Shown: positions 1-64,000 of the stretch, piece after piece
How positions within the stretch are numbered: position 1 is the first letter of the stretch
Layout: each line of letters begins with the position of its first letter
The notes under the pieces: generated by a model
The model's input: the letters and a program-made list of their open reading frames with translations, nothing else
What the model was told of the DNA's origin: nothing
The model's database searches: none
Translations under genes and position numbers: made by a program
DNA from: a virus
Length of the DNA: 64,000 nucleotides
Virus record (IMG/VR): IMGVR_UViG_3300028423_001110
Location: 1 to 64,000 of that record
Strand: one strand, 5' to 3'

Positions 1-27
1 TTTTCACTGTTAAATCTTTAAATCTGA

Positions 28-857
28 TCATAGTTCGTTATAAATGCTCAGTAGTGTGCTGGTGTCAAATGAGTCTGAATCGATTGCTGTGATTTCTTTA
101 GAAACAATTTCGTCTACGCTTTCGAATGTAGAAATGTCAACATCAGTGGAAATTTCTTCGATCTGTTTTTGCGGAATGAGAGTGATTTCTCTGCAACCGT
201 GCTGCTCGATGTAGGTTTCTTTGATAAAAGAAGCTTCTTCAAAAGATATCGGAAGATCAAGAGTGACTCGAAGATAGCATTTTTCTGTTGCAATAGTTTT
301 TTCAGGATCTAGCAGTTCACTGAGTTTTGCGGTTCTATACTTAGGAGCATCTGGCCAATTAATGTATACCGGCTCTTTGTCGTTCTTTTTGTCAAGAATC
401 ATCATGCCTCGTGCATCGTCCCAGGCATCTGCAAAATTATGCGGAAATGCATTACCAATATAGTGAACCTTGCCTCTCTGCTGACGCTTATGAAAATGAC
501 CAGTGAATACATATTCCTGATGCTGAAAGTGTTCTGCTTTTAATTCGCCGTTGTCTGGCATCTGAACCATTGCGTTCATATAGAAGTGCGGCAGTTCAAA
601 ATGGCCAAACATATAACGTGATTTCATTTTCGCAGCACGTTTCCACTCATCTTCTACTAACCACGGAACCATTGCAACATCGTCTTGTTCAAACAGTTCG
701 TTGATTACTGTAATGCCAGGAATGTGTTTTGCATATTCTACAGAATGCACATCTCTTTTGTCTTTGTAGTACAAATCATGATTTCCTGGAAAATAAAAGA
801 ACTGATCAAATGATGTCCTAGGTGGAGGTCAGTAAATACCGCAGCTTTGTCAAACAT
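28..857 (-). pseudogene. gp47: Recombination endonuclease subunit gp47 (SbcD/Mre11-like), disrupted
   Basis: gp47 is the metallophosphoesterase subunit of the gp46/gp47 nuclease that resects DNA ends for phage recombination. Two parts are visible. From an ATG at 857 the frame reads MFDKAAVFTDLHLG, carrying the first metal motif (DLH). The PGNHDLYYKDKRD motif and the rest of the enzyme, including the later GHFHKRQ metal motif, lie in a different frame down to 28. Only about a dozen residues separate DLHLG from FFYFPGNHD. In the family about 70-80 residues lie there, including the second GD metal motif and an Asn ligand. A segment therefore seems lost around 810-818, out of frame. The N-terminal frame ends at a TAG at 738-740. 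The downstream frame could start at TTG 774, but that product would lack motif I. Natural loss and a sequence or assembly error both fit. gp46 would be expected beyond base 1. Confidence 0.85.
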
Positions 858-865
858 ATGTTACA

Positions 866-893
866 AGTATATGATCTTTAAGTAAAAAGTCAA
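866..893 (-). promoter_or_regulatory. Sigma70-like promoter for gp47
   Basis: On the minus strand TTGACT (893-888) and TATACT (871-866) are separated by 16 bases. The promoter begins just after the stop of the dehydrogenase gene, so gp47 can be transcribed apart from the sugar module. Initiation would fall only a few bases before the ATG at 857, and there is no Shine-Dalgarno sequence, so the message could be leaderless or nearly so. Confidence 0.6.
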
Positions 894-894
894 C

Positions 895-1668
895 CTAAAT
901 GTTATTAAATTTTTTATTATCGGCAATAATAGCGTCTAACAGTGTAAATTTGAGATTTTCGTTTTTCAGTGTTTCGTTAAAACAGTTAAGGTCTTTAGGT
1001 AGACAGCGGCCACCGAAACCTCTAAGTTCTGAATTTACATCTAGATAACAATTAGCAGTCCTTTCAGTTTGAACGAACGCTTCTTTGATATTATTATAAT
1101 TGCAGTCTAGTCTTTCTGCATATTCGTAAAATATATTACCAAATGTTACTTTAAGAGCACTATAACAATTTGTCATATATTTTAAAATTTCTGCCTCAGC
1201 CGCTGACATCTTTTGTTTTACAAAAGGCAAAGAGCCGTGTGCATCTAGTATTTTATTGTAAATTTCAGTATTGTCTGTTCCTACGGCAAGTATTTTTTGA
1301 TTTTTAACAAAATCAACCTCTCCATATTTTTCTCGCAAGAATTCGGGAGTAAAACAGATTTTTAGGTTTTTATGCCGACTAATCATTTTTTCAGTAAACC
1401 CCGGAACAACTGTGCTTTTTATTGCACAAATTCCTTTATAATTTAGATCTTCAAGCTGATTTAGGCAAGTTTCTATTGCATGAGTATCACACGCATTTGA
1501 CGAAGAAAACGGTGTCGGCAGACAAATAAAAATAATTTCTGTATCTAAACAGTTTGTAATTTTGGTATTAAATTTAACATCGTGAACATAAATGTCATGT
1601 TCAATAAATTCAAAGCCTTTTTTTAAAGCTTGGCCTACAGCACCGAGACCAATAATTCCTATTTTCAT
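895..1668 (-). CDS. UDP-glucose/GDP-mannose dehydrogenase family protein, short form
   Basis: Nucleotide-sugar dehydrogenases oxidise UDP- or GDP-hexoses to the uronic acids using two NAD. The start shows the Rossmann motif GIIGLGAVG. Later come the family blocks IFICLPTP (about residue 47), STVVPG, FTPEFLRE, and the catalytic thiolate block GFGGRCLPKDL with Cys near residue 221. At 257 residues the protein stops soon after the central domain. Usual members have 390-440 residues and a C-terminal UDP-binding domain, absent here; the gene ends with an ordinary TAG rather than an obvious frameshift. It is the last gene of the minus-strand sugar module, five bases after the preceding stop. Whether it is active without the C-terminal domain is unknown. 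The family call is firm, the substrate is not. Confidence 0.85.
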   Translation of the reverse strand: MKIGIIGLGAVGQALKKGFEFIEHDIYVHDVKFNTKITNCLDTEIIFICLPTPFSSSNACDTHAIETCLNQLEDLNYKGICAIKSTVVPGFTEKMISRHKNLKICFTPEFLREKYGEVDFVKNQKILAVGTDNTEIYNKILDAHGSLPFVKQKMSAAEAEILKYMTNCYSALKVTFGNIFYEYAERLDCNYNNIKEAFVQTERTANCYLDVNSELRGFGGRCLPKDLNCFNETLKNENLKFTLLDAIIADNKKFNNI

Positions 1669-1673
1669 TTGTC

Positions 1674-2180
1674 CTAGTCCTGTTGAAAAATTCCGGTTAT
1701 TTGAATTGCATAACGATCTTCTAAGCTTAAATTATAAAATGTGTGAATGTCGTCGTTTTTCCAGCCGTACCAATCGCCAGATTTCCAATCAGTAAAAGCT
1801 TGTTTTTCAATTTGACATATTTGTCCAGGAACCCAGTCTTCTAAAAATAACATAATTCGAACGATGTTTTCGTTTTTTAAATTGTGCAGTTCTCTGTATC
1901 TAGTATATAAATCGCCATGCAACGGCAAATATTGTCCCGGAGTAAAAAGATTTATTGCTAGACTTACTTTTTTTAAAAATGTAAATTGGTCTTTAAGTGA
2001 TAAAATTTCAGTTGGAAGATTTTGTTCAAAACAATTGTAGAGATGTAAAGATTGTTCGCAGTGTCCTTTTGACACATACAAAGCATTTTTTTCTTCGCCT
2101 TTATATGAATCTAATTTATAAGGAAAAGTTTTAATCTGTTCTATGTTCCAAGTTGGTTCTATGTGTCCTTGCAATATCAT
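1674..2180 (-). CDS. Putative 2-oxoglutarate/Fe(II) dioxygenase or cupin-like protein
   Basis: A 168-residue protein with a plausible double-stranded beta-helix metal site. LPLHGD gives an HxD pair near residue 103, a distal His lies in DDIHTFYNL near residue 146, and an Arg follows in EDRYAIQITG. The order HxD...H...R matches Fe(II)/2OG oxygenases that hydroxylate peptides, sugars or small molecules. The block RIMLFLEDWVPGQ followed by WKSGDWYGWK is shared with the 150-residue protein at 44886-45338, which lacks the metal ligands. The start overlaps the end of the epimerase gene by about 50 bases, as in a tightly packed operon. The substrate cannot be told, and a non-catalytic cupin is the alternative. 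Confidence 0.5.
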   Translation of the reverse strand: MILQGHIEPTWNIEQIKTFPYKLDSYKGEEKNALYVSKGHCEQSLHLYNCFEQNLPTEILSLKDQFTFLKKVSLAINLFTPGQYLPLHGDLYTRYRELHNLKNENIVRIMLFLEDWVPGQICQIEKQAFTDWKSGDWYGWKNDDIHTFYNLSLEDRYAIQITGIFQQD

Positions 2181-3066
2181 TTTTTAATTCCTCAATAATA
2201 TTTGGTATTATTTCGTCAAATTTTCTAGGAGAGTAATCAGGAAAAACCTGTTTAAGTTTCGAAATATCAGGGCATCGACGTTGACAACTGCCTTGTAAAG
2301 AAGGCTGCATCTCCCATGTTATGTTGTGTATTCCTAAGCTACTTGCAATTACGTTTGCAGCCTCAACAATACTGATTTCTTCTTCGCTTCCTATATTAAT
2401 TATTTCACAGGACAGGTCTTGTATCGAAATCATGGCATCAACGGCATCGTTTACATAACAGAAGCTTCGTGTTTCGTGCCCGCCGATTAAGGTAAAATTA
2501 TTTAGAGAAATCTTATTAATGATATCTCTAATAAAATGACCTTCTCCTGTATTTTCGCTATAAACATTAAAAAATCTAATAATAATATAATTTAAGTTAC
2601 TATTAACTAGATAGTTCTCTGCTTGTATTTTAGGTAACCTGTAACTCCATCGTGGATTATGAATATTTTCAATGAAAGCATCATTGATTTCACTAGACGG
2701 AAACTGCTTTATTCCTGAAATAATTTCGCTACTGCTCCCGTAGATTATTTTTGTGTTAGGATTTTTCTCTGCAAATTTAAAAACCGCCAAATCAACAGTT
2801 GTGTTATTGTATAAAACATCTGTTGGATTTTTATAAAAAGATGTTGTTCCGTTTGTTGCTGCCATATGATAAATTATGTCGAAATTATTTTTGTTACTTT
2901 CTACAAAATTTTTCACATCATCTTGTACAAATTCGCAATTTAACGGTTTTACATTCTTAAAACGCTGATTATTATCGACTCCGATTACTTCATGGTGTGT
3001 TCCTAGTTGTTCACATAATTTTCTTCCAATTAAACCAGCTGCTCCAGTTACTAAAATTTTGCTCAT
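2131..3066 (-). CDS. NAD-dependent epimerase/dehydratase (SDR superfamily)
   Basis: Extended short-chain dehydrogenases of this group epimerise or dehydrate nucleotide-bound sugars. I place the start at the ATG at 3066, which gives MSKILVTGAAGLIG and puts the NAD-binding GxxGxxG at residues 8-14. An upstream in-frame ATG at 3093 would overlap the preceding gene. The catalytic set is visible: Ser in the IIYGSSSE block near residue 111, then Y142-RLP-K146 (YxxxK). IIRFFNVY and a substrate-site Arg in HETRSF follow, as in UDP-glucose 4-epimerases and dTDP-glucose dehydratases. The length of 311 residues is normal. It lies in the sugar module between a glycosyltransferase-like gene (one-base gap) and the dioxygenase-like gene. 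The exact reaction is not resolved. Confidence 0.88.
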   Translation of the reverse strand: MSKILVTGAAGLIGRKLCEQLGTHHEVIGVDNNQRFKNVKPLNCEFVQDDVKNFVESNKNNFDIIYHMAATNGTTSFYKNPTDVLYNNTTVDLAVFKFAEKNPNTKIIYGSSSEIISGIKQFPSSEINDAFIENIHNPRWSYRLPKIQAENYLVNSNLNYIIIRFFNVYSENTGEGHFIRDIINKISLNNFTLIGGHETRSFCYVNDAVDAMISIQDLSCEIINIGSEEEISIVEAANVIASSLGIHNITWEMQPSLQGSCQRRCPDISKLKQVFPDYSPRKFDEIIPNIIEELKNDIARTHRTNLEHRTD

Positions 3067-3067
3067 A

Positions 3068-4303
3068 TTATATTCCGTTATGTAATCTTCCATTTATGTT
3101 AAACAAAAAATGATCTATTTTTGTTAGACTATGTGTATTTGTAATCATAGTATTAAAATTATGAATAAGCTTTGATTTATTTTTAAAACGCCATTCTATC
3201 CTTTCAGCAGGAGATTGATTCTTTAATTTGTCAACTACTTGTTTTATTGATTTAAGTAACTTTTCATATCTTTTAATTGGATCCTTCTCCATATCGAAAC
3301 TTAGGTCAAACCAGTCATCATACAGTTTGTATCCGTAAGATTTTAGATAATGATTACAATACCTTTGACCGTAGATTACAAATGGTTGAAAGTTTTCGAT
3401 CGGGCGAAAAGTCTTTTCGCTGAAAAAAAGAGAAGTATTATTATAGTCTTCTACTTCGGTTTCATTTACAATTTGAAAGATTGTATCGCTGTGAATTTTT
3501 TTATAGTCAAAATCAGGCAACGCCCAATTTTTGTCGAAGTCTAATCGATCAATTATTAAAGGTAATTTGTTATTCCAATTGAGTACTTTATTTTCTTGAA
3601 CTTTGTCTAGAAGATTTTCGTCTCTAAACCATTGTAGTAACAGAGTTTTAGGGATCGCATCATGACTTATATTTGCATATCTTGCAATGTCTGAATCACA
3701 AAGAAAATAAGTTCCAATTGTTCGATATTTTCTATTTTTTCTACTTAAACTTGAAAAAATTCTGTCTTTATGGTCAGTTTGGCAATCAATATAAGCTGTT
3801 TCAAATCTCTCTTCAGTTGTTTTTTGATAAATGTCGTTTATTCTAGTGTTAAAGTTTCTTTCAAAGAACGGATAACAAAAAACATTCAGCGGCTCGAGAT
3901 TTTTTTTATTTAAAAATTTTTTTAAGTTTTCTAAATCATAGAGATTACTTGTGATATAGATAATATTTTTTGGAGAAACAGAGTATCTTTGACAATTAAA
4001 ATATAAAAAATCAAAATAGGGCACTTGGTATGGACTAAATCCCTCATTACCAAAATCTAGAAGAAAAAGTGCATTTCCTTGTTGTAATTCTAATAAGACT
4101 TCTTTTTTTAGATATTGAAATATATCAGTGTCTTTATTCCATTTAGTATACTTTGTTGAACTATAAATTAGTTTTTTATTTTTTAAATAAGTAAGTGATT
4201 TTTTATTTTTTTTGTAAGATTCTAAAAAGAGATCTCCGGTCGGAGTGCAAAAATTACACTGTGTAAATTCATTCTCAAGAAAACAATTAAGCAAAAGTTG
4301 CAT
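3068..4303 (-). CDS. Putative glycosyltransferase of the SEKTFRP family
   Basis: A 411-residue protein, first gene of the sugar module and one base after the gp55 stop. Its hallmark is a C-terminal block: IVNETEVED, then FFSEKTFRPIENFQPFVIYG, then LKSYGYKLYDDWFDLSFD. The same layout occurs at 42544-43722 (closest, also sharing SLSRKNRR and VSPKNI/VSPKKV blocks), 43676-44893 and 46979-47968. The Glu-Lys-Thr/Ser and Arg block resembles the donor-site region of GT-B fucosyl/exostosin-like transferases, and the sugar-gene setting supports that reading, but no family is assigned with certainty. The N-terminal half contains FLLDFGNEG and an unrelated-looking Rossmann-like stretch. No signal peptide or membrane segment is evident, so it should act in the infected cell's cytoplasm. 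Confidence 0.5.
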   Translation of the reverse strand: MQLLLNCFLENEFTQCNFCTPTGDLFLESYKKNKKSLTYLKNKKLIYSSTKYTKWNKDTDIFQYLKKEVLLELQQGNALFLLDFGNEGFSPYQVPYFDFLYFNCQRYSVSPKNIIYITSNLYDLENLKKFLNKKNLEPLNVFCYPFFERNFNTRINDIYQKTTEERFETAYIDCQTDHKDRIFSSLSRKNRKYRTIGTYFLCDSDIARYANISHDAIPKTLLLQWFRDENLLDKVQENKVLNWNNKLPLIIDRLDFDKNWALPDFDYKKIHSDTIFQIVNETEVEDYNNTSLFFSEKTFRPIENFQPFVIYGQRYCNHYLKSYGYKLYDDWFDLSFDMEKDPIKRYEKLLKSIKQVVDKLKNQSPAERIEWRFKNKSKLIHNFNTMITNTHSLTKIDHFLFNINGRLHNGI

Positions 4304-4304
4304 T

Positions 4305-5141
4305 TTAAATAGAATCTTTATTATTATATTCGCTTTCTCTTCTCATTGCAGTTTCCCATTCGTTATTATGAGTTCTAGTATAAGAAGGATTAAGATCGTT
4401 CATTTCAAGAATATCGTCTCGAATGTTCTGGTTTTTCTTTTCAATGTTGATAATTCTCACAAAAGAGTTAGTAACTGCTGCTGTGTAATAGGCAAATGGA
4501 TTGTTTGATTTGGATTCGTCAAACTGTAAGCCAATCTGCGAAAGCTGAAGAATAGCCTGTCCTTTCATCTCGTCATTGTATGTATAACCTCTAACGTTGC
4601 CTTTTGTGGCATAACGATCTACCAGTTTCAACCACATACGAGCTAATTTGTCTGTAGCTTGTCCTTTTGACTTAGAAAATTCGCCAGTGTCTACATCGCC
4701 CGACCAGTGTGATTTTCCTACACAAACAAGGTTGTCGTTTTCATCAAACTTCCAATGCTGGAATGGCGGAAAGTTCAGTTTTACTTTTGTGTCAGCTACA
4801 GTCTTAGGATTCTTTTTTCTGCCTGGTTCTTCCGGAATATGATCAAATGTCATTACTCGAAAAATTAATTCACCTTTTGTAATCTTTTTATAATCTATTT
4901 CGCAGTCTGCCTGTTTTACTTTTTCGCCCGCCTGTTTTCTAGTTTCAAAATCTGCCTGAGATAGACGTTTTGCTTTGTTTCGCTTTGCCTCAGCAATCGT
5001 GCGTATGTTAATGCGATCAAGTGATGTAAGTATTATGTCGTACCGATGATATTCGGGCTGTGTGAAAGAACAAAATGTAGTTTTTGATTTGTGTATTTCT
5101 GCTAATAAATCTTTGTTGTTAAGGTAATTAACTTTCCTCAA
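4305..5141 (-). CDS. gp55: Late-transcription sigma factor gp55
   Basis: gp55 redirects host RNA polymerase to phage late promoters (TATAAATA-type -10 boxes without a -35). The C-terminal half carries the sigma-region-2-like segment, including NVRGYTYNDEMKGQAILQLS, FAYYTAAVTNSFVRI and a basic NIEKKNQNIRDDIL stretch, closely like marine T4-like gp55 proteins. At 278 residues it is longer than T4 gp55 (185). The additional N-terminal part (about residues 1-150) includes a basic stretch and a PEEPGRKKNPK linker. It has its own strong sigma70-like promoter. Downstream, a sugar module follows after one base and would be co-transcribed. The late-type boxes found in this window are its expected targets. 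Confidence 0.85.
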   Translation of the reverse strand: MRKVNYLNNKDLLAEIHKSKTTFCSFTQPEYHRYDIILTSLDRINIRTIAEAKRNKAKRLSQADFETRKQAGEKVKQADCEIDYKKITKGELIFRVMTFDHIPEEPGRKKNPKTVADTKVKLNFPPFQHWKFDENDNLVCVGKSHWSGDVDTGEFSKSKGQATDKLARMWLKLVDRYATKGNVRGYTYNDEMKGQAILQLSQIGLQFDESKSNNPFAYYTAAVTNSFVRIINIEKKNQNIRDDILEMNDLNPSYTRTHNNEWETAMRRESEYNNKDSI

Positions 5142-5164
5142 TGGATTCTCCTATTTAGACTATC

Positions 5165-5193
5165 ATTGTAATATATGTAGTTAATTTTGTCAA
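5165..5193 (-). promoter_or_regulatory. Sigma70-like promoter for gp55 and sugar module
   Basis: On the minus strand TTGACA (5193-5188) and TACAAT (5170-5165) are separated by 17 bases, an almost consensus host promoter. An AGGAG-type ribosome site lies just upstream of the gp55 ATG. It is divergent to the plus-strand baseplate operon starting at 5219. Confidence 0.75.
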
Positions 5194-5210
5194 CTAAATA
5201 CTTAAAGGAG
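5194..5210 (+). promoter_or_regulatory. Late-promoter-like box and ribosome site of baseplate operon
   Basis: CTAAATA (5194-5200) resembles the T4-type late -10 box, and AAAGGAG (5204-5210) is a strong ribosome site eight bases before the ATG at 5219. The box abuts the -35 element of the divergent gp55 promoter. Transcription would start at or very near the ribosome site, so this weak box may not be the true promoter, although the ribosome site is convincing. Confidence 0.35.
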
Positions 5211-5218
5211 ACTTAAAA

Positions 5219-5998
5219 ATGGCGTTCGATCCGAGCAGTATAGGTCAAAATCTTTTAGATAGAGGAAAAGATGCTCTTTTAGAAACAATCGATTCAACTG
5301 ATCTTGGCAGAGCACTAAGGTCGGCAAATCTATTGCCTGGCGCCAATCCTCAAGCTAATAGATTTGCCGAAGGAACTTGGAATGTCGAAGAAGGATATGA
5401 CTGGAGAGTAAAATTAGGCCTGCCTACCAGCGGGCCAATGAAATCAGGAGAAGATGGTTTACTGTCTCCTTTAAAAGCAACAGGCGGAATGGTTTTTCCT
5501 TATACACCAAATATCTATATTGTAAACTCTGCTAACTACGATAAAATTTCGCCTGTGCATTCGAATTATCCTTTTCCGATTTATCAAAACAGTTCAATTG
5601 ATAGTTTTGTAATACAAGGCGAATTTACAGCAGAGAACAGCTCTGAAGGAGAGTACTGGATTGCTGCTGTTAATTATTTAAGATCTATAACAAAAATGGC
5701 ATACGGAAATTCAAGTGAAAAAGGAACTCCGCCTCCTGTGGTAAAACTCAATGGTTACGGAGATTTTGTTTTTAATGATGTTCCTGTTATAGTTGAGCAA
5801 TTTAATGTTACTCTTGGCACCGATGTTGATTATATTAAAGTAGATATAGGTGCAAACGGTAGCTGGGTCCCTACTCGTTCGGAAATAGGAGTCACTGTTT
5901 TCCCAGTTTACAGCAGAGATACAATTAATAAATTTGATTTAGATAAGTTTGCCCGCGGAGATTATGTACTAGAACCAAAAGGGCCAGGATTTATTTAA
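5219..5998 (+). CDS. Baseplate tail-tube cap/initiator-like structural protein (gp48/gp54-type)
   Basis: A 259-residue virion protein at the head of the baseplate operon. It resembles proteins annotated as tail-tube cap or tube initiator in marine T4-like phages. Features are an N-terminal helical segment (about residues 1-40), FPYTPNIYI near residue 95, IDSFVIQGEFTAENSSEGEYW near 135, and a C-terminal tube-like beta domain (VEQFNVTLGTDVDYIKVD). The GEFTAEN...YWIAAVNYLRS block is typical of tail-tube-related folds. Its stop overlaps the start of gp53 (shared TAATG). The exact T4 counterpart (gp48 versus gp54) is inferred from position and fold impression. Confidence 0.55.
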   Translation: MAFDPSSIGQNLLDRGKDALLETIDSTDLGRALRSANLLPGANPQANRFAEGTWNVEEGYDWRVKLGLPTSGPMKSGEDGLLSPLKATGGMVFPYTPNIYIVNSANYDKISPVHSNYPFPIYQNSSIDSFVIQGEFTAENSSEGEYWIAAVNYLRSITKMAYGNSSEKGTPPPVVKLNGYGDFVFNDVPVIVEQFNVTLGTDVDYIKVDIGANGSWVPTRSEIGVTVFPVYSRDTINKFDLDKFARGDYVLEPKGPGFI

Positions 5999-6300
5999 TG
6001 GCAAATTATACTTCACATAGCCCATGGTATAGGACAAGAATTATTAATGATCAGTATCTTGGTATTCTTAATATTAGGCCTATTCCTGCAGAAAACGACG
6101 ACATTGTTTATCAAATTGAAACTCAGTACACTTATAGGCCTGATCTTCTTGCTTATGATTTGTACGGTAGCGAAAAGTTATGGTGGGTTTTTGCACAAAG
6201 AAATCTAGATCTTTTAAAAGATCCAATTTATGATTTTAAACCTGGTTTAGAAATTTATCTTCCACAAGGAAATAGACTTCGAGATACTTTAGGTTATTAA
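5998..6300 (+). CDS. gp53: Baseplate wedge protein gp53
   Basis: gp53 is a small baseplate wedge subunit that helps join six wedges around the hub. The 100-residue protein has the family's core: TYRPDLLAYDLYGSEKLWWVF at about residues 45-65, followed by LLKDPIYDFKPG and IYLP. T4 gp53 is about twice as long, and short forms are usual in marine relatives. The start is fixed by the overlap with the preceding stop. The next gene begins one base after the stop, so translation is coupled. Confidence 0.8.
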   Translation: MANYTSHSPWYRTRIINDQYLGILNIRPIPAENDDIVYQIETQYTYRPDLLAYDLYGSEKLWWVFAQRNLDLLKDPIYDFKPGLEIYLPQGNRLRDTLGY

Positions 6301-6301
6301 T

Positions 6302-8749
6302 ATGCCACTAAATCCTTCTTCAATTTTTGTACCTACTTCTGCAGAAGAAATTGTTGATGCAGCATCGACCGGCCCATCATTTTTAACCGGAGCAACAATT
6401 TCATCAACTTCTTCTGAAGCCACAACGCAGTCTGCAGAATCAAACACACCGAACGTATCTAGCCTTCCGTATAAGAATCCTTTATCAAGATTTTCGTCTT
6501 ACAGTTGCATTTTTACACTAGGAGTATTAACTGATAATGAATTAAATTTTCCTGATGATACTTATATAAAAAACGGTCCTGAAATAATCTTGTTAAAATC
6601 CGGCGGCACAACAGACAAGCAAGTAAAAACTGCTTACGAAAAATCTTTAGGAATTACAACAGAATATTATATAGATGATGTAGAAATTGACTCTATAATT
6701 GCACCAAATAATAAATCAAGGCAGACAAATGCTACAGGAATACGTTTTAGTGTGTATGAACCTTATTCGATGGGCATATTTTTACAAACAATGTCTGTTG
6801 CAGCATATCAAGCCACACAAAAAAACGGACAACAAGGAACCGGAAACTATCTCGAAGTTCCATATGTGTTAATGGTTGATTTTGTAGGCTGGGACGATAA
6901 AGGAAATTCTGTTAATGTTCCTCAGTCAAGACGAATTTTTCCAATGAAATTTATTGATGTTCGTTTTAATGTTGATGCTGGCGGTTCTCACTATAGTGTC
7001 GAAGCTATTCCTTATAATGAAACAGCACTATCAGACGAAGTTCAAACAATAAAAGAAGATGTTGATATTAAAGGAGAAACTGTAGCCGATATCCTTCAAA
7101 TTGAAAAACCAAATCAAGAAAGCCTTACTTCGCTGCTAAACAAGCGAGAAAAACGACTAGAATCGTCTGGCAACAAAGGAATCGGAGATTCTTTTGTTAT
7201 TTACTTTGAAGTTCCAGGAAGTTCTGGAAATCAAAGACTAGCGGCAAATGCTGCTGACGAATCGGGTGCTTTAGATGTTCCGCCGGGCATTGGACAAACT
7301 ATAACCGAAGTTAATAAATCAGATATTTCTCTAGAAGGAATACAAGAATTTGTCGAAGACGAAAGAAATATTAGTGAAATAGGTTTGTCAAAAATACAAA
7401 AAACTATTTTTGACTCGGGAGAAGATTTCTATGGCGAAGGAGACGAATCTCAACTCAACACAGGTATCTTTAAAAGAGATGCAATAAAAGTAGACAGCGA
7501 AGGCACTGTGCGTTTAAATTTTAAAAAAGGTACGCGATTACAAGATATTATCGAAGAAGTTATTTTGTTATCTGAATATGGAAGAAACCTGTACTTACGA
7601 GCACAAGAGCCTACTAATGATGGCATGATTACTTGGTTCAGAATAGAAACTGATGTATATAATATTTCTGACGATGTTACACTTGCTAAAGCTGGTCGAT
7701 CAGCTAAAGTTTATGTTTACCGAGTAGTTCTATTTGAAACTCACGTTTCTCGTTTTTACGGACCAACAGACTTAACACCAGGCGTTGATAAACTAAAACA
7801 ACAAGCAGTAAAAGAATACGATTACATTTATTCTGGTCAAAACGATGATGTACTAGATTTTGAAATTGCATTTAATGTTGCTTTTTTTAAAGCACTTACG
7901 CCGGATCTTGGACAATTAGGACAAGATGCTAGGATATCTTCGTCATCGAGCACCGCTGCAATTAATAACGAAACTATTTTTTCTGTAAGCAACGGCAACC
8001 AGTCCATACCAAATTCAGAGTTTTCACGACCATTCCCAGCATCTTATGCAGTGTTACCTAAACCAGTTGAAGGAGGTGGTACTCAAAACCATCCAGAAAC
8101 ACAGATTGCAAGAGTCTTTAACGAAGCAATGGTTAACAGCAACGTAGATCTTATTACAGCAGAAATGGAAATCTGGGGAGACCCGTATTACATTGCCGAT
8201 AGCGGCATGGGAAACTATAATGCTGGAAGTTCAAGCAACGCTAAAAATATTACAAACAATAACACAATTAATTATCAAGCAAGAGATGTTGACATTTTGG
8301 TAAATTTTAAAACACCGATTGATATAGGAAAAGACGGATTAATGGCATTTCCTGCAGATAGCGGAGAACCTGTTGCAGAGTTCAGCGGTTTGTATCAAGT
8401 TGTAACAGTTACAAATAAAATACAATCAAATCGGTTTACTCAGACGTTGTCACTTATCCGCAGACCAAATCAATTCGAAGGAGATTCATTACCAAAAGGT
8501 GGCATGTCCGAAGGCGGCGAAGAAGCATCTCTTTCGCCCTTTATTGAGCAGACAGATTCTTTTGGTTTTAGTTTAGTAGGTGTATCTAGTTTTAGTGACT
8601 TTAGTAGTGTATTCGAAACAGCTGAAGACACAATTACAGGTGTTTTTGATGGAATAACAGATACTATTTCTGATATTATTGATATTGCAGAAGGGGTCGG
8701 AACCACGCTAGACGTTACGAGTAATTTAAGAAATAACAATGATGATTAA
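6302..8749 (+). CDS. Large baseplate hub-like structural protein
   Basis: An 815-residue protein between gp53 and the gp5-like spike, a position held in related phages by a hub-associated structural protein. The first 60 residues are Ser/Thr/Ala-rich and low complexity. A compact region follows (about residues 60-270, including YSCIFTLGVLTDNELNF, RFSVYEPYSMG and RRIFPMKFIDVRF), then a long middle part and a C-terminal beta-rich segment (EFSGLYQVVTVTN near 700) with an acidic, low-complexity tail. SGLYQVVxVxN resembles tail hub/LysM-like domains that finish with a distal beta strand. I do not see a definite T4 homologue; a gp27-like role is suggested only by its neighbours. Confidence 0.5.
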   Translation: MPLNPSSIFVPTSAEEIVDAASTGPSFLTGATISSTSSEATTQSAESNTPNVSSLPYKNPLSRFSSYSCIFTLGVLTDNELNFPDDTYIKNGPEIILLKSGGTTDKQVKTAYEKSLGITTEYYIDDVEIDSIIAPNNKSRQTNATGIRFSVYEPYSMGIFLQTMSVAAYQATQKNGQQGTGNYLEVPYVLMVDFVGWDDKGNSVNVPQSRRIFPMKFIDVRFNVDAGGSHYSVEAIPYNETALSDEVQTIKEDVDIKGETVADILQIEKPNQESLTSLLNKREKRLESSGNKGIGDSFVIYFEVPGSSGNQRLAANAADESGALDVPPGIGQTITEVNKSDISLEGIQEFVEDERNISEIGLSKIQKTIFDSGEDFYGEGDESQLNTGIFKRDAIKVDSEGTVRLNFKKGTRLQDIIEEVILLSEYGRNLYLRAQEPTNDGMITWFRIETDVYNISDDVTLAKAGRSAKVYVYRVVLFETHVSRFYGPTDLTPGVDKLKQQAVKEYDYIYSGQNDDVLDFEIAFNVAFFKALTPDLGQLGQDARISSSSSTAAINNETIFSVSNGNQSIPNSEFSRPFPASYAVLPKPVEGGGTQNHPETQIARVFNEAMVNSNVDLITAEMEIWGDPYYIADSGMGNYNAGSSSNAKNITNNNTINYQARDVDILVNFKTPIDIGKDGLMAFPADSGEPVAEFSGLYQVVTVTNKIQSNRFTQTLSLIRRPNQFEGDSLPKGGMSEGGEEASLSPFIEQTDSFGFSLVGVSSFSDFSSVFETAEDTITGVFDGITDTISDIIDIAEGVGTTLDVTSNLRNNNDD

Positions 8750-8751
8750 TT

Positions 8752-10485
8752 ATGTCAAAAGATGATTTTGTAAACCGTTACACTGGCCAAATTAAAAGAA
8801 CAGTTGATACTGGTGTAAGTCGAAGCTTTAATCCTGGACCTTTTGTTGCTATTGTAAGGAATCACTTAGATAGCCATTATATGGGAGGCCTAGAAGTAGA
8901 GCTGCTTACTAAAACAGGTTCAGGTAATGCTCCTAAAGAACCTGGATTGATTTTTCCAGTTTCCTATCTTAGCCCCTTTTATTCAGCAACACCGTTTGAC
9001 GGAACCCAGCCTAATACCGAGCACCAATTTAGCCAAAAATCAGCCGGTATGTGGTTTGTTCCTCCAGATATTGGAACTAAGGTACTTGTAATTTTTGCAG
9101 AAGCAGGCCAGGGGTTTTGGCTTGGCTGTATACCAGAAACATATACAAATTTCATGTTACCTGCAAGCGATGTTTCTACAACATATAATTCGGTAGATAA
9201 TTCAAAAAAATTACCTGTCGGAGAATATAACAAGCAACGCCTCGAAGTTATTCAAGGGAACGATGCTACACAATATACCAAACCGATTAATCAAGATCAG
9301 CTTTCAGTTTTGCAACAACAAGGACTCGAAAACGACGAAACTAGAGGAATAACTTCGTCTAGTGCAAGAAGAGAATTACCGTCGTCTGTTTTTGGAATTT
9401 CAACACCTGGGCCGTACGATCGCCGCCCTGATGCTCCTAAGACCAATTATGGCCCATTAGACAAAGCGCAAATTTTTCATAACAGACTAGGAGGAAGCAG
9501 TATTGTATTCGACGACGGAGACGCAACTTTATTAAGAAAAGGATCTGCTTCCGAAAATCCTTCTGAATATGCAAATTCTGATGCGGGAGAAACTGACGGA
9601 GACGTTACTATACCCCATAACGAAATGTTAAGGATAAAAACTAGAACGGGCCATCAAATAATTCTACATAACTCTGAAGATTTAGTATATGTAACTAATT
9701 CTAAAGGCACTACATGGATTGAACTAACTTCTAACGGCAAAATAGATATTTTTGCAGAAGACTCTGTTTCTGTTCATTCTAAAAATGATATAAATTTTAA
9801 AGCAGATAGAGATATAAATTTTGAAGCGGGCAGAGATTTCAATGTCAAGGCAAATAACAATATTGCAGAAGAAGCAGTTAATAATAGACAAGTGATTGTA
9901 GGAGAAAATAATCAAATTACAATAGGCGGTTTTTCTCACACAAGTACCGAAAAAGAAATTAATTTTGCATCAAACAGCAGCGATTTTAATGTTGTAACTC
10001 AGCAAAACATTAATTTACAATCTGATAATACTACAAATCTTCTTTCTACAAAAAATATCAATTTACAATCTGAATCCGAGTCTATTAATATTAAATCAGA
10101 AAAACATAATAATATTACTACAGTTTCGGGAGATATTAGTGTAAAAAGCGGCAACTATTATTTTGCATCAACTACTGAAACTTATCATATTAATGACCCA
10201 AATGCAGTTGCAAGAGAGTCCTCGGCAGCATCGTCGGCTCAACTAGCAACACCCGCAGAGTCTTTAACAACATGGGAACTTCCCGGAGAAGAAGAAAAAG
10301 TTATACTAAGACGAGTTCCGCAACACGAACCATGGCTTCAACATGAAAATCTTAATCCGGCCTATTATACTCCAGAAGAAACTGATATTAAAAAATTAAA
10401 CGATGCCGGAGACGGAATCGACTTAACTCCACCGCAAACAGCAGAGTACACTATGACTCCTGATACTTTCAGAAAAGGTAATTAA
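8752..10485 (+). CDS. gp5: Baseplate hub spike protein, gp5-like, without visible lysozyme domain
   Basis: gp5 forms the trimeric membrane-piercing spike. An OB-fold lies at about residues 28-135, ending in GMWFVPPDIGTKVLVIF and GQGFWLGCIPETY, a well-known marine gp5 block. A long beta-helix follows at about 281-475, with near-tandem octad-like units such as NDINFKADRD INFEAGRD FNVKANN and repeats of NINLQS. T4 gp5 carries a lysozyme domain between these parts. Here that stretch (about 140-280) is a low-complexity linker with no T4-lysozyme catalytic arrangement. The C-terminus (YYTPEETDIKKLNDAG) is acidic. The role as a spike is firm in context; loss of peptidoglycan hydrolysis is inferred. 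Confidence 0.75.
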   Translation: MSKDDFVNRYTGQIKRTVDTGVSRSFNPGPFVAIVRNHLDSHYMGGLEVELLTKTGSGNAPKEPGLIFPVSYLSPFYSATPFDGTQPNTEHQFSQKSAGMWFVPPDIGTKVLVIFAEAGQGFWLGCIPETYTNFMLPASDVSTTYNSVDNSKKLPVGEYNKQRLEVIQGNDATQYTKPINQDQLSVLQQQGLENDETRGITSSSARRELPSSVFGISTPGPYDRRPDAPKTNYGPLDKAQIFHNRLGGSSIVFDDGDATLLRKGSASENPSEYANSDAGETDGDVTIPHNEMLRIKTRTGHQIILHNSEDLVYVTNSKGTTWIELTSNGKIDIFAEDSVSVHSKNDINFKADRDINFEAGRDFNVKANNNIAEEAVNNRQVIVGENNQITIGGFSHTSTEKEINFASNSSDFNVVTQQNINLQSDNTTNLLSTKNINLQSESESINIKSEKHNNITTVSGDISVKSGNYYFASTTETYHINDPNAVARESSAASSAQLATPAESLTTWELPGEEEKVILRRVPQHEPWLQHENLNPAYYTPEETDIKKLNDAGDGIDLTPPQTAEYTMTPDTFRKGN

Positions 10486-10502
10486 AGGAGGTTAAATACA
10501 TT

Positions 10503-10946
10503 ATGAGCTCGTTAGAAAAAAACATTTACAAACAAATAAATATTCCCGCAAATAAAAAATCTCAGCCTCCTATTGAAAGTAGAGCATATCGAGGAATATC
10601 TACAGTAAATCCTGACTCACAAAACTGGGTCCTTTATGACTTGGCTCTTATCAAACAGGATATTATCAATCATTTTCATATAAGACAAGGCGAAAAGTTA
10701 AGCGATCCAAGTTTTGGAACTATAATTTGGGATGTTCTATACGAACCTTTGACCGATCAACTTAGAGATATCATTGTAAGCAATGTATCAGAAATTATTA
10801 ACTATGATCCGCGCGTCGGAGTAGAAGAAATAATAGTCGACAGATATGATAAAGGCATACAGGTAGAATGTACTTTAAAATATCTCCCTTATAGTATTTC
10901 AGAACAATTGCGTTTTAATTTTGACGAAGACGCTGGTCTTATATAA
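10503..10946 (+). CDS. gp25: Baseplate wedge subunit gp25
   Basis: gp25 is the small wedge protein that seeds sheath polymerisation and has a lysozyme-like fold. The 147-residue product contains LYDLALIKQDIINHFHIRQGEKL (residues about 45-68) and the conserved run DPSFGTIIWDVLYEPL, followed by NYDPRVGV. These match the gp25 family, whose EPR-type core appears as YDPR here. A strong AAAGGAGG ribosome site lies ahead of the ATG at 10503. It is followed by gp6 with a late-type promoter between them. Confidence 0.88.
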   Translation: MSSLEKNIYKQINIPANKKSQPPIESRAYRGISTVNPDSQNWVLYDLALIKQDIINHFHIRQGEKLSDPSFGTIIWDVLYEPLTDQLRDIIVSNVSEIINYDPRVGVEEIIVDRYDKGIQVECTLKYLPYSISEQLRFNFDEDAGLI

Positions 10947-10966
10947 TATACGCAGTTAATATAAAG

Positions 10967-10974
10967 AATAAATA
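10967..10974 (+). promoter_or_regulatory. Late promoter upstream of gp6
   Basis: AATAAATA matches the T4-type late box (consensus TATAAATA) at seven of eight positions. It lies 22 bases before the gp6 ATG, with GAGG as ribosome site between. It probably adds late expression of gp6 and the giant gene. Confidence 0.5.
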
Positions 10975-10996
10975 TTTTTATACAGAGGTTTAGTGA

Positions 10997-13900
10997 ATGT
11001 CTTCTACTGATAGGCAAAATCGATTACTAGTTACAGAAGATTGGAAAAGGATTTATCAATCATTTAGAAATGCAGAATTTCAAAGTTACGACTTTGATAA
11101 TCTAAGACGAACTATGATAAATTATCTTCGGGAAAACTATCCAGAAGATTTTAATGATTATATAGAATCGTCTGAATATTTGGCTTTGATAGATATGATT
11201 GCATATCTTGGCCAAAATATTTCTTTTAGAATCGATCTTAATGCAAGAGAAAATTTTTTAGAATTAGCCGAACGTCGAGAAAGTGTATTAAGGCTTGCTC
11301 GCTTATTATCGTATAATCCAAAAAGAAATCAAGCATCAAACGGTCTTTTAAAAATAACAGCAGTTTCGACTACAGAAGAAGTAAGCGATTCGAATAACCT
11401 TAATCTTAGAAATCGAACAATAATTTGGAACGATCCTGCAAATTCTAACTGGAATGAACAGTTTGATAGAGTCATTAATGCAGCACTGTCGGTTAATGCT
11501 AAAATAGGAAATCCTGTTAAACAAGAAAATATTAACGGAGTTACCACGCAGCAATATAAACTTAATAGTGCAAGCAGGCAAGTTCCAGTTTACGGTTTTA
11601 CAAAAAACGTAGACGGGCGTTCGGTTAATTTTGAAGTAGTTTCTACGGGTATTACCAACGATTCTATTGTAGAAGAAGCACCGTTGCCTAACAGAAGATT
11701 TGGCTTTTTATATAGGAATGACGGACAAGGCCCTTCTAGTACAAATACAGGATATTTTAGTCATTTTAGACAAGGAGTTTTAGATTTTGGTAATTTTTCC
11801 GTTACTAATCCCAGTAGTAACCAAGTAGTTGCAATTGACCAAAGAAACATTAATAACTCAGATGTCTGGTTATATTCAGTTAATGAAAACGGCGTTGAAC
11901 AAAAGTTATGGACAAAGGTTGACTCTGTTGAAGGAAACAACATAATCTATAATAGTATTGAAAAGAATCAACGAGACATTTATTCTGTTCTTACTAGGAT
12001 CGAAGATAGAATTAGTCTTATTTTTGCCGACGGCACATTTGGAAATCTTCCACAAGGCAGTTTTAGAGTTTACTATAGATCCAGCGTAAATTCTAGGTTA
12101 TTTATTACACCTAGCGACATGAGAGGAATTGTAGTAAGGATACCGTATATTTCTCGTACAGGAAATGCAGAAACACTTGCCATTTCATATTCATTAGAAT
12201 ACACAGTTGTTAACGGTTCGACTACTGAAACAAGTGCAAATATAAAATCTAGAGCACCTTCGACTTATTACACGCAAAATAGAATGGTTACTGGTGAAGA
12301 TTATCAAGTAGCGCCGCTTAGTATAAGTCAAGAGATTGTTAAAGCTAAAGCAGTTAATCGAACATCGAGCGGAATTTCTAGATATTTTGATCTAATTGAT
12401 GCAACCGGAAAGTATTCTAGCACTAATCTATTTGGTACGGACGGTGCCTTATTTAAAGATTTTCTTGATGTAAAACAGTCTCTTAATTTTGAAAATCTAA
12501 CCGACATCGAAGGCGAAATAGTTAACACAGTCCAACCAATTTTAAAAGATAGAAGATTAAATAATTTTTATTTAGATCAATTTCCTTTAGTTTCGGTTCG
12601 CGACCTAAATAATAGCTGGCAACAAAAAACTGCAGATACCAATCAAAGCACAGGTAATTTTATTGATTTAAACGGAGATGACGTTAGACTAGGAAACTTT
12701 ACTGAATCTAATATGAAGTTTGTAAAACTTAATTCTCTCCTTAAATTCGAAGCACCAGACGGATTTCACTTTCTAAATGGAGAGCTGATTCAAGGAGAAC
12801 CTGATTTTAGAGGCGGATCTTTATATAAATGGAGTAAAGTTGTTTCGATTGTTAACGACGGTACTTCAGTTCAAGAAAACGAGTTTGGTTCTGTTATTTT
12901 AAACGATGTAATACCAACTGGCGCAAAAATTGTCGATATTAGAACGCCTCTCCCTAATGCACTAGTCCAGAATGTAGAATCTCAAGCAATTAACGAAATT
13001 TTTAATCTAAGAACATTTGGTTTACGTTATGACCAAAATATCGGAGAGTGGCAAATTGTTTCTCAAAATAATCTAAATATTATAGATGATTTTTCAACAG
13101 GCAAAACTGGTGATACTACAGGACAGCAGTTAGATTCTAGTTGGTTACTGTTATTTGAAACAGACGGAGAAAAATATACTATCACTTATAGATCTTTGAG
13201 ATATATTTTCGAAAGTGACAGAGAAATAAGGTTCTATTTTGATAGTACAGAAAAGATTTTTAATAACAAAAGCGGTAAAACAGTAAAAGACAAGGTTACT
13301 GTTTTAGGAATTAATACCCAGCCAGATACAACCGAACCCTTTAATAAGGATTTTGATTGGGAAGTTACAAAAGAATTTAGAAACGAAAACGGGTATGTGG
13401 ATAGCAAAAAGATAGAAATTTCGTTTTTTGATTCTGACGACGACGGTGTTGTAGATGACCCCGAAATTTTTGACCAAGTAGTTAATGAAACACAGAATAT
13501 TCAAGATAAACTTGTGTTTTTAAGAAAAGAAGAATCACAAGACGGACTTATTGACTATGTTTTTGTTTCTCCTGAAGAAATAAATGTAGAAATTTTACAA
13601 TCAAAAAATTCTGGGGTGATTACAAGTAACTATTCAGACGGTCAATTATTTTATTTTATTGAACAAGACATCTTTGAAAATCTCAATCGAAATACAGGTA
13701 ATTTCACAATTAACACCAGTTTTCGAGCCAAAATAGGCCGATCGGGGATTAAATTTCATTATATACATAATGCTGATGAGAATGCAAGAATTGATCCAAG
13801 TGCAAGTAACATAATTGATATCTATTTGCTTACACGACAATATGACACGCAATTTAGATTGTTTTTAGACGATGCTATAATCGACAAACCTCTTCCGGCT

Positions 13901-14458
13901 AGTAGTGATAACTTATTCATTAGTTTTGGCCAAGAATTAAATAAAATTAAAACAATTAGTGATGAAATAATTTATCATTCTGCCAAATATAAAATTTTAT
14001 TTGGAAATAAGGCAACCTCAGATTTGCAAGCAACTTTTAAAATAGTCAAAAGTAAAGACATTGTTATCAACGATAACGACTTAAAGTCAAGAGTGATAAG
14101 CACTATTAACAGATTTTTTGCTCTTGAAAACTGGGATTTTGGTGATAACTTTTATTTCTCTGAACTTGCAAGTTTTGTCATGGCCGAGCTTTCGCCGGAC
14201 ATAATTACATTTGTTATAGTTCCTGTGCAACCTGATCAAAGTTTTGGATCTCTTTATGAAATTAAAGCAGAATCAGATGAAATTTTTATTAGTGCTGCAA
14301 CTGTAGAAGATATCGATATTATAGATGAAATTACAGCAAATCGACTAAATGCCGATGGAAATGTAATAACATCTGCTAGATCTATTAATTCTGGTATACA
14401 AAGTGCAGACGATAATCCCCTAACAATAGGAGGCCCTTCTACTAATGGCTTACAATAA
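10997..14458 (+). CDS. gp6: Baseplate wedge subunit gp6
   Basis: gp6 makes the continuous ring that ties the baseplate wedges together. The N-terminus has the conserved segments TEDWKRIYQSFRNAEFQSYDF, YLALIDMIAYLGQNISFRID and NARENFLELAERRESVLRLA (residues about 13-105), diagnostic for gp6. The length of 1153 residues is much greater than the 660 of T4 gp6, which is usual in marine relatives. The extension includes a calcium-loop-like DSDDDGVVDDPE near residue 813. The C-terminal part with SRVISTINRFFALENWDFGDNF resembles the gp6 dimerisation end. The stop overlaps the start of the next gene by 14 bases. Confidence 0.85.
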   Translation: MSSTDRQNRLLVTEDWKRIYQSFRNAEFQSYDFDNLRRTMINYLRENYPEDFNDYIESSEYLALIDMIAYLGQNISFRIDLNARENFLELAERRESVLRLARLLSYNPKRNQASNGLLKITAVSTTEEVSDSNNLNLRNRTIIWNDPANSNWNEQFDRVINAALSVNAKIGNPVKQENINGVTTQQYKLNSASRQVPVYGFTKNVDGRSVNFEVVSTGITNDSIVEEAPLPNRRFGFLYRNDGQGPSSTNTGYFSHFRQGVLDFGNFSVTNPSSNQVVAIDQRNINNSDVWLYSVNENGVEQKLWTKVDSVEGNNIIYNSIEKNQRDIYSVLTRIEDRISLIFADGTFGNLPQGSFRVYYRSSVNSRLFITPSDMRGIVVRIPYISRTGNAETLAISYSLEYTVVNGSTTETSANIKSRAPSTYYTQNRMVTGEDYQVAPLSISQEIVKAKAVNRTSSGISRYFDLIDATGKYSSTNLFGTDGALFKDFLDVKQSLNFENLTDIEGEIVNTVQPILKDRRLNNFYLDQFPLVSVRDLNNSWQQKTADTNQSTGNFIDLNGDDVRLGNFTESNMKFVKLNSLLKFEAPDGFHFLNGELIQGEPDFRGGSLYKWSKVVSIVNDGTSVQENEFGSVILNDVIPTGAKIVDIRTPLPNALVQNVESQAINEIFNLRTFGLRYDQNIGEWQIVSQNNLNIIDDFSTGKTGDTTGQQLDSSWLLLFETDGEKYTITYRSLRYIFESDREIRFYFDSTEKIFNNKSGKTVKDKVTVLGINTQPDTTEPFNKDFDWEVTKEFRNENGYVDSKKIEISFFDSDDDGVVDDPEIFDQVVNETQNIQDKLVFLRKEESQDGLIDYVFVSPEEINVEILQSKNSGVITSNYSDGQLFYFIEQDIFENLNRNTGNFTINTSFRAKIGRSGIKFHYIHNADENARIDPSASNIIDIYLLTRQYDTQFRLFLDDAIIDKPLPASSDNLFISFGQELNKIKTISDEIIYHSAKYKILFGNKATSDLQATFKIVKSKDIVINDNDLKSRVISTINRFFALENWDFGDNFYFSELASFVMAELSPDIITFVIVPVQPDQSFGSLYEIKAESDEIFISAATVEDIDIIDEITANRLNADGNVITSARSINSGIQSADDNPLTIGGPSTNGLQ

Positions 14459-17400
14459 CGATCAGCAAGAGTATCCATTACCAGACGGTTCCGACGATCG
14501 TAGAAGAAGCTCTCAGCATCTTCCTAGATACTTTAGAACAGAAGTTAACAATAAATTTTTATCTAGTACAATGGATCAAATGATCCAACCGGGCGTAGTA
14601 GAAAATCTAAATGGATACATTGGTCGTAAAGAAGCAAAAGCATTTAAATCAGATGATTTTTATTTAGGTGACATTAGTAAGCAACGCGACGATTATCAAT
14701 TGGAGCCTGCATCGATAATTCAAGATAATTTAGGAAATATAACTTTTTATAAGGACTATAACGATTATAGAAACCAATTAAAAAATTTAGAAAACTCCAA
14801 TCTAAACGATAGTATTATTAATCAACAAGAATACTATGCATGGAATCCTCATGTTGATTGGGATAAACTTGTTAACTTTAGAGAATATTATTGGCTACCA
14901 AACGGTCCTGATCCGATACCAATTACAGGTAATCGAACCAATATTGCTACAACTTATACTGTAAATAATGTCGATAATTTGGATAATCGCGGTTTTGTTT
15001 TTTCTCCTGACGGGTTAACTCAAAACCCAGAATTAACATTATATCGAGGAATAACTTATAGATTTGAAATAGATTCTCCCAATCTTCCGATTAGTATAAG
15101 AACAAATAGAATCGTTGCTCCAAATTGGCGTCCAGGAACTTATTATTTAGAAGGAGAAAGTGTTCAATTTAATGGACAAATTTTTACTGCTGAAGTTCCG
15201 CATAGAGCAGTTAGCCCTCTTTCAGACTTAACAAATTCAACAATAGACGAATTATTTGAGTTAGATAGAGAGAAATGGAATTTAGATAATTCATTTAATC
15301 TTGTAAAAGAAATTTCTAAACAAAACGTAGAAAACGGAACAATTGAATTAACATTAGGTCCAGAAACACCTGATTTTCTCTATTATCTTTCTAATGAAGA
15401 TATTAATGCCGGCGGCCTAATTAGAGTCTATGATATTGATCAAGCATCTTTTCTTAATATTGAACAAGAAATATTAGGTAAAAAAACATATACCACTACT
15501 AATGGGTTCTCGCTTTCAAATGGTATGAAAGTGTATTTTCAAGGTTCTACTTTTCCAGAAAAATTTCAAGAAGGAAATTATTATGTAGAAGGAGTTGGAG
15601 AATTTATTAGTTTAATTACAGAAGAAAATTTAACACTAACTACGGCATTTGTAGAAGATGAATTTGTTGAATTTGATTCTGAAGGTTTTGATACCACACC
15701 TTTTTCTAGAAGTATCGGATTTCCGCGAGAAAAAGATTATCTTACTATAAACAGATCTTCTCAAGACGGAAATTTGTGGTCTAAGTACAATAGATGGTTC
15801 CATAGAGAAATTATAGAGACTGCTGCTAGAATTAATCAAACCGGTTTAGAATTAGATCAAAATCAACGAGCAATTCGACCTATAATAGAGTTTGAGCCAA
15901 ATATTAGGTTATTTAATTTTGGAACGATCGCTAAACAGCCAGTAGATTTGGTTGACAACTTTACAACCGATGTGTTTTCGACGGTCGAAGGCAGTCAGGG
16001 CTACAACATCGACGGAGTAAATCTACAAAATGGTATGCGGGTTCTTTTCACAGCTGACACCGATCAAAGGGTCAGATCAAAGATTTATCGAGTCAATTTT
16101 ATTAATTTTCAAAATAATAGACAAATTGCTCTTACTGAAACAGACGATTCAGAACCGCTAACCAACGAAGTAGTACTATGCGGACAAGGTACTACATTTG
16201 GCGGAAGAAATTTATTTTTTAACGGTGTTGAATGGAAGTTAGCCCAAGAAAAAAGAAGTGTGAACCAAGCTCCGTTATTTGAAGTTTATAACTGTTCAGG
16301 AGATAGTTTAGCTGATCCAGAAATTTACGAAGCAACTATTTTTAATGGAACTGAGATTTTTTCTTACAGAGTTAACAATAATGGAATAGTTGATTCTGAA
16401 TTAGGATTTCCTCTTTCTTACAGAAATATTGAAAATGTAGGCGATATTGTATTTGAGTTTGATTTGTTAAAAGACGCAGCTACTTACTGTCCTGAAGGAA
16501 GCCAGGTTTTGCAAGAACCAGCCGGATTAGGTGTTTTGCATCAGTATAAGAATCGTACCGAATTTGATGCAGTTAACGGTTGGAAAATTGCAGATAATTT
16601 TAGTGATCAGCGAGTAATTAGACAGTTTGTTGCAGTACAGGATGATGTTTTCTTTCCTATTGATATGTACGACGAAAGCGGGTTGTTAACTGATCTTGAA
16701 TTAAATATTACGGTAAACAATAAATTTCAAATACAAGGGTCAGACTATCAAATAGTTAATAATACTAGAAACACTGCGTTTGTGCAGTTCTTTAACGGAT
16801 TAAACGAAAATGATATTGTTTTAATTAAGGCAAAATCAAAAGCACCTAAAAATAACAACGGCTTATATGAAATTCCTTCAAATCTAGAAAAGAATCCTCT
16901 TAATGAAAATCTAGGAGATTTAACTCTCGGAGAAATTAATGATCATGCTAGAAGTATTGTTGAAGAAATAGAAAACTTTTCTGGAGAGTTTCCAGGAATA
17001 AGCAATTTAAGAGATCAACAAAACATTTCTAAATTTGGTAAAAGAATTATTAAGCACTCTGCTCCATTAAATTTAGCTTTGTTTCACTTGGTTGACAAAG
17101 ATGCAAACTTAGTAAAAGCATTACGTTTTGCAAAAAACGAGTATGCAAAATTTAAAAGAAATTTCCTACAAGTTGCATTTGATTTAGGATTTAACGGAGA
17201 TGTAAAAAAACATGTCGATTTGATCCTTAAAGAAGTTAATCGTTACAAAAATAATTCAGATCCGTTTTACTTTTCAGATATGCTTGCATATCGAGGAGAA
17301 AAAGTAGCACAATTTGAAATTGAATCAGACCAACAAAAATTCTTTAGTTTAATAGAACCTTTTAGTCTAAATGAAGTAAATGATAAAGCAGTTTATGTTT

Positions 17401-20400
17401 ATCTTAATCGTAAACAACTTCTTTTTGCAGTTGATTATACGTTTAATTCTGAAGGATTCTTGGTATTAGATTGTGAAATAAAACGCGGCGACGTATTAGA
17501 AATATGTGAATATGAATCTACAAATGGATCATTTATTCCTCCTACGCCGACTAAATTAGGTTTATATCCTCTCTCAACTCCGGAAAAATTAATTGACGAT
17601 ACCTATTTAGAAACACAAGAAATAATTCAGGGCCACGACGGAAGCAAGATTTTGGCTTTTGGAGACTTTAGAGACGATCTTCTTTTAGAACTAGAATACA
17701 GAATTTTTAATAATATTAAAGTAACATACGATAAAGAACTGTTTAACATTAATGAATTTGTGCCTAGTATCTTTTCGAATACTAGTTTAACACAAGAACA
17801 AATTGAAAATACTATGTTAAATGAATTTGTCGAGTGGACCGAACTTATTGACGAAGAGTATTCAGAGAATCGATTCTATAATAGACAAAATCCGTTTACT
17901 TATAATTACACTGGTTCAAGTAACTATCTTAATCAGCCAGTTAGCGGTTATTGGCGTGCAATTTATAAAAATGCCTTTGACACTGACAGGCCCCATTCTC
18001 ATCCTTGGGAAATGCTAGGATTTACTAGCAAGCCTGCATGGTGGGAAGATCAATACGGCCCTGCACCTTATACGAAAGATAACTTAATTTTATGGGAAGA
18101 TCTAGAAGAAGGAATAATAAGGGAATCAGGAAACGTACCTATTGCAATAGATAGATACAAAAGACCAGGATTAACTTCTGCGCTTCCGGTTGACAATGAA
18201 GGCAATTTAGTTGCTCCGTTAACTTCGGGTTATATCCAAGATTATAATCCAAATAATTTTAGTAAAATTTTTAAATTTGGAGACCAAGGACCGGTAGAAA
18301 CAGCCTGGAGACGTTCTTCTGAATACCCATTTGCGCTGCTGCTTTCTCTGTTTATTAATCAACCAAACAGAATTATGGCTGTTTGTTTTGACAGAATACG
18401 GCAACAGAGAAGTATTGCAGGAGAAATAATATATAATGAACCTAATCAGCATATTCAATTAAGCAAGTTAGTATTTCCTAATTCTATAAATGACAACGAA
18501 AAGATTTTTTCTTCTGGCCTAGTAAATTACATGCGAGACTATTTGTCGTCGTCTGTTTCGGCAAATTACAACGAATATAAAAACAAACTCAGGTCTATTA
18601 ATAATAAAATAGGATTTAAGTTAGGAGGGTTTACTAGCAAAGATAAATTTAATGTAATACTAGATTCTAGAACCCCGACAAACCAAGGCAATGTTTTTAT
18701 TCCAGAAGAAAATTATAAAATTTTTCTTAATCAAAGCAGTCCTGTAGAAAACATTTTTTATAGTGGTGTAATAATAGAAAAACAGCCTGAAGGATTTGTA
18801 ATAAAAGGCTACAATAAACAACGTCCGTTTTTTATTTTTAATCGCCCGTTAGATTCTCGATCTAATCCTAGTGTAAATGTTGGAGGTATTTCTGAAGTAC
18901 CGACTCAGTGGGAACAAAATATATTTGTAACACGGGGTATTGCAATACAGTTTGAAGGTTCATTTTATAGAGTCTCGGTATCGCATAATACAGGAACAGT
19001 ATTCGACGAAACAAAATTTGTTAAAATCCCCAAACTTCCTATTACCGGAGGCCGAGATGCAATTTTCAAAAGAAAATTTAATACCCAAGAAACAAGAGTA
19101 CCATACGGTACTCTTTTACCAACTATTCAAGACGTAGTCGATTTCCTATTAGGTTATCAAAATTATTTAGAGTCTAAAGGTTTTATATTTGATTATTACA
19201 ATAATGATACAGGTTTTGTTGCAAACTGGGAAACTTCGGCTAAAGAATTTATGTTTTGGACTACACAAAACTGGAGCGCAGGGACTGTTTTAGCTCTTTC
19301 TCCTGTTGCTGAGAGATTAAAGTTTAGATCAGAATTTTCAGTAGTAGATGATATCTATGATACGTTTTATGGCTATAGCCTATTAAAAGTAGACGGAAAT
19401 AAATTTTCTCCAGAGTTTGTGAGTTTGACACGAGAAGAGCCTAATTTCTTTGAAATACGGCCAAAAGCAACTGCCGATGGCATTTTTGCAGTAAGATTAT
19501 CTCTTGTTCAAAAGGAACATGTTTTTGTAATAGATAATAAAACTTCATTTAACGATATAATTTATGATCAAATTCCTGGATATAGGCAAGAAAGAGTAAA
19601 GGTTCTTGGATATAGAACAGCAAACTGGGACGGCTCGTTTAACACTCCTGGATTTATTTTTGATAATGCTGTAGTTACCGAGTGGCAACCGTGGAAAGAC
19701 TACGCAATCGGCGACACAGTCAAATACAAAGAATTATATTATGCTGCAAAAAATAGAATACCAGGATCGCCGGTTTTTAATTCTGAAGAATGGACGTTGC
19801 TTACCGAAAGACCGACTCCGCAGTTGTTACCTAACTGGGAATATAAAACAAATCAGTTTGCAGATTTTTACGATTTAGACAGCGATAACTTTGACGAAGA
19901 ACAACAAAAATTTGCTCAACACCTAATCGGATATCAGAATAGAGATTATCTAGCGAATATCATCAATGATGATGTTTCCCAATACAAATTTTATCAAGGT
20001 TTTATACAAGATAAAGGAACTTCGAACGCATTGTTAAAACTATTTGACGTTCTCGGGAATGCAAATAAAGAAAGTTTAGAATTTTATGAAGAATGGGCCA
20101 TAAAAGCAGGCCAATATGGTGCTTCACAGGGGTTTAAAGAAGTACAATACAAATTAGACGAAACTCAATTTAACGCATCTCCTCAGCCAATTGAGTTAAC
20201 TAATTCTCAAATTGCAAAAAATGATTTAGTTTATCGTATACCTTCCTACGAGGTTTTCTTGAAAAATGAAGGGTACGATCATAAACCGTTTCCAGAAAAG
20301 AAAATCGAAAATTATTTTTTAAAAACTAGCGGATATGTTAATCCAGAAGATATAAACTTTAAAGTAGATCAGTATGCTGATATCTTGAATATTAATTTTC

Positions 20401-23400
20401 AAGATTTAAATTTTTCTGATATTGTCTGGATCGGAAACGAAAACAATACCTGGAATATTTATACTGTTGTAAGAACAGATATCACAATTGAATTAATAGA
20501 AACCGGAACAAACGGATATAGATTATATCTTGATACTACTAATTTTAATTTTGAAATTGGAGAAATAATAGGCGTTTATAATCAATCCAGCATTGAAGGT
20601 TTGTATCAAATTGATGATATTAAAAATAATTATTTACTAATTTCTGTAGAAAACCCGATAGATCTACCCGGAGAAAAATTTAATGGTAAAATCTATAAGT
20701 TTGTATCTACAAGATTCGAAAACGAAGCAAGTATAAATGCTCAAACAAAAAATATAGAAAACGGTATACAGACAGTTTGGGTTGATAACATCGATAATGA
20801 TTGGAAAGTTTTACAACGAAATAAAGTTTTTAGCCAAAATGGTATAATTTCTCAAGAAGAAAGCGAACTCGGTACAAATTTTGCAACTTCTTTTGATGTG
20901 AACGATCGAAATACTGTGTTGGTTGTTGGAGAACCGGACCGCCAAGACGGACAAGTCTGTGTATATACACGACCTTCGCCTACTTCAACCTTTAGCCTTG
21001 TTGAGACTTTAGAATTACCTAACAATATTGCTGATAGCTTTCCTCGATTCGGCGCAAGCGTTGCAATTTCGCAGAATGGTGACTATCTTGCTATCGGATC
21101 GCCTAATGCTTCAAATGTAAAAACTGCTTTTCGAGATGATTTTATTGAAAGTAACGACTATGCTGCTGGCGAAATAGTAAGATATCAAGACAATTTATGG
21201 CAAGCATTAACTGATATTAACGGTTCTATTTCTAATGTAATTTTCGGATCGTTTGCATCGGTTCTACAGTCTCGAATCGATTTGAATTTGATCGACGAAG
21301 ATGATAAAGAAATCCCGATTTTACTAACAGCAAACTATCCTTTTCAAAATATTGAAGTAGCAAATCAAAGTCATATATTAGTACGAGCACCGGTTGATAT
21401 GTATGACGGATCTGCAATAGGAGACAAGGTTGTTTTAAAATGGAACACACTTTCATATGCATATCAGAATAATAACGAGCTAACGCCAGTTGAGCCGTTC
21501 AATAATGAGATACAAGGTTTAGACTCTGAATTAATAACAAGAGAACACACAATTGCAGAAAAAGTAGATATTATTTTACATATTCAAAATGCTACTACCG
21601 TACCGACAGTTGGACAAACAGTTAATAGTCTTAATGCGTTCGGAACAGTTTCGTATGCCTATAATGAAGGCTCCGAAGTAACTTTGTATATTGCAGACCA
21701 AAACGGTAATTTTGGTCTTGTTGGTTCTTTAATTACCGAACTAGGAGAATTTGTAGGTGAATATAATACTGCTGCACCAATAAATGAAATTAGAGACATA
21801 GAAAATTATTGGGGAGGCTTTTGGAAAATTGATTTAGATTTTTCGTATACTATCGAAGATAAAACCAGAGACGAAGGACTAGGACTTGTCTATACAAATC
21901 TAATTACCGAGTTTAGCCAACAAGACACAGACTCGGATTACTATAACATATTAGATTATTCTACAAATATTTCGTCTAGTCTTGATACTCGTTATAGTGA
22001 AATTATTTCTCTTCCAAACAATGAATCCAACCTTGACGAAGAAGATCTTTATCTTATACGAGCTCCTAAAGAGGTAAGTGATGAATTATCTTCAGGAGAC
22101 CAAATTACTTTATTTTACAATAACATTCCGTCTTTTGATTCACAAAATTTTATAGACACAAATAACATAGGACTTTCGCCTGAAGAACTTAATCGTACTC
22201 ATAATGTATTAGATCTGTGGGACGGATATATTGTTATCAATGCAACAGAGGTTATCAATGACGTGCCAGTTATCCCTAAAGTTGGATTAATTGTGCAAGA
22301 CGTCACAAATGGCGGCACGGCTGAAATTGTCTTTGTTGAAAATGTAAGAAATATTAGATGGATACTCTATGTTAAAGAAGTACAAGGAAGATGGGCACTA
22401 GGTAGCGAGTTTGGAGAACCTAGGCAAATAGAATTTTTAAGCGACGGATCAGGCGATTCGATTTATGATCCAGCTTTAGGACAACAGCTTCTAGGTATTA
22501 TTCTATCAAGAAGTCTTGGATTACCAGAAGAAGGCATAGGAAAACTTTTGGTATTTGATAAAAAAGATCAAATTCCCTTTTCAAATGAAGAAGCCGGTAG
22601 CATTTTAGATGCTGAATATTGGTTCTATACCGAAAAAGAAGTTGCAGGAAGAGCACGTCCTGCAGAATTTCCTAGCGAAGCTAGTAATAATTGGCAGCAA
22701 GTTTTTAATATTCCAGCCGGTGCCGGCGGAACAAGTAGCGGACTGCAAAACGAAGGTTTATTTTCGATTTATAAAAGAACAGGAACGTCGCAATGGAGTA
22801 TTATAGATCACTTTATTGTTCCGCAACGTCATAATAATAGCAAACTAGGATATGATTTAGAATTTGCAGAAATTAATGACATAATTAAACTTTTTGTTCG
22901 TGCTAAAGGAGAAAATGTTTTTGATTCGTCGGAAACCGACTATGGCAGATTATTTGTAATTAAAAATGGCATTGAAAACGGATATAATTATAATTGGGAA
23001 ATCGGCCGAGATAAGCAGTACAAAGGAGAATTTACAAACACTAGAAAATACTTTGAAAATGATATTGTGTTTGTAGAAGGACAATTATATCAAGCAAAAA
23101 CTAATATTGATCCCGAAAGTTTTGATTTTAATGATTGGGAATTACTAGACCGTGCTAGAGATTATTTAGGATTTTTACCAAACGATACGTCTCTTGTTTT
23201 TGAAAGCGACATAGACAATATTATTGATCTTGAAAATCTTCAAGAATTTGCCTTTGAATTTTCTGTTTCTAAAAACGGCGAAGTCTTAGTTATTGCTTTA
23301 CAATATAATAACGAACCTAACCGGGTTGTTATCTATCGCAATCTAAATGGCTTATACATTAAAACTCAAGAAATATTTGCAGAAACTTCTGAACAAAATT

Positions 23401-26400
23401 TTGGAGCTACGCTAGATATAAATGAAGAAGGAAATATGCTTGCTATAGGATCACCTACAGAAGATATTGAAACAATGAACGACGGTGCAGTTTTCATTTA
23501 TAAACAAATTAACAAGGACTTTGAAATAGATCAAATTGTTTTCAGTCCAATCCAAGACAAAAACGAACAGTTTGGATATGAAGTTTCATTAAGCAATGAC
23601 ATTGTTGCAATTACTTCTAAGAACGGAGATTCTCAAATTGACACTACGTTTGATTCTGGAGAAACTAGTTTTGATAACTCCTTTACAAAATTTGTCGATT
23701 TTAACGAAAATACTGGAGTAGTTCACTTATATGAAAAAGTAGGCAATAAATTTGTCTATGGCGAAACTGTTGATTTTGAAGATAGCAGTGTTCGATACTT
23801 CGGCCGCAATATAAAAATTAAAAATAATCAATTGTATGTCGGACTTCCAGACCTCCAATATTCAGGATTAAAAGAAGGAATCTTAATTAATTTTTATAAA
23901 AAGCCCGGTGCAAGTCTTTGGAATGTGTTAAGAGAATCAAAATCAACAGTCGATGTTAATAAAATTAAAAAGATTTTCTTGTACAATACAGTAACAAACA
24001 AATTAATAAACTACCTAGATTACATTGATCCTCTCCAAGGCAAAATTGCAGGCATTGCAGAACAGGAAATAGATTTTAAATTATATTATGATCCTGCTGT
24101 ATATACGGTCGGTTCGAATGTCAATATAGATAAAACAAATTTTTGGGGAGAAGATCAAGTTGGAAAAATTTGGTGGGATTTAACCAAAGCCAAATTTATA
24201 TATCCTTATCAAAATAGTACTACATTTAGTGCAAATAATTGGAATAATATTTTTTCTGATTTTAATGAAATAGAAGTTTACGAATGGGTTGAATCGGATA
24301 TACCTCCTTCTAGATGGGATGAACTAAGTGGAACTGCTTCTGGAATTTCTCAAAGTATTAGCGGTAATACCAAATACGGCGATAATGCATTTGTGCAAAA
24401 AAGAACATATGACAGAACAAGTAAAACTTTTGGAGAAAAATTTTATTATTGGGTAAAAAACAAAATTACAGTTCCGAACACCGAAAACAGAAATTTGTCA
24501 GCACAGGACATTTCAAAATTAATTCAAGATCCAGCCGGGCAAGGATATAGATTTGTAAGTTTAATAAGTCCTACAGAGTTTGCTCTGTACAATTGTAATT
24601 CTTTGATTCAAAATGACGACATTGCTGTTAGTTTTCAAGTATACACAATCGACGATCAGAGAATTAATGTACATGATCAATATCAAATTATTACAGAAGG
24701 ATTAGAAACCAGTCGACCTAAAAAGGATATCGAACAAAAATGGTTTGATAGTTTAATTGGCTATGACGAACAACGAAGGCTTGTACCGGCATTAGAATTA
24801 TCTGAAAAAGAAAAATACGGTATTTTAAATAGACCAAGACAAAGTTGGTTTATTAACAGAGTCGAAGCTTTAAAACAAGCAATTGATCGAGTTAATCGAG
24901 TACTAGAAAATACTTTACTTGTTAATGATAAAGATTTATCAAACCTAGAACAAGAACAGGAACCACCTTCCTTTGTCACTAATTTATATGATGTTGAAGT
25001 TGAATCTAAACTTGATTTGCAATTTATTGGAACAGCAAGACTTAGACAAGCAAAATTAAATCCAATATTCGAAAACGGCCAACTTATAGATGTGCAAATT
25101 CTAGATTCTGGAAGAGGATATATTGTGCCTCCGACAGTAGAAATTAGAGGTACTGGCTCAGGAGCAGAAGTTAAACTATCGATTAACAATCAAGGAGAAG
25201 TAGTTAATACAGAGATAGTAGAAAGAGGTCGAAATTATAATCAAAATTCTCTTCTCAATGTTCGGCGTTTTTCTGTTTTAGTTAGAAATGACGAAACACT
25301 AGGAGGTCGGTGGTCGCTATACGAAAGAGACTATGTTGCAAGTTCATGGTTCAGAACAAACAGCCAAGGTTACAATGTTAAAAGATATTGGGAATATAAA
25401 GATTGGTATGCTGCAGGAGTTAATCAATTTACAAACATTGATTGGACTGTTTCTGAAATTTATGAATTAAGTAACATCGACGACGAAATTAGAGATATTA
25501 TTAAAGTAGATAATATTGGTTCAGGCGGTTGGATCCTTCTACAAAAAATTGATAATCAGCCAAACGCAGATTTTACAGTTAATTATTCAACAATTGGTCA
25601 GCAAAACGGAACTATTCAATTTAAATCTAGTTTATACGATATAGAAGAAAATCTAGCAGGATTTGATGTTACTGCTTTTGATAATCTTAATTTTGACTCG
25701 TTACCGTCTATAGAAACAAGAATTATTCTCGAAACTATAAGAGATAATATTTTTATAGATGAATTGTCTATCGAATATAATAAACTTTTCTTTTCAAGTT
25801 TGAGATATGTATTTTCTGAACAAAATTATGTAGATTGGGCGTTTAAAACTAGTTTTATAAAAGCACGTCATAATGTTGGAGAGTTAGAACAAAGAATTAC
25901 TTTCCGCAACGATAACTTGCAAAATTTTGAAGATTATTTCAATGAAGTAAAACCTTATAAAAGTAATGTTAGAGAGTACTTGTCGGCCTATGATAAGTTA
26001 GACAACAGCCGAACATTAAATACAGATTTTGATTTATCGCCTATATATTCTAATTTTGAAAATCGAATCCGCCCTATAGATGTTAAAGTATCAAACAATA
26101 GTATTGCTGTTACAGACCCCGCTATAAATCTTTATCCTAATAAAAACTGGCTCGATAATGTGGGATTTTCGTTAGAAAAAATTGAAATAGCAGATCCCGG
26201 ATTTGGCTACACAACTAGACCGATTGTGTTTATCTCTGGCGGAGGCGGAACTGGAGCAGAGGCAACTGCATCGCTTGGCCGCAACGGTATAATTAAGTCG
26301 ATCACAGTTACTAATCCTGGCCAAGGCTACATAAGTACACCTGAAATTTCTATAAATGGATCGTTAGCAGATGGAGGAAGACCTGCTGCTGCGTCTGCTT

Positions 26401-29400
26401 ATCTAGGTAATTCGCTAATTAGAACTATTAAAAGTACGGTCAAATTTGATAGAGTTTCGGGTGACTTTTATTACACCGACCTAGAAACTTCAGAAAATTT
26501 TATAGGATCAGGAAATCGAAGATTATTTGAACTAGAATGGCCGTTAGATACTAGAAAAAATCAGATATCTGTTTTTGTTAATAATCAACTTGTGTTAACA
26601 GGTTCGTACACATTTTCTAATCAACTAGATAAAACCAAAGGTTATGACCGATATAAAGGTCAAATCTTTTTCGACGAACCTCCCGCACGCAATTCAGAAG
26701 TTCGTATAATTTACAACAAAAATATTTCATTACTCGATGCACAAGATAGAATTAACTTTTTTTATAATCTAGGAAACACAGAGTTCGACAAGCCTCTTGG
26801 CCAATTAATAGATGGTGTAGATTATGGAGGAGTAGAAGTAACAAGCTTTGATTTCGACCAAGTCACCGGATGGGACACACAGCCTTGGGCATCTGCTCCT
26901 TGGGACATTTTTGATAATACGTTTGAAGATGAAATATTTTACAAAAAAGTAGTTGTTTTAGAATTAGAAAATTCTGTAACTTTACAGCAGAATACTATTA
27001 TTAGTCAAGATAGCACGGGTGCTACAGGCAGAGTAATATCTACAGTAGAAAACAGCACTGAAGTTAAATTATCATGTAATATAGGAGAGATATTTAATAC
27101 TATTGACGAGATTAGATTTGATGATAGTACAGTAGCTGACAGTAGTATAAGCGTACCTATAAATGTAACTACAGAACCCTTTGAGCTTGCAAAGCCTTTA
27201 GAAGACGGAGTGGAATATAATCTTTATAAAATTACACGAAATAAAGTCGGGTCGGTATTGCGTAATATTAGATTAGATGATCCTAATTATGACGGAAGCA
27301 CTATACTAGACAACGATGCAATAATAGAACCGATTATCGGAGATGGAGAAAGAACAACGCTAGATGCAGATGAAATTGGCATAGATCTTTCCTTAAATGA
27401 AGATGAAACTAGTGCGTCGATTATTCTTAGAAAATCTACAAGCGACGGTTCCATATCACTAGACGAAGATTCTTACGACACAGATTTGAGTGGAGGAGAT
27501 TTATCTTATTCTAGTGCCACGGGTATTTTGGCCGAAGATATAAATTTCGACGGCGACGGATTTGTAACTACTACTACATCTAAAGGTCCGGAAGAAGTAG
27601 TTCCGGGTCAAATTATTGACACACTAGACATTACAGTCTATGAGAATCCGATTGAAGGATCTAGCAATATTGTTTCAAGAAATTATATCGGAAACGGAGT
27701 TAAAACCAATTTCGACATTGGAACTTACCCTATTAGTCAAAAAAATGTTTTTGTTAAATTAGATAATATTATACAAACACAAGATAATTATACAATTAAC
27801 TACACAAATAAAGAAATTGTGTTTACAACTCCGCCTGCAACCAATTCTAGAATTAATATTATTGTTTTACAAGAAAGTTCTACAGAAATACTAGAAGTAA
27901 AACAATTTAAAACTAACAAACTTACTAGCAACTTTGAATTGGATCAAAAATATAAGACAGAGCTAGATGCTTTTGTAACAGTTAATGGTATCGAAGAGTC
28001 CTTTACGATATCTAACGAATCGCTAGAAAAAACAATTATAACAACAGCTACACCGGTTAATTCAAATAGAATTGTAACTGTTATATTAACTAATAAAGGC
28101 GAATCTATAAGAAATTACAGTATTGTCGAAGTTAATGAATTTGAAGCTGACGGTAGCACTATAGATTTTACATTAGATAACAATATATTTGTACAGCAGC
28201 CTGCACAAGCATTTAGTTTAGTAAAAGTTAATAACACTATTTTAAGTCCTGGTTATAGCCAAAGATTTTTTGTTAACAACGAGAATAGATACCAGTTAGA
28301 TCTTACTCAAGTTCCTGTAGGATCAGTAAATGGATACGAAATAGAAGTTTACTTAAATGGACGATTATTAGAACAATCGTTAGAATGGAATTTTGAAGGT
28401 GCAGGCGGATTTGATTCGTCTATTGACGATAGCCAGCCCGGAAGTGTTCTTTTCTTAAAACCTGGTACTGCTGAAATTGGTGACGAACTGAAGGTACATA
28501 TTATTTCAGGAGGCGAATATCGATTTGGTTTCTTTGACCAAGACAATAGGTTTAATCCGCAAAGAGGAGAAGACTCAACACTTCCGGTACTTCACTTAGA
28601 CCAAGCTTTTCAGCCTGGAGATAATATAACTGTTTATACATTTAGTAATCATAATTCGCAAGGCATAGAAAGGCAAGTGCTTGAAGTGTTAGAAAAAACA
28701 CAAACAAAAATTAACACTCCGGAATATTTTGAATTCCAAAGATTAACAAAAGGTAAAATTAAATTAAGAAAACAGGCTTTTAGTGTTGATTGGGTTTGGC
28801 TAATTCAAAACGGAACTTTATTATCACCTAGTGTTGATTATAATCTTACAATAGATAAAAAATACATACAAATGATAGAGCCTCCTAAAGAAGGCGATGT
28901 ACTTGATATTATTCATTTTTCGGCCAATCCAACTAATCCTTCGTTTGGCTGGAGACAATTTAAAGATATGCTCAATAGGGTACATTATAAAAAACTAAGT
29001 TCTAGTTTTACACTTGCAACTGATTTACACTATTACGACAAAGTTATTGTTGTAGAAAATGCAGATAGCTTACCAGACCCTAGAAAAAATTCAAGACAAC
29101 CGGGTGTTATCTTTTTAGATAAAGAAAGAATTGAATATTTTATAAAAGACGGAAACGAGCTAAAGCAGTTAAGAAGAGGAACACTGGGCACAGGAGTAAA
29201 ACAGGTTTATTCCGCAGGAACGCAATTTGTAGAACAAGGTAATGTACACAATATTCCATATAAAGATGATACACAGACAGTACAGTTTGTCGGCGACGGC
29301 ACATCAAATACGTTCGAGTTACCGTTCGAAGTTCCTAGTGTTGACTATATAGAAGTGTTTGTAGCAGGAAAGAGGCTTTGTAAATTTGAACAGTCTATTT

Positions 29401-29612
29401 TCGATAAAAATTTAGCGCAAGATTCGCCCGAAGGCGATATCTTACAAGACTCGGAATTTGAAATCGAATTTAATACCTTAAAATTAACCAAGGCTCCTGA
29501 AGATAATGTAAGTATAACAGTTATAAGAAAATCTCTAGACCTTTGGACAGACTTTAATACTCCGTTGGCGTTGTCTAATACGGAAGTAGCTAAATTTCTA
29601 AGGCGAACCTAG
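14445..29612 (+). CDS. Giant virion structural protein (5055 residues), gp7-position
   Basis: One uninterrupted 15-kb frame directly after gp6, where T4 has gp7, the wedge initiator. The N-terminus (RTEVNNKFLSSTMDQMIQPG, then YYAWNPHVDWDKLVNFREYYW) is conserved in marine myovirus structural proteins. Embedded modules: four carbohydrate-binding-like units of the form GDxVxYxxxxYxA (near residues 228, 1750, 2235, 2864); FG-GAP/beta-propeller-like blades with FGASVAISQNGDYLAIGSP (2145-2225) and relatives at 2940-3140; two GxGYxxPP modules (near 3550 and 3920); and a C-terminal part with LKQLRRGTLGTG and FELPFEVPSVDYIEVFVAG. It probably combines a baseplate-wedge role with receptor or glycan binding. 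The gp7 link is positional only. No frameshift or signal peptide is seen. Confidence 0.7.
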   Translation: MAYNNDQQEYPLPDGSDDRRRSSQHLPRYFRTEVNNKFLSSTMDQMIQPGVVENLNGYIGRKEAKAFKSDDFYLGDISKQRDDYQLEPASIIQDNLGNITFYKDYNDYRNQLKNLENSNLNDSIINQQEYYAWNPHVDWDKLVNFREYYWLPNGPDPIPITGNRTNIATTYTVNNVDNLDNRGFVFSPDGLTQNPELTLYRGITYRFEIDSPNLPISIRTNRIVAPNWRPGTYYLEGESVQFNGQIFTAEVPHRAVSPLSDLTNSTIDELFELDREKWNLDNSFNLVKEISKQNVENGTIELTLGPETPDFLYYLSNEDINAGGLIRVYDIDQASFLNIEQEILGKKTYTTTNGFSLSNGMKVYFQGSTFPEKFQEGNYYVEGVGEFISLITEENLTLTTAFVEDEFVEFDSEGFDTTPFSRSIGFPREKDYLTINRSSQDGNLWSKYNRWFHREIIETAARINQTGLELDQNQRAIRPIIEFEPNIRLFNFGTIAKQPVDLVDNFTTDVFSTVEGSQGYNIDGVNLQNGMRVLFTADTDQRVRSKIYRVNFINFQNNRQIALTETDDSEPLTNEVVLCGQGTTFGGRNLFFNGVEWKLAQEKRSVNQAPLFEVYNCSGDSLADPEIYEATIFNGTEIFSYRVNNNGIVDSELGFPLSYRNIENVGDIVFEFDLLKDAATYCPEGSQVLQEPAGLGVLHQYKNRTEFDAVNGWKIADNFSDQRVIRQFVAVQDDVFFPIDMYDESGLLTDLELNITVNNKFQIQGSDYQIVNNTRNTAFVQFFNGLNENDIVLIKAKSKAPKNNNGLYEIPSNLEKNPLNENLGDLTLGEINDHARSIVEEIENFSGEFPGISNLRDQQNISKFGKRIIKHSAPLNLALFHLVDKDANLVKALRFAKNEYAKFKRNFLQVAFDLGFNGDVKKHVDLILKEVNRYKNNSDPFYFSDMLAYRGEKVAQFEIESDQQKFFSLIEPFSLNEVNDKAVYVYLNRKQLLFAVDYTFNSEGFLVLDCEIKRGDVLEICEYESTNGSFIPPTPTKLGLYPLSTPEKLIDDTYLETQEIIQGHDGSKILAFGDFRDDLLLELEYRIFNNIKVTYDKELFNINEFVPSIFSNTSLTQEQIENTMLNEFVEWTELIDEEYSENRFYNRQNPFTYNYTGSSNYLNQPVSGYWRAIYKNAFDTDRPHSHPWEMLGFTSKPAWWEDQYGPAPYTKDNLILWEDLEEGIIRESGNVPIAIDRYKRPGLTSALPVDNEGNLVAPLTSGYIQDYNPNNFSKIFKFGDQGPVETAWRRSSEYPFALLLSLFINQPNRIMAVCFDRIRQQRSIAGEIIYNEPNQHIQLSKLVFPNSINDNEKIFSSGLVNYMRDYLSSSVSANYNEYKNKLRSINNKIGFKLGGFTSKDKFNVILDSRTPTNQGNVFIPEENYKIFLNQSSPVENIFYSGVIIEKQPEGFVIKGYNKQRPFFIFNRPLDSRSNPSVNVGGISEVPTQWEQNIFVTRGIAIQFEGSFYRVSVSHNTGTVFDETKFVKIPKLPITGGRDAIFKRKFNTQETRVPYGTLLPTIQDVVDFLLGYQNYLESKGFIFDYYNNDTGFVANWETSAKEFMFWTTQNWSAGTVLALSPVAERLKFRSEFSVVDDIYDTFYGYSLLKVDGNKFSPEFVSLTREEPNFFEIRPKATADGIFAVRLSLVQKEHVFVIDNKTSFNDIIYDQIPGYRQERVKVLGYRTANWDGSFNTPGFIFDNAVVTEWQPWKDYAIGDTVKYKELYYAAKNRIPGSPVFNSEEWTLLTERPTPQLLPNWEYKTNQFADFYDLDSDNFDEEQQKFAQHLIGYQNRDYLANIINDDVSQYKFYQGFIQDKGTSNALLKLFDVLGNANKESLEFYEEWAIKAGQYGASQGFKEVQYKLDETQFNASPQPIELTNSQIAKNDLVYRIPSYEVFLKNEGYDHKPFPEKKIENYFLKTSGYVNPEDINFKVDQYADILNINFQDLNFSDIVWIGNENNTWNIYTVVRTDITIELIETGTNGYRLYLDTTNFNFEIGEIIGVYNQSSIEGLYQIDDIKNNYLLISVENPIDLPGEKFNGKIYKFVSTRFENEASINAQTKNIENGIQTVWVDNIDNDWKVLQRNKVFSQNGIISQEESELGTNFATSFDVNDRNTVLVVGEPDRQDGQVCVYTRPSPTSTFSLVETLELPNNIADSFPRFGASVAISQNGDYLAIGSPNASNVKTAFRDDFIESNDYAAGEIVRYQDNLWQALTDINGSISNVIFGSFASVLQSRIDLNLIDEDDKEIPILLTANYPFQNIEVANQSHILVRAPVDMYDGSAIGDKVVLKWNTLSYAYQNNNELTPVEPFNNEIQGLDSELITREHTIAEKVDIILHIQNATTVPTVGQTVNSLNAFGTVSYAYNEGSEVTLYIADQNGNFGLVGSLITELGEFVGEYNTAAPINEIRDIENYWGGFWKIDLDFSYTIEDKTRDEGLGLVYTNLITEFSQQDTDSDYYNILDYSTNISSSLDTRYSEIISLPNNESNLDEEDLYLIRAPKEVSDELSSGDQITLFYNNIPSFDSQNFIDTNNIGLSPEELNRTHNVLDLWDGYIVINATEVINDVPVIPKVGLIVQDVTNGGTAEIVFVENVRNIRWILYVKEVQGRWALGSEFGEPRQIEFLSDGSGDSIYDPALGQQLLGIILSRSLGLPEEGIGKLLVFDKKDQIPFSNEEAGSILDAEYWFYTEKEVAGRARPAEFPSEASNNWQQVFNIPAGAGGTSSGLQNEGLFSIYKRTGTSQWSIIDHFIVPQRHNNSKLGYDLEFAEINDIIKLFVRAKGENVFDSSETDYGRLFVIKNGIENGYNYNWEIGRDKQYKGEFTNTRKYFENDIVFVEGQLYQAKTNIDPESFDFNDWELLDRARDYLGFLPNDTSLVFESDIDNIIDLENLQEFAFEFSVSKNGEVLVIALQYNNEPNRVVIYRNLNGLYIKTQEIFAETSEQNFGATLDINEEGNMLAIGSPTEDIETMNDGAVFIYKQINKDFEIDQIVFSPIQDKNEQFGYEVSLSNDIVAITSKNGDSQIDTTFDSGETSFDNSFTKFVDFNENTGVVHLYEKVGNKFVYGETVDFEDSSVRYFGRNIKIKNNQLYVGLPDLQYSGLKEGILINFYKKPGASLWNVLRESKSTVDVNKIKKIFLYNTVTNKLINYLDYIDPLQGKIAGIAEQEIDFKLYYDPAVYTVGSNVNIDKTNFWGEDQVGKIWWDLTKAKFIYPYQNSTTFSANNWNNIFSDFNEIEVYEWVESDIPPSRWDELSGTASGISQSISGNTKYGDNAFVQKRTYDRTSKTFGEKFYYWVKNKITVPNTENRNLSAQDISKLIQDPAGQGYRFVSLISPTEFALYNCNSLIQNDDIAVSFQVYTIDDQRINVHDQYQIITEGLETSRPKKDIEQKWFDSLIGYDEQRRLVPALELSEKEKYGILNRPRQSWFINRVEALKQAIDRVNRVLENTLLVNDKDLSNLEQEQEPPSFVTNLYDVEVESKLDLQFIGTARLRQAKLNPIFENGQLIDVQILDSGRGYIVPPTVEIRGTGSGAEVKLSINNQGEVVNTEIVERGRNYNQNSLLNVRRFSVLVRNDETLGGRWSLYERDYVASSWFRTNSQGYNVKRYWEYKDWYAAGVNQFTNIDWTVSEIYELSNIDDEIRDIIKVDNIGSGGWILLQKIDNQPNADFTVNYSTIGQQNGTIQFKSSLYDIEENLAGFDVTAFDNLNFDSLPSIETRIILETIRDNIFIDELSIEYNKLFFSSLRYVFSEQNYVDWAFKTSFIKARHNVGELEQRITFRNDNLQNFEDYFNEVKPYKSNVREYLSAYDKLDNSRTLNTDFDLSPIYSNFENRIRPIDVKVSNNSIAVTDPAINLYPNKNWLDNVGFSLEKIEIADPGFGYTTRPIVFISGGGGTGAEATASLGRNGIIKSITVTNPGQGYISTPEISINGSLADGGRPAAASAYLGNSLIRTIKSTVKFDRVSGDFYYTDLETSENFIGSGNRRLFELEWPLDTRKNQISVFVNNQLVLTGSYTFSNQLDKTKGYDRYKGQIFFDEPPARNSEVRIIYNKNISLLDAQDRINFFYNLGNTEFDKPLGQLIDGVDYGGVEVTSFDFDQVTGWDTQPWASAPWDIFDNTFEDEIFYKKVVVLELENSVTLQQNTIISQDSTGATGRVISTVENSTEVKLSCNIGEIFNTIDEIRFDDSTVADSSISVPINVTTEPFELAKPLEDGVEYNLYKITRNKVGSVLRNIRLDDPNYDGSTILDNDAIIEPIIGDGERTTLDADEIGIDLSLNEDETSASIILRKSTSDGSISLDEDSYDTDLSGGDLSYSSATGILAEDINFDGDGFVTTTTSKGPEEVVPGQIIDTLDITVYENPIEGSSNIVSRNYIGNGVKTNFDIGTYPISQKNVFVKLDNIIQTQDNYTINYTNKEIVFTTPPATNSRINIIVLQESSTEILEVKQFKTNKLTSNFELDQKYKTELDAFVTVNGIEESFTISNESLEKTIITTATPVNSNRIVTVILTNKGESIRNYSIVEVNEFEADGSTIDFTLDNNIFVQQPAQAFSLVKVNNTILSPGYSQRFFVNNENRYQLDLTQVPVGSVNGYEIEVYLNGRLLEQSLEWNFEGAGGFDSSIDDSQPGSVLFLKPGTAEIGDELKVHIISGGEYRFGFFDQDNRFNPQRGEDSTLPVLHLDQAFQPGDNITVYTFSNHNSQGIERQVLEVLEKTQTKINTPEYFEFQRLTKGKIKLRKQAFSVDWVWLIQNGTLLSPSVDYNLTIDKKYIQMIEPPKEGDVLDIIHFSANPTNPSFGWRQFKDMLNRVHYKKLSSSFTLATDLHYYDKVIVVENADSLPDPRKNSRQPGVIFLDKERIEYFIKDGNELKQLRRGTLGTGVKQVYSAGTQFVEQGNVHNIPYKDDTQTVQFVGDGTSNTFELPFEVPSVDYIEVFVAGKRLCKFEQSIFDKNLAQDSPEGDILQDSEFEIEFNTLKLTKAPEDNVSITVIRKSLDLWTDFNTPLALSNTEVAKFLRRT

Positions 29613-29625
29613 GTATATAGTACAC

Positions 29626-29633
29626 GATAAATA
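29626..29633 (+). promoter_or_regulatory. Late promoter upstream of 204-residue structural gene
   Basis: GATAAATA, seven of eight matches to the late box, sits in the 39-base gap after the giant gene, 18 bases before the next ATG. AGGAT serves as a possible ribosome site. Confidence 0.5.
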
Positions 29634-29651
29634 AAGCATAGGATAAAAAAA

Positions 29652-30266
29652 ATGACAGATGGTTTTAACGATTACAATGGTGTTTTATTGCAGGGTCATA
29701 TAAAAATACACGATCCACAAACAGAAGACGTTTTTGTAGATAAACGTAATGCAATACACTATGAGAATATATCAATTTCTCTTGCAGAAAGTTTAGCAAA
29801 TGAAGGAACAGGATGGATATCAGAAATGGCTTTTGGCAACGGAGGGACATCTGTTGATACAACTGGCATAATCACATATTTAACTCCAAACTCCGCAGGC
29901 ACAAATGCAAGTCTTTATAATCAAACATATCAAAAAATAGTAGATGACAGGTCTGTTAATAATCTAGATCCTACTAGAAATAAAATTGAAATTCGGCATG
30001 TTAGCGGAACAAATTTTACCGATGTACTTGTAACATGTTTACTTGATTACGGAGAGCCAGAGGACCAAGATGCGTTTGACAATTCTGCAGATAGTCAAGG
30101 GTCATATATTTTTGATGAACTTGGACTAAGAGCTTATTCGCCCGACGGCTCGGGCCGTTTACTTACTCATGTTATATTTCACCCTGTGCAAAAAAGTTTA
30201 AATCGTCTAATTCAAATAGATTACACGGTCAGAGTCCAGTCATTATCTGGATTTAATGAGGTATAA
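29652..30266 (+). CDS. Virion structural protein between giant protein and fibres
   Basis: A 204-residue protein, mostly predicted beta. Recognisable stretches are GHIKIHDPQTEDVFVDKRNAI at the start, GTGWISEMAFGNGGT near residue 53, and a C-terminal half with IFDELGLRAYSP and LLTHVIFHPVQKSLNR. The last part resembles fibre-attachment or baseplate adaptor proteins of other tailed phages. The T4 position would be that of gp8 or gp9, but no sequence likeness to those is evident. Followed two bases later by the collar-domain fibre gene, so co-translated with it. Confidence 0.5.
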   Translation: MTDGFNDYNGVLLQGHIKIHDPQTEDVFVDKRNAIHYENISISLAESLANEGTGWISEMAFGNGGTSVDTTGIITYLTPNSAGTNASLYNQTYQKIVDDRSVNNLDPTRNKIEIRHVSGTNFTDVLVTCLLDYGEPEDQDAFDNSADSQGSYIFDELGLRAYSPDGSGRLLTHVIFHPVQKSLNRLIQIDYTVRVQSLSGFNEV

Positions 30267-30268
30267 TA

Positions 30269-32326
30269 ATGCCGTATACAATTGCGTTTACTGATTTTAA
30301 TAATAAAGAAGATATTTTTGTAGAAGATCTAGTTCTAAATCAACAGACTAGTCTAAAATTTCCAGGCAGGCAATATAGCGGTTATGCAACAGCAATTTCA
30401 GAAAACTTTCTACATTTATTAGAAAATTTTTCAAATAATTCTCCCCCTCAGCGAGCAGTCGAAGGTCAATTATGGTATGATAATACAGACGGAATTAACC
30501 AATTAAAAATTTATGACGGAACAACATGGCTTCCGTCTGGTAATGTAAAAAAAGCAGAAGAGCAGCCAGACAACTCTATTTCTCAGCCGGGCGATCTATG
30601 GGTTGATACTAATAATCAACAATTATATTTAAATTCTGGATCAGGTTGGATTTTGGTTGGTCCAGAATTCACCGGTGGATTGCCAACTGGGGCTGCTCCG
30701 CGTACTATTATTGGACAAGACAACAATGAATATAAAGTTGTAATAGTAGAGATTAACGCAGAAATAGTTGCTATTCTATCTACTGCTGAATTTTCTCCTA
30801 AATCAACAATACCAGGGTTTACTAGAAGCCCAATTAAGCCAGGGCTAAATTTATCTTCTAATAATATTACTGGATCTGGCATACCTAAATTAATAGGAAC
30901 AACCGAAAAAGCCGAGTCTTTGGTAGTAAATAACGAAAGTGTTGATGCAAGTAATTTTTTACGCGGCGATACTACTAGCACTAGCTTTTTCCCTTTAAAT
31001 ATTAGAAATAATACAGGCATAAACATTGGCACCGACTCCGCAATTAGTTTAGGAGTTGAAGGCCAGGCTGGTATATTACAACATCAAATAAATGGATCTA
31101 ATATTGACATACGTATTAGAAATCAAGGAAGTTCAAAAACTGTAATTAGAGTAGACAGTAGCGAACGTGTTGGAATTAACACAGAGTCGCCTGACGAAGC
31201 GTTAGATGTGAATGGTAATATTGCTAGTAATTCACAAATAAAGATTAATAGCACAATTGATTCAAATAATATAAATTCTGGTTCTTTTATTACAAAAGGT
31301 GGCGCAGCAGTTGCAAAAAATCTCAGTGTCGGTGGTCAAAGTTCATTTGATCAAACAGTTACTTTAGGAAGTGAAAATTTAACAGAACAGACTAGTAATG
31401 TTCTGTTACCTGACACAAATAATACTAGAAGCATTGGTTCAGACAACTTGAGATGGCAAAATATCTATGCAACTAATTTTAGAGGAAGCCTTATCGGTAA
31501 TGTTAGCGGAAGTATTTCAGGTACAGCCGGTTCTGCTTTTAAATTAACAAACGGTACGACTTTTAGGCATACTGGAGATATTACTTCTAATGAAATTCTA
31601 TTTGACGGTTCAGCCGGCGGCAACGAGAAAATTTTCCAAACTACTTTAAATAATTCTGTAATCAGCAACAAAGAAGATACTGCATTTGCAAATCTTTCAG
31701 ATGAAATTCTTATTAATAGAACATCTGGCACCGTTGGCCTCTATAAAGTTTCAGTTAATAATTTATTAGATCGAATTCCTACAAATCCTCCTGGAATTAT
31801 TGCTCCTTTTGCAGGCGATACAGCACCACAAGGATGGTTATTATGCGACGGTTCACTTTACGACATTGCAGATTTCCCGCAACTTTCTAAAGTTCTGCAA
31901 AATAAATTTACAGGGACAGCATCTGTGCCTTCCACCCAGTTTAGAGTGCCAGATTTAAGAGGCCGCATGCCATTAGGCGCAGATAATATGGGCGGACAGA
32001 GTGCTAATGTTGTTCAAGGGCTTTATGCAGATGCAATTGGAGCTACTGGCGGGTCTGAAACTACTAATTTAACCGTAAATAATTTGCCCCAACACGAGCA
32101 TACATTTAGAGATTCAAACAACAATCAGTTTTATGCATTTAGAAACGAATCTGTCGAAACTGATGTATTCGGAGCTATACCTTTTACAGCACCGACGGGT
32201 AGTAAATTTGACTTCTTAGCAACGTCAGGAGAAATTGACGGTGTAGCAGAAGAGGATTTCGAAGCAGTTAATAACATGAATCCTACTCTTACTCTGAACT
32301 ACATAATTTACACTGGCCAAGGATAA
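30269..32326 (+). CDS. Tail fibre protein with phage tail-collar domain
   Basis: A 685-residue fibre. The N-terminal module (residues about 1-130) contains GRQYSGYATAISENFLHLLENF, GQLWYDN, LKIYDGTTW, GDLWVDTNNQQLY and WILVGP. It recurs in the next two genes and probably docks the fibre. A long beta-rich shaft follows, with VGINTESPDEALDVNGNI and RSIGSDNLRWQNIYATNF motifs seen in phage fibres. At residues about 505-580 lies the tail-collar domain, with PQGWLLCDGSLYD and FRVPDLRGRMPLG, found in T4 gp12-like short fibres and collar proteins. The C-terminal receptor part has LPQHEHTF. It should act at host recognition. Confidence 0.85.
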   Translation: MPYTIAFTDFNNKEDIFVEDLVLNQQTSLKFPGRQYSGYATAISENFLHLLENFSNNSPPQRAVEGQLWYDNTDGINQLKIYDGTTWLPSGNVKKAEEQPDNSISQPGDLWVDTNNQQLYLNSGSGWILVGPEFTGGLPTGAAPRTIIGQDNNEYKVVIVEINAEIVAILSTAEFSPKSTIPGFTRSPIKPGLNLSSNNITGSGIPKLIGTTEKAESLVVNNESVDASNFLRGDTTSTSFFPLNIRNNTGINIGTDSAISLGVEGQAGILQHQINGSNIDIRIRNQGSSKTVIRVDSSERVGINTESPDEALDVNGNIASNSQIKINSTIDSNNINSGSFITKGGAAVAKNLSVGGQSSFDQTVTLGSENLTEQTSNVLLPDTNNTRSIGSDNLRWQNIYATNFRGSLIGNVSGSISGTAGSAFKLTNGTTFRHTGDITSNEILFDGSAGGNEKIFQTTLNNSVISNKEDTAFANLSDEILINRTSGTVGLYKVSVNNLLDRIPTNPPGIIAPFAGDTAPQGWLLCDGSLYDIADFPQLSKVLQNKFTGTASVPSTQFRVPDLRGRMPLGADNMGGQSANVVQGLYADAIGATGGSETTNLTVNNLPQHEHTFRDSNNNQFYAFRNESVETDVFGAIPFTAPTGSKFDFLATSGEIDGVAEEDFEAVNNMNPTLTLNYIIYTGQG

Positions 32327-32330
32327 AAAT

Positions 32331-34202
32331 ATGAGCTATATATTAAACAAAACTAACGGTGATCTTGTTGTAGAATTAACAGACGGAACAATCGACGATA
32401 CAACTACAGATATCACTTTAGTTGGAAGAAATTATCGAGGTTTCGGCGAATTTTTTAATGAGAATTTTATAAAAATTACTGAAAACTTTGCAAATTCTCT
32501 TCCTCCTGATGCTCCTCTTATTGGTCAATTATGGTATGACACTAATACTGAAAAGCTAAAATTCTATAATGGTACAACATTTCGTTCTGCGGGCGGCGCA
32601 TTAGTAAGTGATGTGCGACCAAACTTAGTAGAAGGCGATTTTTGGATTGATACATTAAATAGACAATTATACTTTTATGATGGCAATCAAGATAATGAAT
32701 TAACTCTTGTTGGCCCTCAATTTAATACTTCGCAGGGTAAGACAGGCCTAGAAGTTATTTCTGTTATAGATACAAGTTCCGTAACAAGAGTAGTAATTTT
32801 AATTCAAATTTCAGATAACCTATTTGGAGTCATTACTGACGAAAATTTTAAATTATCTGGAAGAAATAAAATTCAAGGCTACCCCGACGATCCTGACGAT
32901 ACCTTCTTTCCTCCTAGACAAAACTTACAAAAAGGAATTAATTTAGTTAATAACGAATTATTCTTTAGAGGCTCAGCAACTCAAACTGAATTTCTCATTG
33001 ATTCCGAGGGAAATCTTAGAAGAGTGAACGATTTTATGTCAAGCATAGAAGATACTTCGACTTCGGGGTCGGTTTTTATAAAAAACAGCAACGGTTTGCT
33101 TATCGGAAAAGATGATATTTTATATAGCCAATTAAAAATTTCAGGCACTACCACAGTTTTACAGAACGAAAGACCTCAAACAGATATTGCAATTCGTACA
33201 AAACTAGCAAATACTCCAATAGATGCATTATATATAGATGCAGATAAATCTAGAATGGGTATTTTTAAATCAGCGCCAGAATATACACTAGATGTTGACG
33301 GAGATATAAATTCTTCGGGAAATCTTACAATTAGTGGCGACTTAATTGTTAATGGTGAAACTACATTTATTAATACATCAGAAATTAGTTTAGAAGATAA
33401 GACGTTAGAACTTGCAGCCTCAAACGGAAATGCAATTACAGGAGACAATTTTCTTGACGATGCAGGCATTGTTATTAAATCTACTGATGGTGATAAGACT
33501 TTTCAATTTAGTCAGTCTCAAAACGCATGGAACACAAATATAAATATTAACCTTGCAAGTGGTAGAGAGTATCAGATCAATAATCGACCAGTCTTAACTG
33601 AAACAGAGTTAGGAAATACAGTTACTTCTTCGTCGTTGACTAGTTTAGGGCAGCTTATTTCACTTACAGTAGACGATATTACAATAGATGGAACAAGAAT
33701 TTCAACAATTGGCACTGGCTCAGACTTAGATCTTGTTGCAGACGGAGATATTAATGCTAATTCATCTAGGCTAGTTAATGTTTTAGACCCAAGTAATCCG
33801 CAAGACGTAGCAACTAAATCCTATGTTGACTCTCGAATTAGTCCAGCTCCAATTTCGCTTGCATTAGATATTAGCGCCCTTTCGGATCCTACAATTTCTA
33901 ATCCATACAACAGTGTTGCTACTATTCTTACAGAAATTGCACCACCAGCAGGTCGACCAAACGGAACAATTGCAAGAATTCATTGTACGTCGTATAGCGC
34001 ATCTAATATTTCAGGTATCGAAGTACAAGATGCCATGGATAAATCATTCATTGACGTTGATTCAAACGGAACACAAAATGAGTCTGTAGTACAAGATATA
34101 AACTTTTCAACCGCCGGCGGCGTCATTTCGATTACACCAACCCGCTCTTTAATGACATTTGAGTTATTATCAGGTGAATGGAGTTGGATAGACACTGTAT
34201 AA
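32331..34202 (+). CDS. Tail fibre protein, paralogue sharing the N-terminal docking module
   Basis: A 623-residue fibre starting four bases after the collar fibre. The N-terminal module (about residues 1-135) repeats the pattern of its neighbours: GRNYRGFGEFFNENFIKITENF, GQLWYDTNTEKLKFYNGTTF, GDFWIDTLNRQLYFY, LTLVGPQ. The shaft contains YTLDVDGDINSSGNLTISGD and STEISLED-type segments common in long fibres. No collar domain or catalytic motif is visible. The C-terminus (MDKSFIDVDSNG, GEWSWIDTV) is likely a receptor or trimerisation tip. The divergent tip with a shared base suggests an exchangeable fibre set. Confidence 0.75.
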   Translation: MSYILNKTNGDLVVELTDGTIDDTTTDITLVGRNYRGFGEFFNENFIKITENFANSLPPDAPLIGQLWYDTNTEKLKFYNGTTFRSAGGALVSDVRPNLVEGDFWIDTLNRQLYFYDGNQDNELTLVGPQFNTSQGKTGLEVISVIDTSSVTRVVILIQISDNLFGVITDENFKLSGRNKIQGYPDDPDDTFFPPRQNLQKGINLVNNELFFRGSATQTEFLIDSEGNLRRVNDFMSSIEDTSTSGSVFIKNSNGLLIGKDDILYSQLKISGTTTVLQNERPQTDIAIRTKLANTPIDALYIDADKSRMGIFKSAPEYTLDVDGDINSSGNLTISGDLIVNGETTFINTSEISLEDKTLELAASNGNAITGDNFLDDAGIVIKSTDGDKTFQFSQSQNAWNTNININLASGREYQINNRPVLTETELGNTVTSSSLTSLGQLISLTVDDITIDGTRISTIGTGSDLDLVADGDINANSSRLVNVLDPSNPQDVATKSYVDSRISPAPISLALDISALSDPTISNPYNSVATILTEIAPPAGRPNGTIARIHCTSYSASNISGIEVQDAMDKSFIDVDSNGTQNESVVQDINFSTAGGVISITPTRSLMTFELLSGEWSWIDTV

Positions 34203-34213
34203 TATGTTTTATC

Positions 34214-34221
34214 GATAAATA
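34214..34221 (+). promoter_or_regulatory. Late promoter upstream of third fibre gene
   Basis: GATAAATA (seven of eight to the late box) lies 22 bases before the ATG at 34244, in the 41-base gap after the second fibre gene. CAGGGG acts as a possible ribosome site. Confidence 0.5.
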
Positions 34222-34243
34222 CGATATAGACAGGGGTTTTTAA

Positions 34244-35731
34244 ATGGCATATACTATAAATAGGTTTGATGGTAGTACTCTTACAGTTGTAGAAGACGGT
34301 ACTATCGATAACAATACTGACATCAAACTTGTTGGTAAAAACTATGCAGGGTACGGCGAAATCCAGAATGAAAATTTTGTAAATCTGCTAGAGAACTTTG
34401 CAAATACTACTCCCCCGCCTAGACCTATTAGCGGCCAGCTCTGGTTTGATTCTGACACATTTAAATTAAAATTTTACGACGGATCAAAGTTTAAAACTAC
34501 CGGCGGAGCAGAAGTAAGCGGAGAAATTCCAGCTGGCTTAACTGAGGGCGATTTTTGGTGGGATACTGAGAATGAACAATTATACGCTTATAATGGTACA
34601 GACTTTATTTTAGTTGGCCCGCAAAATGTTGGTGCTGATATTACACAAATGCAAAGTCGTAGCATTTTAGGAACTGACGGTATTAATCATCCTGTAGTTC
34701 TTGCTATTATTAACGGTGTTATTGTTTATATAATATCAAATGAAGAATTTACAATTTCGACCGATAATCAAGAAAACATAATAAATGGATTTGATATTGT
34801 TAAAAAAGGTATTACTCTTGTAAACACCCAGTCGTCGACAGGCGGACAAACAAGCACAGATCATATTTTTTGGGGAACTTCTTCAAATGCTCTAAGTTTA
34901 AATGGATTTGCAGAATCGGACTTTGTTAGAAAAGGCGCTGCGTTATTTGATAGCCTAGTAAGCTTTAGTGATGCAGGATTTGCAGTCGGTGATTCAAATG
35001 ATTTTAATGTTCGAATAGAAAACGACGACGAAGCTGTATTATCTAATAATATTGGCAATGTAATTAAATTTAATGCAAAAGACGACGAAGGAATTGTAAA
35101 AAATTCTTTAAGAATATTTGCAGATAGGATATTGCCTGGAATTCAGCCTGATAATTTAGAGGATGAAGAAGTTTATATCGGAGACGGCGGAAGTCCTTTT
35201 GAAACTGTATATGCAAATAATTTTGTTGGACTTTCGGAAAAATCTAGTTCTTTGGTTTTTAATGACGAAAAAAACTTCCCCGACATTTTGCCAAACCCGA
35301 ACACCGTAGCAATTAGAGATGTTTCAGGAAATCTAAGAGCAAACTTATTTCGAGGAGTTGCTCTAGCTGCAAAATATGCCGACCTTGCTGAGAAATATTC
35401 TACCGAAACTGATCTTCCTGTAGGCACTTTGGTTTCTGTTTGTAAACACAGTCAATATGAAGTTTGTGCAGCTAATGCAACAGACACAATTGTCGGAACC
35501 GTATCAGAAAATCCTGCGTATCTAATGAATAGCGAAGCAGAAGGTCAACCGATTGCGTTCGTAGGCAGAGTCCCTGTTAGAATTTTAGGTTCGATCGAAA
35601 AAGGACAGAATGTGTATGCTTTAGATGCCGGAGTTGCTAGTGTTGACGGAAACGGGCAGCTAATAGGTATTGCATTGGAAACTAATCTTAATGAAGACGA
35701 AAAACTAATAGAGTGCATATTAAAGGTATAA
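34244..35731 (+). CDS. Tail fibre protein, third paralogue with AKYADLAEKY tip domain
   Basis: A 495-residue fibre. The N-terminal docking module (about residues 1-130) shows GKNYAGYGEIQNENFVNLLENF, GQLWFDSDTFKLKFYDG, GDFWWDTENEQLYAYNG and FILVGPQ. From about residue 374 the tip reads AKYADLAEKYSTETDLPVGT, followed by GTVSENPAYLMN and VPVRILGSIEKGQNV. This is a compact beta domain (peptidase G2/IMC-like) present at the C-terminus of many marine phage fibres, where it can act as a self-cleaving chaperone or head domain. Cleavage is not proven here. The stop overlaps a perfect late box for the next gene. Confidence 0.8.
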   Translation: MAYTINRFDGSTLTVVEDGTIDNNTDIKLVGKNYAGYGEIQNENFVNLLENFANTTPPPRPISGQLWFDSDTFKLKFYDGSKFKTTGGAEVSGEIPAGLTEGDFWWDTENEQLYAYNGTDFILVGPQNVGADITQMQSRSILGTDGINHPVVLAIINGVIVYIISNEEFTISTDNQENIINGFDIVKKGITLVNTQSSTGGQTSTDHIFWGTSSNALSLNGFAESDFVRKGAALFDSLVSFSDAGFAVGDSNDFNVRIENDDEAVLSNNIGNVIKFNAKDDEGIVKNSLRIFADRILPGIQPDNLEDEEVYIGDGGSPFETVYANNFVGLSEKSSSLVFNDEKNFPDILPNPNTVAIRDVSGNLRANLFRGVALAAKYADLAEKYSTETDLPVGTLVSVCKHSQYEVCAANATDTIVGTVSENPAYLMNSEAEGQPIAFVGRVPVRILGSIEKGQNVYALDAGVASVDGNGQLIGIALETNLNEDEKLIECILKV

Positions 35732-35734
35732 ATA
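35727..35734 (+). promoter_or_regulatory. Perfect late promoter TATAAATA
   Basis: An exact match to the T4 late consensus, 27 bases before the ATG at 35762 and overlapping the stop codon of the fibre gene. AAGGAT lies between as a ribosome site. This is the best late box in the window. Confidence 0.65.
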
Positions 35735-35761
35735 AACTATGTACTTTATAAGGATGTATAA

Positions 35762-36748
35762 ATGTCAGTAACGCCCAGTGATTCAATAACAGCATTACAG
35801 TTTAATAATCTACAAAGCAGAATTGAACAATTACTAGGCAACGGCTCTGGTGATTTTGGTTACGGACAATCAGTAACAAGTTCGCAAGTAACTGCAATTA
35901 CTGATCCTAACATTCCGAACGGTGACACAATTACAGCAAGTCAATTTAATTCATTAAGAACTGATTTAGAAACAGCATTTATACATCAAAATGGAACACC
36001 TTTGCCTATTAATACTTTTAATATAGGTGATATTATTGGTGCTGACGAATCAGGAACAGACTTAGATTTAAGTTCAACACCATATACTTTTATAAATTCT
36101 GACCAGTCGAAGGGTTTTAATGATCTGCTTTCTACAATGACTGACCTGGAAACTAATCGTTTTATTATTGCACCAAGTGAAAGAGAAGAACAGGTTCAAG
36201 CAACAGATGCACGAAATACCGATTGGTATGGTACTATTACCTCTGTTGTCACAGTTACGTTTGCAAATTTAGATGCAAGAAGGCATTTTTTTAATTCTGG
36301 GGGGTTAATTAAACTTACAGGTGATGTTGATTTATCTACTTCGACCGGAGACAGTTTATTTAGAGACCAAGGCTGGAGCGATCTAATAGAAAACCCAGGC
36401 GACATACAATTTGGATATAATTCCACTACTGTTTCAGGCAGTTCTTCGGGTATTACTTTTCCAGACGGAACCATAGGAAATTATCAACTAACTTCGAATT
36501 ATCAAACAATTTTTAGAAAAAATGCTAATTCAGGCATTTATTACGGAAATAGTTTTTGGACTATACAAGCAAAGGAAAACTCTTCAAATGTAATTGAATT
36601 CTTAGTAAGCCTAATTGCAACCGGGCCAGAAGGAGATATTATTGAAGACGTTACTGCAAATATTGGATTCGATTACACCGCTAGACGGTCGGCCGGTGAA
36701 GTTACAGTAGGCTATCCTTCTTTTTCTGTTATTAATTCGTTCGAATAA
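35762..36748 (+). CDS. Virion structural protein, last gene of tail block
   Basis: A 328-residue beta-rich protein with no recognised enzymatic motif. Its N-terminus carries two similar halves: DSITALQFNNLQSRIEQLLG and DTITASQFNSLRTDLETAF, separated by about 43 residues, so it likely arose by a short duplication. The middle part has ATDARNTDWYGTITSVVTVTF and ARRHFFNSGGLIKLTGDV. Proteins of this look occur beside fibres in marine T4-like phages and are annotated only as structural. A perfect late promoter supports virion expression. It closes the plus-strand tail block; the accessory island follows. Confidence 0.6.
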   Translation: MSVTPSDSITALQFNNLQSRIEQLLGNGSGDFGYGQSVTSSQVTAITDPNIPNGDTITASQFNSLRTDLETAFIHQNGTPLPINTFNIGDIIGADESGTDLDLSSTPYTFINSDQSKGFNDLLSTMTDLETNRFIIAPSEREEQVQATDARNTDWYGTITSVVTVTFANLDARRHFFNSGGLIKLTGDVDLSTSTGDSLFRDQGWSDLIENPGDIQFGYNSTTVSGSSSGITFPDGTIGNYQLTSNYQTIFRKNANSGIYYGNSFWTIQAKENSSNVIEFLVSLIATGPEGDIIEDVTANIGFDYTARRSAGEVTVGYPSFSVINSFE

Positions 36749-36776
36749 TTGACTTTATAACTGATCTGTGTATAAT
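36749..36776 (+). promoter_or_regulatory. Sigma70-like promoter at the start of the island
   Basis: TTGACT (36749-36754) and TATAAT (36771-36776) are separated by 16 bases, close to the host consensus. It drives the 118-residue gene and possibly the whole plus-strand run to 41704. Ribosome site TGGAG precedes the ATG at 36799. Confidence 0.75.
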
Positions 36777-36798
36777 TATAGTAATATGGAGTATTATT

Positions 36799-37155
36799 AT
36801 GGATGAACGTTTAGAAAAAGCTCTTGAATTTTCCAATTATATGGTTACTCTTAACAATCAAAAGAGAATTATCAAAGAACAATTTCGAGAAAACATTATT
36901 TTTTATTTTCAAGGCGGCCAATTTACAGTAAACAAAGAACTTATAACATTTGTTAATATGCTTGTAGAAAAAGAAAATACAGAAGATATTGTTTTAATTG
37001 ATGATAATGAAACACCGATTATGGTAGACGATCTTAAAAACTTTTTAGATAACATAATTAATTGTTATTTTTCTGCAGCAAATCAATATCATTCTGATTA
37101 TAAAATTCTTTCTGCTAGTCGGTCAATTGAAAAATTAGTTGATTATGAAAAGTAA
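36799..37155 (+). CDS. Small conserved phage protein, function unknown
   Basis: A 118-residue, largely helical, acidic protein. Segments ALEFSNYMVTLNNQKRIIKEQ, IIFYFQGGQFTVNKELITFVN and ILIDDNETPIMVDDLKNF-like (VLIDDNETPIMVDDLKNF) are visible, and proteins of this look recur in marine T4-like phages. There is no catalytic or DNA-binding motif. It has a strong host-type promoter of its own, so it is probably expressed early or middle, unlike the neighbouring tail genes. The following glycosyltransferase gene overlaps its end by 11 bases. Confidence 0.6.
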   Translation: MDERLEKALEFSNYMVTLNNQKRIIKEQFRENIIFYFQGGQFTVNKELITFVNMLVEKENTEDIVLIDDNETPIMVDDLKNFLDNIINCYFSAANQYHSDYKILSASRSIEKLVDYEK

Positions 37156-38032
37156 AGGTATTGTTTTATTTGCAAGAAATAATTCTCAAGTTGATTACAT
37201 TAAACAAGCTTATTTTTTAGCAAAAACAGCTAAAGAAATTTTAAAACTTCCTACAACTATTGTTACAGATAGTCCCGAGTTTTTAAGATTTGAATTTCCT
37301 GACTGGAAAAAAGTATTCGATAGTGTAGTATCAATGGTTTGGAAAGAAGAAGAACTTGCAGAAAATACAGTTCTTTTTAGGAATGAGTATCATAATTTAA
37401 AAGAATACCACGACGGGTCGCTTGTTTCTAAGAAACTTGACTGGAAAAATGAAATGAGAACAGTGGCATATGATGTTTCTCCTTACGACGAAACTCTGGT
37501 ATTAGATACCGACGTTGTTATCTGTAATGATATTTTTCTTAAATGTTTTGAACAAAAACACGATTTACTGCTATATAGTAATGCAACAGAACTTACAGAT
37601 ATCGACAGAGGCGACGAATTTAAAAGAATTTCAGACACATCAGTAAATTTCTACTGGGCTACGTGTATTTTCTTTAGAAAAACCAACAAAAATAAAATAT
37701 TTTTTGATCTAGTTAAACACATCCAAGAAAATTGGAAACATTATAACAATATTTTTCAAATAAATTCACCATATTATCGAAATGATTATGCTTTTTCTAT
37801 TGCTATTCATATAATGAACGGATATCAAACAGGTGATTTTGCAAAAGAAATGCCTGGAATTTTATATTTTGTGACAGACAGGAGTATATTATGGGAAATT
37901 GACAGTAAATCATTGTTAATTTTACTTGAAAAAGAGCACTTTGACGGTGAATATACATTAATAAGAACCAATTATGCCAATGTTCATGTGATGAACAAGT
38001 TTAGTTTAAATAGGTGCATCGATGAGCAATAA
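37145..38032 (+). CDS. GT-A-type glycosyltransferase (GT8-like)
   Basis: A nucleotide-sugar transferase of GT-A fold. I use the ATG at 37145, giving MKSKGIVLFARNN; a TTG two codons earlier is unlikely. The metal/nucleotide site is the DxD in ETLVLDTDVVI near residue 120. The upstream block YDVSPYDETLVLDTDV and the later NFYWATCIFFRK and NDYAFSIAIHI follow the order seen in glycogenin/LgtC-like enzymes. At 295 residues it has the usual length. It overlaps both neighbours slightly and is followed by a related transferase. Donor and acceptor are unknown. Confidence 0.65.
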   Translation: MKSKGIVLFARNNSQVDYIKQAYFLAKTAKEILKLPTTIVTDSPEFLRFEFPDWKKVFDSVVSMVWKEEELAENTVLFRNEYHNLKEYHDGSLVSKKLDWKNEMRTVAYDVSPYDETLVLDTDVVICNDIFLKCFEQKHDLLLYSNATELTDIDRGDEFKRISDTSVNFYWATCIFFRKTNKNKIFFDLVKHIQENWKHYNNIFQINSPYYRNDYAFSIAIHIMNGYQTGDFAKEMPGILYFVTDRSILWEIDSKSLLILLEKEHFDGEYTLIRTNYANVHVMNKFSLNRCIDEQ

Positions 38033-38852
38033 AGGATTTGTAATATTTGCGGAAGGACCTGACTATGTTGAGCAAGCATATTTGTGTGCTATGAGCATAA
38101 TTGCCTCAAATAACAGTTTTCCTGTTTCTTTAATTACTTCAGGAAATATAAAAGACAAGTATAAATGGGTTTTCCATAAAATTATCGAAATTCCTTGGTA
38201 TAAACCCGCAGTAACTCAATTAAAAACTGAAAATCGATGGAAAATTTATCATGCAAGTCCGTACGAACAAACAATTGTCTTAGATAGCGACACTTTAGTT
38301 CTCCAAAATTTAGATTATTTTTGGGATTTTTTGAAAAATTATAATTTGTACTTTCCGGCAAAGGTATTTACCTATCGAAAAGAAGTAATCGAAGATGATT
38401 ATTATAGAAAAGCATTTACAAATAATAATTTACCAAGCTTATATAATGCTATACACTATTTTAAAAAGGGATCTTTTGCTCATAATTTTTACAAGTGGGT
38501 AGAAATAGTTACAAATAACTGGGAGTTGTTTTATGGACGGTTTTGTTCTGAAAATTATCCAAAAGAACCCAGCATGGATATAACTGTTTCAATTGTTTCT
38601 AAGGTTTTAGACTGCGATACAGAAATTTCAAATCAAAAATTTGATTTACCCCAACTTGTTCATATGAAACCGTTGGTACAAAAATGGAAGAACCCGACTT
38701 CAAAGTGGCAAGATCGTGTAGGAACTTATTTAACACCTGATCTTAAGTTAAAAATTGGAAATCATCTACAGAACACAGTCTTTCATTATACCGAAAACGA
38801 TTTTGTTACTAAAAATATAATAGGAAAGTTCGAAAAATGTCTGAAAAAATGA
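38022..38852 (+). CDS. GT-A-type glycosyltransferase (GT8-like), second copy
   Basis: A 276-residue paralogue of the preceding gene. It begins SNKGFVIFAEGPDYVEQAYLC, parallel to the GIVLFARNNSQVDYIKQAYFL start of its neighbour, and carries the DxD in YEQTIVLDSDTLVL near residue 90. The C-terminal FHYTENDF is a His-containing end typical of GT8 enzymes. The start ATG at 38022 overlaps the previous stop. It forms with its neighbour a tandem pair, probably adding two different sugars to one acceptor or acting as a heteromer; both are guesses. Confidence 0.62.
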   Translation: MSNKGFVIFAEGPDYVEQAYLCAMSIIASNNSFPVSLITSGNIKDKYKWVFHKIIEIPWYKPAVTQLKTENRWKIYHASPYEQTIVLDSDTLVLQNLDYFWDFLKNYNLYFPAKVFTYRKEVIEDDYYRKAFTNNNLPSLYNAIHYFKKGSFAHNFYKWVEIVTNNWELFYGRFCSENYPKEPSMDITVSIVSKVLDCDTEISNQKFDLPQLVHMKPLVQKWKNPTSKWQDRVGTYLTPDLKLKIGNHLQNTVFHYTENDFVTKNIIGKFEKCLKK

Positions 38853-39412
38853 TGTACGTAATGTTTGAAGAAGGTTCTGGAAAGATAACAGGCATTACTC
38901 CGCGAAAAGACGTAAAGAACAGTATTCCTCTGCCTTTATCGAAGGCTATTGGGTTTTTAGAAGGAACCGAACGACGAAAAAATTATAGAGTAGAATATAA
39001 TCCTAAAGTTAAAAACCTAGAACTAGTTAACATTAGACAAGAACGATTTGATGGTAGATCGGTTAGCGATTTTATATACGAAATTCCAGAAGAAAGCGTT
39101 GAAAATGTTGATATAATGATAGAACAAGACATTTTACAAAAATGCTGGAGAATCAAGATCGGTCATAATCTTAAAAAAAATTTAAAAAATAAAGGAGTAA
39201 ATTTATCCAGTGTTTTGAGTTTTTCTATTACTGAAAAGCACGATCCTAATATTCTTTTTAAAACTTTAGATGTTAATTTTTCAAAACTTATGAAAAAAAA
39301 CTACGAAATTTTTCCTTTCGAATCAGAATTCGAATTTTGCGATATTCCAATAAGTATTTTTACTGCTAGAAAGTTTGATACATATCAATTTAAAAGGATT
39401 TTTAATGAATAA
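38837..39412 (+). CDS. Conserved marine-phage hypothetical protein
   Basis: A 191-residue protein beginning MSEKMMYVMFEEGSGKITGIT. Stretches such as ITGITPRKDVKNSI, KNYRVEYNPKVKNLELVNI and FTARKFDTYQFKRIF resemble a protein I recall from several marine myoviruses, always without function. The look is beta-rich with no catalytic signature. It is translationally coupled on both sides (15-base overlap with the transferase before, 8 bases with the next). Since it sits between glycosyltransferase genes it may be an accessory or structural partner of them. Confidence 0.55.
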   Translation: MSEKMMYVMFEEGSGKITGITPRKDVKNSIPLPLSKAIGFLEGTERRKNYRVEYNPKVKNLELVNIRQERFDGRSVSDFIYEIPEESVENVDIMIEQDILQKCWRIKIGHNLKKNLKNKGVNLSSVLSFSITEKHDPNILFKTLDVNFSKLMKKNYEIFPFESEFEFCDIPISIFTARKFDTYQFKRIFNE

Positions 39413-40307
39413 TACGATAAAAATAGTCGAACAAGATATAATATTTTTATCATACGACGAGCCAAATGCTGAAAAAAATTTTGCAGACCTTTGCCAAAAA
39501 ATTCCTTGGGCAAAAAGAGTTCATGGAGTAAAAGGATCAGACGCTGCACATAAAGCCTGTGCAGATTTATCTGAAACAGAGAATTTTGTTACAGTCGACG
39601 GCGATAATGTAATTGATCCAGATTTTCTTAACTTAAAAATTGACGTAGATGAACTTGGGTTAACAAAAGAACATGTATTTTCTTGGTGCGGAAAGATACA
39701 CGTGAATGGGTTAATGTACGGCAACGGCGGCCTTAAATTATGGAACAAAGATTTTGTAACAAACATGAAAACCCATGAAAATTCAGATAAAAATGACACA
39801 CCGAGTTTAGTTGAATTTTGTTTTGATAACAGATACTATCAATTTAATGAAAATTATTCTACTTCATTTACAAACGAGTCTCCTTTTCAAGCTTGGAGAG
39901 CGGGCTTTAGAGAAGGGGTAAAAATGAGCCTCGATCAAGGGAAAAAAGTAAGTTATATTAACTCAATTTGGTGGCAGAATTACGAACGTCTTCTTATTTG
40001 GTCTTCGATAGGTGCAGACGTAAAAAATGGCTTATGGAGCATTTATGGCGCTAGAGAAGGTTGTTATCTCACAAATTGCACAGACTGGGATTACACACAA
40101 GTACGAGATTTTGAATATTTAACAGAAAAATGGAACGAAAATTACCCAAAAATTTCTGAATCAGAGCTAAGAGATAAAATCGAAAGCGTGGGAGAAAAGC
40201 TTTCTAAAGAACTAAATTTAAATATCGAAACACTTACAGAAAAAGGTAGTAAATTTTTTAAAAAAGTTTATCATAATACACCTAGAATAATAAAGGCAGC
40301 AAAATGA
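39405..40307 (+). CDS. Putative GT-A-like transferase with VDGD motif
   Basis: I start at the ATG at 39405 (MNNTIKIVEQ), preceded by AAAAGGA; an upstream in-frame ATG at 39375 lies inside the previous gene. The 300-residue protein reads IIFLSYDEPNAEKNF, then AKRVHGVKGSDAAHKAC, then FVTVDGDNVID, a nucleotide-sugar-binding order with the acidic VDGD near residue 67 replacing the classic DxD. YGNGGLKLW and SPFQAWRAGFREGVK follow. The same domain forms the C-terminal 226 residues of the protein at 49975-51858. This looks like a small transferase family common in marine phages; the reaction is not known. Confidence 0.55.
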   Translation: MNNTIKIVEQDIIFLSYDEPNAEKNFADLCQKIPWAKRVHGVKGSDAAHKACADLSETENFVTVDGDNVIDPDFLNLKIDVDELGLTKEHVFSWCGKIHVNGLMYGNGGLKLWNKDFVTNMKTHENSDKNDTPSLVEFCFDNRYYQFNENYSTSFTNESPFQAWRAGFREGVKMSLDQGKKVSYINSIWWQNYERLLIWSSIGADVKNGLWSIYGAREGCYLTNCTDWDYTQVRDFEYLTEKWNENYPKISESELRDKIESVGEKLSKELNLNIETLTEKGSKFFKKVYHNTPRIIKAAK

Positions 40308-41704
40308 ATCAAGAATTAGAAAGAATTAAACAAGTTATGCCGATTACCGATTCTGAGATTTCTCCGACATTTTGTATGGCAAAATGGCATCATACTACAA
40401 TATATTTGCAAACAGGAGAAACTCATAGTTGTTATCATCCTTCTCCTCATGAAATACCATTAGAAGAAATTAAAGAAAATCCGTCGGCGCTGCATAATAC
40501 TAAAGAGAAAAAAATCGAAAGGCAGAAAATGCTCGACGGAAAGCAGCCGTCTGGTTGTAATTACTGTTGGAAGATTGAAGCAATGGGAAAAGATTATGTT
40601 TCAGATCGACATATTAAAACTGCTTCGATTTATACGCCAGAAAGATTAGACGAAATCAAGAATGGCGGAGCTGAATATAATATTAATCCAGAATATATTG
40701 AAATATCGTTTTCAAATGAGTGCAATTTTAAATGCGGGTATTGCCATCCTAAGGCCAGTTCTCGTTATTGGAAAGAAATCGATAGCAAAGGACCATATAA
40801 AGAATCAACAGAACACAGATTAGATATTGATTGGTTTAAAGTTTATCACAGAGAAGAAGAAAATCCCTATGTAAAAGCATGGTGGGAATGGTGGCCTGAA
40901 GTTTCAAAAACTCTTAATATTCTTCGTATTACAGGCGGCGAACCCCTTATGCATAAAAGCACTTGGGACTTATTTGATAGATTAGAAGAAGATCCCAAGC
41001 CTCATATTCAGATTGAAATAAATTCTAATCTTGGTGTAAAGACAAAACTTGTTGAAAAATTAGTAGAAAGAATAAATCATTTAAAGAATACTGGAAAAAT
41101 TAAGAGTTTTAAACTTTATACATCAATTGATACTTGGACTAACAGAGCCGAGTATGCAAGGCACGGGCTTGATTTAAATTTATGGGAAAAAAATCTAGAT
41201 TATTATCTTACAAAAACTAACATGCCTGTTACATTTATGATTACCTTTAATATTTTCTGTGTTACAAGTTTTAACACATTATTAGAGAAAATTTTAGAAT
41301 GGAGAAAAAAATATAATACGGATAAAAATCAAGGTCAGTGGCAGCTAGTAAGATTTGATACTCCTCACCTAAAAGAACCTACAATATTTGATATGAATAT
41401 TTTACCAAAAGAAGAATTCATGCCATATATGCATTCGCATCTAGATTTTATCCAAAAAAATGTTGATAATTCCGATAGAACAAAATTTACTGATCTTGAA
41501 TATGAAAAATTTAAAAGAGTTGTAGATTACATGGATTCAACACACTACAGTGAAAATAAACTTACTATCGCTAGAAAGAACTTTAATGCATGGTTTTCAG
41601 AGCACGATAAAAGAAGGAATACTTGTCTTACTGACACGTTTCCTGAATTAAAACCATTTTGGAATCTCTGTGCAGATCTTAATCAAAAAGAGCGTGTGGA
41701 ATAG
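40304..41704 (+). CDS. Radical SAM protein with N-terminal twitch-type cysteine cluster
   Basis: Radical SAM enzymes use a 4Fe-4S cluster and SAM to start radical chemistry. The canonical CxxxCxxC is CNFKCGYC at residues 140-147, followed by the SAM-binding GGEP in RITGGEPLMHK. Unusually, cysteines that suggest an additional iron-sulfur site come first: FCMAKWHH (C24), HSCYHP (C43), GCNYCWK (C85, C88). This arrangement is known from twitch-domain radical SAM proteins in marine phages and sugar clusters. At 466 residues it is full length. ATGA overlap with the previous gene implies coupling. The 3' end overlaps the convergent SGNH gene by 26 bases. The substrate is unknown; sugar or peptide modification is likely from context. 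Confidence 0.82.
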   Translation: MNQELERIKQVMPITDSEISPTFCMAKWHHTTIYLQTGETHSCYHPSPHEIPLEEIKENPSALHNTKEKKIERQKMLDGKQPSGCNYCWKIEAMGKDYVSDRHIKTASIYTPERLDEIKNGGAEYNINPEYIEISFSNECNFKCGYCHPKASSRYWKEIDSKGPYKESTEHRLDIDWFKVYHREEENPYVKAWWEWWPEVSKTLNILRITGGEPLMHKSTWDLFDRLEEDPKPHIQIEINSNLGVKTKLVEKLVERINHLKNTGKIKSFKLYTSIDTWTNRAEYARHGLDLNLWEKNLDYYLTKTNMPVTFMITFNIFCVTSFNTLLEKILEWRKKYNTDKNQGQWQLVRFDTPHLKEPTIFDMNILPKEEFMPYMHSHLDFIQKNVDNSDRTKFTDLEYEKFKRVVDYMDSTHYSENKLTIARKNFNAWFSEHDKRRNTCLTDTFPELKPFWNLCADLNQKERVE

Positions 41705-42527
41705 GTTCGCCAGGATTAAATTTATAATTTTTTATCATTTGATCAACCCAATCGTTAGGAAAATCATGTAAGCCGTGAGGTTTGGAAGTTTTTGTATACT
41801 CGTGTTGCACATATTCTTTCCAGTCGTTGTATAAATGCCTTACTGCAGTTTTTGTTTTAATAGAAATCCACGGTGCAATGGTTTTTTCTAGATATCTTAG
41901 GTGTTCAAAAAGGGTTGGATGCCCGTCTGAATAGTTAGGATGTATTTCTTTCCAGTCTCTTTTCCATTTGTTTTTCATATCACCGTTCCATAAAACATCA
42001 TAAAAACTAGGCGTCATATACGATAATGTATCTTCATATAGGTTTGTAATTCTTTTAATTTTTTTATCAATTTTAGACTTGGTTTCCCACTGATTTAGTG
42101 TTTTTTTAATATCGCACATTTGTAAAAAGTAAAAATTTGCTCCTTTATGCTCTAACAAATTTTTTACAAAATGCATATAAGAAAAATCTCTAAGAGAAAA
42201 GTGTATTTCGTTTGCATAATTTTCTACAAAACTATGATCATAAACTGGTTGAGAATATATATTACCAGGAGTAACCCAACTGTTATCTATCCATCTATCT
42301 TCTCGAGAAATATTTGTCCAACAAACAATAATTAAATCTTTACTATTAAAATTAAAATATGAATCTGCTTGAGATATCATATTAGAAATATAAGTATTAC
42401 CTGCTCCGCTTTTACCTAGATTGTAAAATTCACAATCAAGGTCTGCTCCTAAAATATTCGCCCAGGTGCCCCATTTATAGTTTGTAAAAGAGCATCCGAA
42501 TGCGAAAAATCGATTTATGTCTTGCAT
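41679..42527 (-). CDS. SGNH/GDSL-type hydrolase-like protein
   Basis: A 282-residue protein with the family's start block FAFGCSFTNY (nucleophile Ser near residue 13) and the C-terminal SDGHPTLFEHLRYL, giving the Asp-x-His pair expected of block V. The Gly/Asn oxyanion blocks (NLGKSGAGNTYI) are also visible. Such enzymes deacetylate or transacetylate glycans and lipids. It is the last gene of a minus-strand operon that begins with the aminotransferase at 46911. A second SGNH-like gene lies at 49181, in the opposite orientation. No signal peptide, so it likely acts inside the infected cell. Confidence 0.65.
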   Translation of the reverse strand: MQDINRFFAFGCSFTNYKWGTWANILGADLDCEFYNLGKSGAGNTYISNMISQADSYFNFNSKDLIIVCWTNISREDRWIDNSWVTPGNIYSQPVYDHSFVENYANEIHFSLRDFSYMHFVKNLLEHKGANFYFLQMCDIKKTLNQWETKSKIDKKIKRITNLYEDTLSYMTPSFYDVLWNGDMKNKWKRDWKEIHPNYSDGHPTLFEHLRYLEKTIAPWISIKTKTAVRHLYNDWKEYVQHEYTKTSKPHGLHDFPNDWVDQMIKNYKFNPGEPIPHALFD

Positions 42528-42543
42528 TTTTTAACTTTTAAAC

Positions 42544-43722
42544 TTAGATATTAAGTAACTGCTTTTCTAGTTTTTTTATTGATTTTTTATCAGACGAAGT
42601 TGACATAAGAACTTTGTAATTATGTATAAGTTTTTCTTTCAATTGCCACCTCCACCTTATTTTTTCGTCTCGAGTCATTTTATTTAGAATACTAACGGTA
42701 TTGGATATGTTTGTTAATAACGCTGAATATCTGTCTGCAGGATCTTCGATAGTATCAAAACTATAATCAAATATTTCGTCGTATAACTGATAACCATATT
42801 CTTGCAATCTTTTATTACAATGCTGCTGTCCCCAAATTAGAAAAGGTTGCATATGGGCAATTGGTCTAAATGTTTTCTCAGAGAAAAATAAACAATGTCC
42901 GTTACAATTATCAGTTTCGGTTTCGTTTACAATCTGAAATAAAGTTCTATAATGCAAGTGACTATGTATTTTAAGAGCATGATTTGTAACAAAATCTTCA
43001 GTGTCGGCAATCAGCGGAAGAGTTTCGCTCCATTCTAATAATTTTGTTACAGACAATTTGTAGGTTTTTCTTAAAGACTCCAATTCAAAAGGTGTCATCT
43101 TATCATGACTTAAAATTCCTTTTGATAATAGATTGTTTTCCCAAAGTTTATAACAAGCATATGATCTATCTCGTCTATTTTTTCGACTTAGGCTTAGAAA
43201 ATATTTTGTTTTAAAATACCGAAAATTTTCTTTTTTTGTGTTTTTAAAAACAATTTCAGGACAGGAATCTTTGAAATGATTTTCGATCATGTGTGTTAGA
43301 GCAAATTTAAAATGCATAAAAACATAAACATTCAAACTTTGTTTAATTTTATTTTTCTTATTATATATTTTTATATTTTTATAATCCATAACATTACTAG
43401 AAACAAACAAAACTTTTTTTGGCGAAACATTATATTTCTCGCAGTTGTAATATAACATACTAAAAAAATTTTTATTAAATGGACAATATCCCTCTACACT
43501 AACATCAAACAAAAAAAAGACATGTGAATTATTTTTGATAGAATCTAATGCATTCTTTGTTAAATAGCAAAAAATGTCTGTATCAGAACTATAAGGTACA
43601 TATTCAAATTTTGCATGCACAAAGGAAATTCCAGACTCTTGTAAAGTTTGTTTAAAGAATACAGAAAAATTACTATCAGGAATTTGTTTTATTAGTTTGT
43701 TTGTTATTATTTGTTCTTCCAT
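42544..43722 (-). CDS. Putative glycosyltransferase of the SEKTFRP family
   Basis: A 392-residue protein, closest relative in the window of the one at 3068-4303. Shared features are FLFDVSVEGYCPF, LYYNCEKYNVSPKKV, YFLSLSRKNRRDRS, IVNETETDN, FFSEKTFRPIAHMQPFLIWG and LYDEIFDYSFD. The arrangement suggests a GT-B-like transferase with donor-site residues in the SEKTFRP block, an inference. It sits in the minus-strand operon behind a more distant family member, overlapping it by 47 bases. The two nearly equal proteins, 40 kb apart, suggest movement or duplication of whole cassettes within the genome. Confidence 0.5.
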   Translation of the reverse strand: MEEQIITNKLIKQIPDSNFSVFFKQTLQESGISFVHAKFEYVPYSSDTDIFCYLTKNALDSIKNNSHVFFLFDVSVEGYCPFNKNFFSMLYYNCEKYNVSPKKVLFVSSNVMDYKNIKIYNKKNKIKQSLNVYVFMHFKFALTHMIENHFKDSCPEIVFKNTKKENFRYFKTKYFLSLSRKNRRDRSYACYKLWENNLLSKGILSHDKMTPFELESLRKTYKLSVTKLLEWSETLPLIADTEDFVTNHALKIHSHLHYRTLFQIVNETETDNCNGHCLFFSEKTFRPIAHMQPFLIWGQQHCNKRLQEYGYQLYDEIFDYSFDTIEDPADRYSALLTNISNTVSILNKMTRDEKIRWRWQLKEKLIHNYKVLMSTSSDKKSIKKLEKQLLNI

Positions 43723-44893
43723 AAATTGTTTTATTCCTGTAAGGTAAGGTTTTTAGAATTTTAGAATTATGTTCTAAAATAGGCTGCATATCTTTATACA
43801 TTAATTCTAAATCTTGTATTTTTAAGCTTCCAATATAGTCTATTATTTCAAAAATTTGTGTTAATCTTTTTTCATGATTAATTTCAGTATCATAACTTTC
43901 GTCCCAAAATTTAGAAAAGGTCTTAAATCCGACTTTTTTAATATATTCTAATGTAAAAGGAGGACCAGCAATAACAAAAGGTGTTTTAAAAGCAACAGCA
44001 TCTAGAGTCTTTTCGCTGTAATTTGCACTAGGTTGTGCAAAGCGTGTTTCATTTACAATACAGCAAAATATTTGATTCATTTTTTCGATCCAACTTTGCG
44101 TTAAAATTCCGGTAAATTGAGGTACATCAGGTCGATAAAAAGCATATACGTCTTTTATGTTAATTGATTCTTGAATATCTATATAGTAGTTGTTTTCGTT
44201 TAATAAACTATTACCTTTTTCTAACATTTCTTTTTTGGGAAGATTATCTAACCATGATATATCGTTTAGAGTTAATAACGGAGATTTATAGAACCAACTA
44301 TAATGACCTTCAAAGTTAGCTAAGTAGCTCATAACTAAATGCCTATGCAGAGTATAACGAGCATTTGCACATAAAAAAGGTTTTTTTAGATCTTTTTGTA
44401 TCTCTTGATCATTGACTTTTCGTCCGTCTGTTACACTACTTACATATATATCTCGTGTTTTAAGAACACAATTTGTGTATAAAGAATGAAAATGTTCAGG
44501 TACATTATAATCACATAAATTTACTTCAAAAAAACATCCAACTTCTTCTGCAAAATTCTGAATAGAATCAAGTTCGTCTGCTCTTAAAGAAGGATCATTA
44601 TTAAAAATATGACTAAATTCACTATAATAACCTAGATTTTTTCTATTGTTTAACGAATAAGATATTGGTTCATATAAAAAAAATTCTATTTTTTGATTTT
44701 TAAGTTGTTTTTTTATTTTTGGATCCCGCAAAAATCTTGAAAAGTTTATTTTGTTTGTTCCTGTAAATAAAAAAACAGGCTCTTTTATTTTAGACAAAAA
44801 AGTTTCAAAAAACGTTAATTTATATGTATTAATTCTTTTGGGAGATTCTTTAGTTGGAATGTTTTTCCAAAATAATCCATGCATATTATTCAT
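43676..44893 (-). CDS. Putative glycosyltransferase, distant SEKTFRP-family member
   Basis: A 405-residue protein. The C-terminal third has the family pattern IVNETRFAQPSANYSEKTLDAV, TPFVIAGPPFTLEYIKKVGF and FSKFWDESYD. The N-terminal half differs from the other members (VFLFTGTNKINFSRFLRDP) and may bind another acceptor. The last residues are Asn/Thr/Lys-rich. It overlaps the 150-residue gene upstream by 8 bases and the next transferase by 47 bases, so all belong to one transcript. The enzymatic role is inferred from this context and the shared block only. Confidence 0.45.
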   Translation of the reverse strand: MNNMHGLFWKNIPTKESPKRINTYKLTFFETFLSKIKEPVFLFTGTNKINFSRFLRDPKIKKQLKNQKIEFFLYEPISYSLNNRKNLGYYSEFSHIFNNDPSLRADELDSIQNFAEEVGCFFEVNLCDYNVPEHFHSLYTNCVLKTRDIYVSSVTDGRKVNDQEIQKDLKKPFLCANARYTLHRHLVMSYLANFEGHYSWFYKSPLLTLNDISWLDNLPKKEMLEKGNSLLNENNYYIDIQESINIKDVYAFYRPDVPQFTGILTQSWIEKMNQIFCCIVNETRFAQPSANYSEKTLDAVAFKTPFVIAGPPFTLEYIKKVGFKTFSKFWDESYDTEINHEKRLTQIFEIIDYIGSLKIQDLELMYKDMQPILEHNSKILKTLPYRNKTIYGRTNNNKQTNKTNS

Positions 44894-45338
44894 CTCTAAT
44901 TCCTAATATTTCTAAAATATACATGTTGTCCGACCCTAGGTTTGCCTGTAAAAAATTTTCATCATAGGTCCAAACAGCATAGTCTCCCTTTTTATAACAG
45001 GTTAGCGGTTTATTTTGTATTTCGAAATAATGTCCTGATTTCCACTCGTCTAAAAATAAGCAAGCTTGCCAAATTCTACTTTTATTTAACTTTGTTTTTT
45101 CTGAAAAATTTTCAAAAACATTTTTATTTGAACAAACTTTTGAATCTTTTTTAAATTTAAGAAACCTAAACTCGCAATTAATCAAACCTAAAATATTAGA
45201 AATTTCTAACAACCAATTGAAGTCCTTGCCTTCAGCCTCGTAAATCTCAATAAGCGGATCAAAGGTAGAAATAACATAATTAAAGTATTCGTGTTCATCT
45301 GTCCAAATATCTTCTGTATTGCCAATGAGAAGAGCCAT
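44886..45338 (-). CDS. Degenerate paralogue of the dioxygenase/cupin-like protein
   Basis: A 150-residue protein whose C-terminal half aligns with the protein at 1674-2180: RIWQACLFLDEWKSGHYFEIQ against RIMLFLEDWVPGQ, then CYKKGDYAVWTYDENF against WKSGDWYGWKNDDIH, then MYILEILGI against YAIQITGI. The HxD pair and distal His of the other copy are not found at the aligned places, so metal-dependent catalysis is unlikely. It may be a non-catalytic binding partner or a protein undergoing decay, though the frame is intact. Three bases separate it from the amidinotransferase upstream in the operon. Confidence 0.5.
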   Translation of the reverse strand: MALLIGNTEDIWTDEHEYFNYVISTFDPLIEIYEAEGKDFNWLLEISNILGLINCEFRFLKFKKDSKVCSNKNVFENFSEKTKLNKSRIWQACLFLDEWKSGHYFEIQNKPLTCYKKGDYAVWTYDENFLQANLGSDNMYILEILGIRDE

Positions 45339-45341
45339 ATT

Positions 45342-46307
45342 TTATTCTCTTATAAGGTCTAAAGTAACGCAATGAAATCCTCCACCTAGGGTTCTTTGGT
45401 GTCGAAGAGGTAACATCATACAATCTATTTTATACTGTTCAAGTTTTTTACGTAACTCGTGCTGATTTTTTTCTAGTACTACTAGATTTTCATTTATACT
45501 TAGTAAATTCATTCCGACCCAAATACTAGCATTATTATAATTTTTGTAAAATCCTGTATCAAACATTTCTGGAGAATAAATTATATCCCAATCACAAAAT
45601 GGTTTAGGTAACTGATTCTTGTTTTTAATTCTTGAAGGATTTGCTAATAATAACCCTTCTCGCAAAAAACAAATAGTCGAGTCTATATGCATATAGCTAT
45701 ATACATTTTCAAGTTTATGTACTTTAATGTTATCACCTAAAATTGCTTGAAGCAGATCGGCCCCTTTTCTATTTCCGCTATTCGAAACTAGATATAATAA
45801 ATCATTATTTGCTCTAATTACATTTGCAGCATCAAATGCCGGTACGGTTTCGTTTAAAGCTAAAATTTCAAGATTATTAACACATTCGAGATTATACAAA
45901 GAGTCGTCAATTTCTAAATTAATATCTATGATGTTGTTATCTAAATGTTTTTGAAAAGAACGCCAGTCAGAATTTCTAACTCTAATTGGCATAGGTGTTG
46001 CTATTGCTAAATTGTTTTGAATTAAAACATTATCTCTCGGGCAGTAATTATAGTATTCGCAATTTGTAGCATCGGGCCTTACTACTTCTATTTTCTCCTT
46101 TTTTAGATTATCGCAAAAAATTTCTAGATCTTCATTTGTTTCGTCTATTACTTTTTTGGGATAAGAACCAACAGGTATAGTTGAAGGATCACTGTTATCG
46201 GCATAGTTAACAGTTCGTATACTTTTGTCTATCTTTGGAATTTTAGCATTATCGGCTATACCTACAATTACTTTTTTTAATTGAGTCCATTCGTTGTTTG
46301 ACTGCAT
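45342..46307 (-). CDS. Amidinotransferase (AGAT/StrB-type)
   Basis: Enzymes of this family move the amidino group of arginine onto an amine, making guanidino compounds such as guanidinoacetate or the guanidino cyclitols of streptomycin. The catalytic triad is visible: Cys in the signature GGGFHC near residue 313, His in SYMHIDS near residue 207, and an Asp in the CPRD block near 107. These match glycine and inosamine-phosphate amidinotransferases; the length of 321 residues is near the family's 350. The HCVTLDL after the Cys is normal for the family. It lies seven bases behind a DegT-type aminotransferase gene, which could supply the amine acceptor. The substrate is otherwise unknown. Family call firm. 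Confidence 0.85.
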   Translation of the reverse strand: MQSNNEWTQLKKVIVGIADNAKIPKIDKSIRTVNYADNSDPSTIPVGSYPKKVIDETNEDLEIFCDNLKKEKIEVVRPDATNCEYYNYCPRDNVLIQNNLAIATPMPIRVRNSDWRSFQKHLDNNIIDINLEIDDSLYNLECVNNLEILALNETVPAFDAANVIRANNDLLYLVSNSGNRKGADLLQAILGDNIKVHKLENVYSYMHIDSTICFLREGLLLANPSRIKNKNQLPKPFCDWDIIYSPEMFDTGFYKNYNNASIWVGMNLLSINENLVVLEKNQHELRKKLEQYKIDCMMLPLRHQRTLGGGFHCVTLDLIRE

Positions 46308-46314
46308 TATTATC

Positions 46315-46911
46315 TCACTGAAAATCGAAAACTTTCATTTGTCTTAAATCAGGATAGTCGTTATAATTCCATATCCTTGGTGTAGTATTTTTTGCTTCAT
46401 TTAATTTTTCTAGGCCAAGCGATGCTGTTTCAGGTGTCATATAATAATGATACCCGATTGATTCGATATTTTGAAACGCCCAGGGAGTATTTAACATGCG
46501 CCCGTCGTAAACCATTTTCTTTAATATTTTGTATGCATTTTTATCATCGCACAAGATCATTCCTCCTCGACCTAAACTTAGGTGTTTTTGAAATTGAAAG
46601 CTAAGGCACATAAATGTTCCTTTAATATAGCCGTCTTTTTCGAAAAATGTTGCAGCGTCAATAATCGAAGTTTTATTTAGGAAATAATATTTTTGCCATT
46701 TTTCTGTATTAAAATTCCATTGGCAATTTATTTTCATTAATGTAAACGGAATGCTTATATATGTGTTACAAGGACATTCTACATAAGTTGGATTCAGATA
46801 CCTTAAGCAGAGTTCGATAGAATGTGTGCAGCTATCAGTTGCTATTGCATACGGCGATCCGAAGTAACTAGAAATTTCTCCTTCAAATTCTTCAACAGTA
46901 TTAAAATCCAT
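46315..46911 (-). CDS. Shortened DegT/DnrJ/EryC1/StrS-type aminotransferase
   Basis: PLP enzymes of this family aminate keto sugars. I use the ATG at 46911 (MDFNTVEEFEGE), with CTGGAG as ribosome site; an ATG at 46995 would overlap the divergent gene. The Ser/Thr phosphate-binding block ATDSCTHSIEL (residues about 23-33), the Asp of SIIDAATFF (for the pyridine N), the Schiff-base Lys in SFQFQKHLSLGRGGMI, and the later GYHYYMTPETASLGLEKL all fit the core of the family. At 198 residues it is about half the usual length: the linker is compressed and the C-terminal domain missing. It starts the minus-strand operon with the amidinotransferase. Activity of so short a form is uncertain. Confidence 0.72.
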   Translation of the reverse strand: MDFNTVEEFEGEISSYFGSPYAIATDSCTHSIELCLRYLNPTYVECPCNTYISIPFTLMKINCQWNFNTEKWQKYYFLNKTSIIDAATFFEKDGYIKGTFMCLSFQFQKHLSLGRGGMILCDDKNAYKILKKMVYDGRMLNTPWAFQNIESIGYHYYMTPETASLGLEKLNEAKNTTPRIWNYNDYPDLRQMKVFDFQ

Positions 46912-46951
46912 AAATTCAACTCCAGTATAAGTATATATGATTTTTAGGTGT

Positions 46952-46959
46952 AATAAATA
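46952..46959 (+). promoter_or_regulatory. Late-promoter-like box upstream of 46979 gene
   Basis: AATAAATA, seven of eight to the late consensus, 20 bases before the ATG at 46979, in the divergent gap to the aminotransferase gene. In such AT-rich sequence, chance matches are likely, so placement ahead of a gene start is the main support. Confidence 0.4.
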
Positions 46960-46978
46960 GTCAATTACGAGTAAGTTA

Positions 46979-47968
46979 ATGAAGAGTAAGAACATCTGTA
47001 CTGATTATTTTTCGAATACTGATCAAGACCTTGTAGATTCTCTAAATGAATCAGACGATTTTGATACAGTCAATATTTTTTGCGCTCAAGAATTTGAAGT
47101 ATTTTATAAATGGAAAGGTAGAGAAAGCTATAAATTATTAGAAAAATTAATTCGCAACGGCGTAACTGTTAATATACTGTTTAATGGATTTAACACAGAA
47201 AAGCATAAATCATATGTTGACGTGCCACCTGGAACAATTTTGCACTATTGGCCGGAATATTTGTTATATCATAGTTTTATTATAGCAAAAGAATCACCTT
47301 TTCCTAAACCAAAAAAGATAAAAAAAATTTTTCTTTCTTATAATAGAGCACCACATAATCATCGTTGCCTTTTAATGGATTTATTGGCTAAAAGAAATTT
47401 ATTAAAAGAAGGAAAATGCTCGTGGTTACACCCTCATCCTAATTACGAATTTAAATATTGGAAACAAGAAAAGCTAACTTTAGATATTAAACGTCCTAAA
47501 GACAGAGCATTTCAGTGGCTAGGCAGACCTATTGAATTATCTAATACTTTTGTACAATTAGTACCAGAAACAAGTATCGAAATACAGTCATTAACTGAAA
47601 AAACTTATCTTCAAATCTTGTTTAAAAGACCTTTTTTAATTTTTGGAGCTTCTGGTATTCACCGTAAATTATCTGAATTAGGTTTCGAAATGTATGATGA
47701 AATTTTTGATTATAGTTTTGACGAAATAGAAGATCTAGAAGAAAGAGGAGAGAAGCTATTAGATAATTTGGAAAATCTAAAAGGAAAAAATTTAAATAAA
47801 TTGCGAAAAAAACTTCTTCCTAAGATCGAAAGGAATTTTAATAATGCAATGAAAATTATAAATAGCTGGAATAATGTTCCTGAAATATTAAAAAATTATT
47901 ATAATACAAATGAAACAGTTCGTATATACGAACATGTTTTTAAACATCTAAACGGAGTACAAAAATGA
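46979..47968 (+). CDS. Putative glycosyltransferase, SEKTFRP family, short member
   Basis: A 329-residue protein. The C-terminal half keeps the family shape: FVQLVPETSIEIQSLTEKTYLQILFKR-type block (TEKTY replacing SEKTF), PFLIFGASGIHRKLSELGF and MYDEIFDYSFDEIEDL. FLSYNRAPHNHRCLLMDLL near residue 120 parallels the SLSRKNRR block of other members. The N-terminal third (TDYFSNTDQDLVDSLNE) is unique. It is coupled by an ATGA overlap to the dehydrogenase downstream. Transferase activity is inferred. Confidence 0.47.
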   Translation: MKSKNICTDYFSNTDQDLVDSLNESDDFDTVNIFCAQEFEVFYKWKGRESYKLLEKLIRNGVTVNILFNGFNTEKHKSYVDVPPGTILHYWPEYLLYHSFIIAKESPFPKPKKIKKIFLSYNRAPHNHRCLLMDLLAKRNLLKEGKCSWLHPHPNYEFKYWKQEKLTLDIKRPKDRAFQWLGRPIELSNTFVQLVPETSIEIQSLTEKTYLQILFKRPFLIFGASGIHRKLSELGFEMYDEIFDYSFDEIEDLEERGEKLLDNLENLKGKNLNKLRKKLLPKIERNFNNAMKIINSWNNVPEILKNYYNTNETVRIYEHVFKHLNGVQK

Positions 47969-49188
47969 AAGTGGGTTTTATAGGATTAGGCAAGCTAGGT
48001 ATGACTTGCGCAGAAACAATTGCAAAAAAAGAAATTTCTGTAACCGGCTTTGATATTGAGAATGTACAAAGTGATTTTGTTGACATTAAAAATAATATTA
48101 AAGACACAGTAAGTGATCGAGATATTGTTTTTATTGCTGTGCCTACTCCGCACGATCCTGAATACGACGGTAAAACTCCTATTGCAAATCTTTCTCCTAA
48201 AGATTTCAATTATTCTATTGTAAAAAACGTGCTGTCTGAAGCCGAACAATACATGACAAAAAATCAGTTGTTGGTATTGATTTCTACAGTTTTGCCAGGA
48301 ACTACTAGAAGAGAATTTGTCTCCTTGGTTAACAATACTAATTTTATCTATAATCCGTATTTAATAGCTATGGGTACGGTTGAGTACGATATGCTTAATC
48401 CAGAAATGATAATGATAGGCACTGACGATGGGTCAAACACCGGTAATGCACGAAAATTAATTAATTTTTATGAAAACATAATGGAAAACAATCCTAGATT
48501 TGTAATCGGTACCTGGGACGAATGTGAATGTATTAAAGTTTTTTACAACACTTTTATTTCTGCAAAAGTTGGTTTAGTAAACATGATACAAGATGTTGCT
48601 CAAAAACAAGGTAATATAAATGTTGATATAGTTACTACTGCACTAGCTCAGTCTACTATGAGAATTATGAGTCCGCAATATATGACAGCAGGCATGGGCG
48701 ACGGCGGATCATGTCATCCTAGAGACAACATTGCATTAAGATATCTAGCTAAAGAACTAGATCTTGGATATGATTTATTTGATTCTATAATGCAGGCAAG
48801 AGAAATACAGGCAGAAAATTTAGCCAAAGAATTAGTTAAACATGCTAATGAAACCAACATGCCGATATATATTCATGGTAAAGCCTATAAACCTAAAGTA
48901 CCATATATTGATGGAAGTTACAGTTTGTTAGTTGGATATTATGTGAAAGAAATGGGTTTCGAACCTATTTACATAGATCCTTATACAGGCGATGATTATC
49001 AGCCAACCAATCCAGGTGTATTTTTAATGGCGCATTCTGCAAGTATTACTTATGATTATACCAAAGACAAAGCAAAAGACGAAATTTATTGTGTTATTCC
49101 TCCTAGTAGCATTATTATAGATCCTTGGAGGAAAATAACAAGCTCGGTTAGTCGAGTAATACACTACGGTAACACTAGAAATGTTTGA
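47965..49188 (+). CDS. Nucleotide-sugar dehydrogenase, UDP-glucose/GDP-mannose family
   Basis: A full-length (407-residue) relative of the shortened enzyme at 895-1668. The Rossmann motif GFIGLGKLG opens the protein; VFIAVPTPHD, LISTVLPGTTRRE, YNPYLIAMGTVEYD and FYNTFISAKVG follow the family order. The catalytic Cys is in GDGGSCHPRDN near residue 250. The C-terminal region (GKAYKPKVPYIDGSYS, then IYIDPYTGDDY) is the UDP-binding domain that the other copy lacks. It would make a sugar acid from a nucleotide sugar. It overlaps both neighbours, so it is part of a plus-strand module of the island. Confidence 0.87.
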   Translation: MKVGFIGLGKLGMTCAETIAKKEISVTGFDIENVQSDFVDIKNNIKDTVSDRDIVFIAVPTPHDPEYDGKTPIANLSPKDFNYSIVKNVLSEAEQYMTKNQLLVLISTVLPGTTRREFVSLVNNTNFIYNPYLIAMGTVEYDMLNPEMIMIGTDDGSNTGNARKLINFYENIMENNPRFVIGTWDECECIKVFYNTFISAKVGLVNMIQDVAQKQGNINVDIVTTALAQSTMRIMSPQYMTAGMGDGGSCHPRDNIALRYLAKELDLGYDLFDSIMQAREIQAENLAKELVKHANETNMPIYIHGKAYKPKVPYIDGSYSLLVGYYVKEMGFEPIYIDPYTGDDYQPTNPGVFLMAHSASITYDYTKDKAKDEIYCVIPPSSIIIDPWRKITSSVSRVIHYGNTRNV

Positions 49189-49966
49189 ACTTAAATTTGT
49201 AGAAGGTGACATTTTAATTGATTTAAATTATAAAAATAAATGCGTGCCTTACTACACTAAAAAAGAATTTGAGGATTTTAAAAAAAACAAAGAACTAGTC
49301 GACCCTAAATATCTAGAAAAACCTATCGAATATAAATTTAATTCTCACGGTTATAGGACTAAAAATATAGAAGACCTCGACAAAGATTTCGTTCTTGTTT
49401 TTGGCTGTTCACATACCGAAGGCGTTGGAAATTTTTACGAAGATATTTGGTGCTCGCAATTAATGTCTAGGTTTGATTTGGATTTTTTGAATCTAGCAAA
49501 AGCAAGCACAGGCCCTGATATTCAGTATCTGAATACCTTGCAGTACATTAAATCACAGTATCCTCGACCAAAAGCAGTTATATATCAATGGCCTCAATCT
49601 GTTAGAAAAAGTTTTGCATATTTTCAAGACAAAAAAATTAAATTAAAACATCACAGCGTAAACAACAAGACAAAAAAAAGAGATACAAATTGGTACATAA
49701 AAAGATATTGTCATGAATTAGGAGAAATGATGCTGAATAATTATGCCTGTTATACTGCCGTAAATTTGCTATGGAAGAGTATTGAAATACCAGTATTAAA
49801 TTGGTCGTGGCAAGGAGATTTTGAAAATAATTATAAAGATCTACATATAGTAAAAACCCAACATACCGGTAGAGCTCGAGATTTAATGCACGACGGTGCT
49901 GATATACATCGTCAAGTTGCTGTTAAATTAGAAAAAATATTTGAAAATACTTTAAAAAAATGTTAA
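49181..49966 (+). CDS. SGNH hydrolase-like protein
   Basis: A 261-residue protein with the family block LVFGCSHTEGVG (nucleophile Ser near residue 77), an NLAKASTGPD block (Asn/Gly oxyanion region), and a C-terminal DLMHDGADIHRQVA giving the D-x-x-H pair. The first 65 residues are a charged extension containing FNSHGYRT, a motif often seen just ahead of this domain in marine-phage relatives. It may remove or move acetyl groups on sugars. It overlaps the dehydrogenase gene by 8 bases. Not closely like the SGNH protein at 41679. Confidence 0.6.
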   Translation: MFELKFVEGDILIDLNYKNKCVPYYTKKEFEDFKKNKELVDPKYLEKPIEYKFNSHGYRTKNIEDLDKDFVLVFGCSHTEGVGNFYEDIWCSQLMSRFDLDFLNLAKASTGPDIQYLNTLQYIKSQYPRPKAVIYQWPQSVRKSFAYFQDKKIKLKHHSVNNKTKKRDTNWYIKRYCHELGEMMLNNYACYTAVNLLWKSIEIPVLNWSWQGDFENNYKDLHIVKTQHTGRARDLMHDGADIHRQVAVKLEKIFENTLKKC

Positions 49967-49974
49967 AATAAACC

Positions 49975-51174
49975 ATGTACGACTTATTTTTCATTTCAGA
50001 AGAAAAAACACAAGAATGGTTCAATTTAAAAAGTCTTTACCCAACAGCAAAACATTCAAAAACTATACTCGATGCTTCTAAAAAAAGTTTTACTTCTCAT
50101 TTTTGGTGTGTTTTCTCAGATTTAGACCTAGACAAAACCTTTGACTTTTCGTTTATTCCAGATAATTGGAGCAAAGATTACATCCATGTTTTTAGAAATA
50201 AAAATTATTTTGACGGAGTGTGTTTAATTCCTAAAAATAATCTTCCGTCAGAAAAAGAAGCAAATTTTCGTTTTTTTACCAATAAAAAAGAAGTTGATAT
50301 AAATGCATCAACACCAAAAAAATATGAAATATTTTATATAAACACTTACGAAGATTATCTTAATGCTGCGGAAAATTGTTTAACAACCTTTTTTTGGGCA
50401 GTTCCAGACGACATTTCTATAAATTTTAATTTTGATTATCAAGCTGCACATTGGGAAAAGTATCCGCACGTTTTTAAAAATAACAGCTATTATGACGGAT
50501 TGATGCTTTTTCCAAAAGATAAACTTGTAACAGAAAAAGAATTTAATTATCGATTTTTTATCAAAAAGAAAGAAGTCGATCTTATGCTATCAACACCAAA
50601 ACCTTATGATAAATTTTTTATTGATTCCTATGAAGAATATCTTAACGCAAATAAAACATCAAAAAGTAACTTCTTTTGGGTTATACCTAGCACCGTAGAG
50701 TTACACAAAGATTTTGATTTTAATTATCAAGCTGCTTATTGGGAAAAATTCCCGCATGTTTTTTTAAACGGTTCTTATTTCGATGGTGTAACTTTACATA
50801 ACAAAGACAATATCGTATCTAAAAAAGAATTTGAATTTAAATTTTTTGTAAAAAGAAAAGAAATAGACATAGTTGCGTCGTTTCCGAAAAAATATGACTA
50901 TTTTGATGTTAGCAATTATAATGATTATTTAAAAGCAACAGAAGAAGCAAAAACCAACTTTTTCTGGTTTGTTCCAGAAGATGTCAGTACAAGTTTTAAT
51001 TTTGAATATCAAGCAGCCGAATGGGAAAAATATACACACGTTTTTTTAAATAATCAATTTTATGACGGTATCTGTCTTTTTAATAAAGATGAAAAAGTGT
51101 CAAAAAAAGAATTTGATCATAGATTTTTTATGAAGAAAAAAGAAGTAGATATAAATGCTTCAGATCCTAGAAGA
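49975..51174 (+). repeat. Tandem protein-coding repeats, four units
   Basis: Units run from residues 1-116, 117-210, 211-306 and 307-400 (third boundaries at 50323, 50605 and 50893), and the intact domain starts at 51175. The later three are nearly equal in length (94-96 codons). They share the unit end KKxEVDxxxSxPKx and the internal YQAAxWEK block, and resemble one another more than they resemble the intact domain. Confidence 0.75.
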
Positions 51175-51858
51175 TTCGATATTGTCTTTATTTCGTATAA
51201 CGAACCTAATGCAGATTACAACTACAAACAGTTACTTAAAATTGCACCAAAAGCAAAAAGAATACAAAATGTAAAAGGAATACACAAGGCACATATCGAA
51301 GCAGCAAAACTTGTTAAAACTGAAATGTTCTGGATCGTAGACGGAGATGCTTTGATGCAAGAAAATTTTAAATTTGAATATCAAGTTCCTAGATGGGATC
51401 AAGATGTTGTGCATGTATGGAGATCAAAAAACCCGGTAAATAATCTAAGTTACGGATATGGTGGAGTTAAATTACTTCCGACTAAATTAACATTAAATAT
51501 GTCGCAGGACAATCTTGATATGACAACAAGTATTAGCAATAAGTTTAAAACGGTAGACGAAATATCTAATAAAACAATGTTTAATACTAGTAGTTTTAGT
51601 GCATGGAAGTCTGGATTTAGAGAATGTGTAAAGCTAGCAAGCGGAATTATAAAAAAATCCTGTGAAGAAGAAACACAGGAAAGATTAGATACTTGGTGTA
51701 ATGTAGGAGTTAATATAAAATTCGGCATCGATACAATTAGAGGCGCGGTTGACGGAAGAGAATACGGAATTAAAAACAAAGATGATAAAATTGCTTTAGA
51801 GAAAATAAATGACTTCAACTGGTTATACAGAAGATTTTCAAAAAATCCCATTCGATAA
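49975..51858 (+). CDS. Multi-repeat protein: four degenerate copies and one intact VDGD domain
   Basis: A 627-residue protein. Its last 226 residues (from FDIVFISYNEPNADYN) are closely like the 39405-40307 protein, with MFWIVDGDALMQ, YGYGGVKLLP and FSAWKSGFRECVK. Ahead of it lie four degenerate units of 94-116 residues, each with F(F)W, then an acidic or altered motif in place of VDGD (FSDL, PDD, PST, PED), then FDYQAAHWEKYPHVF-like and YYDGLMLFPKD-like blocks, and ending in KKxEVDxxAS-P. The copies lack most of the putative catalytic part. They may bind substrate, act as a ruler, or mediate assembly. The next radical SAM gene overlaps its end by 50 bases. Confidence 0.55.
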   Translation: MYDLFFISEEKTQEWFNLKSLYPTAKHSKTILDASKKSFTSHFWCVFSDLDLDKTFDFSFIPDNWSKDYIHVFRNKNYFDGVCLIPKNNLPSEKEANFRFFTNKKEVDINASTPKKYEIFYINTYEDYLNAAENCLTTFFWAVPDDISINFNFDYQAAHWEKYPHVFKNNSYYDGLMLFPKDKLVTEKEFNYRFFIKKKEVDLMLSTPKPYDKFFIDSYEEYLNANKTSKSNFFWVIPSTVELHKDFDFNYQAAYWEKFPHVFLNGSYFDGVTLHNKDNIVSKKEFEFKFFVKRKEIDIVASFPKKYDYFDVSNYNDYLKATEEAKTNFFWFVPEDVSTSFNFEYQAAEWEKYTHVFLNNQFYDGICLFNKDEKVSKKEFDHRFFMKKKEVDINASDPRRFDIVFISYNEPNADYNYKQLLKIAPKAKRIQNVKGIHKAHIEAAKLVKTEMFWIVDGDALMQENFKFEYQVPRWDQDVVHVWRSKNPVNNLSYGYGGVKLLPTKLTLNMSQDNLDMTTSISNKFKTVDEISNKTMFNTSSFSAWKSGFRECVKLASGIIKKSCEEETQERLDTWCNVGVNIKFGIDTIRGAVDGREYGIKNKDDKIALEKINDFNWLYRRFSKNPIR

Positions 51859-52819
51859 AATTTGTAAAGTAGGTCAAAAAACACTATTTGATAAAAAACT
51901 TTTTACAGTATCTTGGATATTAGCAAGATTTTGTAATTATAATTGTTCCTACTGCTGGCCGTATGCTCGATCGTCTAAACCGGATCATCGGTCTCTTAGC
52001 ACATATTTTTGGGTAATTGACGAAATTAAAAGACAGGCAAATACAAACGGATTTGACGAATTTCATTTTTCTTTCTCTGGTGGAGAACCGACTGCCTATA
52101 ACAAGTTTTTAGACATTGTAAAATATTATTCAAATGATCACAATTCAAATTATCAAAGCATACATATGACCACAAATTTAAGCCCAGGTAGTAAATGGTG
52201 GGTTAAATGGTTAAACAGTACAAAGACCTTACAACGCAGAAGTATCACAGCAAGTTACCATGCAGAATTTGCACGAGAGCAAGAATTTGGTGATAAATGT
52301 CTTCAATTAATTAATGACGGCGTTTTTGTTACAATTAATCAAGTAATGGTTCCGGAACTTTTTGATCAATACTATGATAGATGTATGCGGTTTTCAAACA
52401 GAGGTATAAACGTTACGCTAAAACCTCAAAGTGATCCGACTGCAAGTTTTGTTGTAAATGGATATACAGAAGAACAAATTAATTTGTTACAAACCGGCTT
52501 CCCGCAACATTACTACGGAGATATTGTGTATCAAATGTTGTTAGAAGACGATCGAGGGCACAGTTATAATTTTGATCAAGCTGAAAGATTAAACGCATTT
52601 GGTTTTAATAAGTTTAAAGGGTGGCAATGCAATTCTGGCTATCAAAGTTGCATTATTCGAGAACCCGGTGGTGAGGTAAAAAGATCGTATAGTTGTCACG
52701 ATTTGCCTTTAGGAACAATAGACAAAGGATTTGATTTATTCACAGAGAGTAAACCTTGTATAACTCCTACTTGCGTTAGTTCAGCAGATTCAAAAATACC
52801 TAAATTTAAGAAACCTTAA
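51809..52819 (+). CDS. Radical SAM protein
   Basis: A 336-residue enzyme with the cluster motif CNYNCSYC (C42, C46, C49) shortly after FTVSWILARF, and the SAM-binding block FSFSGGEPTAYNKF near residue 92. LHMTTNLS-like (IHMTTNLSPG) and SITASYHAEFA follow the radical SAM barrel order. Cysteines near the C-terminus (WQCNSGYQSCIIREPGGE, SCHDLPLG, CITPTCVSS) suggest an additional iron-sulfur binding region of the SPASM/twitch kind. The ATG at 51809 lies inside the previous gene, with 50 bases of overlap. The end overlaps the convergent radical SAM gene by 14 bases. Substrate unknown. Confidence 0.82.
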   Translation: MTSTGYTEDFQKIPFDKICKVGQKTLFDKKLFTVSWILARFCNYNCSYCWPYARSSKPDHRSLSTYFWVIDEIKRQANTNGFDEFHFSFSGGEPTAYNKFLDIVKYYSNDHNSNYQSIHMTTNLSPGSKWWVKWLNSTKTLQRRSITASYHAEFAREQEFGDKCLQLINDGVFVTINQVMVPELFDQYYDRCMRFSNRGINVTLKPQSDPTASFVVNGYTEEQINLLQTGFPQHYYGDIVYQMLLEDDRGHSYNFDQAERLNAFGFNKFKGWQCNSGYQSCIIREPGGEVKRSYSCHDLPLGTIDKGFDLFTESKPCITPTCVSSADSKIPKFKKP

Positions 52820-54650
52820 CAGAATCAATAATATTAAAGTTTTTTAAGTAATTGTTTACTTCGTTTTGACTCAAGTCGGATAAACCATTTTTTTCTAAAT
52901 TTATTTTTGCTACAGGAATCATTCCTAACGCAAGTTTGTCCATATCTAGATTTAAATTTTGCTTTTCATACCACAATAAAAAATTTTCTAATCTTGAATT
53001 ATAATAATCGTCGGGTATGTTAGGACCAAACCAAGCCATAAAATCTGCACTATAATGTTTAAGAGGAACAATTTCATCTTGATTATAATTCGTAACTTTA
53101 AATGCATCTAAAAGCGGCATGCCGACTTCGCAATAGTTTATATAAATTGTTCCATATTCCCATTGAAAAGTAAATAATTTATAGTCAGACGTTTGTAACA
53201 GATATTTTGGTCTGTTCTGAAATGTACCTACAATTCTTGGACACGGATATTTCTTTTCTGTTTCGTTCCACTCACTAAATCTTTTAGTTTCTTTTAATTT
53301 ATAATTCAGAGATATTTCATTTGCCCATTTTTGTGCAATACTTGATTGATTAATATCAAATACTAATGTTGTTTTTGAATTGGTGTAGTTGCTCGATGAC
53401 AACGTAAGATAAAAATTATTATAAAATAAACTATTACATCGAATTTCTGAAAATTTAGTAAAGAAATTTTCGTTTCTAATTTGGTCTATATACTTTGTTT
53501 GCCGCAAAAATTCATTTTTTTCTTTTTCCCATGTATTTTTTTGTTTTGTAAAATGCATACCGTCTTGTAGTATACTACAGATATGGGGATAACTTTTTTG
53601 ATATTTTTTGATAAATTTTTCACATTTTTTGCCTGCTTCTTTTTTAATTTCAATAGGAAGACTTTGTGGATTGTAATAGGGAGGATTAATTGCTGGTGTG
53701 AGCGTGTGCGCAGAACTTTCAGGTGTGATAATTTTTTTATCTATCATAAATTCGTAAAAATCGGTGATGCTGGGATAGTTAAAAAAACTTAAAACAGTAT
53801 TAATTTCAAATGTTATATGATCCAAAATGCTTACAGTTTGAAGATTTTCTTCAATTTTTTTCCAATTTGTTCCGTGCCGAATCCATTCGGCCTTCTCTCC
53901 AAAATGATCTATACTACAACTAATATTTACTGATTCGAATTTTTTCCAAAGAGATACAATATCTCTGCCCTTATATTTAAGTGTACTTAAATTTGTATTA
54001 TATTTTAGTTTGACGTTTGTTCTTTCTGCTTGAATAAGATTATCCAGTATAATATAGTGCTCTTCGGTTAATAGAGGTTCGCCTCCAGCAAAATAAATCA
54101 TATCGATGTATTCGATCTGTTCTATTACTTCTTTTAGTAATGCCCCGGTGGCATCTGCATGTATGACAGTAGGTGTTTTAAAATTTTGATGTTTTGCTTG
54201 TTCTTCTGCCCACTTTGAACTAAATTCTGATCCGCAAGTTCTACATTTAAAATTACATATATTACTAAACCTAATATCAACATACCGCATTTTAAAGTCA
54301 TTAACTTTTCCGTCTTCTTCTGTAGTATGTACGATTTCGTCAAAAAACCTTCCAAAATTCTCATTTGCAAAGCTTCGAAAACTCGAATTTCCAATTTCTT
54401 CTTGCTTATAGCAAAACTCGCAAATTTTACTTTTTTTGTTAGAAAGCATGTTTTTGCGTAATAATTTCATATCTTTAACATTAAATGCTTCTTCTAGACT
54501 AACATCGTTGGTATTTGCAAAAGGAGTAGTATAATTATTAGAACAGCAAGGGTACACATCTCCTTTCGGAGTTACATTTAAATGTACCCAAGGAAACATA
54601 CAAAATGTCTTGCTTTCATTTAGCAAAACCTTCTTATTTATTTTTGTCAT
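52806..54650 (-). CDS. Large radical SAM protein with N-terminal twitch-type cluster
   Basis: A 614-residue protein. The N-terminus gives additional cluster cysteines: FCMFPWVHLNVTPKGDVYPCC (residues 17-36) and ICEFCYKQEE (77-80). The SAM-cluster motif CNFKCRTC follows at 132-139 and IYFAGGEPLL near 195, then ISCSIDHFG. The same N-terminal architecture is in the 40304 gene. The C-terminal 250 residues (from about 360) have no recognised domain; SADFMAWFGPNIP is notable. Its promoter region is divergent to the methyltransferase gene, with a late-like box. Transcribed alone on the minus strand between plus-strand modules. Substrate unknown. Confidence 0.82.
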   Translation of the reverse strand: MTKINKKVLLNESKTFCMFPWVHLNVTPKGDVYPCCSNNYTTPFANTNDVSLEEAFNVKDMKLLRKNMLSNKKSKICEFCYKQEEIGNSSFRSFANENFGRFFDEIVHTTEEDGKVNDFKMRYVDIRFSNICNFKCRTCGSEFSSKWAEEQAKHQNFKTPTVIHADATGALLKEVIEQIEYIDMIYFAGGEPLLTEEHYIILDNLIQAERTNVKLKYNTNLSTLKYKGRDIVSLWKKFESVNISCSIDHFGEKAEWIRHGTNWKKIEENLQTVSILDHITFEINTVLSFFNYPSITDFYEFMIDKKIITPESSAHTLTPAINPPYYNPQSLPIEIKKEAGKKCEKFIKKYQKSYPHICSILQDGMHFTKQKNTWEKEKNEFLRQTKYIDQIRNENFFTKFSEIRCNSLFYNNFYLTLSSSNYTNSKTTLVFDINQSSIAQKWANEISLNYKLKETKRFSEWNETEKKYPCPRIVGTFQNRPKYLLQTSDYKLFTFQWEYGTIYINYCEVGMPLLDAFKVTNYNQDEIVPLKHYSADFMAWFGPNIPDDYYNSRLENFLLWYEKQNLNLDMDKLALGMIPVAKINLEKNGLSDLSQNEVNNYLKNFNIIDSVKVS

Positions 54651-54667
54651 ACATATAATTATCTTAT

Positions 54668-54675
54668 TATTTATT
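54668..54675 (-). promoter_or_regulatory. Late-promoter-like box for the 614-residue radical SAM gene
   Basis: AATAAATA on the minus strand, 18 bases before the ATG at 54650. Together with the plus-strand box at 54722 it forms a divergent late pair in the 97-base gap. Confidence 0.4.
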
Positions 54676-54721
54676 GTTCATTTAGGTTTTGATCAGAAGA
54701 CATCTCTTAAAAATTGCCTAA

Positions 54722-54729
54722 AATAAATA
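54722..54729 (+). promoter_or_regulatory. Late-promoter-like box for the methyltransferase triplet
   Basis: AATAAATA, 19 bases before the ATG at 54748, with TTAGGT as a possible ribosome site. It would drive the methyltransferase, radical SAM and acetyltransferase-like genes to 56991. Confidence 0.4.
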
Positions 54730-54747
54730 AGATTATTAGGTAAACAT

Positions 54748-55353
54748 ATGTTTGTAAATATCGAAGATATCCTTTTTTGGATGGATGCTATTAGAAATTC
54801 TGATGATAGATATAGAACTCTAGAAAGTTTTTGGAAAGGGCAAATATATTCTAAAATTTGGTTAATAGACAATTTAAAACCTTTTATTGTTAATGATAAA
54901 AACACAATAATAATACATGCTGGATGGAATGGTGTCTTATCTAGTTTACTCTTTAACAGCAATATTTCAATTCGCAAAATTATCTCGGTTGACAAAGATC
55001 AAAATTGTAAAAACATTGCTCTTACAGTAAATAAAAGACAAGAAATGGAAGGTAAGTTTTTTGCAGTTACAGAAGATATGACCAAATTCAATTATGACGA
55101 ATCTCCAGATATTGTAATTAATACAAGTTGCGAACATATAACAGACAAAGAACTGCAAAAATGGTATTCCCAAATTCCTCAAAACACTCTTGTTGTTTTA
55201 CAAAGTAATAACTATTTTAATTTAGACGAACATATTAATTGTGTCACGAGTGCAACCGATCTTGCTAATAAAATAGATATTGATTCTATTATGGAAGGAA
55301 GTTATTCGACACCCTTATATGATAGATTTATGGCAATTGGATATAAAAAATAA
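54748..55353 (+). CDS. Class I SAM-dependent methyltransferase-like protein
   Basis: A 201-residue protein of Rossmann type. Motif I is degenerate but placed correctly (TIIIHAGWNGVLSSLLF near residue 60), followed by an acidic loop KIISVDKDQNC and the post-motif PDIVINTSCEHI near 130. LESFWKGQIYSKIWLI at the start and VLQSNNYF later recall a protein that I remember as widespread in marine T4-like phages. A catalytic target cannot be read; DNA, RNA or small molecule all remain possible. It shares its last base with the first base of the next gene (TAATG). Confidence 0.55.
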   Translation: MFVNIEDILFWMDAIRNSDDRYRTLESFWKGQIYSKIWLIDNLKPFIVNDKNTIIIHAGWNGVLSSLLFNSNISIRKIISVDKDQNCKNIALTVNKRQEMEGKFFAVTEDMTKFNYDESPDIVINTSCEHITDKELQKWYSQIPQNTLVVLQSNNYFNLDEHINCVTSATDLANKIDIDSIMEGSYSTPLYDRFMAIGYKK

Positions 55354-56441
55354 TGTTTTCATTTTATGAATTAGAAGATCTTCATCTTGAAATTACTAGT
55401 TTATGTCAAGCAAGTTGTCCTATGTGTAGTAGAAACTACCATGGCGGAATAAAAAATCCTCTTTTAAAATTATCGAGTTGGTCTCTTGCAGATTTTAAAA
55501 AAATTTTAACAAAAGAAGTACTTATCCAAATTAAAGGATTTTATTTCTGCGGAAATTTTGGAGATCCTATTATAAATGATGATCTTTTAGAGATGATTAA
55601 ATATTCAGTTTCAATTAATCCTAATTTATACATACGAATTCATACAAATGCAAGTGCTAGAAGTGAAGAATGGTGGAAGACATTAGCAAAAACATTACCT
55701 TTAAAGCATAATGTAGTATTTGCGTTAGACGGTTTAGAAGATACACACAGTATATACAGAGTCGGAACTGATTTTACAAAAATAATTAATAATGCTACGG
55801 CATTTATAAAAAATGGCGGCACAGCTGAGTGGTGTTTTATAAAATTTCGACATAATGAACATCAAGTTGATCTTGCAAAAAAAACTGCCGCTTCGCTAGG
55901 ATTTTTAAAATTTACAGAAAAAAATTCTGCAAGGTTTATTTCTAGTGATGAATTTGATGTATTAGATAAAAATGGAAATGTAAAGTATCAATTATATAAA
56001 CCGAGAAATTCTAAAAAATCTGAAATTAGTTATGATTTAATCAAAGATTATAAGCAAATATTACAAAATGCATCAATCCAATGTGCTGTTAAAAAAACTA
56101 AAGAAATATATATAGATGCTCAGCGTAATGTAATGCCTTGCTGTTTTTTAGCATCAACGCCGTATAACTTTTCAGGAGACAAGGATATTGAATCTAACTT
56201 TAGAAAAGACACTAAACAACAATACGAAGAATTAAGAAAAGAACTTGGAGACATAAGTGCTTTAACACAAAGTATAAAAAGTATTATTTCTTCTGAAACG
56301 TGGCAAAAAGTATGGGACAAATATTGGAATAATGGAAAATTATATACATGTAGTAGAGTATGCGGTAAATTAGATCAAAAAATTTCACAACCTAGCGATC
56401 AGTTTGTAGATCAAATTTGGTTACGAAAAAATGTCATATAA
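55353..56441 (+). CDS. Radical SAM protein with SPASM-like C-terminal cysteines
   Basis: A 362-residue enzyme starting almost at once with LEITSLCQASCPMCSRNYHGG, giving CxxxCxxC at residues 18-25. KGFYFCGNFGDPII near residue 65 replaces the common GGEP as the SAM-site strand. IHTNASARSEEWW, VFALDGLEDTHSIYRVGTDF and the Cys-rich end (NVMPCCFLAS, CSRVCGKL) match marine-phage radical SAM proteins with a SPASM-like tail. These proteins often activate peptides or build modified residues, but no precursor peptide is recognised here. The next gene overlaps its end by 11 bases. Confidence 0.8.
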   Translation: MFSFYELEDLHLEITSLCQASCPMCSRNYHGGIKNPLLKLSSWSLADFKKILTKEVLIQIKGFYFCGNFGDPIINDDLLEMIKYSVSINPNLYIRIHTNASARSEEWWKTLAKTLPLKHNVVFALDGLEDTHSIYRVGTDFTKIINNATAFIKNGGTAEWCFIKFRHNEHQVDLAKKTAASLGFLKFTEKNSARFISSDEFDVLDKNGNVKYQLYKPRNSKKSEISYDLIKDYKQILQNASIQCAVKKTKEIYIDAQRNVMPCCFLASTPYNFSGDKDIESNFRKDTKQQYEELRKELGDISALTQSIKSIISSETWQKVWDKYWNNGKLYTCSRVCGKLDQKISQPSDQFVDQIWLRKNVI

Positions 56442-56991
56442 ACTTATAGAATGGGAGCCGTCGATTAATCTCAATGAGTTTTATAACGAAGCTCAAAAAC
56501 GAGGATTTATAAATAATTCTAGTCAAAAAAAGATGATCGATTGTCTTAGAAATGAAAGATCATGGAATGCATGGATTTTATTTAATAACAATAAACCTAT
56601 CGGTTCTGTTGCTGCACATAGTTTTGATCTTATGGGAGAAAAAAGTTTTAGAATTCTTACTCGTGTGTGTACATTTGGAGAGGAGAGAATTTCTAAAGGG
56701 TTGATTACTACAAAAAAACTTATTGAGCAACATCAAAATTTAACAGATCAATTTTTGCTACCTAAATGCATCCAATGGGCAGGTTTCGAGAATAAACTTT
56801 TTGCAACAAGTAATGAAAGCAAAGAAGCAAGTCAGCGACTAGTACACAAATATTACTTTCCGACTTTAGCTAAACTAGGAATCGTTTCAAAAACAACTGA
56901 AGTTTTTTATCGAGGAATAAATCAAACTGTTTGGCAAGTTCATCCTGAGAAGTTTTTTGAAAATTTAAAAAAGTATCCAAGATGGACCTAA
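56431..56991 (+). CDS. GNAT-like acetyltransferase or related hypothetical protein
   Basis: A 186-residue protein ending the plus-strand triplet. The central part (SWNAWILFNNNKPIGSVAAHSF, SFRILTRVCTFGE) has the beta-strand pattern of the GNAT fold with the KPIG turn at about residue 50, and there is a helical C-terminal half with VHKYYFPTLAKLG. The acetyl-CoA P-loop (Q/RxxGxG/A) is not clear, so the call is tentative. Coupled to the radical SAM gene by overlap. It meets the convergent fibre gene with no gap. Confidence 0.4.
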   Translation: MSYKLIEWEPSINLNEFYNEAQKRGFINNSSQKKMIDCLRNERSWNAWILFNNNKPIGSVAAHSFDLMGEKSFRILTRVCTFGEERISKGLITTKKLIEQHQNLTDQFLLPKCIQWAGFENKLFATSNESKEASQRLVHKYYFPTLAKLGIVSKTTEVFYRGINQTVWQVHPEKFFENLKKYPRWT

Positions 56992-58899
56992 TTAATGTAA
57001 GTCTCTCCAGTCAACTCCGTCATACCCTTGAAATTTTGGAAAACCAGTACTGTCATCGTGTCCTGCTAGAAAAATCATCATTCCTGCTTCTGGATTAGGA
57101 ATTGCATTATCTCTCTCGGTTTCGTTTGCATATACCGCAGGTTTTACTGCACCTGGAGATTCAAATGTACCTTCTCCTTTAAATTTAAAGTGACTTTGAC
57201 TTGTATTATTTCCAACACCAATTATACAATCTGATTTTGGATTTTGCGCAGTGTAGTCTGCGTCTGAAGTAAGTTGCGTTACTAATGCAGCTGTTGTTTT
57301 GTAAGATCCGTCTGCATAAGCCTGAATTCGAAATCCAGATAGTAGTTCATTTTTATCTACATTAGCCGGACTGTCAATAGTACCGTTTGATACATTTATT
57401 TGCACGTACGGTATGTCAGCACCTCTAACAGTTTTAAAATCTGCTATTTTTTTGTTTAATGTTTTAACTTCTAAAGTATCTGTATCAATTGGTCCTACTA
57501 AATATCCACTTAATCCGTCAACTAGTAGTTCTGAACTATCTGAGAAAACTGAACCAACTACATCTCCTGTAATTGCATCTGTTTCTATACTTGACACGTA
57601 TAAACGATCAAGATCAGAGTCGAACAAAATTGTGCTATCTTCTTTGAAGATTTTATCTGAAATTAAGAAACTTGTTTGTATAAAACTATCAACTTCTAGT
57701 TCTTCAAAGTATCCTCGTCTCCAAACGGCACTTACTGCTCCGAGGTCATATAATGCATCTTCGTTTGGAATTAATGAGCTAGCAACAGTTCCTTGTGACA
57801 AGTCAAGTGTTCCGCTTATTTCGGCTGTATTTGAAATATCTATTTTACTTGCAATTAATTCATCGTTGAGGTCGTTATACAGAAGACTGCTGTCTTCTTT
57901 AAAAATTTTGTTTGTTATAACACTATTCGAAACTATAGTTTCTATATAACCAGTATCCCAACCTTGTCCTGAAAAACCTAGATCATACTGTTTATCTAAA
58001 GTCGGAGAAAGAGGTCCTTTGATCTCCATGCCTTCGATTTTAAGTACTCCAAATACTTCAAGGTCGGTAATTGAAATTTGATCATTGTCAGAATTATAAA
58101 GTAGATTACTTTCATTTTTACTAATTGTGTCTACTCGAAGGTCGCTAGCAGTAATATTCTGTTCAATATTAATATCCGAAGCTGTAATTCCCGGAACTAC
58201 TAATGTTTCGTAAACATCAAGATTTTGAAAAAATCCTCCTGCCCAAATATTTTCATCTGTGCCAACTGTATATTGGTTAATAGCGGAAGGCACTAGAGGC
58301 CCTGTTATTTTTGCTTCAGTAACATCTAACTCTGTACCTAGAATAATATTTTCTAAATTTAGTTCGTCGTTAGCAGAGTCATATAATACCGTGCTATTTT
58401 CTTTTATGATTCTTGTAGTTTGTAGATCAACTGTTTCTAACTTTTCAGATACAGATATGTTTTCTGTTATGATACCTGGCGAAACTACGCTTTCTTCTAC
58501 ATCGATATTTTGAACAAAAAGGTTTGACCAAGCAGTTTCAACATCTCCTAAAGAATATATATTGTTTCCAGAAGGAATTAAATCACTATCAATAACACCT
58601 TCGATACTAATGTTGTCTACTTCATCGTCGCCTAGATTAATACTTCCTGTAGCAGTTATGGTTCCGTCTATATTAATATTGCCTGAACCGATAATATCGT
58701 TACCGTTAAGATCTAAATTCCCTCCAAGAGCAGGAGTTGTATCGTCCACAACTACAGTATCGAGGATAGAACGACCGCCAAGGGTTGTTCCGTCACCTAC
58801 AAACAGTTTTCCTGTGTCTGTTACATAGAGTGGTTCCCCTAATTTAGGGGTTATTGTTAATCTTTCAGCATCAGTGCCTCGTCTAAACAAAAAAGACAT
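56992..58899 (-). CDS. Repeat-rich tail fibre/structural protein with Mtd-like N-terminus
   Basis: A 635-residue protein. The N-terminus (FRRGTDAERLTITPKLGEPL, then LFVGDGTTLGG, residues 5-42) is the phage fibre N-terminal module also found in the major tropism determinant and hyaluronate-lyase-like fibres. From about residue 107 four units repeat, opening with LIPSGNNIYSLG, LVPSAINQYTVG, LSPTLDKQYDLG and LIPNEDALYDLG (residues 107, 202, 297, 376), each followed by a W..G/LF block and LLYDSANDEL-type ends. The last 150 residues (FKTVRGADIPYVQINVS, then FPKFQGYDGVDWRDLH) may form the receptor-binding tip. A late-type box precedes it. It is away from the main fibre block. Confidence 0.75.
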   Translation of the reverse strand: MSFLFRRGTDAERLTITPKLGEPLYVTDTGKLFVGDGTTLGGRSILDTVVVDDTTPALGGNLDLNGNDIIGSGNINIDGTITATGSINLGDDEVDNISIEGVIDSDLIPSGNNIYSLGDVETAWSNLFVQNIDVEESVVSPGIITENISVSEKLETVDLQTTRIIKENSTVLYDSANDELNLENIILGTELDVTEAKITGPLVPSAINQYTVGTDENIWAGGFFQNLDVYETLVVPGITASDINIEQNITASDLRVDTISKNESNLLYNSDNDQISITDLEVFGVLKIEGMEIKGPLSPTLDKQYDLGFSGQGWDTGYIETIVSNSVITNKIFKEDSSLLYNDLNDELIASKIDISNTAEISGTLDLSQGTVASSLIPNEDALYDLGAVSAVWRRGYFEELEVDSFIQTSFLISDKIFKEDSTILFDSDLDRLYVSSIETDAITGDVVGSVFSDSSELLVDGLSGYLVGPIDTDTLEVKTLNKKIADFKTVRGADIPYVQINVSNGTIDSPANVDKNELLSGFRIQAYADGSYKTTAALVTQLTSDADYTAQNPKSDCIIGVGNNTSQSHFKFKGEGTFESPGAVKPAVYANETERDNAIPNPEAGMMIFLAGHDDSTGFPKFQGYDGVDWRDLH

Positions 58900-58927
58900 T
58901 AAATGTACTCCTGATCAGTTACACAAG

Positions 58928-58935
58928 TATTTATC
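58928..58935 (-). promoter_or_regulatory. Late promoter upstream of repeat fibre gene
   Basis: GATAAATA on the minus strand, seven of eight to the late consensus, 28 bases before the ATG at 58899 and abutting the stop of the preceding gene; CAGGAG follows as the ribosome site. Confidence 0.5.
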
Positions 58936-59238
58936 TTACTTCCTTTTTTTCATAAAGAACTTTGTTCTTCTTGAAATATCTTTTTTAACTTTTTCTAAGT
59001 TTAGACGAAAATCAATATGATAGATGGCATCGTTATATTCATCCATCAAACCGAGCAAAGATTCTTCGATGTCAGTTTCTTCTAACTCATTAGCAACAGC
59101 TATGTCCCATGTAACACCGTCATTAAATAACACACGTATAGAATCAAGATATTCTATAGGAATAACTTGAATTTTAACTTCTTCAAACAATTCAGGCCAG
59201 TGATCGGGTTGACTGTAGTGACTGTCGTCATCGCTCAC
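58936..59238 (-). CDS. Small conserved phage protein, unknown function
   Basis: A 100-residue protein if started at GTG 59238 (VSDDDSHYSQPDHW), which comes one base after the previous stop; a longer frame from 59322 would overlap that gene by 83 bases. The N-terminal QPDHWPELFEEVKIQVIPIEYL and VLFNDGVTWDI stretch and a basic C-terminus (RRTKFFMKKRK) are visible. I recall similar small proteins next to the same neighbours in marine T4-like phages, without assigned function. Part of the minus-strand run from 60056. Confidence 0.55.
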   Translation of the reverse strand: MSDDDSHYSQPDHWPELFEEVKIQVIPIEYLDSIRVLFNDGVTWDIAVANELEETDIEESLLGLMDEYNDAIYHIDFRLNLEKVKKDISRRTKFFMKKRK

Positions 59239-59239
59239 T

Positions 59240-59821
59240 TTATTTTTTGTTTTCCTTTTTAGGAGATAGCTTCTCTGCCTCTTCTCGAAGTTTTTTTGCT
59301 TCTTTAAATAAGCGGTCTGCATCGCTTCTATATTTTGAAGCTAATTCTTCGTTAGACAACGGTTCTTGTGTGTCTTGCACTACTACAGGTTCTTCGACTA
59401 GTGTTTCGTCAGACTTATTTTGTTTTGTGTTTGCAGTTGTAGTAAGCGCTAATTCGGCCACAGAAACACCTTTTTGTCTAGCAATATTTTCATTAAGTTC
59501 GTCTAATGAGACAGACGTATTACGATCAGGAACCATTTCTACTTCGTTTGATCGAACTTTTATCATTTTTCCTGTTGTGTGGAAAGCTGCCAACATGTTT
59601 CTACCGTCAGGCAATTGTGTTCTTGCCATTGCTTCGGCAAATTCGTATGCACTTTGGCCTGCATTAGATTCTACAGTTTTCATTAATGCATCGTGTTCGT
59701 CTGCCATTAGGGCCTCTGTTGTGATCACAACAGCATTTTCGGGTTCGTTAGGAACTATTCGATATGCTACTATAATCTTACGCTTGGACTGCTTCATTCT
59801 TCCGACATGTTTAAGAGACAT
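59240..59821 (-). CDS. Conserved phage protein with C-terminal coiled coil, unknown function
   Basis: A 193-residue protein starting MSLKHVGRMKQSKRKIIVAYR, a block I recall in marine T4-like phages. The N-terminal domain (about residues 1-105) includes RIVPNEPENAVVITTEALMADEHDALM, AYEFAEAMARTQLPDGRNML and HTTGKMIKV. A Thr/Glu-rich linker follows, then a charged coiled-coil-like end (DRLFKEAKKLREEAEKLS). A strong AAAGGAGAA ribosome site lies ahead of the ATG. Operon order and lack of motifs suggest a structural or assembly role, but this is open. Confidence 0.6.
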   Translation of the reverse strand: MSLKHVGRMKQSKRKIIVAYRIVPNEPENAVVITTEALMADEHDALMKTVESNAGQSAYEFAEAMARTQLPDGRNMLAAFHTTGKMIKVRSNEVEMVPDRNTSVSLDELNENIARQKGVSVAELALTTTANTKQNKSDETLVEEPVVVQDTQEPLSNEELASKYRSDADRLFKEAKKLREEAEKLSPKKENKK

Positions 59822-59822
59822 G

Positions 59823-60056
59823 TTATTCTCCTTTGGTTTCCTCTTGCTGATTTACGACGGCTTGTAAAAATGTATCAAGTTTTGTATACGTTTGTCCTAC
59901 AGTAACCATTTCATTAGGTTTAAACGCTCCTCGTTGGCTTGCAACGTCGATTATTTGACGAATTGCTGCTAGATCTTGTATCGTAAGTTCGGCAGGATTT
60001 TGTTCGTTACTATTCTCTGCTGGTGCTTCAGTTGGGGTTTGTTTAGCATCTGTCAT
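59823..60056 (-). CDS. Small conserved phage protein (LTIQDLAAIRQIIDVASQRG)
   Basis: A 77-residue protein. After a low-complexity acidic/Pro N-terminus (residues 1-23) comes a compact helical motif with LTIQDLAAIRQIIDVASQRG, then the KPNEMVTVGQTY block. These are highly conserved in marine T4-like phages as far as I remember. It is adjacent to the 193-residue gene with one base between. Function unknown. Ribosome site AAAGGAG precedes the ATG. Confidence 0.65.
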   Translation of the reverse strand: MTDAKQTPTEAPAENSNEQNPAELTIQDLAAIRQIIDVASQRGAFKPNEMVTVGQTYTKLDTFLQAVVNQQEETKGE

Positions 60057-60089
60057 TTTTTGATCTCCTTTAAATGCTCTGTTTATTTA

Positions 60090-60377
60090 CTAATACTTTA
60101 GATATGGACACCCTAAAGTGAATAATGAAAGTTCTTTTGGGTCTTCAAATCCTATTTTAATTACTTTAATTTCTTTATTGTTTTTATCTAATTCGTAAAT
60201 CTGTCCCACATAAAATCGGCCTTTTAAATTTTTTTCAATCCATCTAACAATAGTTTGCTCAAGATTATACCTCCGCATTTCGATAGTAATATATTCAAAA
60301 TGCGGTGGTGGAACTTTTAGCTGTCTAATTCCGTAAAAGTTTAACGGATTAACCTTCTTAGATCTATTGCTAAGCAT
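60090..60377 (-). CDS. Small conserved phage protein, unknown function
   Basis: A 95-residue protein from the ATG at 60377 (MLSNRSKKVNPLNFYGIRQL), overlapping the stop of the VWA gene by 8 bases. A longer frame from 60530 would run against that gene and is rejected. PPPHFEYITIEMRRYN and IVRWIEKNLKGRFYVG stretches suggest a small mixed alpha/beta fold. Such a partner gene directly after the VWA gene is the usual order, which makes a role with it plausible, though untested. Confidence 0.55.
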   Translation of the reverse strand: MLSNRSKKVNPLNFYGIRQLKVPPPHFEYITIEMRRYNLEQTIVRWIEKNLKGRFYVGQIYELDKNNKEIKVIKIGFEDPKELSLFTLGCPYLKY

Positions 60378-61632
60378 CTTCGTAGTATGTAGTAACTCCG
60401 AACGGTGCTTCTGGTGCTCGACCGTATACTGAATGAATGAGGAATACAGTGTCACAGTAGTCGGAATCACCCCAGCTGTTCCACGGCATCCCATCCGTAA
60501 ACATAATGAACTTCTTGGGCTGGATATCATGCTCCTTCATGTAGTTCCAGTTGCAGTCAAAGTCGGTTCCTCCGCCGCCCTTGATATCATATTCTGTAAT
60601 ATCGCGACCGTCGTCTGCTGAAAACTCGTCTTCGTTATAGACTTCAGTGTCAAAACACCACAGTTTAATGCGATAGTCTTCGTACTGATCCATGATGCCT
60701 TTGATTTCTGAAAGAAACACACGAGCCTGTTCGTCACCGATCGATCCACTCATGTCCAGCGCAATGCAGATATCAATTGTTTCGTCAAAGTTCTGACCAG
60801 GAAGAACAGCACCCATGTGCCAGCCCTTGCGAGACGGGCGAGCAAAAGTAAAATCGTTCTTAATAGTGCTCTGAATCTGCTGCTGAAGAATCTCACGCCA
60901 GTTCATCTTAGGCTCAGTAAGATCCTTAATCATTCGCTCAATTTCGCCAGGCACATTACCAGCACCTGCACCTTGCGCAGCAGATATCATGTTTTCTTTG
61001 ATTTCATCTCGAATTTTTTCTAGTTCTTCGCGAGTGTATTTGGGACGACCTTTGCCGGCACCGTCCTTTTGTTTGTTTCCGGAACCGCTGCCTTCCTGTT
61101 CCTTCTCCCAGTCGACGTGCTCGTCGAGCATTTTGCCTAGCTCGTCAAGATCGATCTTGTCAGCCTGATCATACAGTTCGTCATAGATCTCTTCAGAAGT
61201 CCAGCCGTCGTATTTGTAGTCCTGGTAGATCTGAATGTCTGGCACATCGCCGATTTTGTCGCGTACGAGTGTGTTATTCACCTTGTAGTCACAGGCAATG
61301 TTGTACAACTGCGGATTGCGCTCTTCACGACGAATGATATGATCAAAAACACAATGCAGAATCTCGTGTGCAATAACAAACTCAATCTGCTTGGTAGTAA
61401 GCTTATTAAAAAACTGCGAGTTATAAAACAGATTGCGACCATCTGTGGCAGCAGTAGGGCACCAGCTATCACAAGGCTGAACACGCAGACGAGTTGCCAT
61501 GTTGCCAAACCAAGGATGACGAAGAAGTAGCCCAACACGAGCAGTAATTACTTTCTCTTTTACTTCATCCTGAAGAGCAGCAAGTGCTTCTTTGGAAAGT
61601 TCTTCGTGTTCAAGTAGAGTTTCGTCTGCCAC
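60370..61632 (-). CDS. VWA-like protein with metallopeptidase-type HEILH motif
   Basis: A 420-residue protein from GTG 61632, with TAGGAGA as ribosome site. It pairs two parts. First is a putative metallopeptidase-like domain (DUF2201-type) with FVIAHEILHCVFDHI, giving HExxH at residues 89-93. Second is a C-terminal von Willebrand A domain with the MIDAS start LDMSGSIGDEQ near residue 290, a GGGGTDF block near 355 and FIMFTDGMPW. A Lys/Gly/Glu-rich linker separates them. Such proteins work with MoxR-type AAA ATPases, here the next gene upstream. The stretch is richer in G+C than most of the window. A strong sigma70-like promoter lies directly upstream. Confidence 0.85.
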   Translation of the reverse strand: MADETLLEHEELSKEALAALQDEVKEKVITARVGLLLRHPWFGNMATRLRVQPCDSWCPTAATDGRNLFYNSQFFNKLTTKQIEFVIAHEILHCVFDHIIRREERNPQLYNIACDYKVNNTLVRDKIGDVPDIQIYQDYKYDGWTSEEIYDELYDQADKIDLDELGKMLDEHVDWEKEQEGSGSGNKQKDGAGKGRPKYTREELEKIRDEIKENMISAAQGAGAGNVPGEIERMIKDLTEPKMNWREILQQQIQSTIKNDFTFARPSRKGWHMGAVLPGQNFDETIDICIALDMSGSIGDEQARVFLSEIKGIMDQYEDYRIKLWCFDTEVYNEDEFSADDGRDITEYDIKGGGGTDFDCNWNYMKEHDIQPKKFIMFTDGMPWNSWGDSDYCDTVFLIHSVYGRAPEAPFGVTTYYEDA

Positions 61633-61661
61633 AGTGTTCTCCTAATTGCCAGTGTATGTAT

Positions 61662-61690
61662 ATAATACACAATTTTGAGGGATTAGTCAA
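61662..61690 (-). promoter_or_regulatory. Sigma70-like promoter for VWA gene
   Basis: TTGACT (61690-61685) and TATTAT (61667-61662) on the minus strand, spacer 17 bases. The -35 box is immediately next to the terminator tail of the MoxR gene. Confidence 0.75.
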
Positions 61691-61691
61691 G

Positions 61692-61714
61692 AAAAGGGGC
61701 GAACGAATCGCCCC
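61692..61714 (-). terminator. Rho-independent terminator after MoxR-type gene
   Basis: On the minus strand GGGGCGA, a five-base TTCGT loop, TCGCCCC, then TTTTCTT. A perfect 7-bp G+C-rich stem (61696-61714) followed by a T tract. It ends the transcript of the gene stopping at 61720. The T tract runs into TTGACT of the next promoter. Confidence 0.8.
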
Positions 61715-61719
61715 AATAA

Positions 61720-63036
61720 TTACGCCTTCTGAGCGGCTGTAATATACTTGCCATAGCGCTCGTGGAACTCGTCAAAGCACTCAATCGCGTCTGGATCAAT
61801 AGGCAGACTGTACTGCGTCAGTGCCAGCTTGATACCCATGACAACTAACTCTGTCTCGAAATTATCCATTGAAAAGCGCAGAAAGTTGTTAACCTTGTCG
61901 TCAAACTTCTTGTCGCCTGCATCGCTGGCCTCTTTAAGCTCATAGCAGAGAGAAACTGTAAGAGAATACATTGCGGAAATTTCTTTTGTGTTGAGCTCAG
62001 TTACCTTGCCTTCAAGAATGTCACCAGGATTAGGCATCTGCGATGCAACCTTGCGATGTGCCATAAACTTAACAGCTAGACCTTCTCCTACAGCACCTGA
62101 CACAAGATCAGTGGTAGTGCTTTCGTCTAGTGAGTCCTCAAGCAGTTCGCTTACAAACGACCACGAACGAGGCGTTGCAAACGAACGACTAGGCGACTTG
62201 GGATCGAAATCGTACAGATCCTTCTTGGAGAAAGTCAGATAACCTACAACATCCGTGTGAATGCTATTGTCAACAGCCCACTGGAACCAATCGTCGAAGC
62301 TCACAGTCATTTCAAGGTGAACAAAGCGATTAGCCAACGGCGCTGGCATGCGATAGGTTACACCCTTGTCAGCCTCTCGGTTACCAGCAGCTACAATGTA
62401 TACATTGTCAGGCAGAGTGTAAGTGCCAACCTTGCGATTGAGAATAAGCTGATAAGCAGCAGCCTGCACAGCCGGAGCAGCCGAATTCATTTCATCAAGA
62501 AACAGCACAATATTGTCATGCTGAGCGGCAAGCTCGTCGTCTGGAAGTTCAAGCGGCGGAGCCCAAACCATCTTGCCAATGTTGGAATCAAAGTAAGGAA
62601 TACCCTTGATGTCAGTTGGCTCCCAAAGCGAAAGACGAACATCAATATCGTTTTTGGCATCCTGTCTTGCTAGAGCCTTGGAAATTCCATACTTTTTGAT
62701 ATCTCCAGAGAACATATGAAGTTCTAGTGCTTTCTTATCGTCCGTTACAGATATACTGCGTTTGCCTAGATAGTAAGGACAGTCGATAAAATTGTCCAGC
62801 CATATGATAATTTGAGTAATCATTGTCATATCGGGCGCGTAAGGCACTTCGTAAAATGACACGTCTAGGTCTTCTGTCATCATTCTATAACCTTCGTCTG
62901 TAAGACGCATGCCCCCGATTTCTTTTAAACGAGGATTTTGCCACCATTCTGTAAGAGAAGATCGAATCGACAGACTATTTACAGATTGGTCTAACTGTTT
63001 AAGAAAGATTTTTGTATAAGTTTCTTTTTTGGTCAT
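61720..63036 (-). CDS. MoxR-type AAA protein lacking Walker A, fused to an N-terminal phage domain
   Basis: MoxR AAA+ ATPases work as chaperones with VWA proteins. From about residue 130 the 438-residue protein is a clear MoxR: IDVRLSLWEPTDIKGIPYF, Walker B IVLFLDEMN (176-184), NVYIVAAGNREADKGVTY, and the ANRFVHLEM Arg-finger region. The upstream P-loop GxxGxGKS is absent. Instead residues 1-120 (MTKKETYTKIFLKQLDQSVN to MFSGDIKKYGISKA) look like a different, stand-alone marine-phage protein. A junction near residue 120 (about 62676) coincides with a visible change from AT-rich to more G+C-rich sequence. An in-frame deletion between two adjacent genes explains it. Without Walker A, ATP hydrolysis is doubtful. 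A strong terminator follows. Confidence 0.8.
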   Translation of the reverse strand: MTKKETYTKIFLKQLDQSVNSLSIRSSLTEWWQNPRLKEIGGMRLTDEGYRMMTEDLDVSFYEVPYAPDMTMITQIIIWLDNFIDCPYYLGKRSISVTDDKKALELHMFSGDIKKYGISKALARQDAKNDIDVRLSLWEPTDIKGIPYFDSNIGKMVWAPPLELPDDELAAQHDNIVLFLDEMNSAAPAVQAAAYQLILNRKVGTYTLPDNVYIVAAGNREADKGVTYRMPAPLANRFVHLEMTVSFDDWFQWAVDNSIHTDVVGYLTFSKKDLYDFDPKSPSRSFATPRSWSFVSELLEDSLDESTTTDLVSGAVGEGLAVKFMAHRKVASQMPNPGDILEGKVTELNTKEISAMYSLTVSLCYELKEASDAGDKKFDDKVNNFLRFSMDNFETELVVMGIKLALTQYSLPIDPDAIECFDEFHERYGKYITAAQKA

Positions 63037-63329
63037 TCGTCGTCAAGCGAAATAACTTCGCCTTTTGTGAGTTTTACAACTTCGAACTCGTCTGTATTAA
63101 AAAGAGAATTTAACTTTTTTGCAAGATTAATTGCATGACCAGGATTGGAAAATGATACTTTTGGATATTTTGGTCCAGGATAGTTAGTTAGCATATTAGC
63201 TGACTTAAGATTAAAAGGTTCGCCTTGATAAAATACTGCCCAAACACCTTCACTTTTTAAAATTTGTGTGTTTTTATATGTTTTCTTATCAACATGCTCA
63301 ATTACAACAGTAGGTTTTGGACGACTCAT
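63033..63329 (-). CDS. Small conserved phage protein, unknown function
   Basis: A 98-residue protein starting MSRPKPTVVIEHVDKKTYKNT. VWAVFYQGEPFNLKSANMLT and the middle YPKVSFSNPGHAINLAKKLN are compact alpha/beta stretches, seen in marine phage relatives as I recall. It overlaps the start of the fused AAA gene by an ATGA junction, so it is translationally coupled to it. A late-like box and AAAGGAT ribosome site precede it. Confidence 0.6.
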   Translation of the reverse strand: MSRPKPTVVIEHVDKKTYKNTQILKSEGVWAVFYQGEPFNLKSANMLTNYPGPKYPKVSFSNPGHAINLAKKLNSLFNTDEFEVVKLTKGEVISLDDE

Positions 63330-63356
63330 TTGCGTATCCTTTTTATTAACTACGCA

Positions 63357-63364
63357 TATTTATC
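63357..63364 (-). promoter_or_regulatory. Late-promoter-like box upstream of 98-residue gene
   Basis: GATAAATA on the minus strand, 27 bases before the ATG at 63329 and just after the preceding stop. Seven of eight matches to the late box. Confidence 0.45.
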
Positions 63365-63366
63365 TA

Positions 63367-63612
63367 TTACCAATCAGATCCGCCGTCCATTTTTATTTCA
63401 ATTGATTCGTTTGTATTGCTATTATTTTCTAACAACAATTTTTCTAGATCGCCGTTGAGTCTTGCCAAAATTTCGCCTAGCGAAAAAGCAAGTCTTTTTG
63501 CGTTTTGAATGTCTATTTTAACTTCTTTTGCGCTACTTGCATCTGCACTTTTAACTTGCTGTAAAAACGCTTGAATAGAAGCAGTATTAATTGGTTCAAT
63601 TTGACTTGACAT
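63367..63612 (-). CDS. Small hypothetical phage protein
   Basis: An 81-residue, mostly helical protein: NTASIQAFLQQVKSADASSAKEV at the start, then KIDIQNAKRLAFSLGEILARLNGDLEKLLLE. The second half has a leucine-rich amphipathic helix that could give a dimer. It overlaps the preceding gene by 17 bases. No motif of known function. Confidence 0.5.
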   Translation of the reverse strand: MSSQIEPINTASIQAFLQQVKSADASSAKEVKIDIQNAKRLAFSLGEILARLNGDLEKLLLENNSNTNESIEIKMDGGSDW

Positions 63613-64000
63613 TTGATAATTCCATTTTTGCTTCTAGATCTGTTTTGAATGGTCCTTTATAACTATTCCTTTCTAATGTAATTAATTTTGGACAAAAGCT
63701 TTTGACCCATCCCTTTTCAAATTTTATTACATAGTAGCCTGCACAATACAGGCTTCGCGATTTAGATGACTTTGTAAAAAGAGGTATTTTTCTTTTTACA
63801 TCGTACATAGGATTGTGAGGGTAATAGGAAGTAGGAAAATTATAAACGTCGTATTCGATCTCTTTAACAGTTTCTTTTTCTCGCCAGTTTAGATCTTTTC
63901 CTAATTTTTTCTTGAGTTGTATTTCAGAATCAAAAAATCTAGTACCATCTTTATCGCTTAAAATATATTTGTCATCGCTAAGAGTAAGTGTACCAATTTT
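63596..64000 (-). CDS. Conserved phage protein, partial (runs off window)
   Basis: The frame is open from the last base of the window to the stop at 63596, so the true start lies beyond 64000; the first in-frame ATG inside (63808) would give 70 residues but is internal. Reading from the window's edge the protein shows TLSDDKYILSDKDGTRFFDSE, NWREKETVKEIEYDVYNF and SYYPHNPMYDVKRKIPLFTKS, then SFCPKLITLERNSYKGPFKT. These stretches resemble a conserved protein in marine T4-like phages. Function unknown. Confidence 0.65.
   Translation of the reverse strand, partial: KIGTLTLSDDKYILSDKDGTRFFDSEIQLKKKLGKDLNWREKETVKEIEYDVYNFPTSYYPHNPMYDVKRKIPLFTKSSKSRSLYCAGYYVIKFEKGWVKSFCPKLITLERNSYKGPFKTDLEAKMELSNVKSN

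Follow-up and report, generated by a model that had tools for sequence, protein, structure and literature searches.

The gp47 locus and its lesion

Does the broken gp47 gene at the start of this viral sequence represent a shortened but working form of a T4-type nuclease subunit, a loss that has been fixed in its lineage, or an accident of one molecule or of its assembly? The window, that is, the whole stretch of 64,000 nucleotides that was analysed, comes from a virus fragment record of 66,781 bases, and the following features are found at its start.

1..31, minus strand: first 10 codons of gp46 (MIRFKDLTVK), truncated by the record end (the intact gp46 of the relative L164 matches phrog_77, E = 7.8e-105)
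28..814, minus strand: gp47 3' remnant (SFDQFFYFPGNHD ... IYNEL), 260 codons, open from 810, with its stop at 28-30 (phrog_100, E = 1.1e-45)
28..774, minus strand: longest ORF remaining in the gp47 frame, 248 aa from a TTG start (ORF list)
738..857, minus strand: out-of-frame stub ORF of 39 aa, produced by the deletion (ORF list)
814..815, minus strand: deletion junction, 181 nt absent (gene nt 44-224 of L001 and L164; single-deletion scan)
815..857, minus strand: gp47 5' remnant, from the start codon to the first base of codon 15 (MFDKAAVFTDLHLG, with the DLH of metal motif I; comparison with L001)

The minus-strand ORF from 857 to 738 reads MFDKAAVFTDLHLGHHLISS... and then stops; it begins at the gp47 start codon in the frame of MFDKAAVFTDLHLG, reaches the join at 815/814, and continues as nonsense to the stop at 738. 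The stretch FDQFFYFPGNHD... lies in a different frame, open from 810 to 31, and it is in this other frame that the real continuation of gp47, SFDQFFYFPGNHDLYYKDK..., runs for 260 residues. The identity given in the original prediction is borne out by homology of this 3' part, both to phrog_100 and, with 46.7% identity, to gp47 of Pseudomonas phage PA5oct. The same prediction held that some 150-200 bases had been lost out of frame between intact flanks, and the comparison with relatives agrees on each point. L001 (IMGVR_UViG_3300027784_000046), which ranked best among the relatives in the first scan, has an intact gp47 of 336 aa and matches the window on both sides of the join, with 95% identity over 81 nt upstream, covering the promoter and the gene start, and 86.9% over 822 nt past it, where the encoded protein is 92% identical. 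When all single deletions of 175-187 nt were scanned against the two intact relatives, L001 and L164, one identical best model was obtained with each, in which 181 nt (59 codons plus 4 nt) are gone, codons 16-74 being wholly lost and codons 15 and 75 partly. The stub differs from L001 at three positions, each synonymous. Moreover, the gene order gp55-gp47-gp46 is kept, with gp55 upstream past a cassette and the start of gp46 at the record end, about 800 nt from the join.

What the missing segment encodes

In L001, DLHLG (residues 10-14) and FFYFPGNHD (80-88) are separated by 65 residues, which is close to the 70-80 expected beforehand. Motif II (GD-HHNRN), already suspected to be lost, is encoded within the missing 181 nt and is absent from the window gp47; its G49-D50 and H53-N54-R55-N56 do not vary among 30 aligned relatives, and 25 invariant columns, from K16 to G74 and including D50, disappear with the segment in this alignment of 30 sequences. 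Metal motif I (DxH) is present as DLH in the stub, in a frame that differs from that of the rest of the gene, and GNHD, GHFE, and GHFH, which we take to be metal motifs III-V in the numbering of the family, are present in the open frame 810-31. The 248-aa ORF starts past the GNHD motif and therefore contains none of motifs I-III. In an AlphaFold2 model of the intact L001 gp47 (mean pLDDT 73, with block means of 79-98 over residues 11-80), the lost piece holds helix 15-18, helix 20-39, strand 44-47, and nearly all of helix 60-76, and a helix-strand-helix of the predicted nuclease core (residues 15-76) is thus removed. Judging from the family, proper metal binding is not to be expected of a gp47 product that lacks this piece, and we infer that the enzyme is dead and the allele null, in keeping with the non-functional subunit that had been proposed.

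The two remnants could nevertheless be thought to work together, gp47 being expressed in a shortened form through programmed recoding, either from an internal start or by a -1 shift close to the join. In favour of this, the remnants are both conserved, and DLHLG would be connected to SFDQFFYFPGNHD by a -1 shift; however, the fused product would still be without 59-60 residues, among them the 25 columns invariant in the 30 relatives, D50 included, and without the helix-strand-helix of the predicted core, and no in-frame X XXY YYZ slippery heptamer was seen by eye at the junction. The strong conservation of the remnants is instead explained by the recent date of the lesion (see below), and the probability that recoding operates here seems almost negligible. 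Rescue by frameshift or internal start was rejected, as the site does not encode motif II, and the ribosomal frameshifting with an alternate start that had been offered as a way out is in effect excluded, the missing residues not being there to be read.

The gap is not a feature of the family

Among 157 loci compared, 156 have a gp47 match, L090 alone being without one, and 149 are continuous through residues 12-120, while in 7 a locus or contig end truncates the match. With 22 loci that repeat a contig merged by hand, 127 of 134 distinct contigs are continuous, and with two further contigs, L164 (continuous) and L163 (cut by its own contig start), the final tally becomes 128 of 136 relative contigs that cross the site without a break, the remaining 8 being cut by contig or locus ends; these continuity counts leave out L081-L083, which are the window's own record. 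In 6 loci there are 1-2 gap positions somewhere in the gp47 match, and the matches are still continuous. A family-wide gap at this site is rejected by the final tally, and the comparison with related gp47 genes called for at the outset thus shows that the gap is not normal.

In GenBank phages, 2,102 records match L001 gp47, and 59 of 60 sampled down the ranking align in a single piece from residue 10 or earlier to residue 211 or later; the exception, MN342150.1, is aligned only from residue 117 onward. The junction and the exact flanks of the window had no match in exact scans of IMG/VR viral contigs, scans which may omit very near records, and a control pattern common to the window and L001 matched three contigs there: L162 (the L001 contig) and L164, both intact, and L163, continuous as far as it extends. 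A scan of GTDB genome contigs found no relatives. The lesion is private to the window among the sequences compared.

Selection and age of the lesion

The 260 codons past the break have remained under ordinary purifying selection and contain no stop, with a dN/dS of 0.061 between the window and L001, 0.048 with L164, and 0.059 with L163, against 0.044-0.062 among these intact relatives. Eight more distant relatives served as outgroups for assigning the changes to branches: the window branch received 35 synonymous and 7 nonsynonymous, that of L001 28 and 15, respectively, and 15 changes were ambiguous. Relative to three close relatives, the window has 8 private residues, 7 of which occur in at least one of four deeper relatives, and L001, L164, and L163 have 7, 4, and 4. 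Counted per base, unique nonsynonymous changes number 7 in the window versus 2, 2, and 6, and 3 of the 7 fall in codon 251, whose residue is not unique to the window. The window carries 18 unique synonymous changes, and nonsynonymous sites outnumber synonymous ones about fourfold (627/153), so that tens of private residues would be expected after a prolonged neutral phase. The lack of decay in the remaining gene, together with the synonymous-only changes of the stub, thus indicates that the lesion is either very young or not real, and gp47 would have been functional until very near the present. A loss this recent would not be fixed in the phage lineage, and the lesion is therefore, we infer, no fixed feature of it.

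This bears directly on the possibility that the loss is both real and fixed, gp47 having been abandoned and its work taken over by the SbcCD of the host or by another phage nuclease. The record is clean and of good coding density, and the large foreign cassette that adjoins gp47, not found in the relatives compared, implies that the locus has been rearranged, both of which would suit such a loss. However, 260 codons fully under purifying selection and without a stop do not, and gp47 is present in a single copy in the 66,781-base record, itself a fragment, where a phrog_100 search matched only the lesioned copy and a PF00149 search for a replacement metallophosphoesterase gave no match. Furthermore, Gp46/Gp47 are said to appear critical for the resection of double-strand breaks in T4 recombination (PMC3016280). 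A fixed loss is accordingly improbable, and the replacement elsewhere that had been envisaged gains no support from the fragment record.

The gp55-gp47 gap as an insertion site

Upstream of the gp47 start codon, the following features are found.

866..893, minus strand: sigma-70-like promoter, TTGACT-16-TATACT, 10 of 12 matches, both hexamers identical in L001 (promoter scan, weak alone, with 4 sites found versus 2.0 ± 1.4 in shuffles)
895..4303, minus strand: cassette of four genes (UDP-sugar dehydrogenase, unknown, nucleotide-sugar epimerase, unknown), absent from the relatives compared
4305..5141, minus strand: late sigma factor of the gp55 type, normally found right beside gp47 (phrog_12791, E = 6.3e-77)

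The genes for gp55 and gp47 lie at most 200 nt apart in 129 of the 131 contigs where both could be placed (a count in which loci repeating a contig were likewise merged by hand, and which leaves out L081-L083, L161, and L162), and they are side by side in L164. In L001 and L006 the gap measures 1,766 nt and contains a single ORF of 581 and 578 aa, respectively (L001 988-2733 and L006 979-2715), which matches the homing-endonuclease family phrog_3339 (E = 1.6e-124 and 1.2e-106) and also DUF7487. In the window the gap is 3.4 kb long and holds the four genes instead of the homing-endonuclease ORF, and no blast match was found between the cassette and the L001 and L006 inserts. Homology to L001 picks up again immediately before the gp47 promoter, at base 895, the last base of the final stop codon of the cassette. 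The space between gp55 and gp47 is an insertion site.

In both the window (855-893) and L001 (2732-2775), the gp47 ATG lies 8 nt past the end of the -10 hexamer TATACT, with no visible Shine-Dalgarno sequence, so the gp47 mRNA may be nearly leaderless in the two; most of the other relatives shown have a GGAG/AGGA-like site before gp47, and the start codons of 76 relatives are TTG in 49, GTG in 14, and ATG in 13. The dehydrogenase of the cassette (895-1668, 257 aa) is accompanied by a second gene of the UDP-glucose/GDP-mannose dehydrogenase type at 47965-49188 (407 aa), and both match in their N-terminal and central domains, with no C-terminal match among those listed. Elsewhere, the window contains a single ORF of 5,055 aa at 14445-29612, for which CBM_5_12 was the sole Pfam match of the three pieces searched, three radical-SAM-like genes (40304-41704, 51809-52819, and 52806-54650), and a DUF2201 metallopeptidase/VWA-like protein (60370-61632) adjoining a phrog_1297 ATPase (61720-63036), a pair that resembles MoxR-VWA modules.

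The insertion site, 80 bases from the join, is what underlies a further reading, in which the lesion would be the scar of a double-strand break made near motif I by a free-standing homing endonuclease targeting gp47 and then joined illegitimately. We know of no cleavage site for the phrog_3339 enzyme of L001 and L006, whose gene sits exactly between gp55 and gp47 in both. According to a review (PMC2988022), free-standing homing enzymes cut hundreds or thousands of bases away from their own genes, conserved sequences tend to be the targets of homing endonucleases and introns, and illegitimate break repair in T4 is marked by microhomology junctions and extensive degradation, an account that would fit such a scar. 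Nevertheless, the window has no homing-endonuclease gene at the gp55-gp47 site and its join has no microhomology in exact register, and an origin of this kind is quite unlikely. The fuller scenario, in which a homing endonuclease spreading through the gp55-gp47 gap cuts the active-site motif of gp47 and the phage, bearing a donor-less repair scar, survives at least briefly with no Mre11-type nuclease of its own, seems slightly less likely still.

Chimeric join or fresh deletion

An ordinary T4-type gp47, an SbcD/Mre11-like nuclease subunit, would have lost 181 nt in one step, with almost no homology at the join. Most likely this is either a chimeric join, created close to the end of the contig while the library was prepared or the reads were assembled, or a defective genome that is rare or has only just arisen. 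It is probable that we are dealing with a private null allele of this kind, the product of a single 181-nt loss that is very recent or artefactual, with the rest of the gene undecayed. Between an artefact and a fresh real deletion the balance is roughly even, and both remain among the explanations first considered, namely assembly error and recent real deletion.

On the side of an artefact stand the privacy of the lesion, selection acting up to the tip of the branch, the distance of some 800 nt to the record end, and the lack of microhomology in exact register. The record is clean elsewhere, with 98.4% in stop-free runs of at least 90 codons, the 5,055-aa ORF among them, and general indel error is thereby dismissed as the cause. 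A real molecule is favoured by the fact that a De Bruijn assembler normally needs spanning reads to make a join. Moreover, the 6-nt repeat CTAGGA occurs at L001 gene nt 37-42 and 217-222, the first copy corresponding to 816-821 in the window, and it is the sole repeat of at least 6 nt at spacings of 178-184 in L001. A comparable repeat within one base of register is found for 0.9% of random L001 breakpoint pairs, and the position of the join beside the CTAGGA pair thus hints at a biological deletion. Microhomology had been anticipated near 810-818, and the pair bears this out in part; its copies are 180 nt apart, which puts them out of register by one base relative to the loss of 181 nt. Deletion mediated simply by this repeat was rejected, since a spacing of 180 nt would preserve the frame and alone cannot yield the observed join. 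A DNA hairpin spanning the deleted stretch was unremarkable (z -1.51), and a literature search on gp47 loss, chimeric assembly, and Vsr-like homing enzymes returned nothing bearing on the lesion of the window.

The break in gp47 happened by accident very recently or arose in sequence assembly, and it is not new biology. Whether a null allele private to one fragment or an error in its assembly, the lesion carries little weight alone, and its main use is as a caution against annotating a split or minimal gp47 at this locus. If reads showed the lesion to be true in most copies, the window would represent a T4-like phage that lives with no Mre11-type nuclease of its own, while the gp55-gp47 gap would become a place for studying damage by homing endonucleases.

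Comparison with known systems

The window gene resembles the T4-like gp47 of the Mre11/SbcD family (phrog_100, to which the intact L001 protein belongs with E = 1.4e-69) in the 92% identity of its 3' part to L001 and in its neighbours gp55 and gp46, and differs from it in that the 181 nt with motif II are gone and the frame is broken. The AlphaFold2 model of L001 gp47 matches E. coli SbcCD (6s6v_B, E = 3.1e-12, TM 0.55/0.49) and many other Mre11 chains, and the sequence motifs align with 2q8u/4o24 (E about 0.007). In contrast to the solved structures of E. coli SbcD and Thermotoga/Pyrococcus Mre11, the window remnants have no stretch that could supply the motif-II strand. The gp47 of Escherichia phage vB_EcoM_3HA11 (MN342150.1, Kuttervirus), a phage isolate record, is also disrupted and is annotated as two CDSs. 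However, the change in that phage (L161 621-2250) is a partial internal duplication, in which the second CDS repeats more than 100 residues of the first, whereas that of the window is a deletion.

Follow-up and report, generated by a model that had tools for sequence, protein, structure and literature searches.

A StrB1-like amidinotransferase beside a half-size DegT-family protein in a marine phage: a candidate route to guanidino sugars

Why should a marine phage carry a gene for an amidinotransferase directly beside one for a DegT-type aminotransferase of half the usual size? The window considered here, a stretch of 64,000 nucleotides, spans positions 1 to 64,000 of a 66,781-bp IMG/VR record (IMGVR_UViG_3300028423_001110) and holds both genes on one strand, DegT first, with a gap of 7 bp between them (Table 1). 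A preliminary description of this stretch had read the pair as a PLP enzyme that makes an amine, followed by an enzyme that turns the amine into a guanidino group; its coordinates and both enzyme classes held up. So did the attribution to a phage: virion structural, baseplate hub/tail lysozyme and tail-fibre genes are present on the record, and these, together with the finding of the mini-DegT family only in viruses within these searches, rule out bacterial contamination or host DNA. A single open reading frame of 5055 aa (window 14445-29612) lies amid the virion structural genes.

Table 1. The gene pair and associated features, with positions in the window.
Feature	Position	Strand	Evidence
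Mini-DegT PLP sugar aminotransferase, 198 aa (predicted)	46315..46911	-	PF01041 60.2 bits; AF2 model; Foldseek
StrB1-like L-arginine:amine amidinotransferase, 321 aa (predicted)	45342..46307	-	1bwd E=9.5e-64; TM 0.95 to 1bwd
Degenerate homologue of 2OG-Fe(II) oxygenase-like third gene	44886..45338	-	alignment with family
Nucleotide-sugar 6-dehydrogenase, UDP-glucose dehydrogenase (UGD) family	47965..49188	+ (divergent strand)	PF03721/PF00984; TIGR03026 E=1e-44; PHROG UDP-glucose dehydrogenase E=3.5e-93
Nucleotide-sugar epimerase/dehydratase-type SDR	2131..3093	-	PHROG nucleotide-sugar epimerase E=1.6e-44; PF16363 67.5 bits at 2302-3054
Conserved neighbour, 405 aa, possible glycosyltransferase	43676..44893	-	within 5 kb of 36/48 amidinotransferase loci

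The best match of the amidinotransferase in phmmer searches was StrB1 (1bwd; 219 bits over residues 4-320), against 113 bits for HsvA and 102 bits for human AGAT. Its AF2 model (pLDDT 95.2, pTM 0.92) has a predicted pentein fold and superposes on 1bwd with an rmsd of 1.5, compared with TM scores of 0.89 for HsvA and 0.88 for AGAT. Residues Asp92, Asp159, His207, Asp209 and Cys313 are all kept and are invariant across 23 phage relatives, the catalytic Cys/His/Asp residues align with those of StrB1 and AGAT, and purifying selection is evident (median dN/dS of 0.083). By homology and model, the phage enzyme is a predicted member of the L-arginine:X amidinotransferase family (StrB1/AGAT type). On its sequence it does not group with StrB1 proper (inosamine-phosphate amidinotransferase), as the phage proteins form a separate clade outside the StrB1 clade (support 100/99) and are ∼38-44% identical to their StrB1-like counterparts in bacteria. 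Cyanophage S-SCSM2R encodes, near KdsA/KdsB, a second protein that resembles an amidinotransferase but is very divergent (locus L037, 8354-9247), and weak further matches of this kind occur in two other records (L108 and L110).

The search for the pair in other phages, which the preliminary description had proposed, recovered it repeatedly. A mini-DegT lies near the amidinotransferase in 73 of 81 non-redundant amidinotransferase loci (DegT on the same strand in 71, upstream in 70). Among the eight remaining records, three carry a mini-DegT elsewhere on the record by whole-record search and five are short or truncated by the end of the contig, so that both genes share a record in 76 of the 81 loci and the others are fragmentary. 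At the 48 loci with 5 kb of room on both sides, DegT was the most persistent neighbour tested (within 5 kb in 43/48), ahead of the 405-aa gene family. Mini-DegT records lacking a nearby amidinotransferase behaved differently: in 27 of 31 the whole record gave no amidinotransferase match or, in one case, a weak and divergent match alone, these including records as large as 642 kb and 195 kb. The dependency is one-way, the amidinotransferase occurring essentially never without DegT and DegT often without the amidinotransferase. An asymmetry of this sort is what one would predict were DegT the source of an amine and the amidinotransferase an optional later step, and it supports the amine-then-guanidino order of the aminocyclitol logic first put forward for the pair. 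Chance neighbourhood is ruled out by the persistence of the linkage in rearranged loci. In the cultured Synechococcus phage S-SCSM2R, both genes belong to a single series of genes for glycosyltransferases, radical SAM proteins and oxygenases.

The linkage is not without exceptions. Separation of the genes in relatives had been named beforehand as an observation that would count against the idea, and it occurs in three records, where some 18-24 kb separate the amidinotransferase from a mini-DegT that adjoins an acetyltransferase. Such distances would suit an amidinotransferase whose acceptor is a small amine from another source than DegT (glycine, a polyamine, ethanolamine or similar), with adjacency reflecting service to the same surface glycan. 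The same reading would accommodate the recognisable kinship of the enzyme to HsvA and AGAT, the Met that phage enzymes share with human AGAT at its Met302 position (Thr in StrB1), and the distant amidinotransferases of Campylobacter phages, which lie amid radical SAM genes (the stretch examined in F379 has no mini-DegT). We nevertheless regard a small-amine substrate as unlikely, given that StrB1 is clearly the closest relative in both score and fold and that DegT is the most persistent neighbour in a dependency that runs one way.

The mini-DegT would have to supply the amine despite its size. Its PF01041 match (cut-off 19.8 bits) comes in two stretches, N-terminal and central only; the profile matches stop near position 240 of 360, and roughly 120-160 family residues, the C-terminal domain (C-terminal third) included, are missing. 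The full-length architecture of about 360-400 aa is accordingly absent, and relatives measure 194-204 aa. A 226-aa open reading frame at this position is an upstream extension: relatives begin at the position of 46911, where GGAG stands immediately 5′ of the ATG, indicating that 198 aa is the correct length. At least 592 related loci came up in the scan of viral sequences (the 80 best were retained), and this is a phage family with hundreds of metagenomic copies; because relatives are all ∼195-200 aa, the short form represents a stable family. A decayed fragment is ruled out by this constant length, by a median dN/dS of 0.094 and by the confident, closed fold of the AF2 model (pLDDT 94, pTM 0.90). 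The top Foldseek match of the model was GDP-perosamine synthase (3dr4; E=2e-10, TMq 0.73), followed by other sugar aminotransferases. Lys109, which aligns with the catalytic Lys of known sugar aminotransferases, and Asp85 are near-invariant among 140 relatives, and it is on the profile match and these PLP-binding residues that we assign the protein to the DegT/DnrJ/EryC1/StrS family. When 20 bacterial genomes that encode StrB1-like proteins were searched, just one yielded a close mini-DegT, located on a phage contig assigned to a Chloroflexi MAG. This contig (PAAV01000010.1) carries a divergent mini-DegT (40%) and amidinotransferase (38%) and, by eye, apparently also carbamoyltransferase-like and halogenase-like genes.

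We know of no DegT-family aminotransferase as short as ∼195 aa that is known to be active. The missing residues and C-terminal domain might indicate that the mini-DegT employs its PLP in a different reaction, or assists a host enzyme without being catalytic itself, the amine then being of host origin. We consider this improbable in view of the near-invariant Lys109 and Asp85, the low dN/dS, the confident fold and the acetyltransferase neighbours of the family. ColD-type 3-dehydratases have His in place of the DegT-family catalytic Lys, and the mini-DegT keeps the Lys.

Mini-DegT loci that lack the amidinotransferase suggest what the protein may act upon. In most of them a GDP-mannose 4,6-dehydratase gene (TIGR01472, E=9e-118) stands beside DegT, usually after it, and the same loci carry a WbuC cupin and in some cases hexapeptide acetyltransferases or a C-methyltransferase. 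Across 140 DegT loci, the amidinotransferase was nearby in 97, the dehydratase in 31 and both in none; the dehydratase is absent beside DegT in the group of the window and present in the sister group, as found when the GDP-perosamine pathway was looked for. This split tracks few branches of the tree (3 changes of the dehydratase label, 8 of the amidinotransferase label) and is therefore strong as a description and weak as a count of independent events, of which there are far fewer than loci. Fisher tests on the split take no account of common descent and are not read here as probabilities. Two amidinotransferase records have a strong GMD-type dehydratase elsewhere, meaning that the split concerns the neighbourhood only. 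The cultured Flavobacterium phage Immuto (MW353176.1) encodes a distant mini-DegT of 214 aa, and the next gene after it specifies a sugar acetyltransferase of the NeuD/PglB type (TIGR03570, 155 bits). Judged by gene context, the dehydratase and acetyltransferase neighbours together with Immuto suggest that the mini-DegT acts in amino-sugar making, with acetyl and amidino groups as alternative caps. The guanidinylated sugar proposed at the outset consequently keeps its sugar setting and changes, on the evidence of these neighbours, into a nucleotide amino sugar.

The aminocyclitol route itself fared less well. No member of the inositol-dehydrogenase family (GFO/IDH/MocA, PF01408) was found in 24 amidinotransferase records, this phage included, by a search that matched in all 14 control genomes, whereas matches to nucleotide-sugar dehydratases/epimerases were present in 18 of the 24, this phage among them. 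These two results favor a nucleotide sugar over an aminocyclitol, and a guanidinylated nucleotide amino sugar is the best reading of the predicted product; the flanking UGD-family gene and the SDR would fit a UDP-sugar. A true streptomycin-like route, in which a keto-inositol would receive its amino group from DegT and an inosamine phosphate would be the amidinotransferase substrate, draws on the nearest solved relative being an inosamine-phosphate amidinotransferase and on StrB1 lying near a DegT in Streptomyces clusters, and is made highly improbable by the missing PF01408 gene (a search confined to that dehydrogenase family in the 24 records) and by the ties of mini-DegT relatives to NDP-sugar enzymes. 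DNA modification was considered as a role, and no support for it was seen.

Other genes of the region are consistent with a glycan setting, to differing degrees. The sugar dehydrogenases announced alongside the pair are there in the form of the UGD-family gene, a possible source of precursor, whose family occurs within 5 kb of 25/48 amidinotransferase loci. The SDR, the sole PF16363-family match on the record, is a possible 4-keto-sugar source. Glycosyltransferases, likewise announced, could be recognized only in part: neither Pfam nor PHROGs gave a significant family match for the immediate neighbours of the pair, the 405-aa neighbour had no Pfam match above the cut-off and no PDB match, and profile searches with its putative glycosyltransferase family found nothing. 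The third-gene family (2OG-Fe(II) oxygenase-like; weak matches to Asp_Arg_Hydrox PF05118 in 11/21 members) is near 30/48 amidinotransferase loci with room. The copy in the window lacks the metal-binding HxD...H and the Arg, having N71, N73, F129 and M139 instead, unlike nearly all relatives, and with these residues replaced it is probably dead as an oxygenase. It is also worth noting that the region holds four radical SAM genes (40304-41704, 51809-52819, 52806-54650 and 55353-56441; one with a SPASM domain), and that such genes cluster with an amidinotransferase in Campylobacter phages too. A 627-aa protein (window 49975-51858) has about four modules in tandem, each of roughly 90-100 residues, ahead of a C-terminal domain resembling window 39375-40307, and is a possible repeat-bearing glycan enzyme.

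On the observed homologies, fold, invariant catalytic residues, purifying selection and gene linkage, we put at roughly 60% the probability that the pair supplies those steps of a phage nucleotide-sugar pathway that install an amino group and convert it into a guanidino group. In such a pathway the mini-DegT, as a minimal fold-type-I PLP enzyme, would aminate a keto-sugar nucleotide, probably at C4, in the manner of perosamine synthase or ArnB. The StrB1-like enzyme would then move the amidino group of arginine onto the new amine via a Cys313 intermediate, as the conserved Cys/His/Asp residues suggest, yielding a guanidino sugar that neighbouring glycan genes may attach to phage structural proteins or a host surface glycan. 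In sister phages the mini-DegT would be fed by the phage GDP-mannose 4,6-dehydratase, and in some a sugar acetyltransferase would cap the amine instead. More tentatively, these phages may encode a complete guanidino-sugar pathway with the smallest known DegT-family sugar aminotransferase, the charged sugar being placed on tail proteins or the host surface and altering adsorption or blocking competing phages.

To our knowledge, guanidino sugars of this kind are known only from a few antibiotics. The recurrence of the pair in scores of other phages makes a guanidino-bearing sugar probable here. If so, phages would make a sugar that is positively charged at neutral pH, and effects on adsorption or superinfection would be likely; the half-size DegT family would represent a minimal PLP sugar aminotransferase of use in enzymology. 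Cultured phages make the idea testable, S-SCSM2R having both genes and Immuto the mini-DegT with an acetyltransferase. The idea also counsels care before such viral amidinotransferases are annotated as glycine amidinotransferases of creatine metabolism.

The pair had been introduced as having no counterpart among described phage systems, which is nearly right. In the open-access literature no paper came to light that proposes phage guanidino glycans or a route to guanidino sugars in phages, and none that links a phage amidinotransferase with DegT; nor did anything relevant emerge on amidinotransferases in connection with O-antigen or on S-SCSM2. Single genes were already named in GenBank, for S-SCSM2R as inosamine amidinotransferase and 3-amino-5-hydroxybenzoic acid synthase and for Campylobacter phages as glycine amidinotransferase. 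Creatine biosynthesis genes, chiefly GAMT, are treated in a survey of ocean viruses (PMC11360552). A phage precedent is the module of Campylobacter phages CP220 and CPt10, a cluster with an amidinotransferase and many radical SAM genes for which a role in general metabolism was proposed (PMC2853527); its amidinotransferases are only 24-26% identical to those described here, and the stretch examined contains no mini-DegT. The streptomycin system of Streptomyces griseus shares with the phage pair the amidinotransferase fold, the catalytic residues, the closest sequence (StrB1) and a DegT-family gene in the same cluster; it differs in that the phage amidinotransferases form their own clade, the phage DegT is half-size, and the phage pair is set among glycan genes, with no inositol dehydrogenase found. 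The GDP-perosamine pathway (GDP-mannose 4,6-dehydratase, perosamine synthase and N-acetyltransferase) resembles the phage genes in that the mini-DegT fold is nearest to perosamine synthase and that sister phages pair the mini-DegT with GDP-mannose 4,6-dehydratase and in some cases have a hexapeptide acetyltransferase as well. Perosamine synthase is ∼370 aa, however, and the group of the window has an amidinotransferase rather than a dehydratase beside DegT. Amino-sugar formation of the PglE/PglD and ArnB type follows the same order, an aminotransferase and then an amine-modifying enzyme, as does the pairing of mini-DegT with a NeuD/PglB-type acetyltransferase in Immuto; there the amine is capped by an acetyl or formyl group, whereas the cap proposed for the phage pair is an amidino group.

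Follow-up and report, generated by a model that had tools for sequence, protein, structure and literature searches.

A phage glycosyltransferase-like protein family with a variable array of pseudo-catalytic units ahead of one intact GT-A-type domain

Inactive glycosyltransferases that partner active ones are already known. In the GtfA-GtfB (Gtf1-Gtf2) system for glycosylation of serine-rich-repeat adhesins, the active GtfA is paired with GtfB, which reportedly acts as a chaperone and binds the adhesin that serves as acceptor (PMC6973325). The phage proteins described here may be likened to this pair, by mechanism alone, as an active glycosyltransferase with a related acceptor-binding partner, but GtfB is a whole separate protein present in fixed number, whereas the half-domains of the phage proteins are arrayed in tandem within one chain. 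E. coli K4CP and human CHSY3-CHPF, both of which were among our structural matches, also have more than one GT-A domain per chain or complex, although these are two full-length domains instead of 1 to 16 shortened units. The PBCV-1 capsid glycosyltransferase (2p72, 2p73, and 2p6w) is likewise a small viral GT-A enzyme and modifies a virion protein; however, it is repeat-free, comes from a eukaryotic algal virus, and is ~13 to 16% identical over the aligned part.

With respect to gene setting, the closest parallel is the host-recognition cluster found in pelagimyophages and cyanomyophages, where glycosyltransferase and radical SAM genes also lie beside T4-like tail-fibre genes. In the available text of the paper describing this cluster (PMC7029224), the pelagimyophage glycosyltransferases are proposed to act in the synthesis of LPS or surface sugars, GT8 is the commonest family, and pseudo-catalytic repeat arrays are unmentioned.

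Here, we analyzed a gene in a 64,000-nucleotide stretch of viral DNA (the window; positions 1 to 64,000 of IMG/VR record IMGVR_UViG_3300028423_001110). Two proteins of uncultured Caudovirales phages, A0A6J5LK21 (804 aa) and A0A6J5L5L5 (1076 aa), matched the model of the whole window protein in Foldseek searches (E values of 5e-39 and 7e-33, respectively); both are predicted structures deposited as "Uncharacterized protein." A literature search covering mostly journals open without subscription found no published description of such pseudo-glycosyltransferase arrays. To our knowledge, a same-chain tandem array of truncated pseudo-glycosyltransferases that ranges from 1 to 16 copies and changes by single units is undescribed.

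Four pseudo-catalytic units and one intact domain in a single gene

The gene occupies positions 49975 to 51858 of the + strand, starts with ATG, has no internal stops, and encodes 627 aa. Its N-terminal 400 residues consist of four units, each ~94 to 115 aa long, while the final 227 residues form one intact domain. The initial annotation had described the protein as four pseudo-catalytic repeats before one intact transferase-like domain, and the open reading frame (ORF), its DNA repeats, profile homology, and predicted fold all confirmed that the gene encodes four such units and one intact GT-A-type domain. At the DNA level, a 182-nt repeat occurs four times within the ORF at spacings of 282, 288, and 282 nt.

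Unit 1 (aa 1 to 115; 49975 to 50319, +), the cap type, carries FSDL in place of VDGD and retains helix A and strand 2, both of which are missing from units 2 to 4. The DGD of the intact domain is replaced by PDD in unit 2 (aa 116 to 210; 50320 to 50604, +), by PST in unit 3 (aa 211 to 305; 50605 to 50889, +), and by PED in unit 4, the last unit (aa 306 to 400; 50890 to 51174, +). All four substitutions had been correctly placed in the initial annotation. The C-terminal GT-A-type glycosyltransferase domain (aa 401 to 627; 51175 to 51855, +) keeps an intact DGD, its DxD motif, at aa 456 to 458 (51340 to 51348, +). The separate copy of this domain that had been noted at 39405 is also real: a stand-alone paralogue (designated c1 here) spans 39405 to 40307 (+) and shares 36% identity with the C-terminal domain.

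To assess homology between the units and the intact domain, we ran a profile of stand-alone catalytic domains, which excluded every repeat protein, using hhalign. In these profile-profile comparisons, the catalytic-domain profile matched the first units with an E value of 1.9e-17 and the later units with an E value of 3.6e-8. These matches are far above chance, and the repeat units share ancestry with the catalytic domain. The idea that the units copy the transferase core thus holds as far as homology is concerned, but the copy is incomplete: the match of each unit is confined to the nucleotide-binding half of the catalytic domain (its first ~135 residues), and units 2 to 4 lack the two elements mentioned above.

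A full-length AlphaFold2 model built with 35 relatives had a pLDDT of 90.5 and a pTM of 0.67, so the relative placement of the units is less certain than their individual folds. The units are predicted to fold like the core of the intact domain: within this model, the strands and helices of each unit follow one another in the same order as in the first ~135 residues of that domain. A two-unit, repeat-only model reached a pLDDT of 95.3, and its unit 1 aligned with GT-A and cytidylyltransferase structures with Z scores of ~8 over 107 to 117 residues. When this model was searched with Foldseek, no match fell below an E value of 0.001; the top hit was the PBCV-1 capsid glycosyltransferase (E value of 5e-3).

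By structure comparison of its model, the C-terminal domain has a GT-A fold. It aligned with human B4GALNT1 over 135 residues (Z score of 11.6, root mean square deviation of 2.7) and with further GT-A enzymes at Z scores of 9.4 to 11; its fold resembles those of polysaccharide-acting enzymes such as K4 chondroitin polymerase and WrtF. Since IspD-type cytidylyltransferases, which have the same Rossmann-like core, score similarly, the fold alone is no proof of activity. The intact domain matched Pfam Glycos_transf_2 (PF00535) weakly (E value of 0.037), with its 14.4 bits falling below the 23.3-bit cutoff and placing it outside that family, and neither NCBIfam nor PHROGs assigned a family to the window protein. 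Matches to Cu-oxidase, excisionase, and clostripain were weak and were dismissed as the identity of the protein.

Motif loss, selection, and change in unit number

Across the family, the metal- and donor-binding DxD motif (DGD or DAD) is present in 196 of the 197 catalytic domains but has been lost from 341 of the 346 repeat units, with the remaining 5 units retaining it. The SYxE, KGIHxAH, NPxN, and YGxGG-K motifs, which are conserved in the catalytic domains, are likewise gone from the units. Given their homology to the presumably active glycosyltransferase domain and their loss of catalytic residues, the units are putative pseudo-glycosyltransferases.

The units nevertheless have near-invariant residues of their own (H, G, K, E, KKE, and S). 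By alignment column, these include E148 (99%), H116 (99%), G133 (97%), L136 (97%), K168 (95%), S181 (93%), E169 (90%), and K139 (88%); the catalytic domains either lack or do not fix E148, K168, S181, E169, and K139. In ten close pairs of equal length, the median omega was ~0.12 for the repeats and 0.09 for the catalytic domain, which indicates that the repeats are under purifying selection rather than decaying.

The number of units varies widely. Scans of viral contigs from metagenomes identified at least 106 distinct complete relatives (units plus catalytic domain) with 1 to 16 units. Among the best-scoring matches listed, which include near relatives and are therefore not population frequencies, 14 proteins had one unit, 15 had two, 26 had three, 30 had four, 12 had five, 5 had six, 2 had seven, 1 had eight, and 1 had sixteen. 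The catalytic domain was at the C-terminal end in all 106 complete proteins listed, and no additional domain was found in any of them. Neither repeats predicted to fold unlike the C-terminal domain nor a constant copy number combined with an unrelated fold, either of which would have counted against the initial annotation, was observed.

A difference of one unit can be seen even where the catalytic domains are 95 to 98% identical, and at 85 to 95% identity most pairs differ in copy number. In three pairs, the difference is exactly one unit (107 aa in L108/L115, 100 aa in L107/L109, and 107 aa in L026/L013), and the surrounding DNA is colinear at 86 to 91% identity. In comparisons across proteins, the first units group with one another, as for the most part do the last units, while the units that multiply are the internal ones. 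In the window, the closest matches of units 2 and 3 are unit 4 of the same protein (59% identity for unit 2) or the last units of relatives with two repeats, which suggests that the four-unit array probably arose from a two-unit form; the last unit of one such relative (L004) is 71% identical to window unit 4.

We also found seven distinct repeat-only ORFs. In L102, L137, and the L037 group, the repeat-only ORF overlaps the next ORF, which is in another frame and begins inside a unit. Arrays split in this way (L102:6395-8669, L137:3943-6217, L037:7920-10170, and L041:2123-4373) have a downstream ORF with an ATG start that encodes the last unit together with the catalytic domain; they could reflect either a frameshift or fission of the gene with translation of the two parts coupled. 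In L022, a repeat-only ORF lies ahead of a complete one. A 540-aa protein encoded at L080:758-2377 lacks a catalytic domain; it contains four good repeat units and a further weak match, and its N-terminal ~110 aa are unlike the repeats.

The initial annotation had also raised the possibility that the array serves as a length ruler on a repeated substrate such as a fibre shaft. This suggestion gained no clear support, given the one-unit changes between proteins with nearly identical catalytic domains and the lack of a clear relation between copy number and the length of the neighboring fibre-like genes. Copy number did not clearly track the length of the fibre-like gene c5 (rho of -0.20, P = 0.17, n = 47). 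Although it correlated with the length of c6 (rho of 0.60, P = 0.011, n = 17), we do not count this correlation as support for a ruler because the sequences are related and their lengths span just 500 to 614 aa. Overall, the earlier interpretation was partly supported.

The gene cassette and the phages that carry it

In the window, the cassette follows the fibre genes (34244 to 36748), one of which encodes a tail-fibre-like protein (c6; 34244 to 35731, +) that contains a Peptidase_G2 domain and matches fibre-like PHROGs. Its first gene after the fibre genes encodes a conserved 118-aa protein (c4; 36799 to 37155, +), followed by genes for two glycosyltransferase-like proteins (c3; 37139 to 38852, +), the second of which weakly matches Mannosyl_trans3 (E value of 8e-4), a conserved 191-aa protein (c2; 38837 to 39412, +), and the stand-alone paralogue c1. 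Profile comparison did not significantly relate the GT8-like c3 neighbors to the catalytic domain. The order c4-c3-c3-c2-c1-repeat gene was found in 41 of 78 loci; in 54 of 78 relatives, c1 is the immediate upstream neighbor of the repeat gene. Where the contig extends that far, the fibre-like genes c6 and c5 lie ahead of the cassette. On the downstream side, the repeat gene is most often flanked by radical SAM genes.

The window departs from the usual arrangement in that radical SAM and other genes fill 9.7 kb between the stand-alone paralogue and the repeat gene. A Twitch-domain radical SAM protein (NF033640, E value of 1e-93) is encoded at 40304 to 41704, and further radical SAM genes lie at 51809, 52806, and 55353. 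By eye, the region from 41679 to 49188 contains amidinotransferase-like (45342), DegT-type aminotransferase-like (46315), and sugar-nucleotide dehydrogenase-like (47965) genes. At the opposite end of this sugar-gene region, positions 56992 to 58899 of the - strand encode a protein of 635 aa in which the N-terminal domain of the major tropism determinant (Mtd_N) was detected with an E value of 2e-9.

The window is part of a 66.8-kb virus record, and the closest counterparts of its baseplate wedge protein are those of jumbo T4-like phages such as Atu_ph07 (37%). Since an array relative is also found on a 353-kb contig (L173), the window likely derives from a jumbo phage. Adjoining the wedge gene is an ORF of 5055 aa (14445 to 29612), which occupies the position of the large structural protein of Atu_ph07 and is VrlC-like by position. 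At the equivalent site in Atu_ph07, an isolate jumbo phage, the c6 fibre gene (E value of 3.7e-74) and radical SAM genes are present, but neither the glycosyltransferase catalytic domain nor the repeats were found there, implying that the cassette is an accessory module beside the fibre genes.

No isolate relative was found among 50,697 phage records by tblastn with the protein, the stand-alone copy, or a hand-written consensus as the query. Among 84,980 prokaryote genomes, there was one relative (L162; 34% identity), on a contig of a marine gammaproteobacterial metagenome-assembled genome, and this contig may be phage sequence. The Photo_RC gene, a photosynthetic gene that would point to a cyanophage host, was absent from 19 records, several of which are fragments.

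Possible roles of the array

We propose, with a probability of about 0.5, that these proteins are active phage glycosyltransferases with a multivalent acceptor-binding arm built from degenerate nucleotide-binding halves of the enzyme itself. Duplication of the domain's own nucleotide-binding half would have produced a tandem array of pseudo-glycosyltransferase half-domains, and the duplicated halves would then have lost donor and metal binding. The array would grip the acceptor at several points while the single C-terminal active site modifies it repeatedly, and changes in unit number might tune reach or avidity as the acceptor or the host changes. The acceptor would probably be a repetitive or already glycosylated virion part, most likely a tail fibre. 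Although we infer the sugar-transfer activity, the acceptor, and binding by the array, a role as a binding arm is consistent with the newly acquired invariant residues, with purifying selection on the repeats, and with the existence of repeat-only proteins.

The putative link to tail fibres is contextual and comes from the position of the cassette after tail-fibre genes in most loci; the 9.7 kb that lie between the repeat gene and the other cassette genes in the window are a counterpoint. The neighboring genes also fit with the synthesis of LPS or other surface sugars, and the chief rival to our proposal is that the same enzyme and arm act on host LPS or another surface glycan, altering the receptor against other phages or against re-adsorption of progeny. 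We regard this as a tentative possibility. The glycosyltransferases of the pelagimyophage host-recognition cluster have been assigned such a role by context (available text of PMC7029224), and the likeness of the catalytic fold to polysaccharide-acting enzymes is in keeping with it. On the other hand, the cassette holds a fixed order behind the tail-fibre genes, and family scans detected no membrane-targeting domain in the array proteins, which have no extra domain of any kind. Lytic phages also have little time available to remodel LPS.

The array might further be a novel type of modular recognition solenoid, assembled from the degenerate half of an enzyme, in which three unit types, A, B, and C, would bind distinct portions of a repetitive acceptor; by re-ordering and re-counting the units, phages would keep up with changes in that acceptor. 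We consider this doubtful. The types stay distinct over wide divergence, and the 16-unit array (L020:3747-9272) has a block-wise type order, ACCCACCCACCACCAC, followed by the catalytic domain.

Alternatively, the array could be mainly a structural spacer or oligomerization scaffold, the conserved residues of which hold the fold or neighboring units together while copy number drifts near-neutrally by recombination. Loosely constrained length would predict the differences in copy number seen between most pairs even at 85 to 95% catalytic-domain identity, the units are without added domains, and the conserved polar residues could stabilize the unit fold instead of contacting a ligand. Nevertheless, that the most strongly conserved residues are polar (H, K, E, and KKE) makes a mere spacer less likely. 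Moreover, E148, H116, L136, G133, and K168 are still conserved at 94 to 100% in one-repeat proteins, which have no second unit to pack on, whereas K139 (67%) and R152 (56%) are less conserved in these proteins; packing between repeats is thus not the whole reason for the conservation. Given that the separation of the unit types also argues against near-neutral drift, we consider a spacer unlikely.

It is highly improbable that the arrays are particle-borne receptor-binding modules with an incidental catalytic domain, since, even though the gene adjoins tail-fibre genes and its copy number changes fast, as in host-recognition genes, nearly all C-terminal domains retain the DxD motif and other catalytic residues despite the absence of nucleotide sugars outside the cell, and no fibre, baseplate-anchoring, or trimerization domains were found in the array proteins.

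Proteins with one intact domain and different numbers of dead copies of it, present in close relatives, provide a natural series for studying pseudoenzyme function. They also point to a widespread, uncultured phage group that probably glycosylates something linked to host recognition.

Follow-up and report, generated by a model that had tools for sequence, protein, structure and literature searches.

The window analysed here is a stretch of 64,000 nucleotides from the viral record IMGVR_UViG_3300028423_001110 and contains no N. Positions 61720..63036 on its (-) strand hold a fused ORF of 438 amino acids that runs as one open frame, unbroken in the 66,781-base record. Residues 1–130 correspond to a small phage protein, hereafter the N protein, and residues 131–438 to a chaperone-type enzyme, a MoxR AAA+ ATPase without its first 52 codons. 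The N gene (62647..63036, (-)), which is a separate gene in relatives, retains all 130 codons but not its stop codon. The MoxR part (61720..62646, (-)), assigned by its match to phrog_1297 and by alignment with relatives, extends from codon 53 to the stop and is missing the P-loop. A first-pass annotation of this DNA had reported an AAA protein without Walker A, and this is borne out by a motif search in which no [AG]....GK[ST] pattern was found anywhere in the 438-residue fused ORF. Its statement that Walker B and sensor 1 are kept likewise holds: the ORF carries LFLDEMN at residue 178 and AAGN at residue 216, both aligned with relatives, which we take to be Walker B and sensor 1, respectively. 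Further along, ANRF is present at residue 235 and TPR at residue 288. The N-terminal portion had been described as a domain of 120 residues resembling an independent phage protein; it is indeed a phage protein (phrog_15638), but its length is 130 residues.

Both halves were searched separately, as the annotation had proposed. In a PHROGs profile search, residues 118–432 of the fusion match phrog_1297 (ATPase family) with E values of 1.5e-84 to 2.7e-83. Scores against Pfam fall below the curated cut-offs for AAA_3 (17.8 versus 27 bits) and AAA (15 versus 21.2 bits); the intact MoxR of a close relative, L001 (IMGVR_UViG_3300026094_000662), passes them with 30.9 and 36.8 bits, respectively. The phrog_1297 match, together with 98–99% identity to intact copies, shows that the MoxR part belongs by descent to the phage MoxR family. 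When the MoxR alignment was compared with PDB sequences, midasin was the only match. The N part matches phrog_15638 weakly, over profile positions 32–119 of 125 (E 2.7e-4); the same profile is matched by 52 of the 57 scanned N-protein members, with a best E of 1.9e-8. Against phage records, the N part of the window yielded no match at E 1, and the L001 N protein yielded 24 matches, all weak, in a search extending to E 10, the best having E values of 0.007–0.009. Compared with PDB folds, the N-domain model gave 73 matches, of which the best has E 0.25 and none reaches E 0.001; the N alignment, searched against PDB sequences, gave one match (E 0.95).

The gene that adjoins the fused ORF at 60370..61632 (-) encodes a full-length partner of 420 amino acids, in which Pfam identifies a metallopeptidase domain (DUF2201_N, E 1.2e-42) and a vWA-like domain (DUF2201, E 1.4e-12), and which matches positions 5–391 of 394 in phrog_1314. 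The spacer before this vWA gene (61633..61719, (-)), as read by eye, contains a GGGGCGA..TCGCCCC hairpin with a T run, followed by promoter-like TTGACT..TATTAT and AGGAG, and is nearly identical in L001. Elsewhere in the window, an ORF of 5055 amino acids occupies a single frame at 14445–29612 (+) in the structural gene region, and four radical SAM-type genes are found at 40304–41704, 51809–52819, 52806–54650 and 55353–56441. One of these four has a SPASM domain, and the one at 55353 is below the Pfam cut-off.

Scanning viral contigs for MoxR gave more than 599 candidates, of which the 80 best loci were used, and further scans with the N part and with the vWA protein gave 27 loci and the best 80 loci, respectively. 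In the pooled IMG/VR set, among the matches listed, MoxR is matched at 184 loci, of which 141 are distinct from one another at the seam, and both halves are present at 181. The N and MoxR genes are separate, with DNA between them, in 80/80 loci of the first scan (best 80 of more than 599), and not one of the 181 loci holding both halves carries a fused version, again among the matches listed. We therefore reject the view of the first-pass annotation that the N-terminal domain is foreign, because its gene is a regular neighbour of MoxR that normally lies directly upstream in relatives. The genes around the fusion are also those of the relatives, the two upstream genes being present at 80/80 loci and the vWA gene at 74/80 (best 80 of more than 599). 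The usual order at this conserved locus is the N gene, a promoter, the MoxR ATPase and the vWA-metallopeptidase. From the N stop to the MoxR start, the distance is 59 to 2722 nt in the best 80 of more than 599 loci. Spacer lengths in this set fall into classes of 59–157, 276–293 and 526–911 nt, along with 1886 and 2722 nt, and this grouping implies insertions at the N–MoxR interval in some phages.

A look for the P-loop in relatives, suggested with the original annotation, finds it in frame at 182 of the 184 MoxR loci (among the matches listed). Its versions in the best 80 of more than 599 loci are GPPGIGKS (76 loci), GAPGIGKS (2) and GGPGIGKS (2). The two exceptions, L092 and L112, are one contig (IMGVR_UViG_3300000576_000080), in which a frameshift follows the intact P-loop of MoxR, such that the frame of the P-loop differs from that of the later MoxR part. 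This is either a second broken copy in a close relative or a mis-sequenced one.

Alignment with the nine closest copies among the matches listed (L001, L002, L084, L085, L089, L090, L091, L092 and L095) reveals that 222 nt held by all nine are absent from the window. The alignment places the seam at 62646..62647 (-), rather than near 62676 as had been proposed. The missing segment consists of the N gene TGA, the spacer (63 nt in L001) and MoxR codons 1–52. Because 222 nt equal 74 codons, the N protein reading frame continues straight into the remaining MoxR. Relative to these nine copies, one of the two origins offered in the first-pass annotation, an in-frame fusion deletion, is thus what the alignment yields, and extra sequence between the halves, which had been named there as a sign against its reading, is present in the DNA of relatives. 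The joined ends share one base. Recombination between repeats was considered for this join; a 7-base match, ATGCCAA, occurs near both ends, but the alignment indicates that it is not the crossover.

The lost spacer carried a sigma70-like promoter and a ribosome-binding site, which in L001 are visible by eye as TTGACA and TATAAT, separated by 16 bases, and as AGAGG ahead of the MoxR ATG. A promoter-like pattern occurs in the N–MoxR interval at 63 of 80 loci (best 80 of more than 599), compared with 155 of 1600 random 280-nt stretches, a rough control given that interval lengths vary and the random stretches are all 280 nt.

GC content is 38.2% before the seam and 47.5% after it. The change in composition noted in the first-pass annotation is therefore real, but it does not mark a join. 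In relatives, mean GC is 35.1% for the N gene and 41.9% for MoxR, and the N gene is lower at 79 of 80 loci (best 80 of more than 599), where the step falls between separate genes. The step is an ordinary difference between two genes, and we rejected it as a signal of joining. A join of two unrelated genomes was also rejected because the genes on either side are those of the same relatives. Import of a lower-identity block (62647–64061), with the deletion at its edge, was considered as well and is unneeded; the block is also more variable between relatives. Just past the window, an AMP-binding (ANL-type) enzyme gene of 507 amino acids (E 1.2e-7) is located at about 64081–65604 (-) of record G000 (6082–7605 in L083). 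In the five relatives used for comparison (L001, L091, L085, L095 and L092), the sequences that flank this gene adjoin each other directly or almost directly, which indicates that the gene is an insertion in this phage.

The MoxR part of the window is 99.35% identical in protein and 95.5% identical in DNA to that of L091 (IMGVR_UViG_3300028383_000267), and 98.05% identical in protein to that of L001. With L002 as the outgroup, the window side has 2 amino-acid and 20 silent changes and the L001 side has 2 amino-acid and 31 silent changes, although these counts are approximate given recombination among these phages. No excess of amino-acid changes was found in the MoxR part relative to intact relatives. 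The MoxR part was under strict selection up to a very recent time, and the loss is either new or absent from the living phage. With no decay seen, nothing shows that the deletion allele has persisted.

Since Walker A is gone along with its surrounding strand and helix, ATP binding and hydrolysis are expected to be lost, and with them MoxR function in this copy. The N domain modelled alone with AlphaFold2 reaches a mean pLDDT of 84.5. The AlphaFold2 model of the fusion has an overall mean of 66.3 and a pTM of 0.37, with well-modelled C-terminal helices. Residues 111–330 are mostly poor (ten-residue means of 25 to 67), in a fusion modelled without an intact-MoxR control.

We consider it probable that the fused ORF is a real but defective deletion allele. 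Ends sharing one base would have been joined very recently, giving this allele in the phage population, and the vWA gene would keep its own promoter-like spacer while MoxR function is lost. Speaking against an accident, the first missing bases are precisely those of the N stop codon and the frame is maintained, although chance alone would keep the frame in one case out of three. A clearly less probable account, which we nevertheless regard as a serious one, is that the phage has two normal genes and that 222 nt were dropped by a chimeric molecule (from amplification or library preparation) or by an assembly error. The fusion is unique among the 181 loci with both halves (among the matches listed), the 20-mer across the seam was found in no other viral contig in a search that possibly left out records very near the window, the MoxR part bears no sign of relaxed selection, and the 66.8-kb contig ends about 4 kb beyond the seam, all of which favor such an artefact. 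However, with one shared base, no N and a seam 20-mer that occurs only once in the window, a join based on overlap would be unexpected, and the usual neighbor genes are present on both sides of the seam.

The first-pass annotation had raised the prospect of a new chimeric regulator, for which we find no support. In a working chimera of this kind, the in-frame fusion would recently have replaced the ATPase in the phage population, and the N protein joined to a MoxR body without a P-loop would partner the vWA metallopeptidase either independently of ATP or in a dominant-negative way. In its favor, the frame and the whole N protein are kept, and the other motifs of MoxR and the partner gene are undamaged, but no relative shares the fusion (0/181, among the matches listed), the P-loop and the promoter-like sequence of MoxR are gone, and the central part of the AAA core is missing, with residues of about 111–330 predicted at low confidence in the uncontrolled model of the fusion. 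We thus judge a working chimera to be very unlikely. Even more improbable is that MoxR function comes from another copy at a different place in the phage, leaving this one free to decay. Such a copy could be missed in a record of 66.8 kb when relatives' contigs reach 175–185 kb, but the intact L001 MoxR matches only this locus in that record at E up to 10, and no decay is seen in the MoxR part. Most probably, the fused ORF is a copy that broke recently, or a chimeric molecule, rather than a new kind of regulator, and the striking ‘AAA protein without Walker A’ is a single-contig deletion between two normal neighbors.

By its gene content, the locus is the MoxR / vWA-metallopeptidase pair already known from jumbo phages. 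PMC7824862 describes, in group 2.2 jumbo phages, a MoxR ATPase adjoining a vWA protein whose N-terminal domain is a metallopeptidase, and proposes a role for the MoxR-vWA pair in virion assembly. The window has the same adjacency and a vWA partner with a metallopeptidase domain, but differs from that pair in that MoxR has lost both its start and its P-loop and is joined to the gene upstream. If the deletion allele is real, this phage would carry a natural loss-of-function version of a MoxR that every compared relative keeps, which would question the need for the pair in virion assembly. Klebsiella phage RaK2 has the same order, comprising the small gene ORF052, a gp24-like ATPase (32% to the window) and a gp25-like partner. 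The small RaK2 gene gives a weak match with the L001 N protein (E 0.7). RaK2 differs from the window in having three separate genes and an ATPase with GSPGIGKS. The best named MoxR matches are the ATPase EST35_0335 of Pseudomonas phage PA5oct and near-identical records (53% over residues 131–433), but this ATPase is encoded by a stand-alone gene and has GPPGVGKS. Finally, L091 and L001 share the MoxR part and its neighbors with the window, and differ from it by having the 222 nt and, with them, two separate genes.
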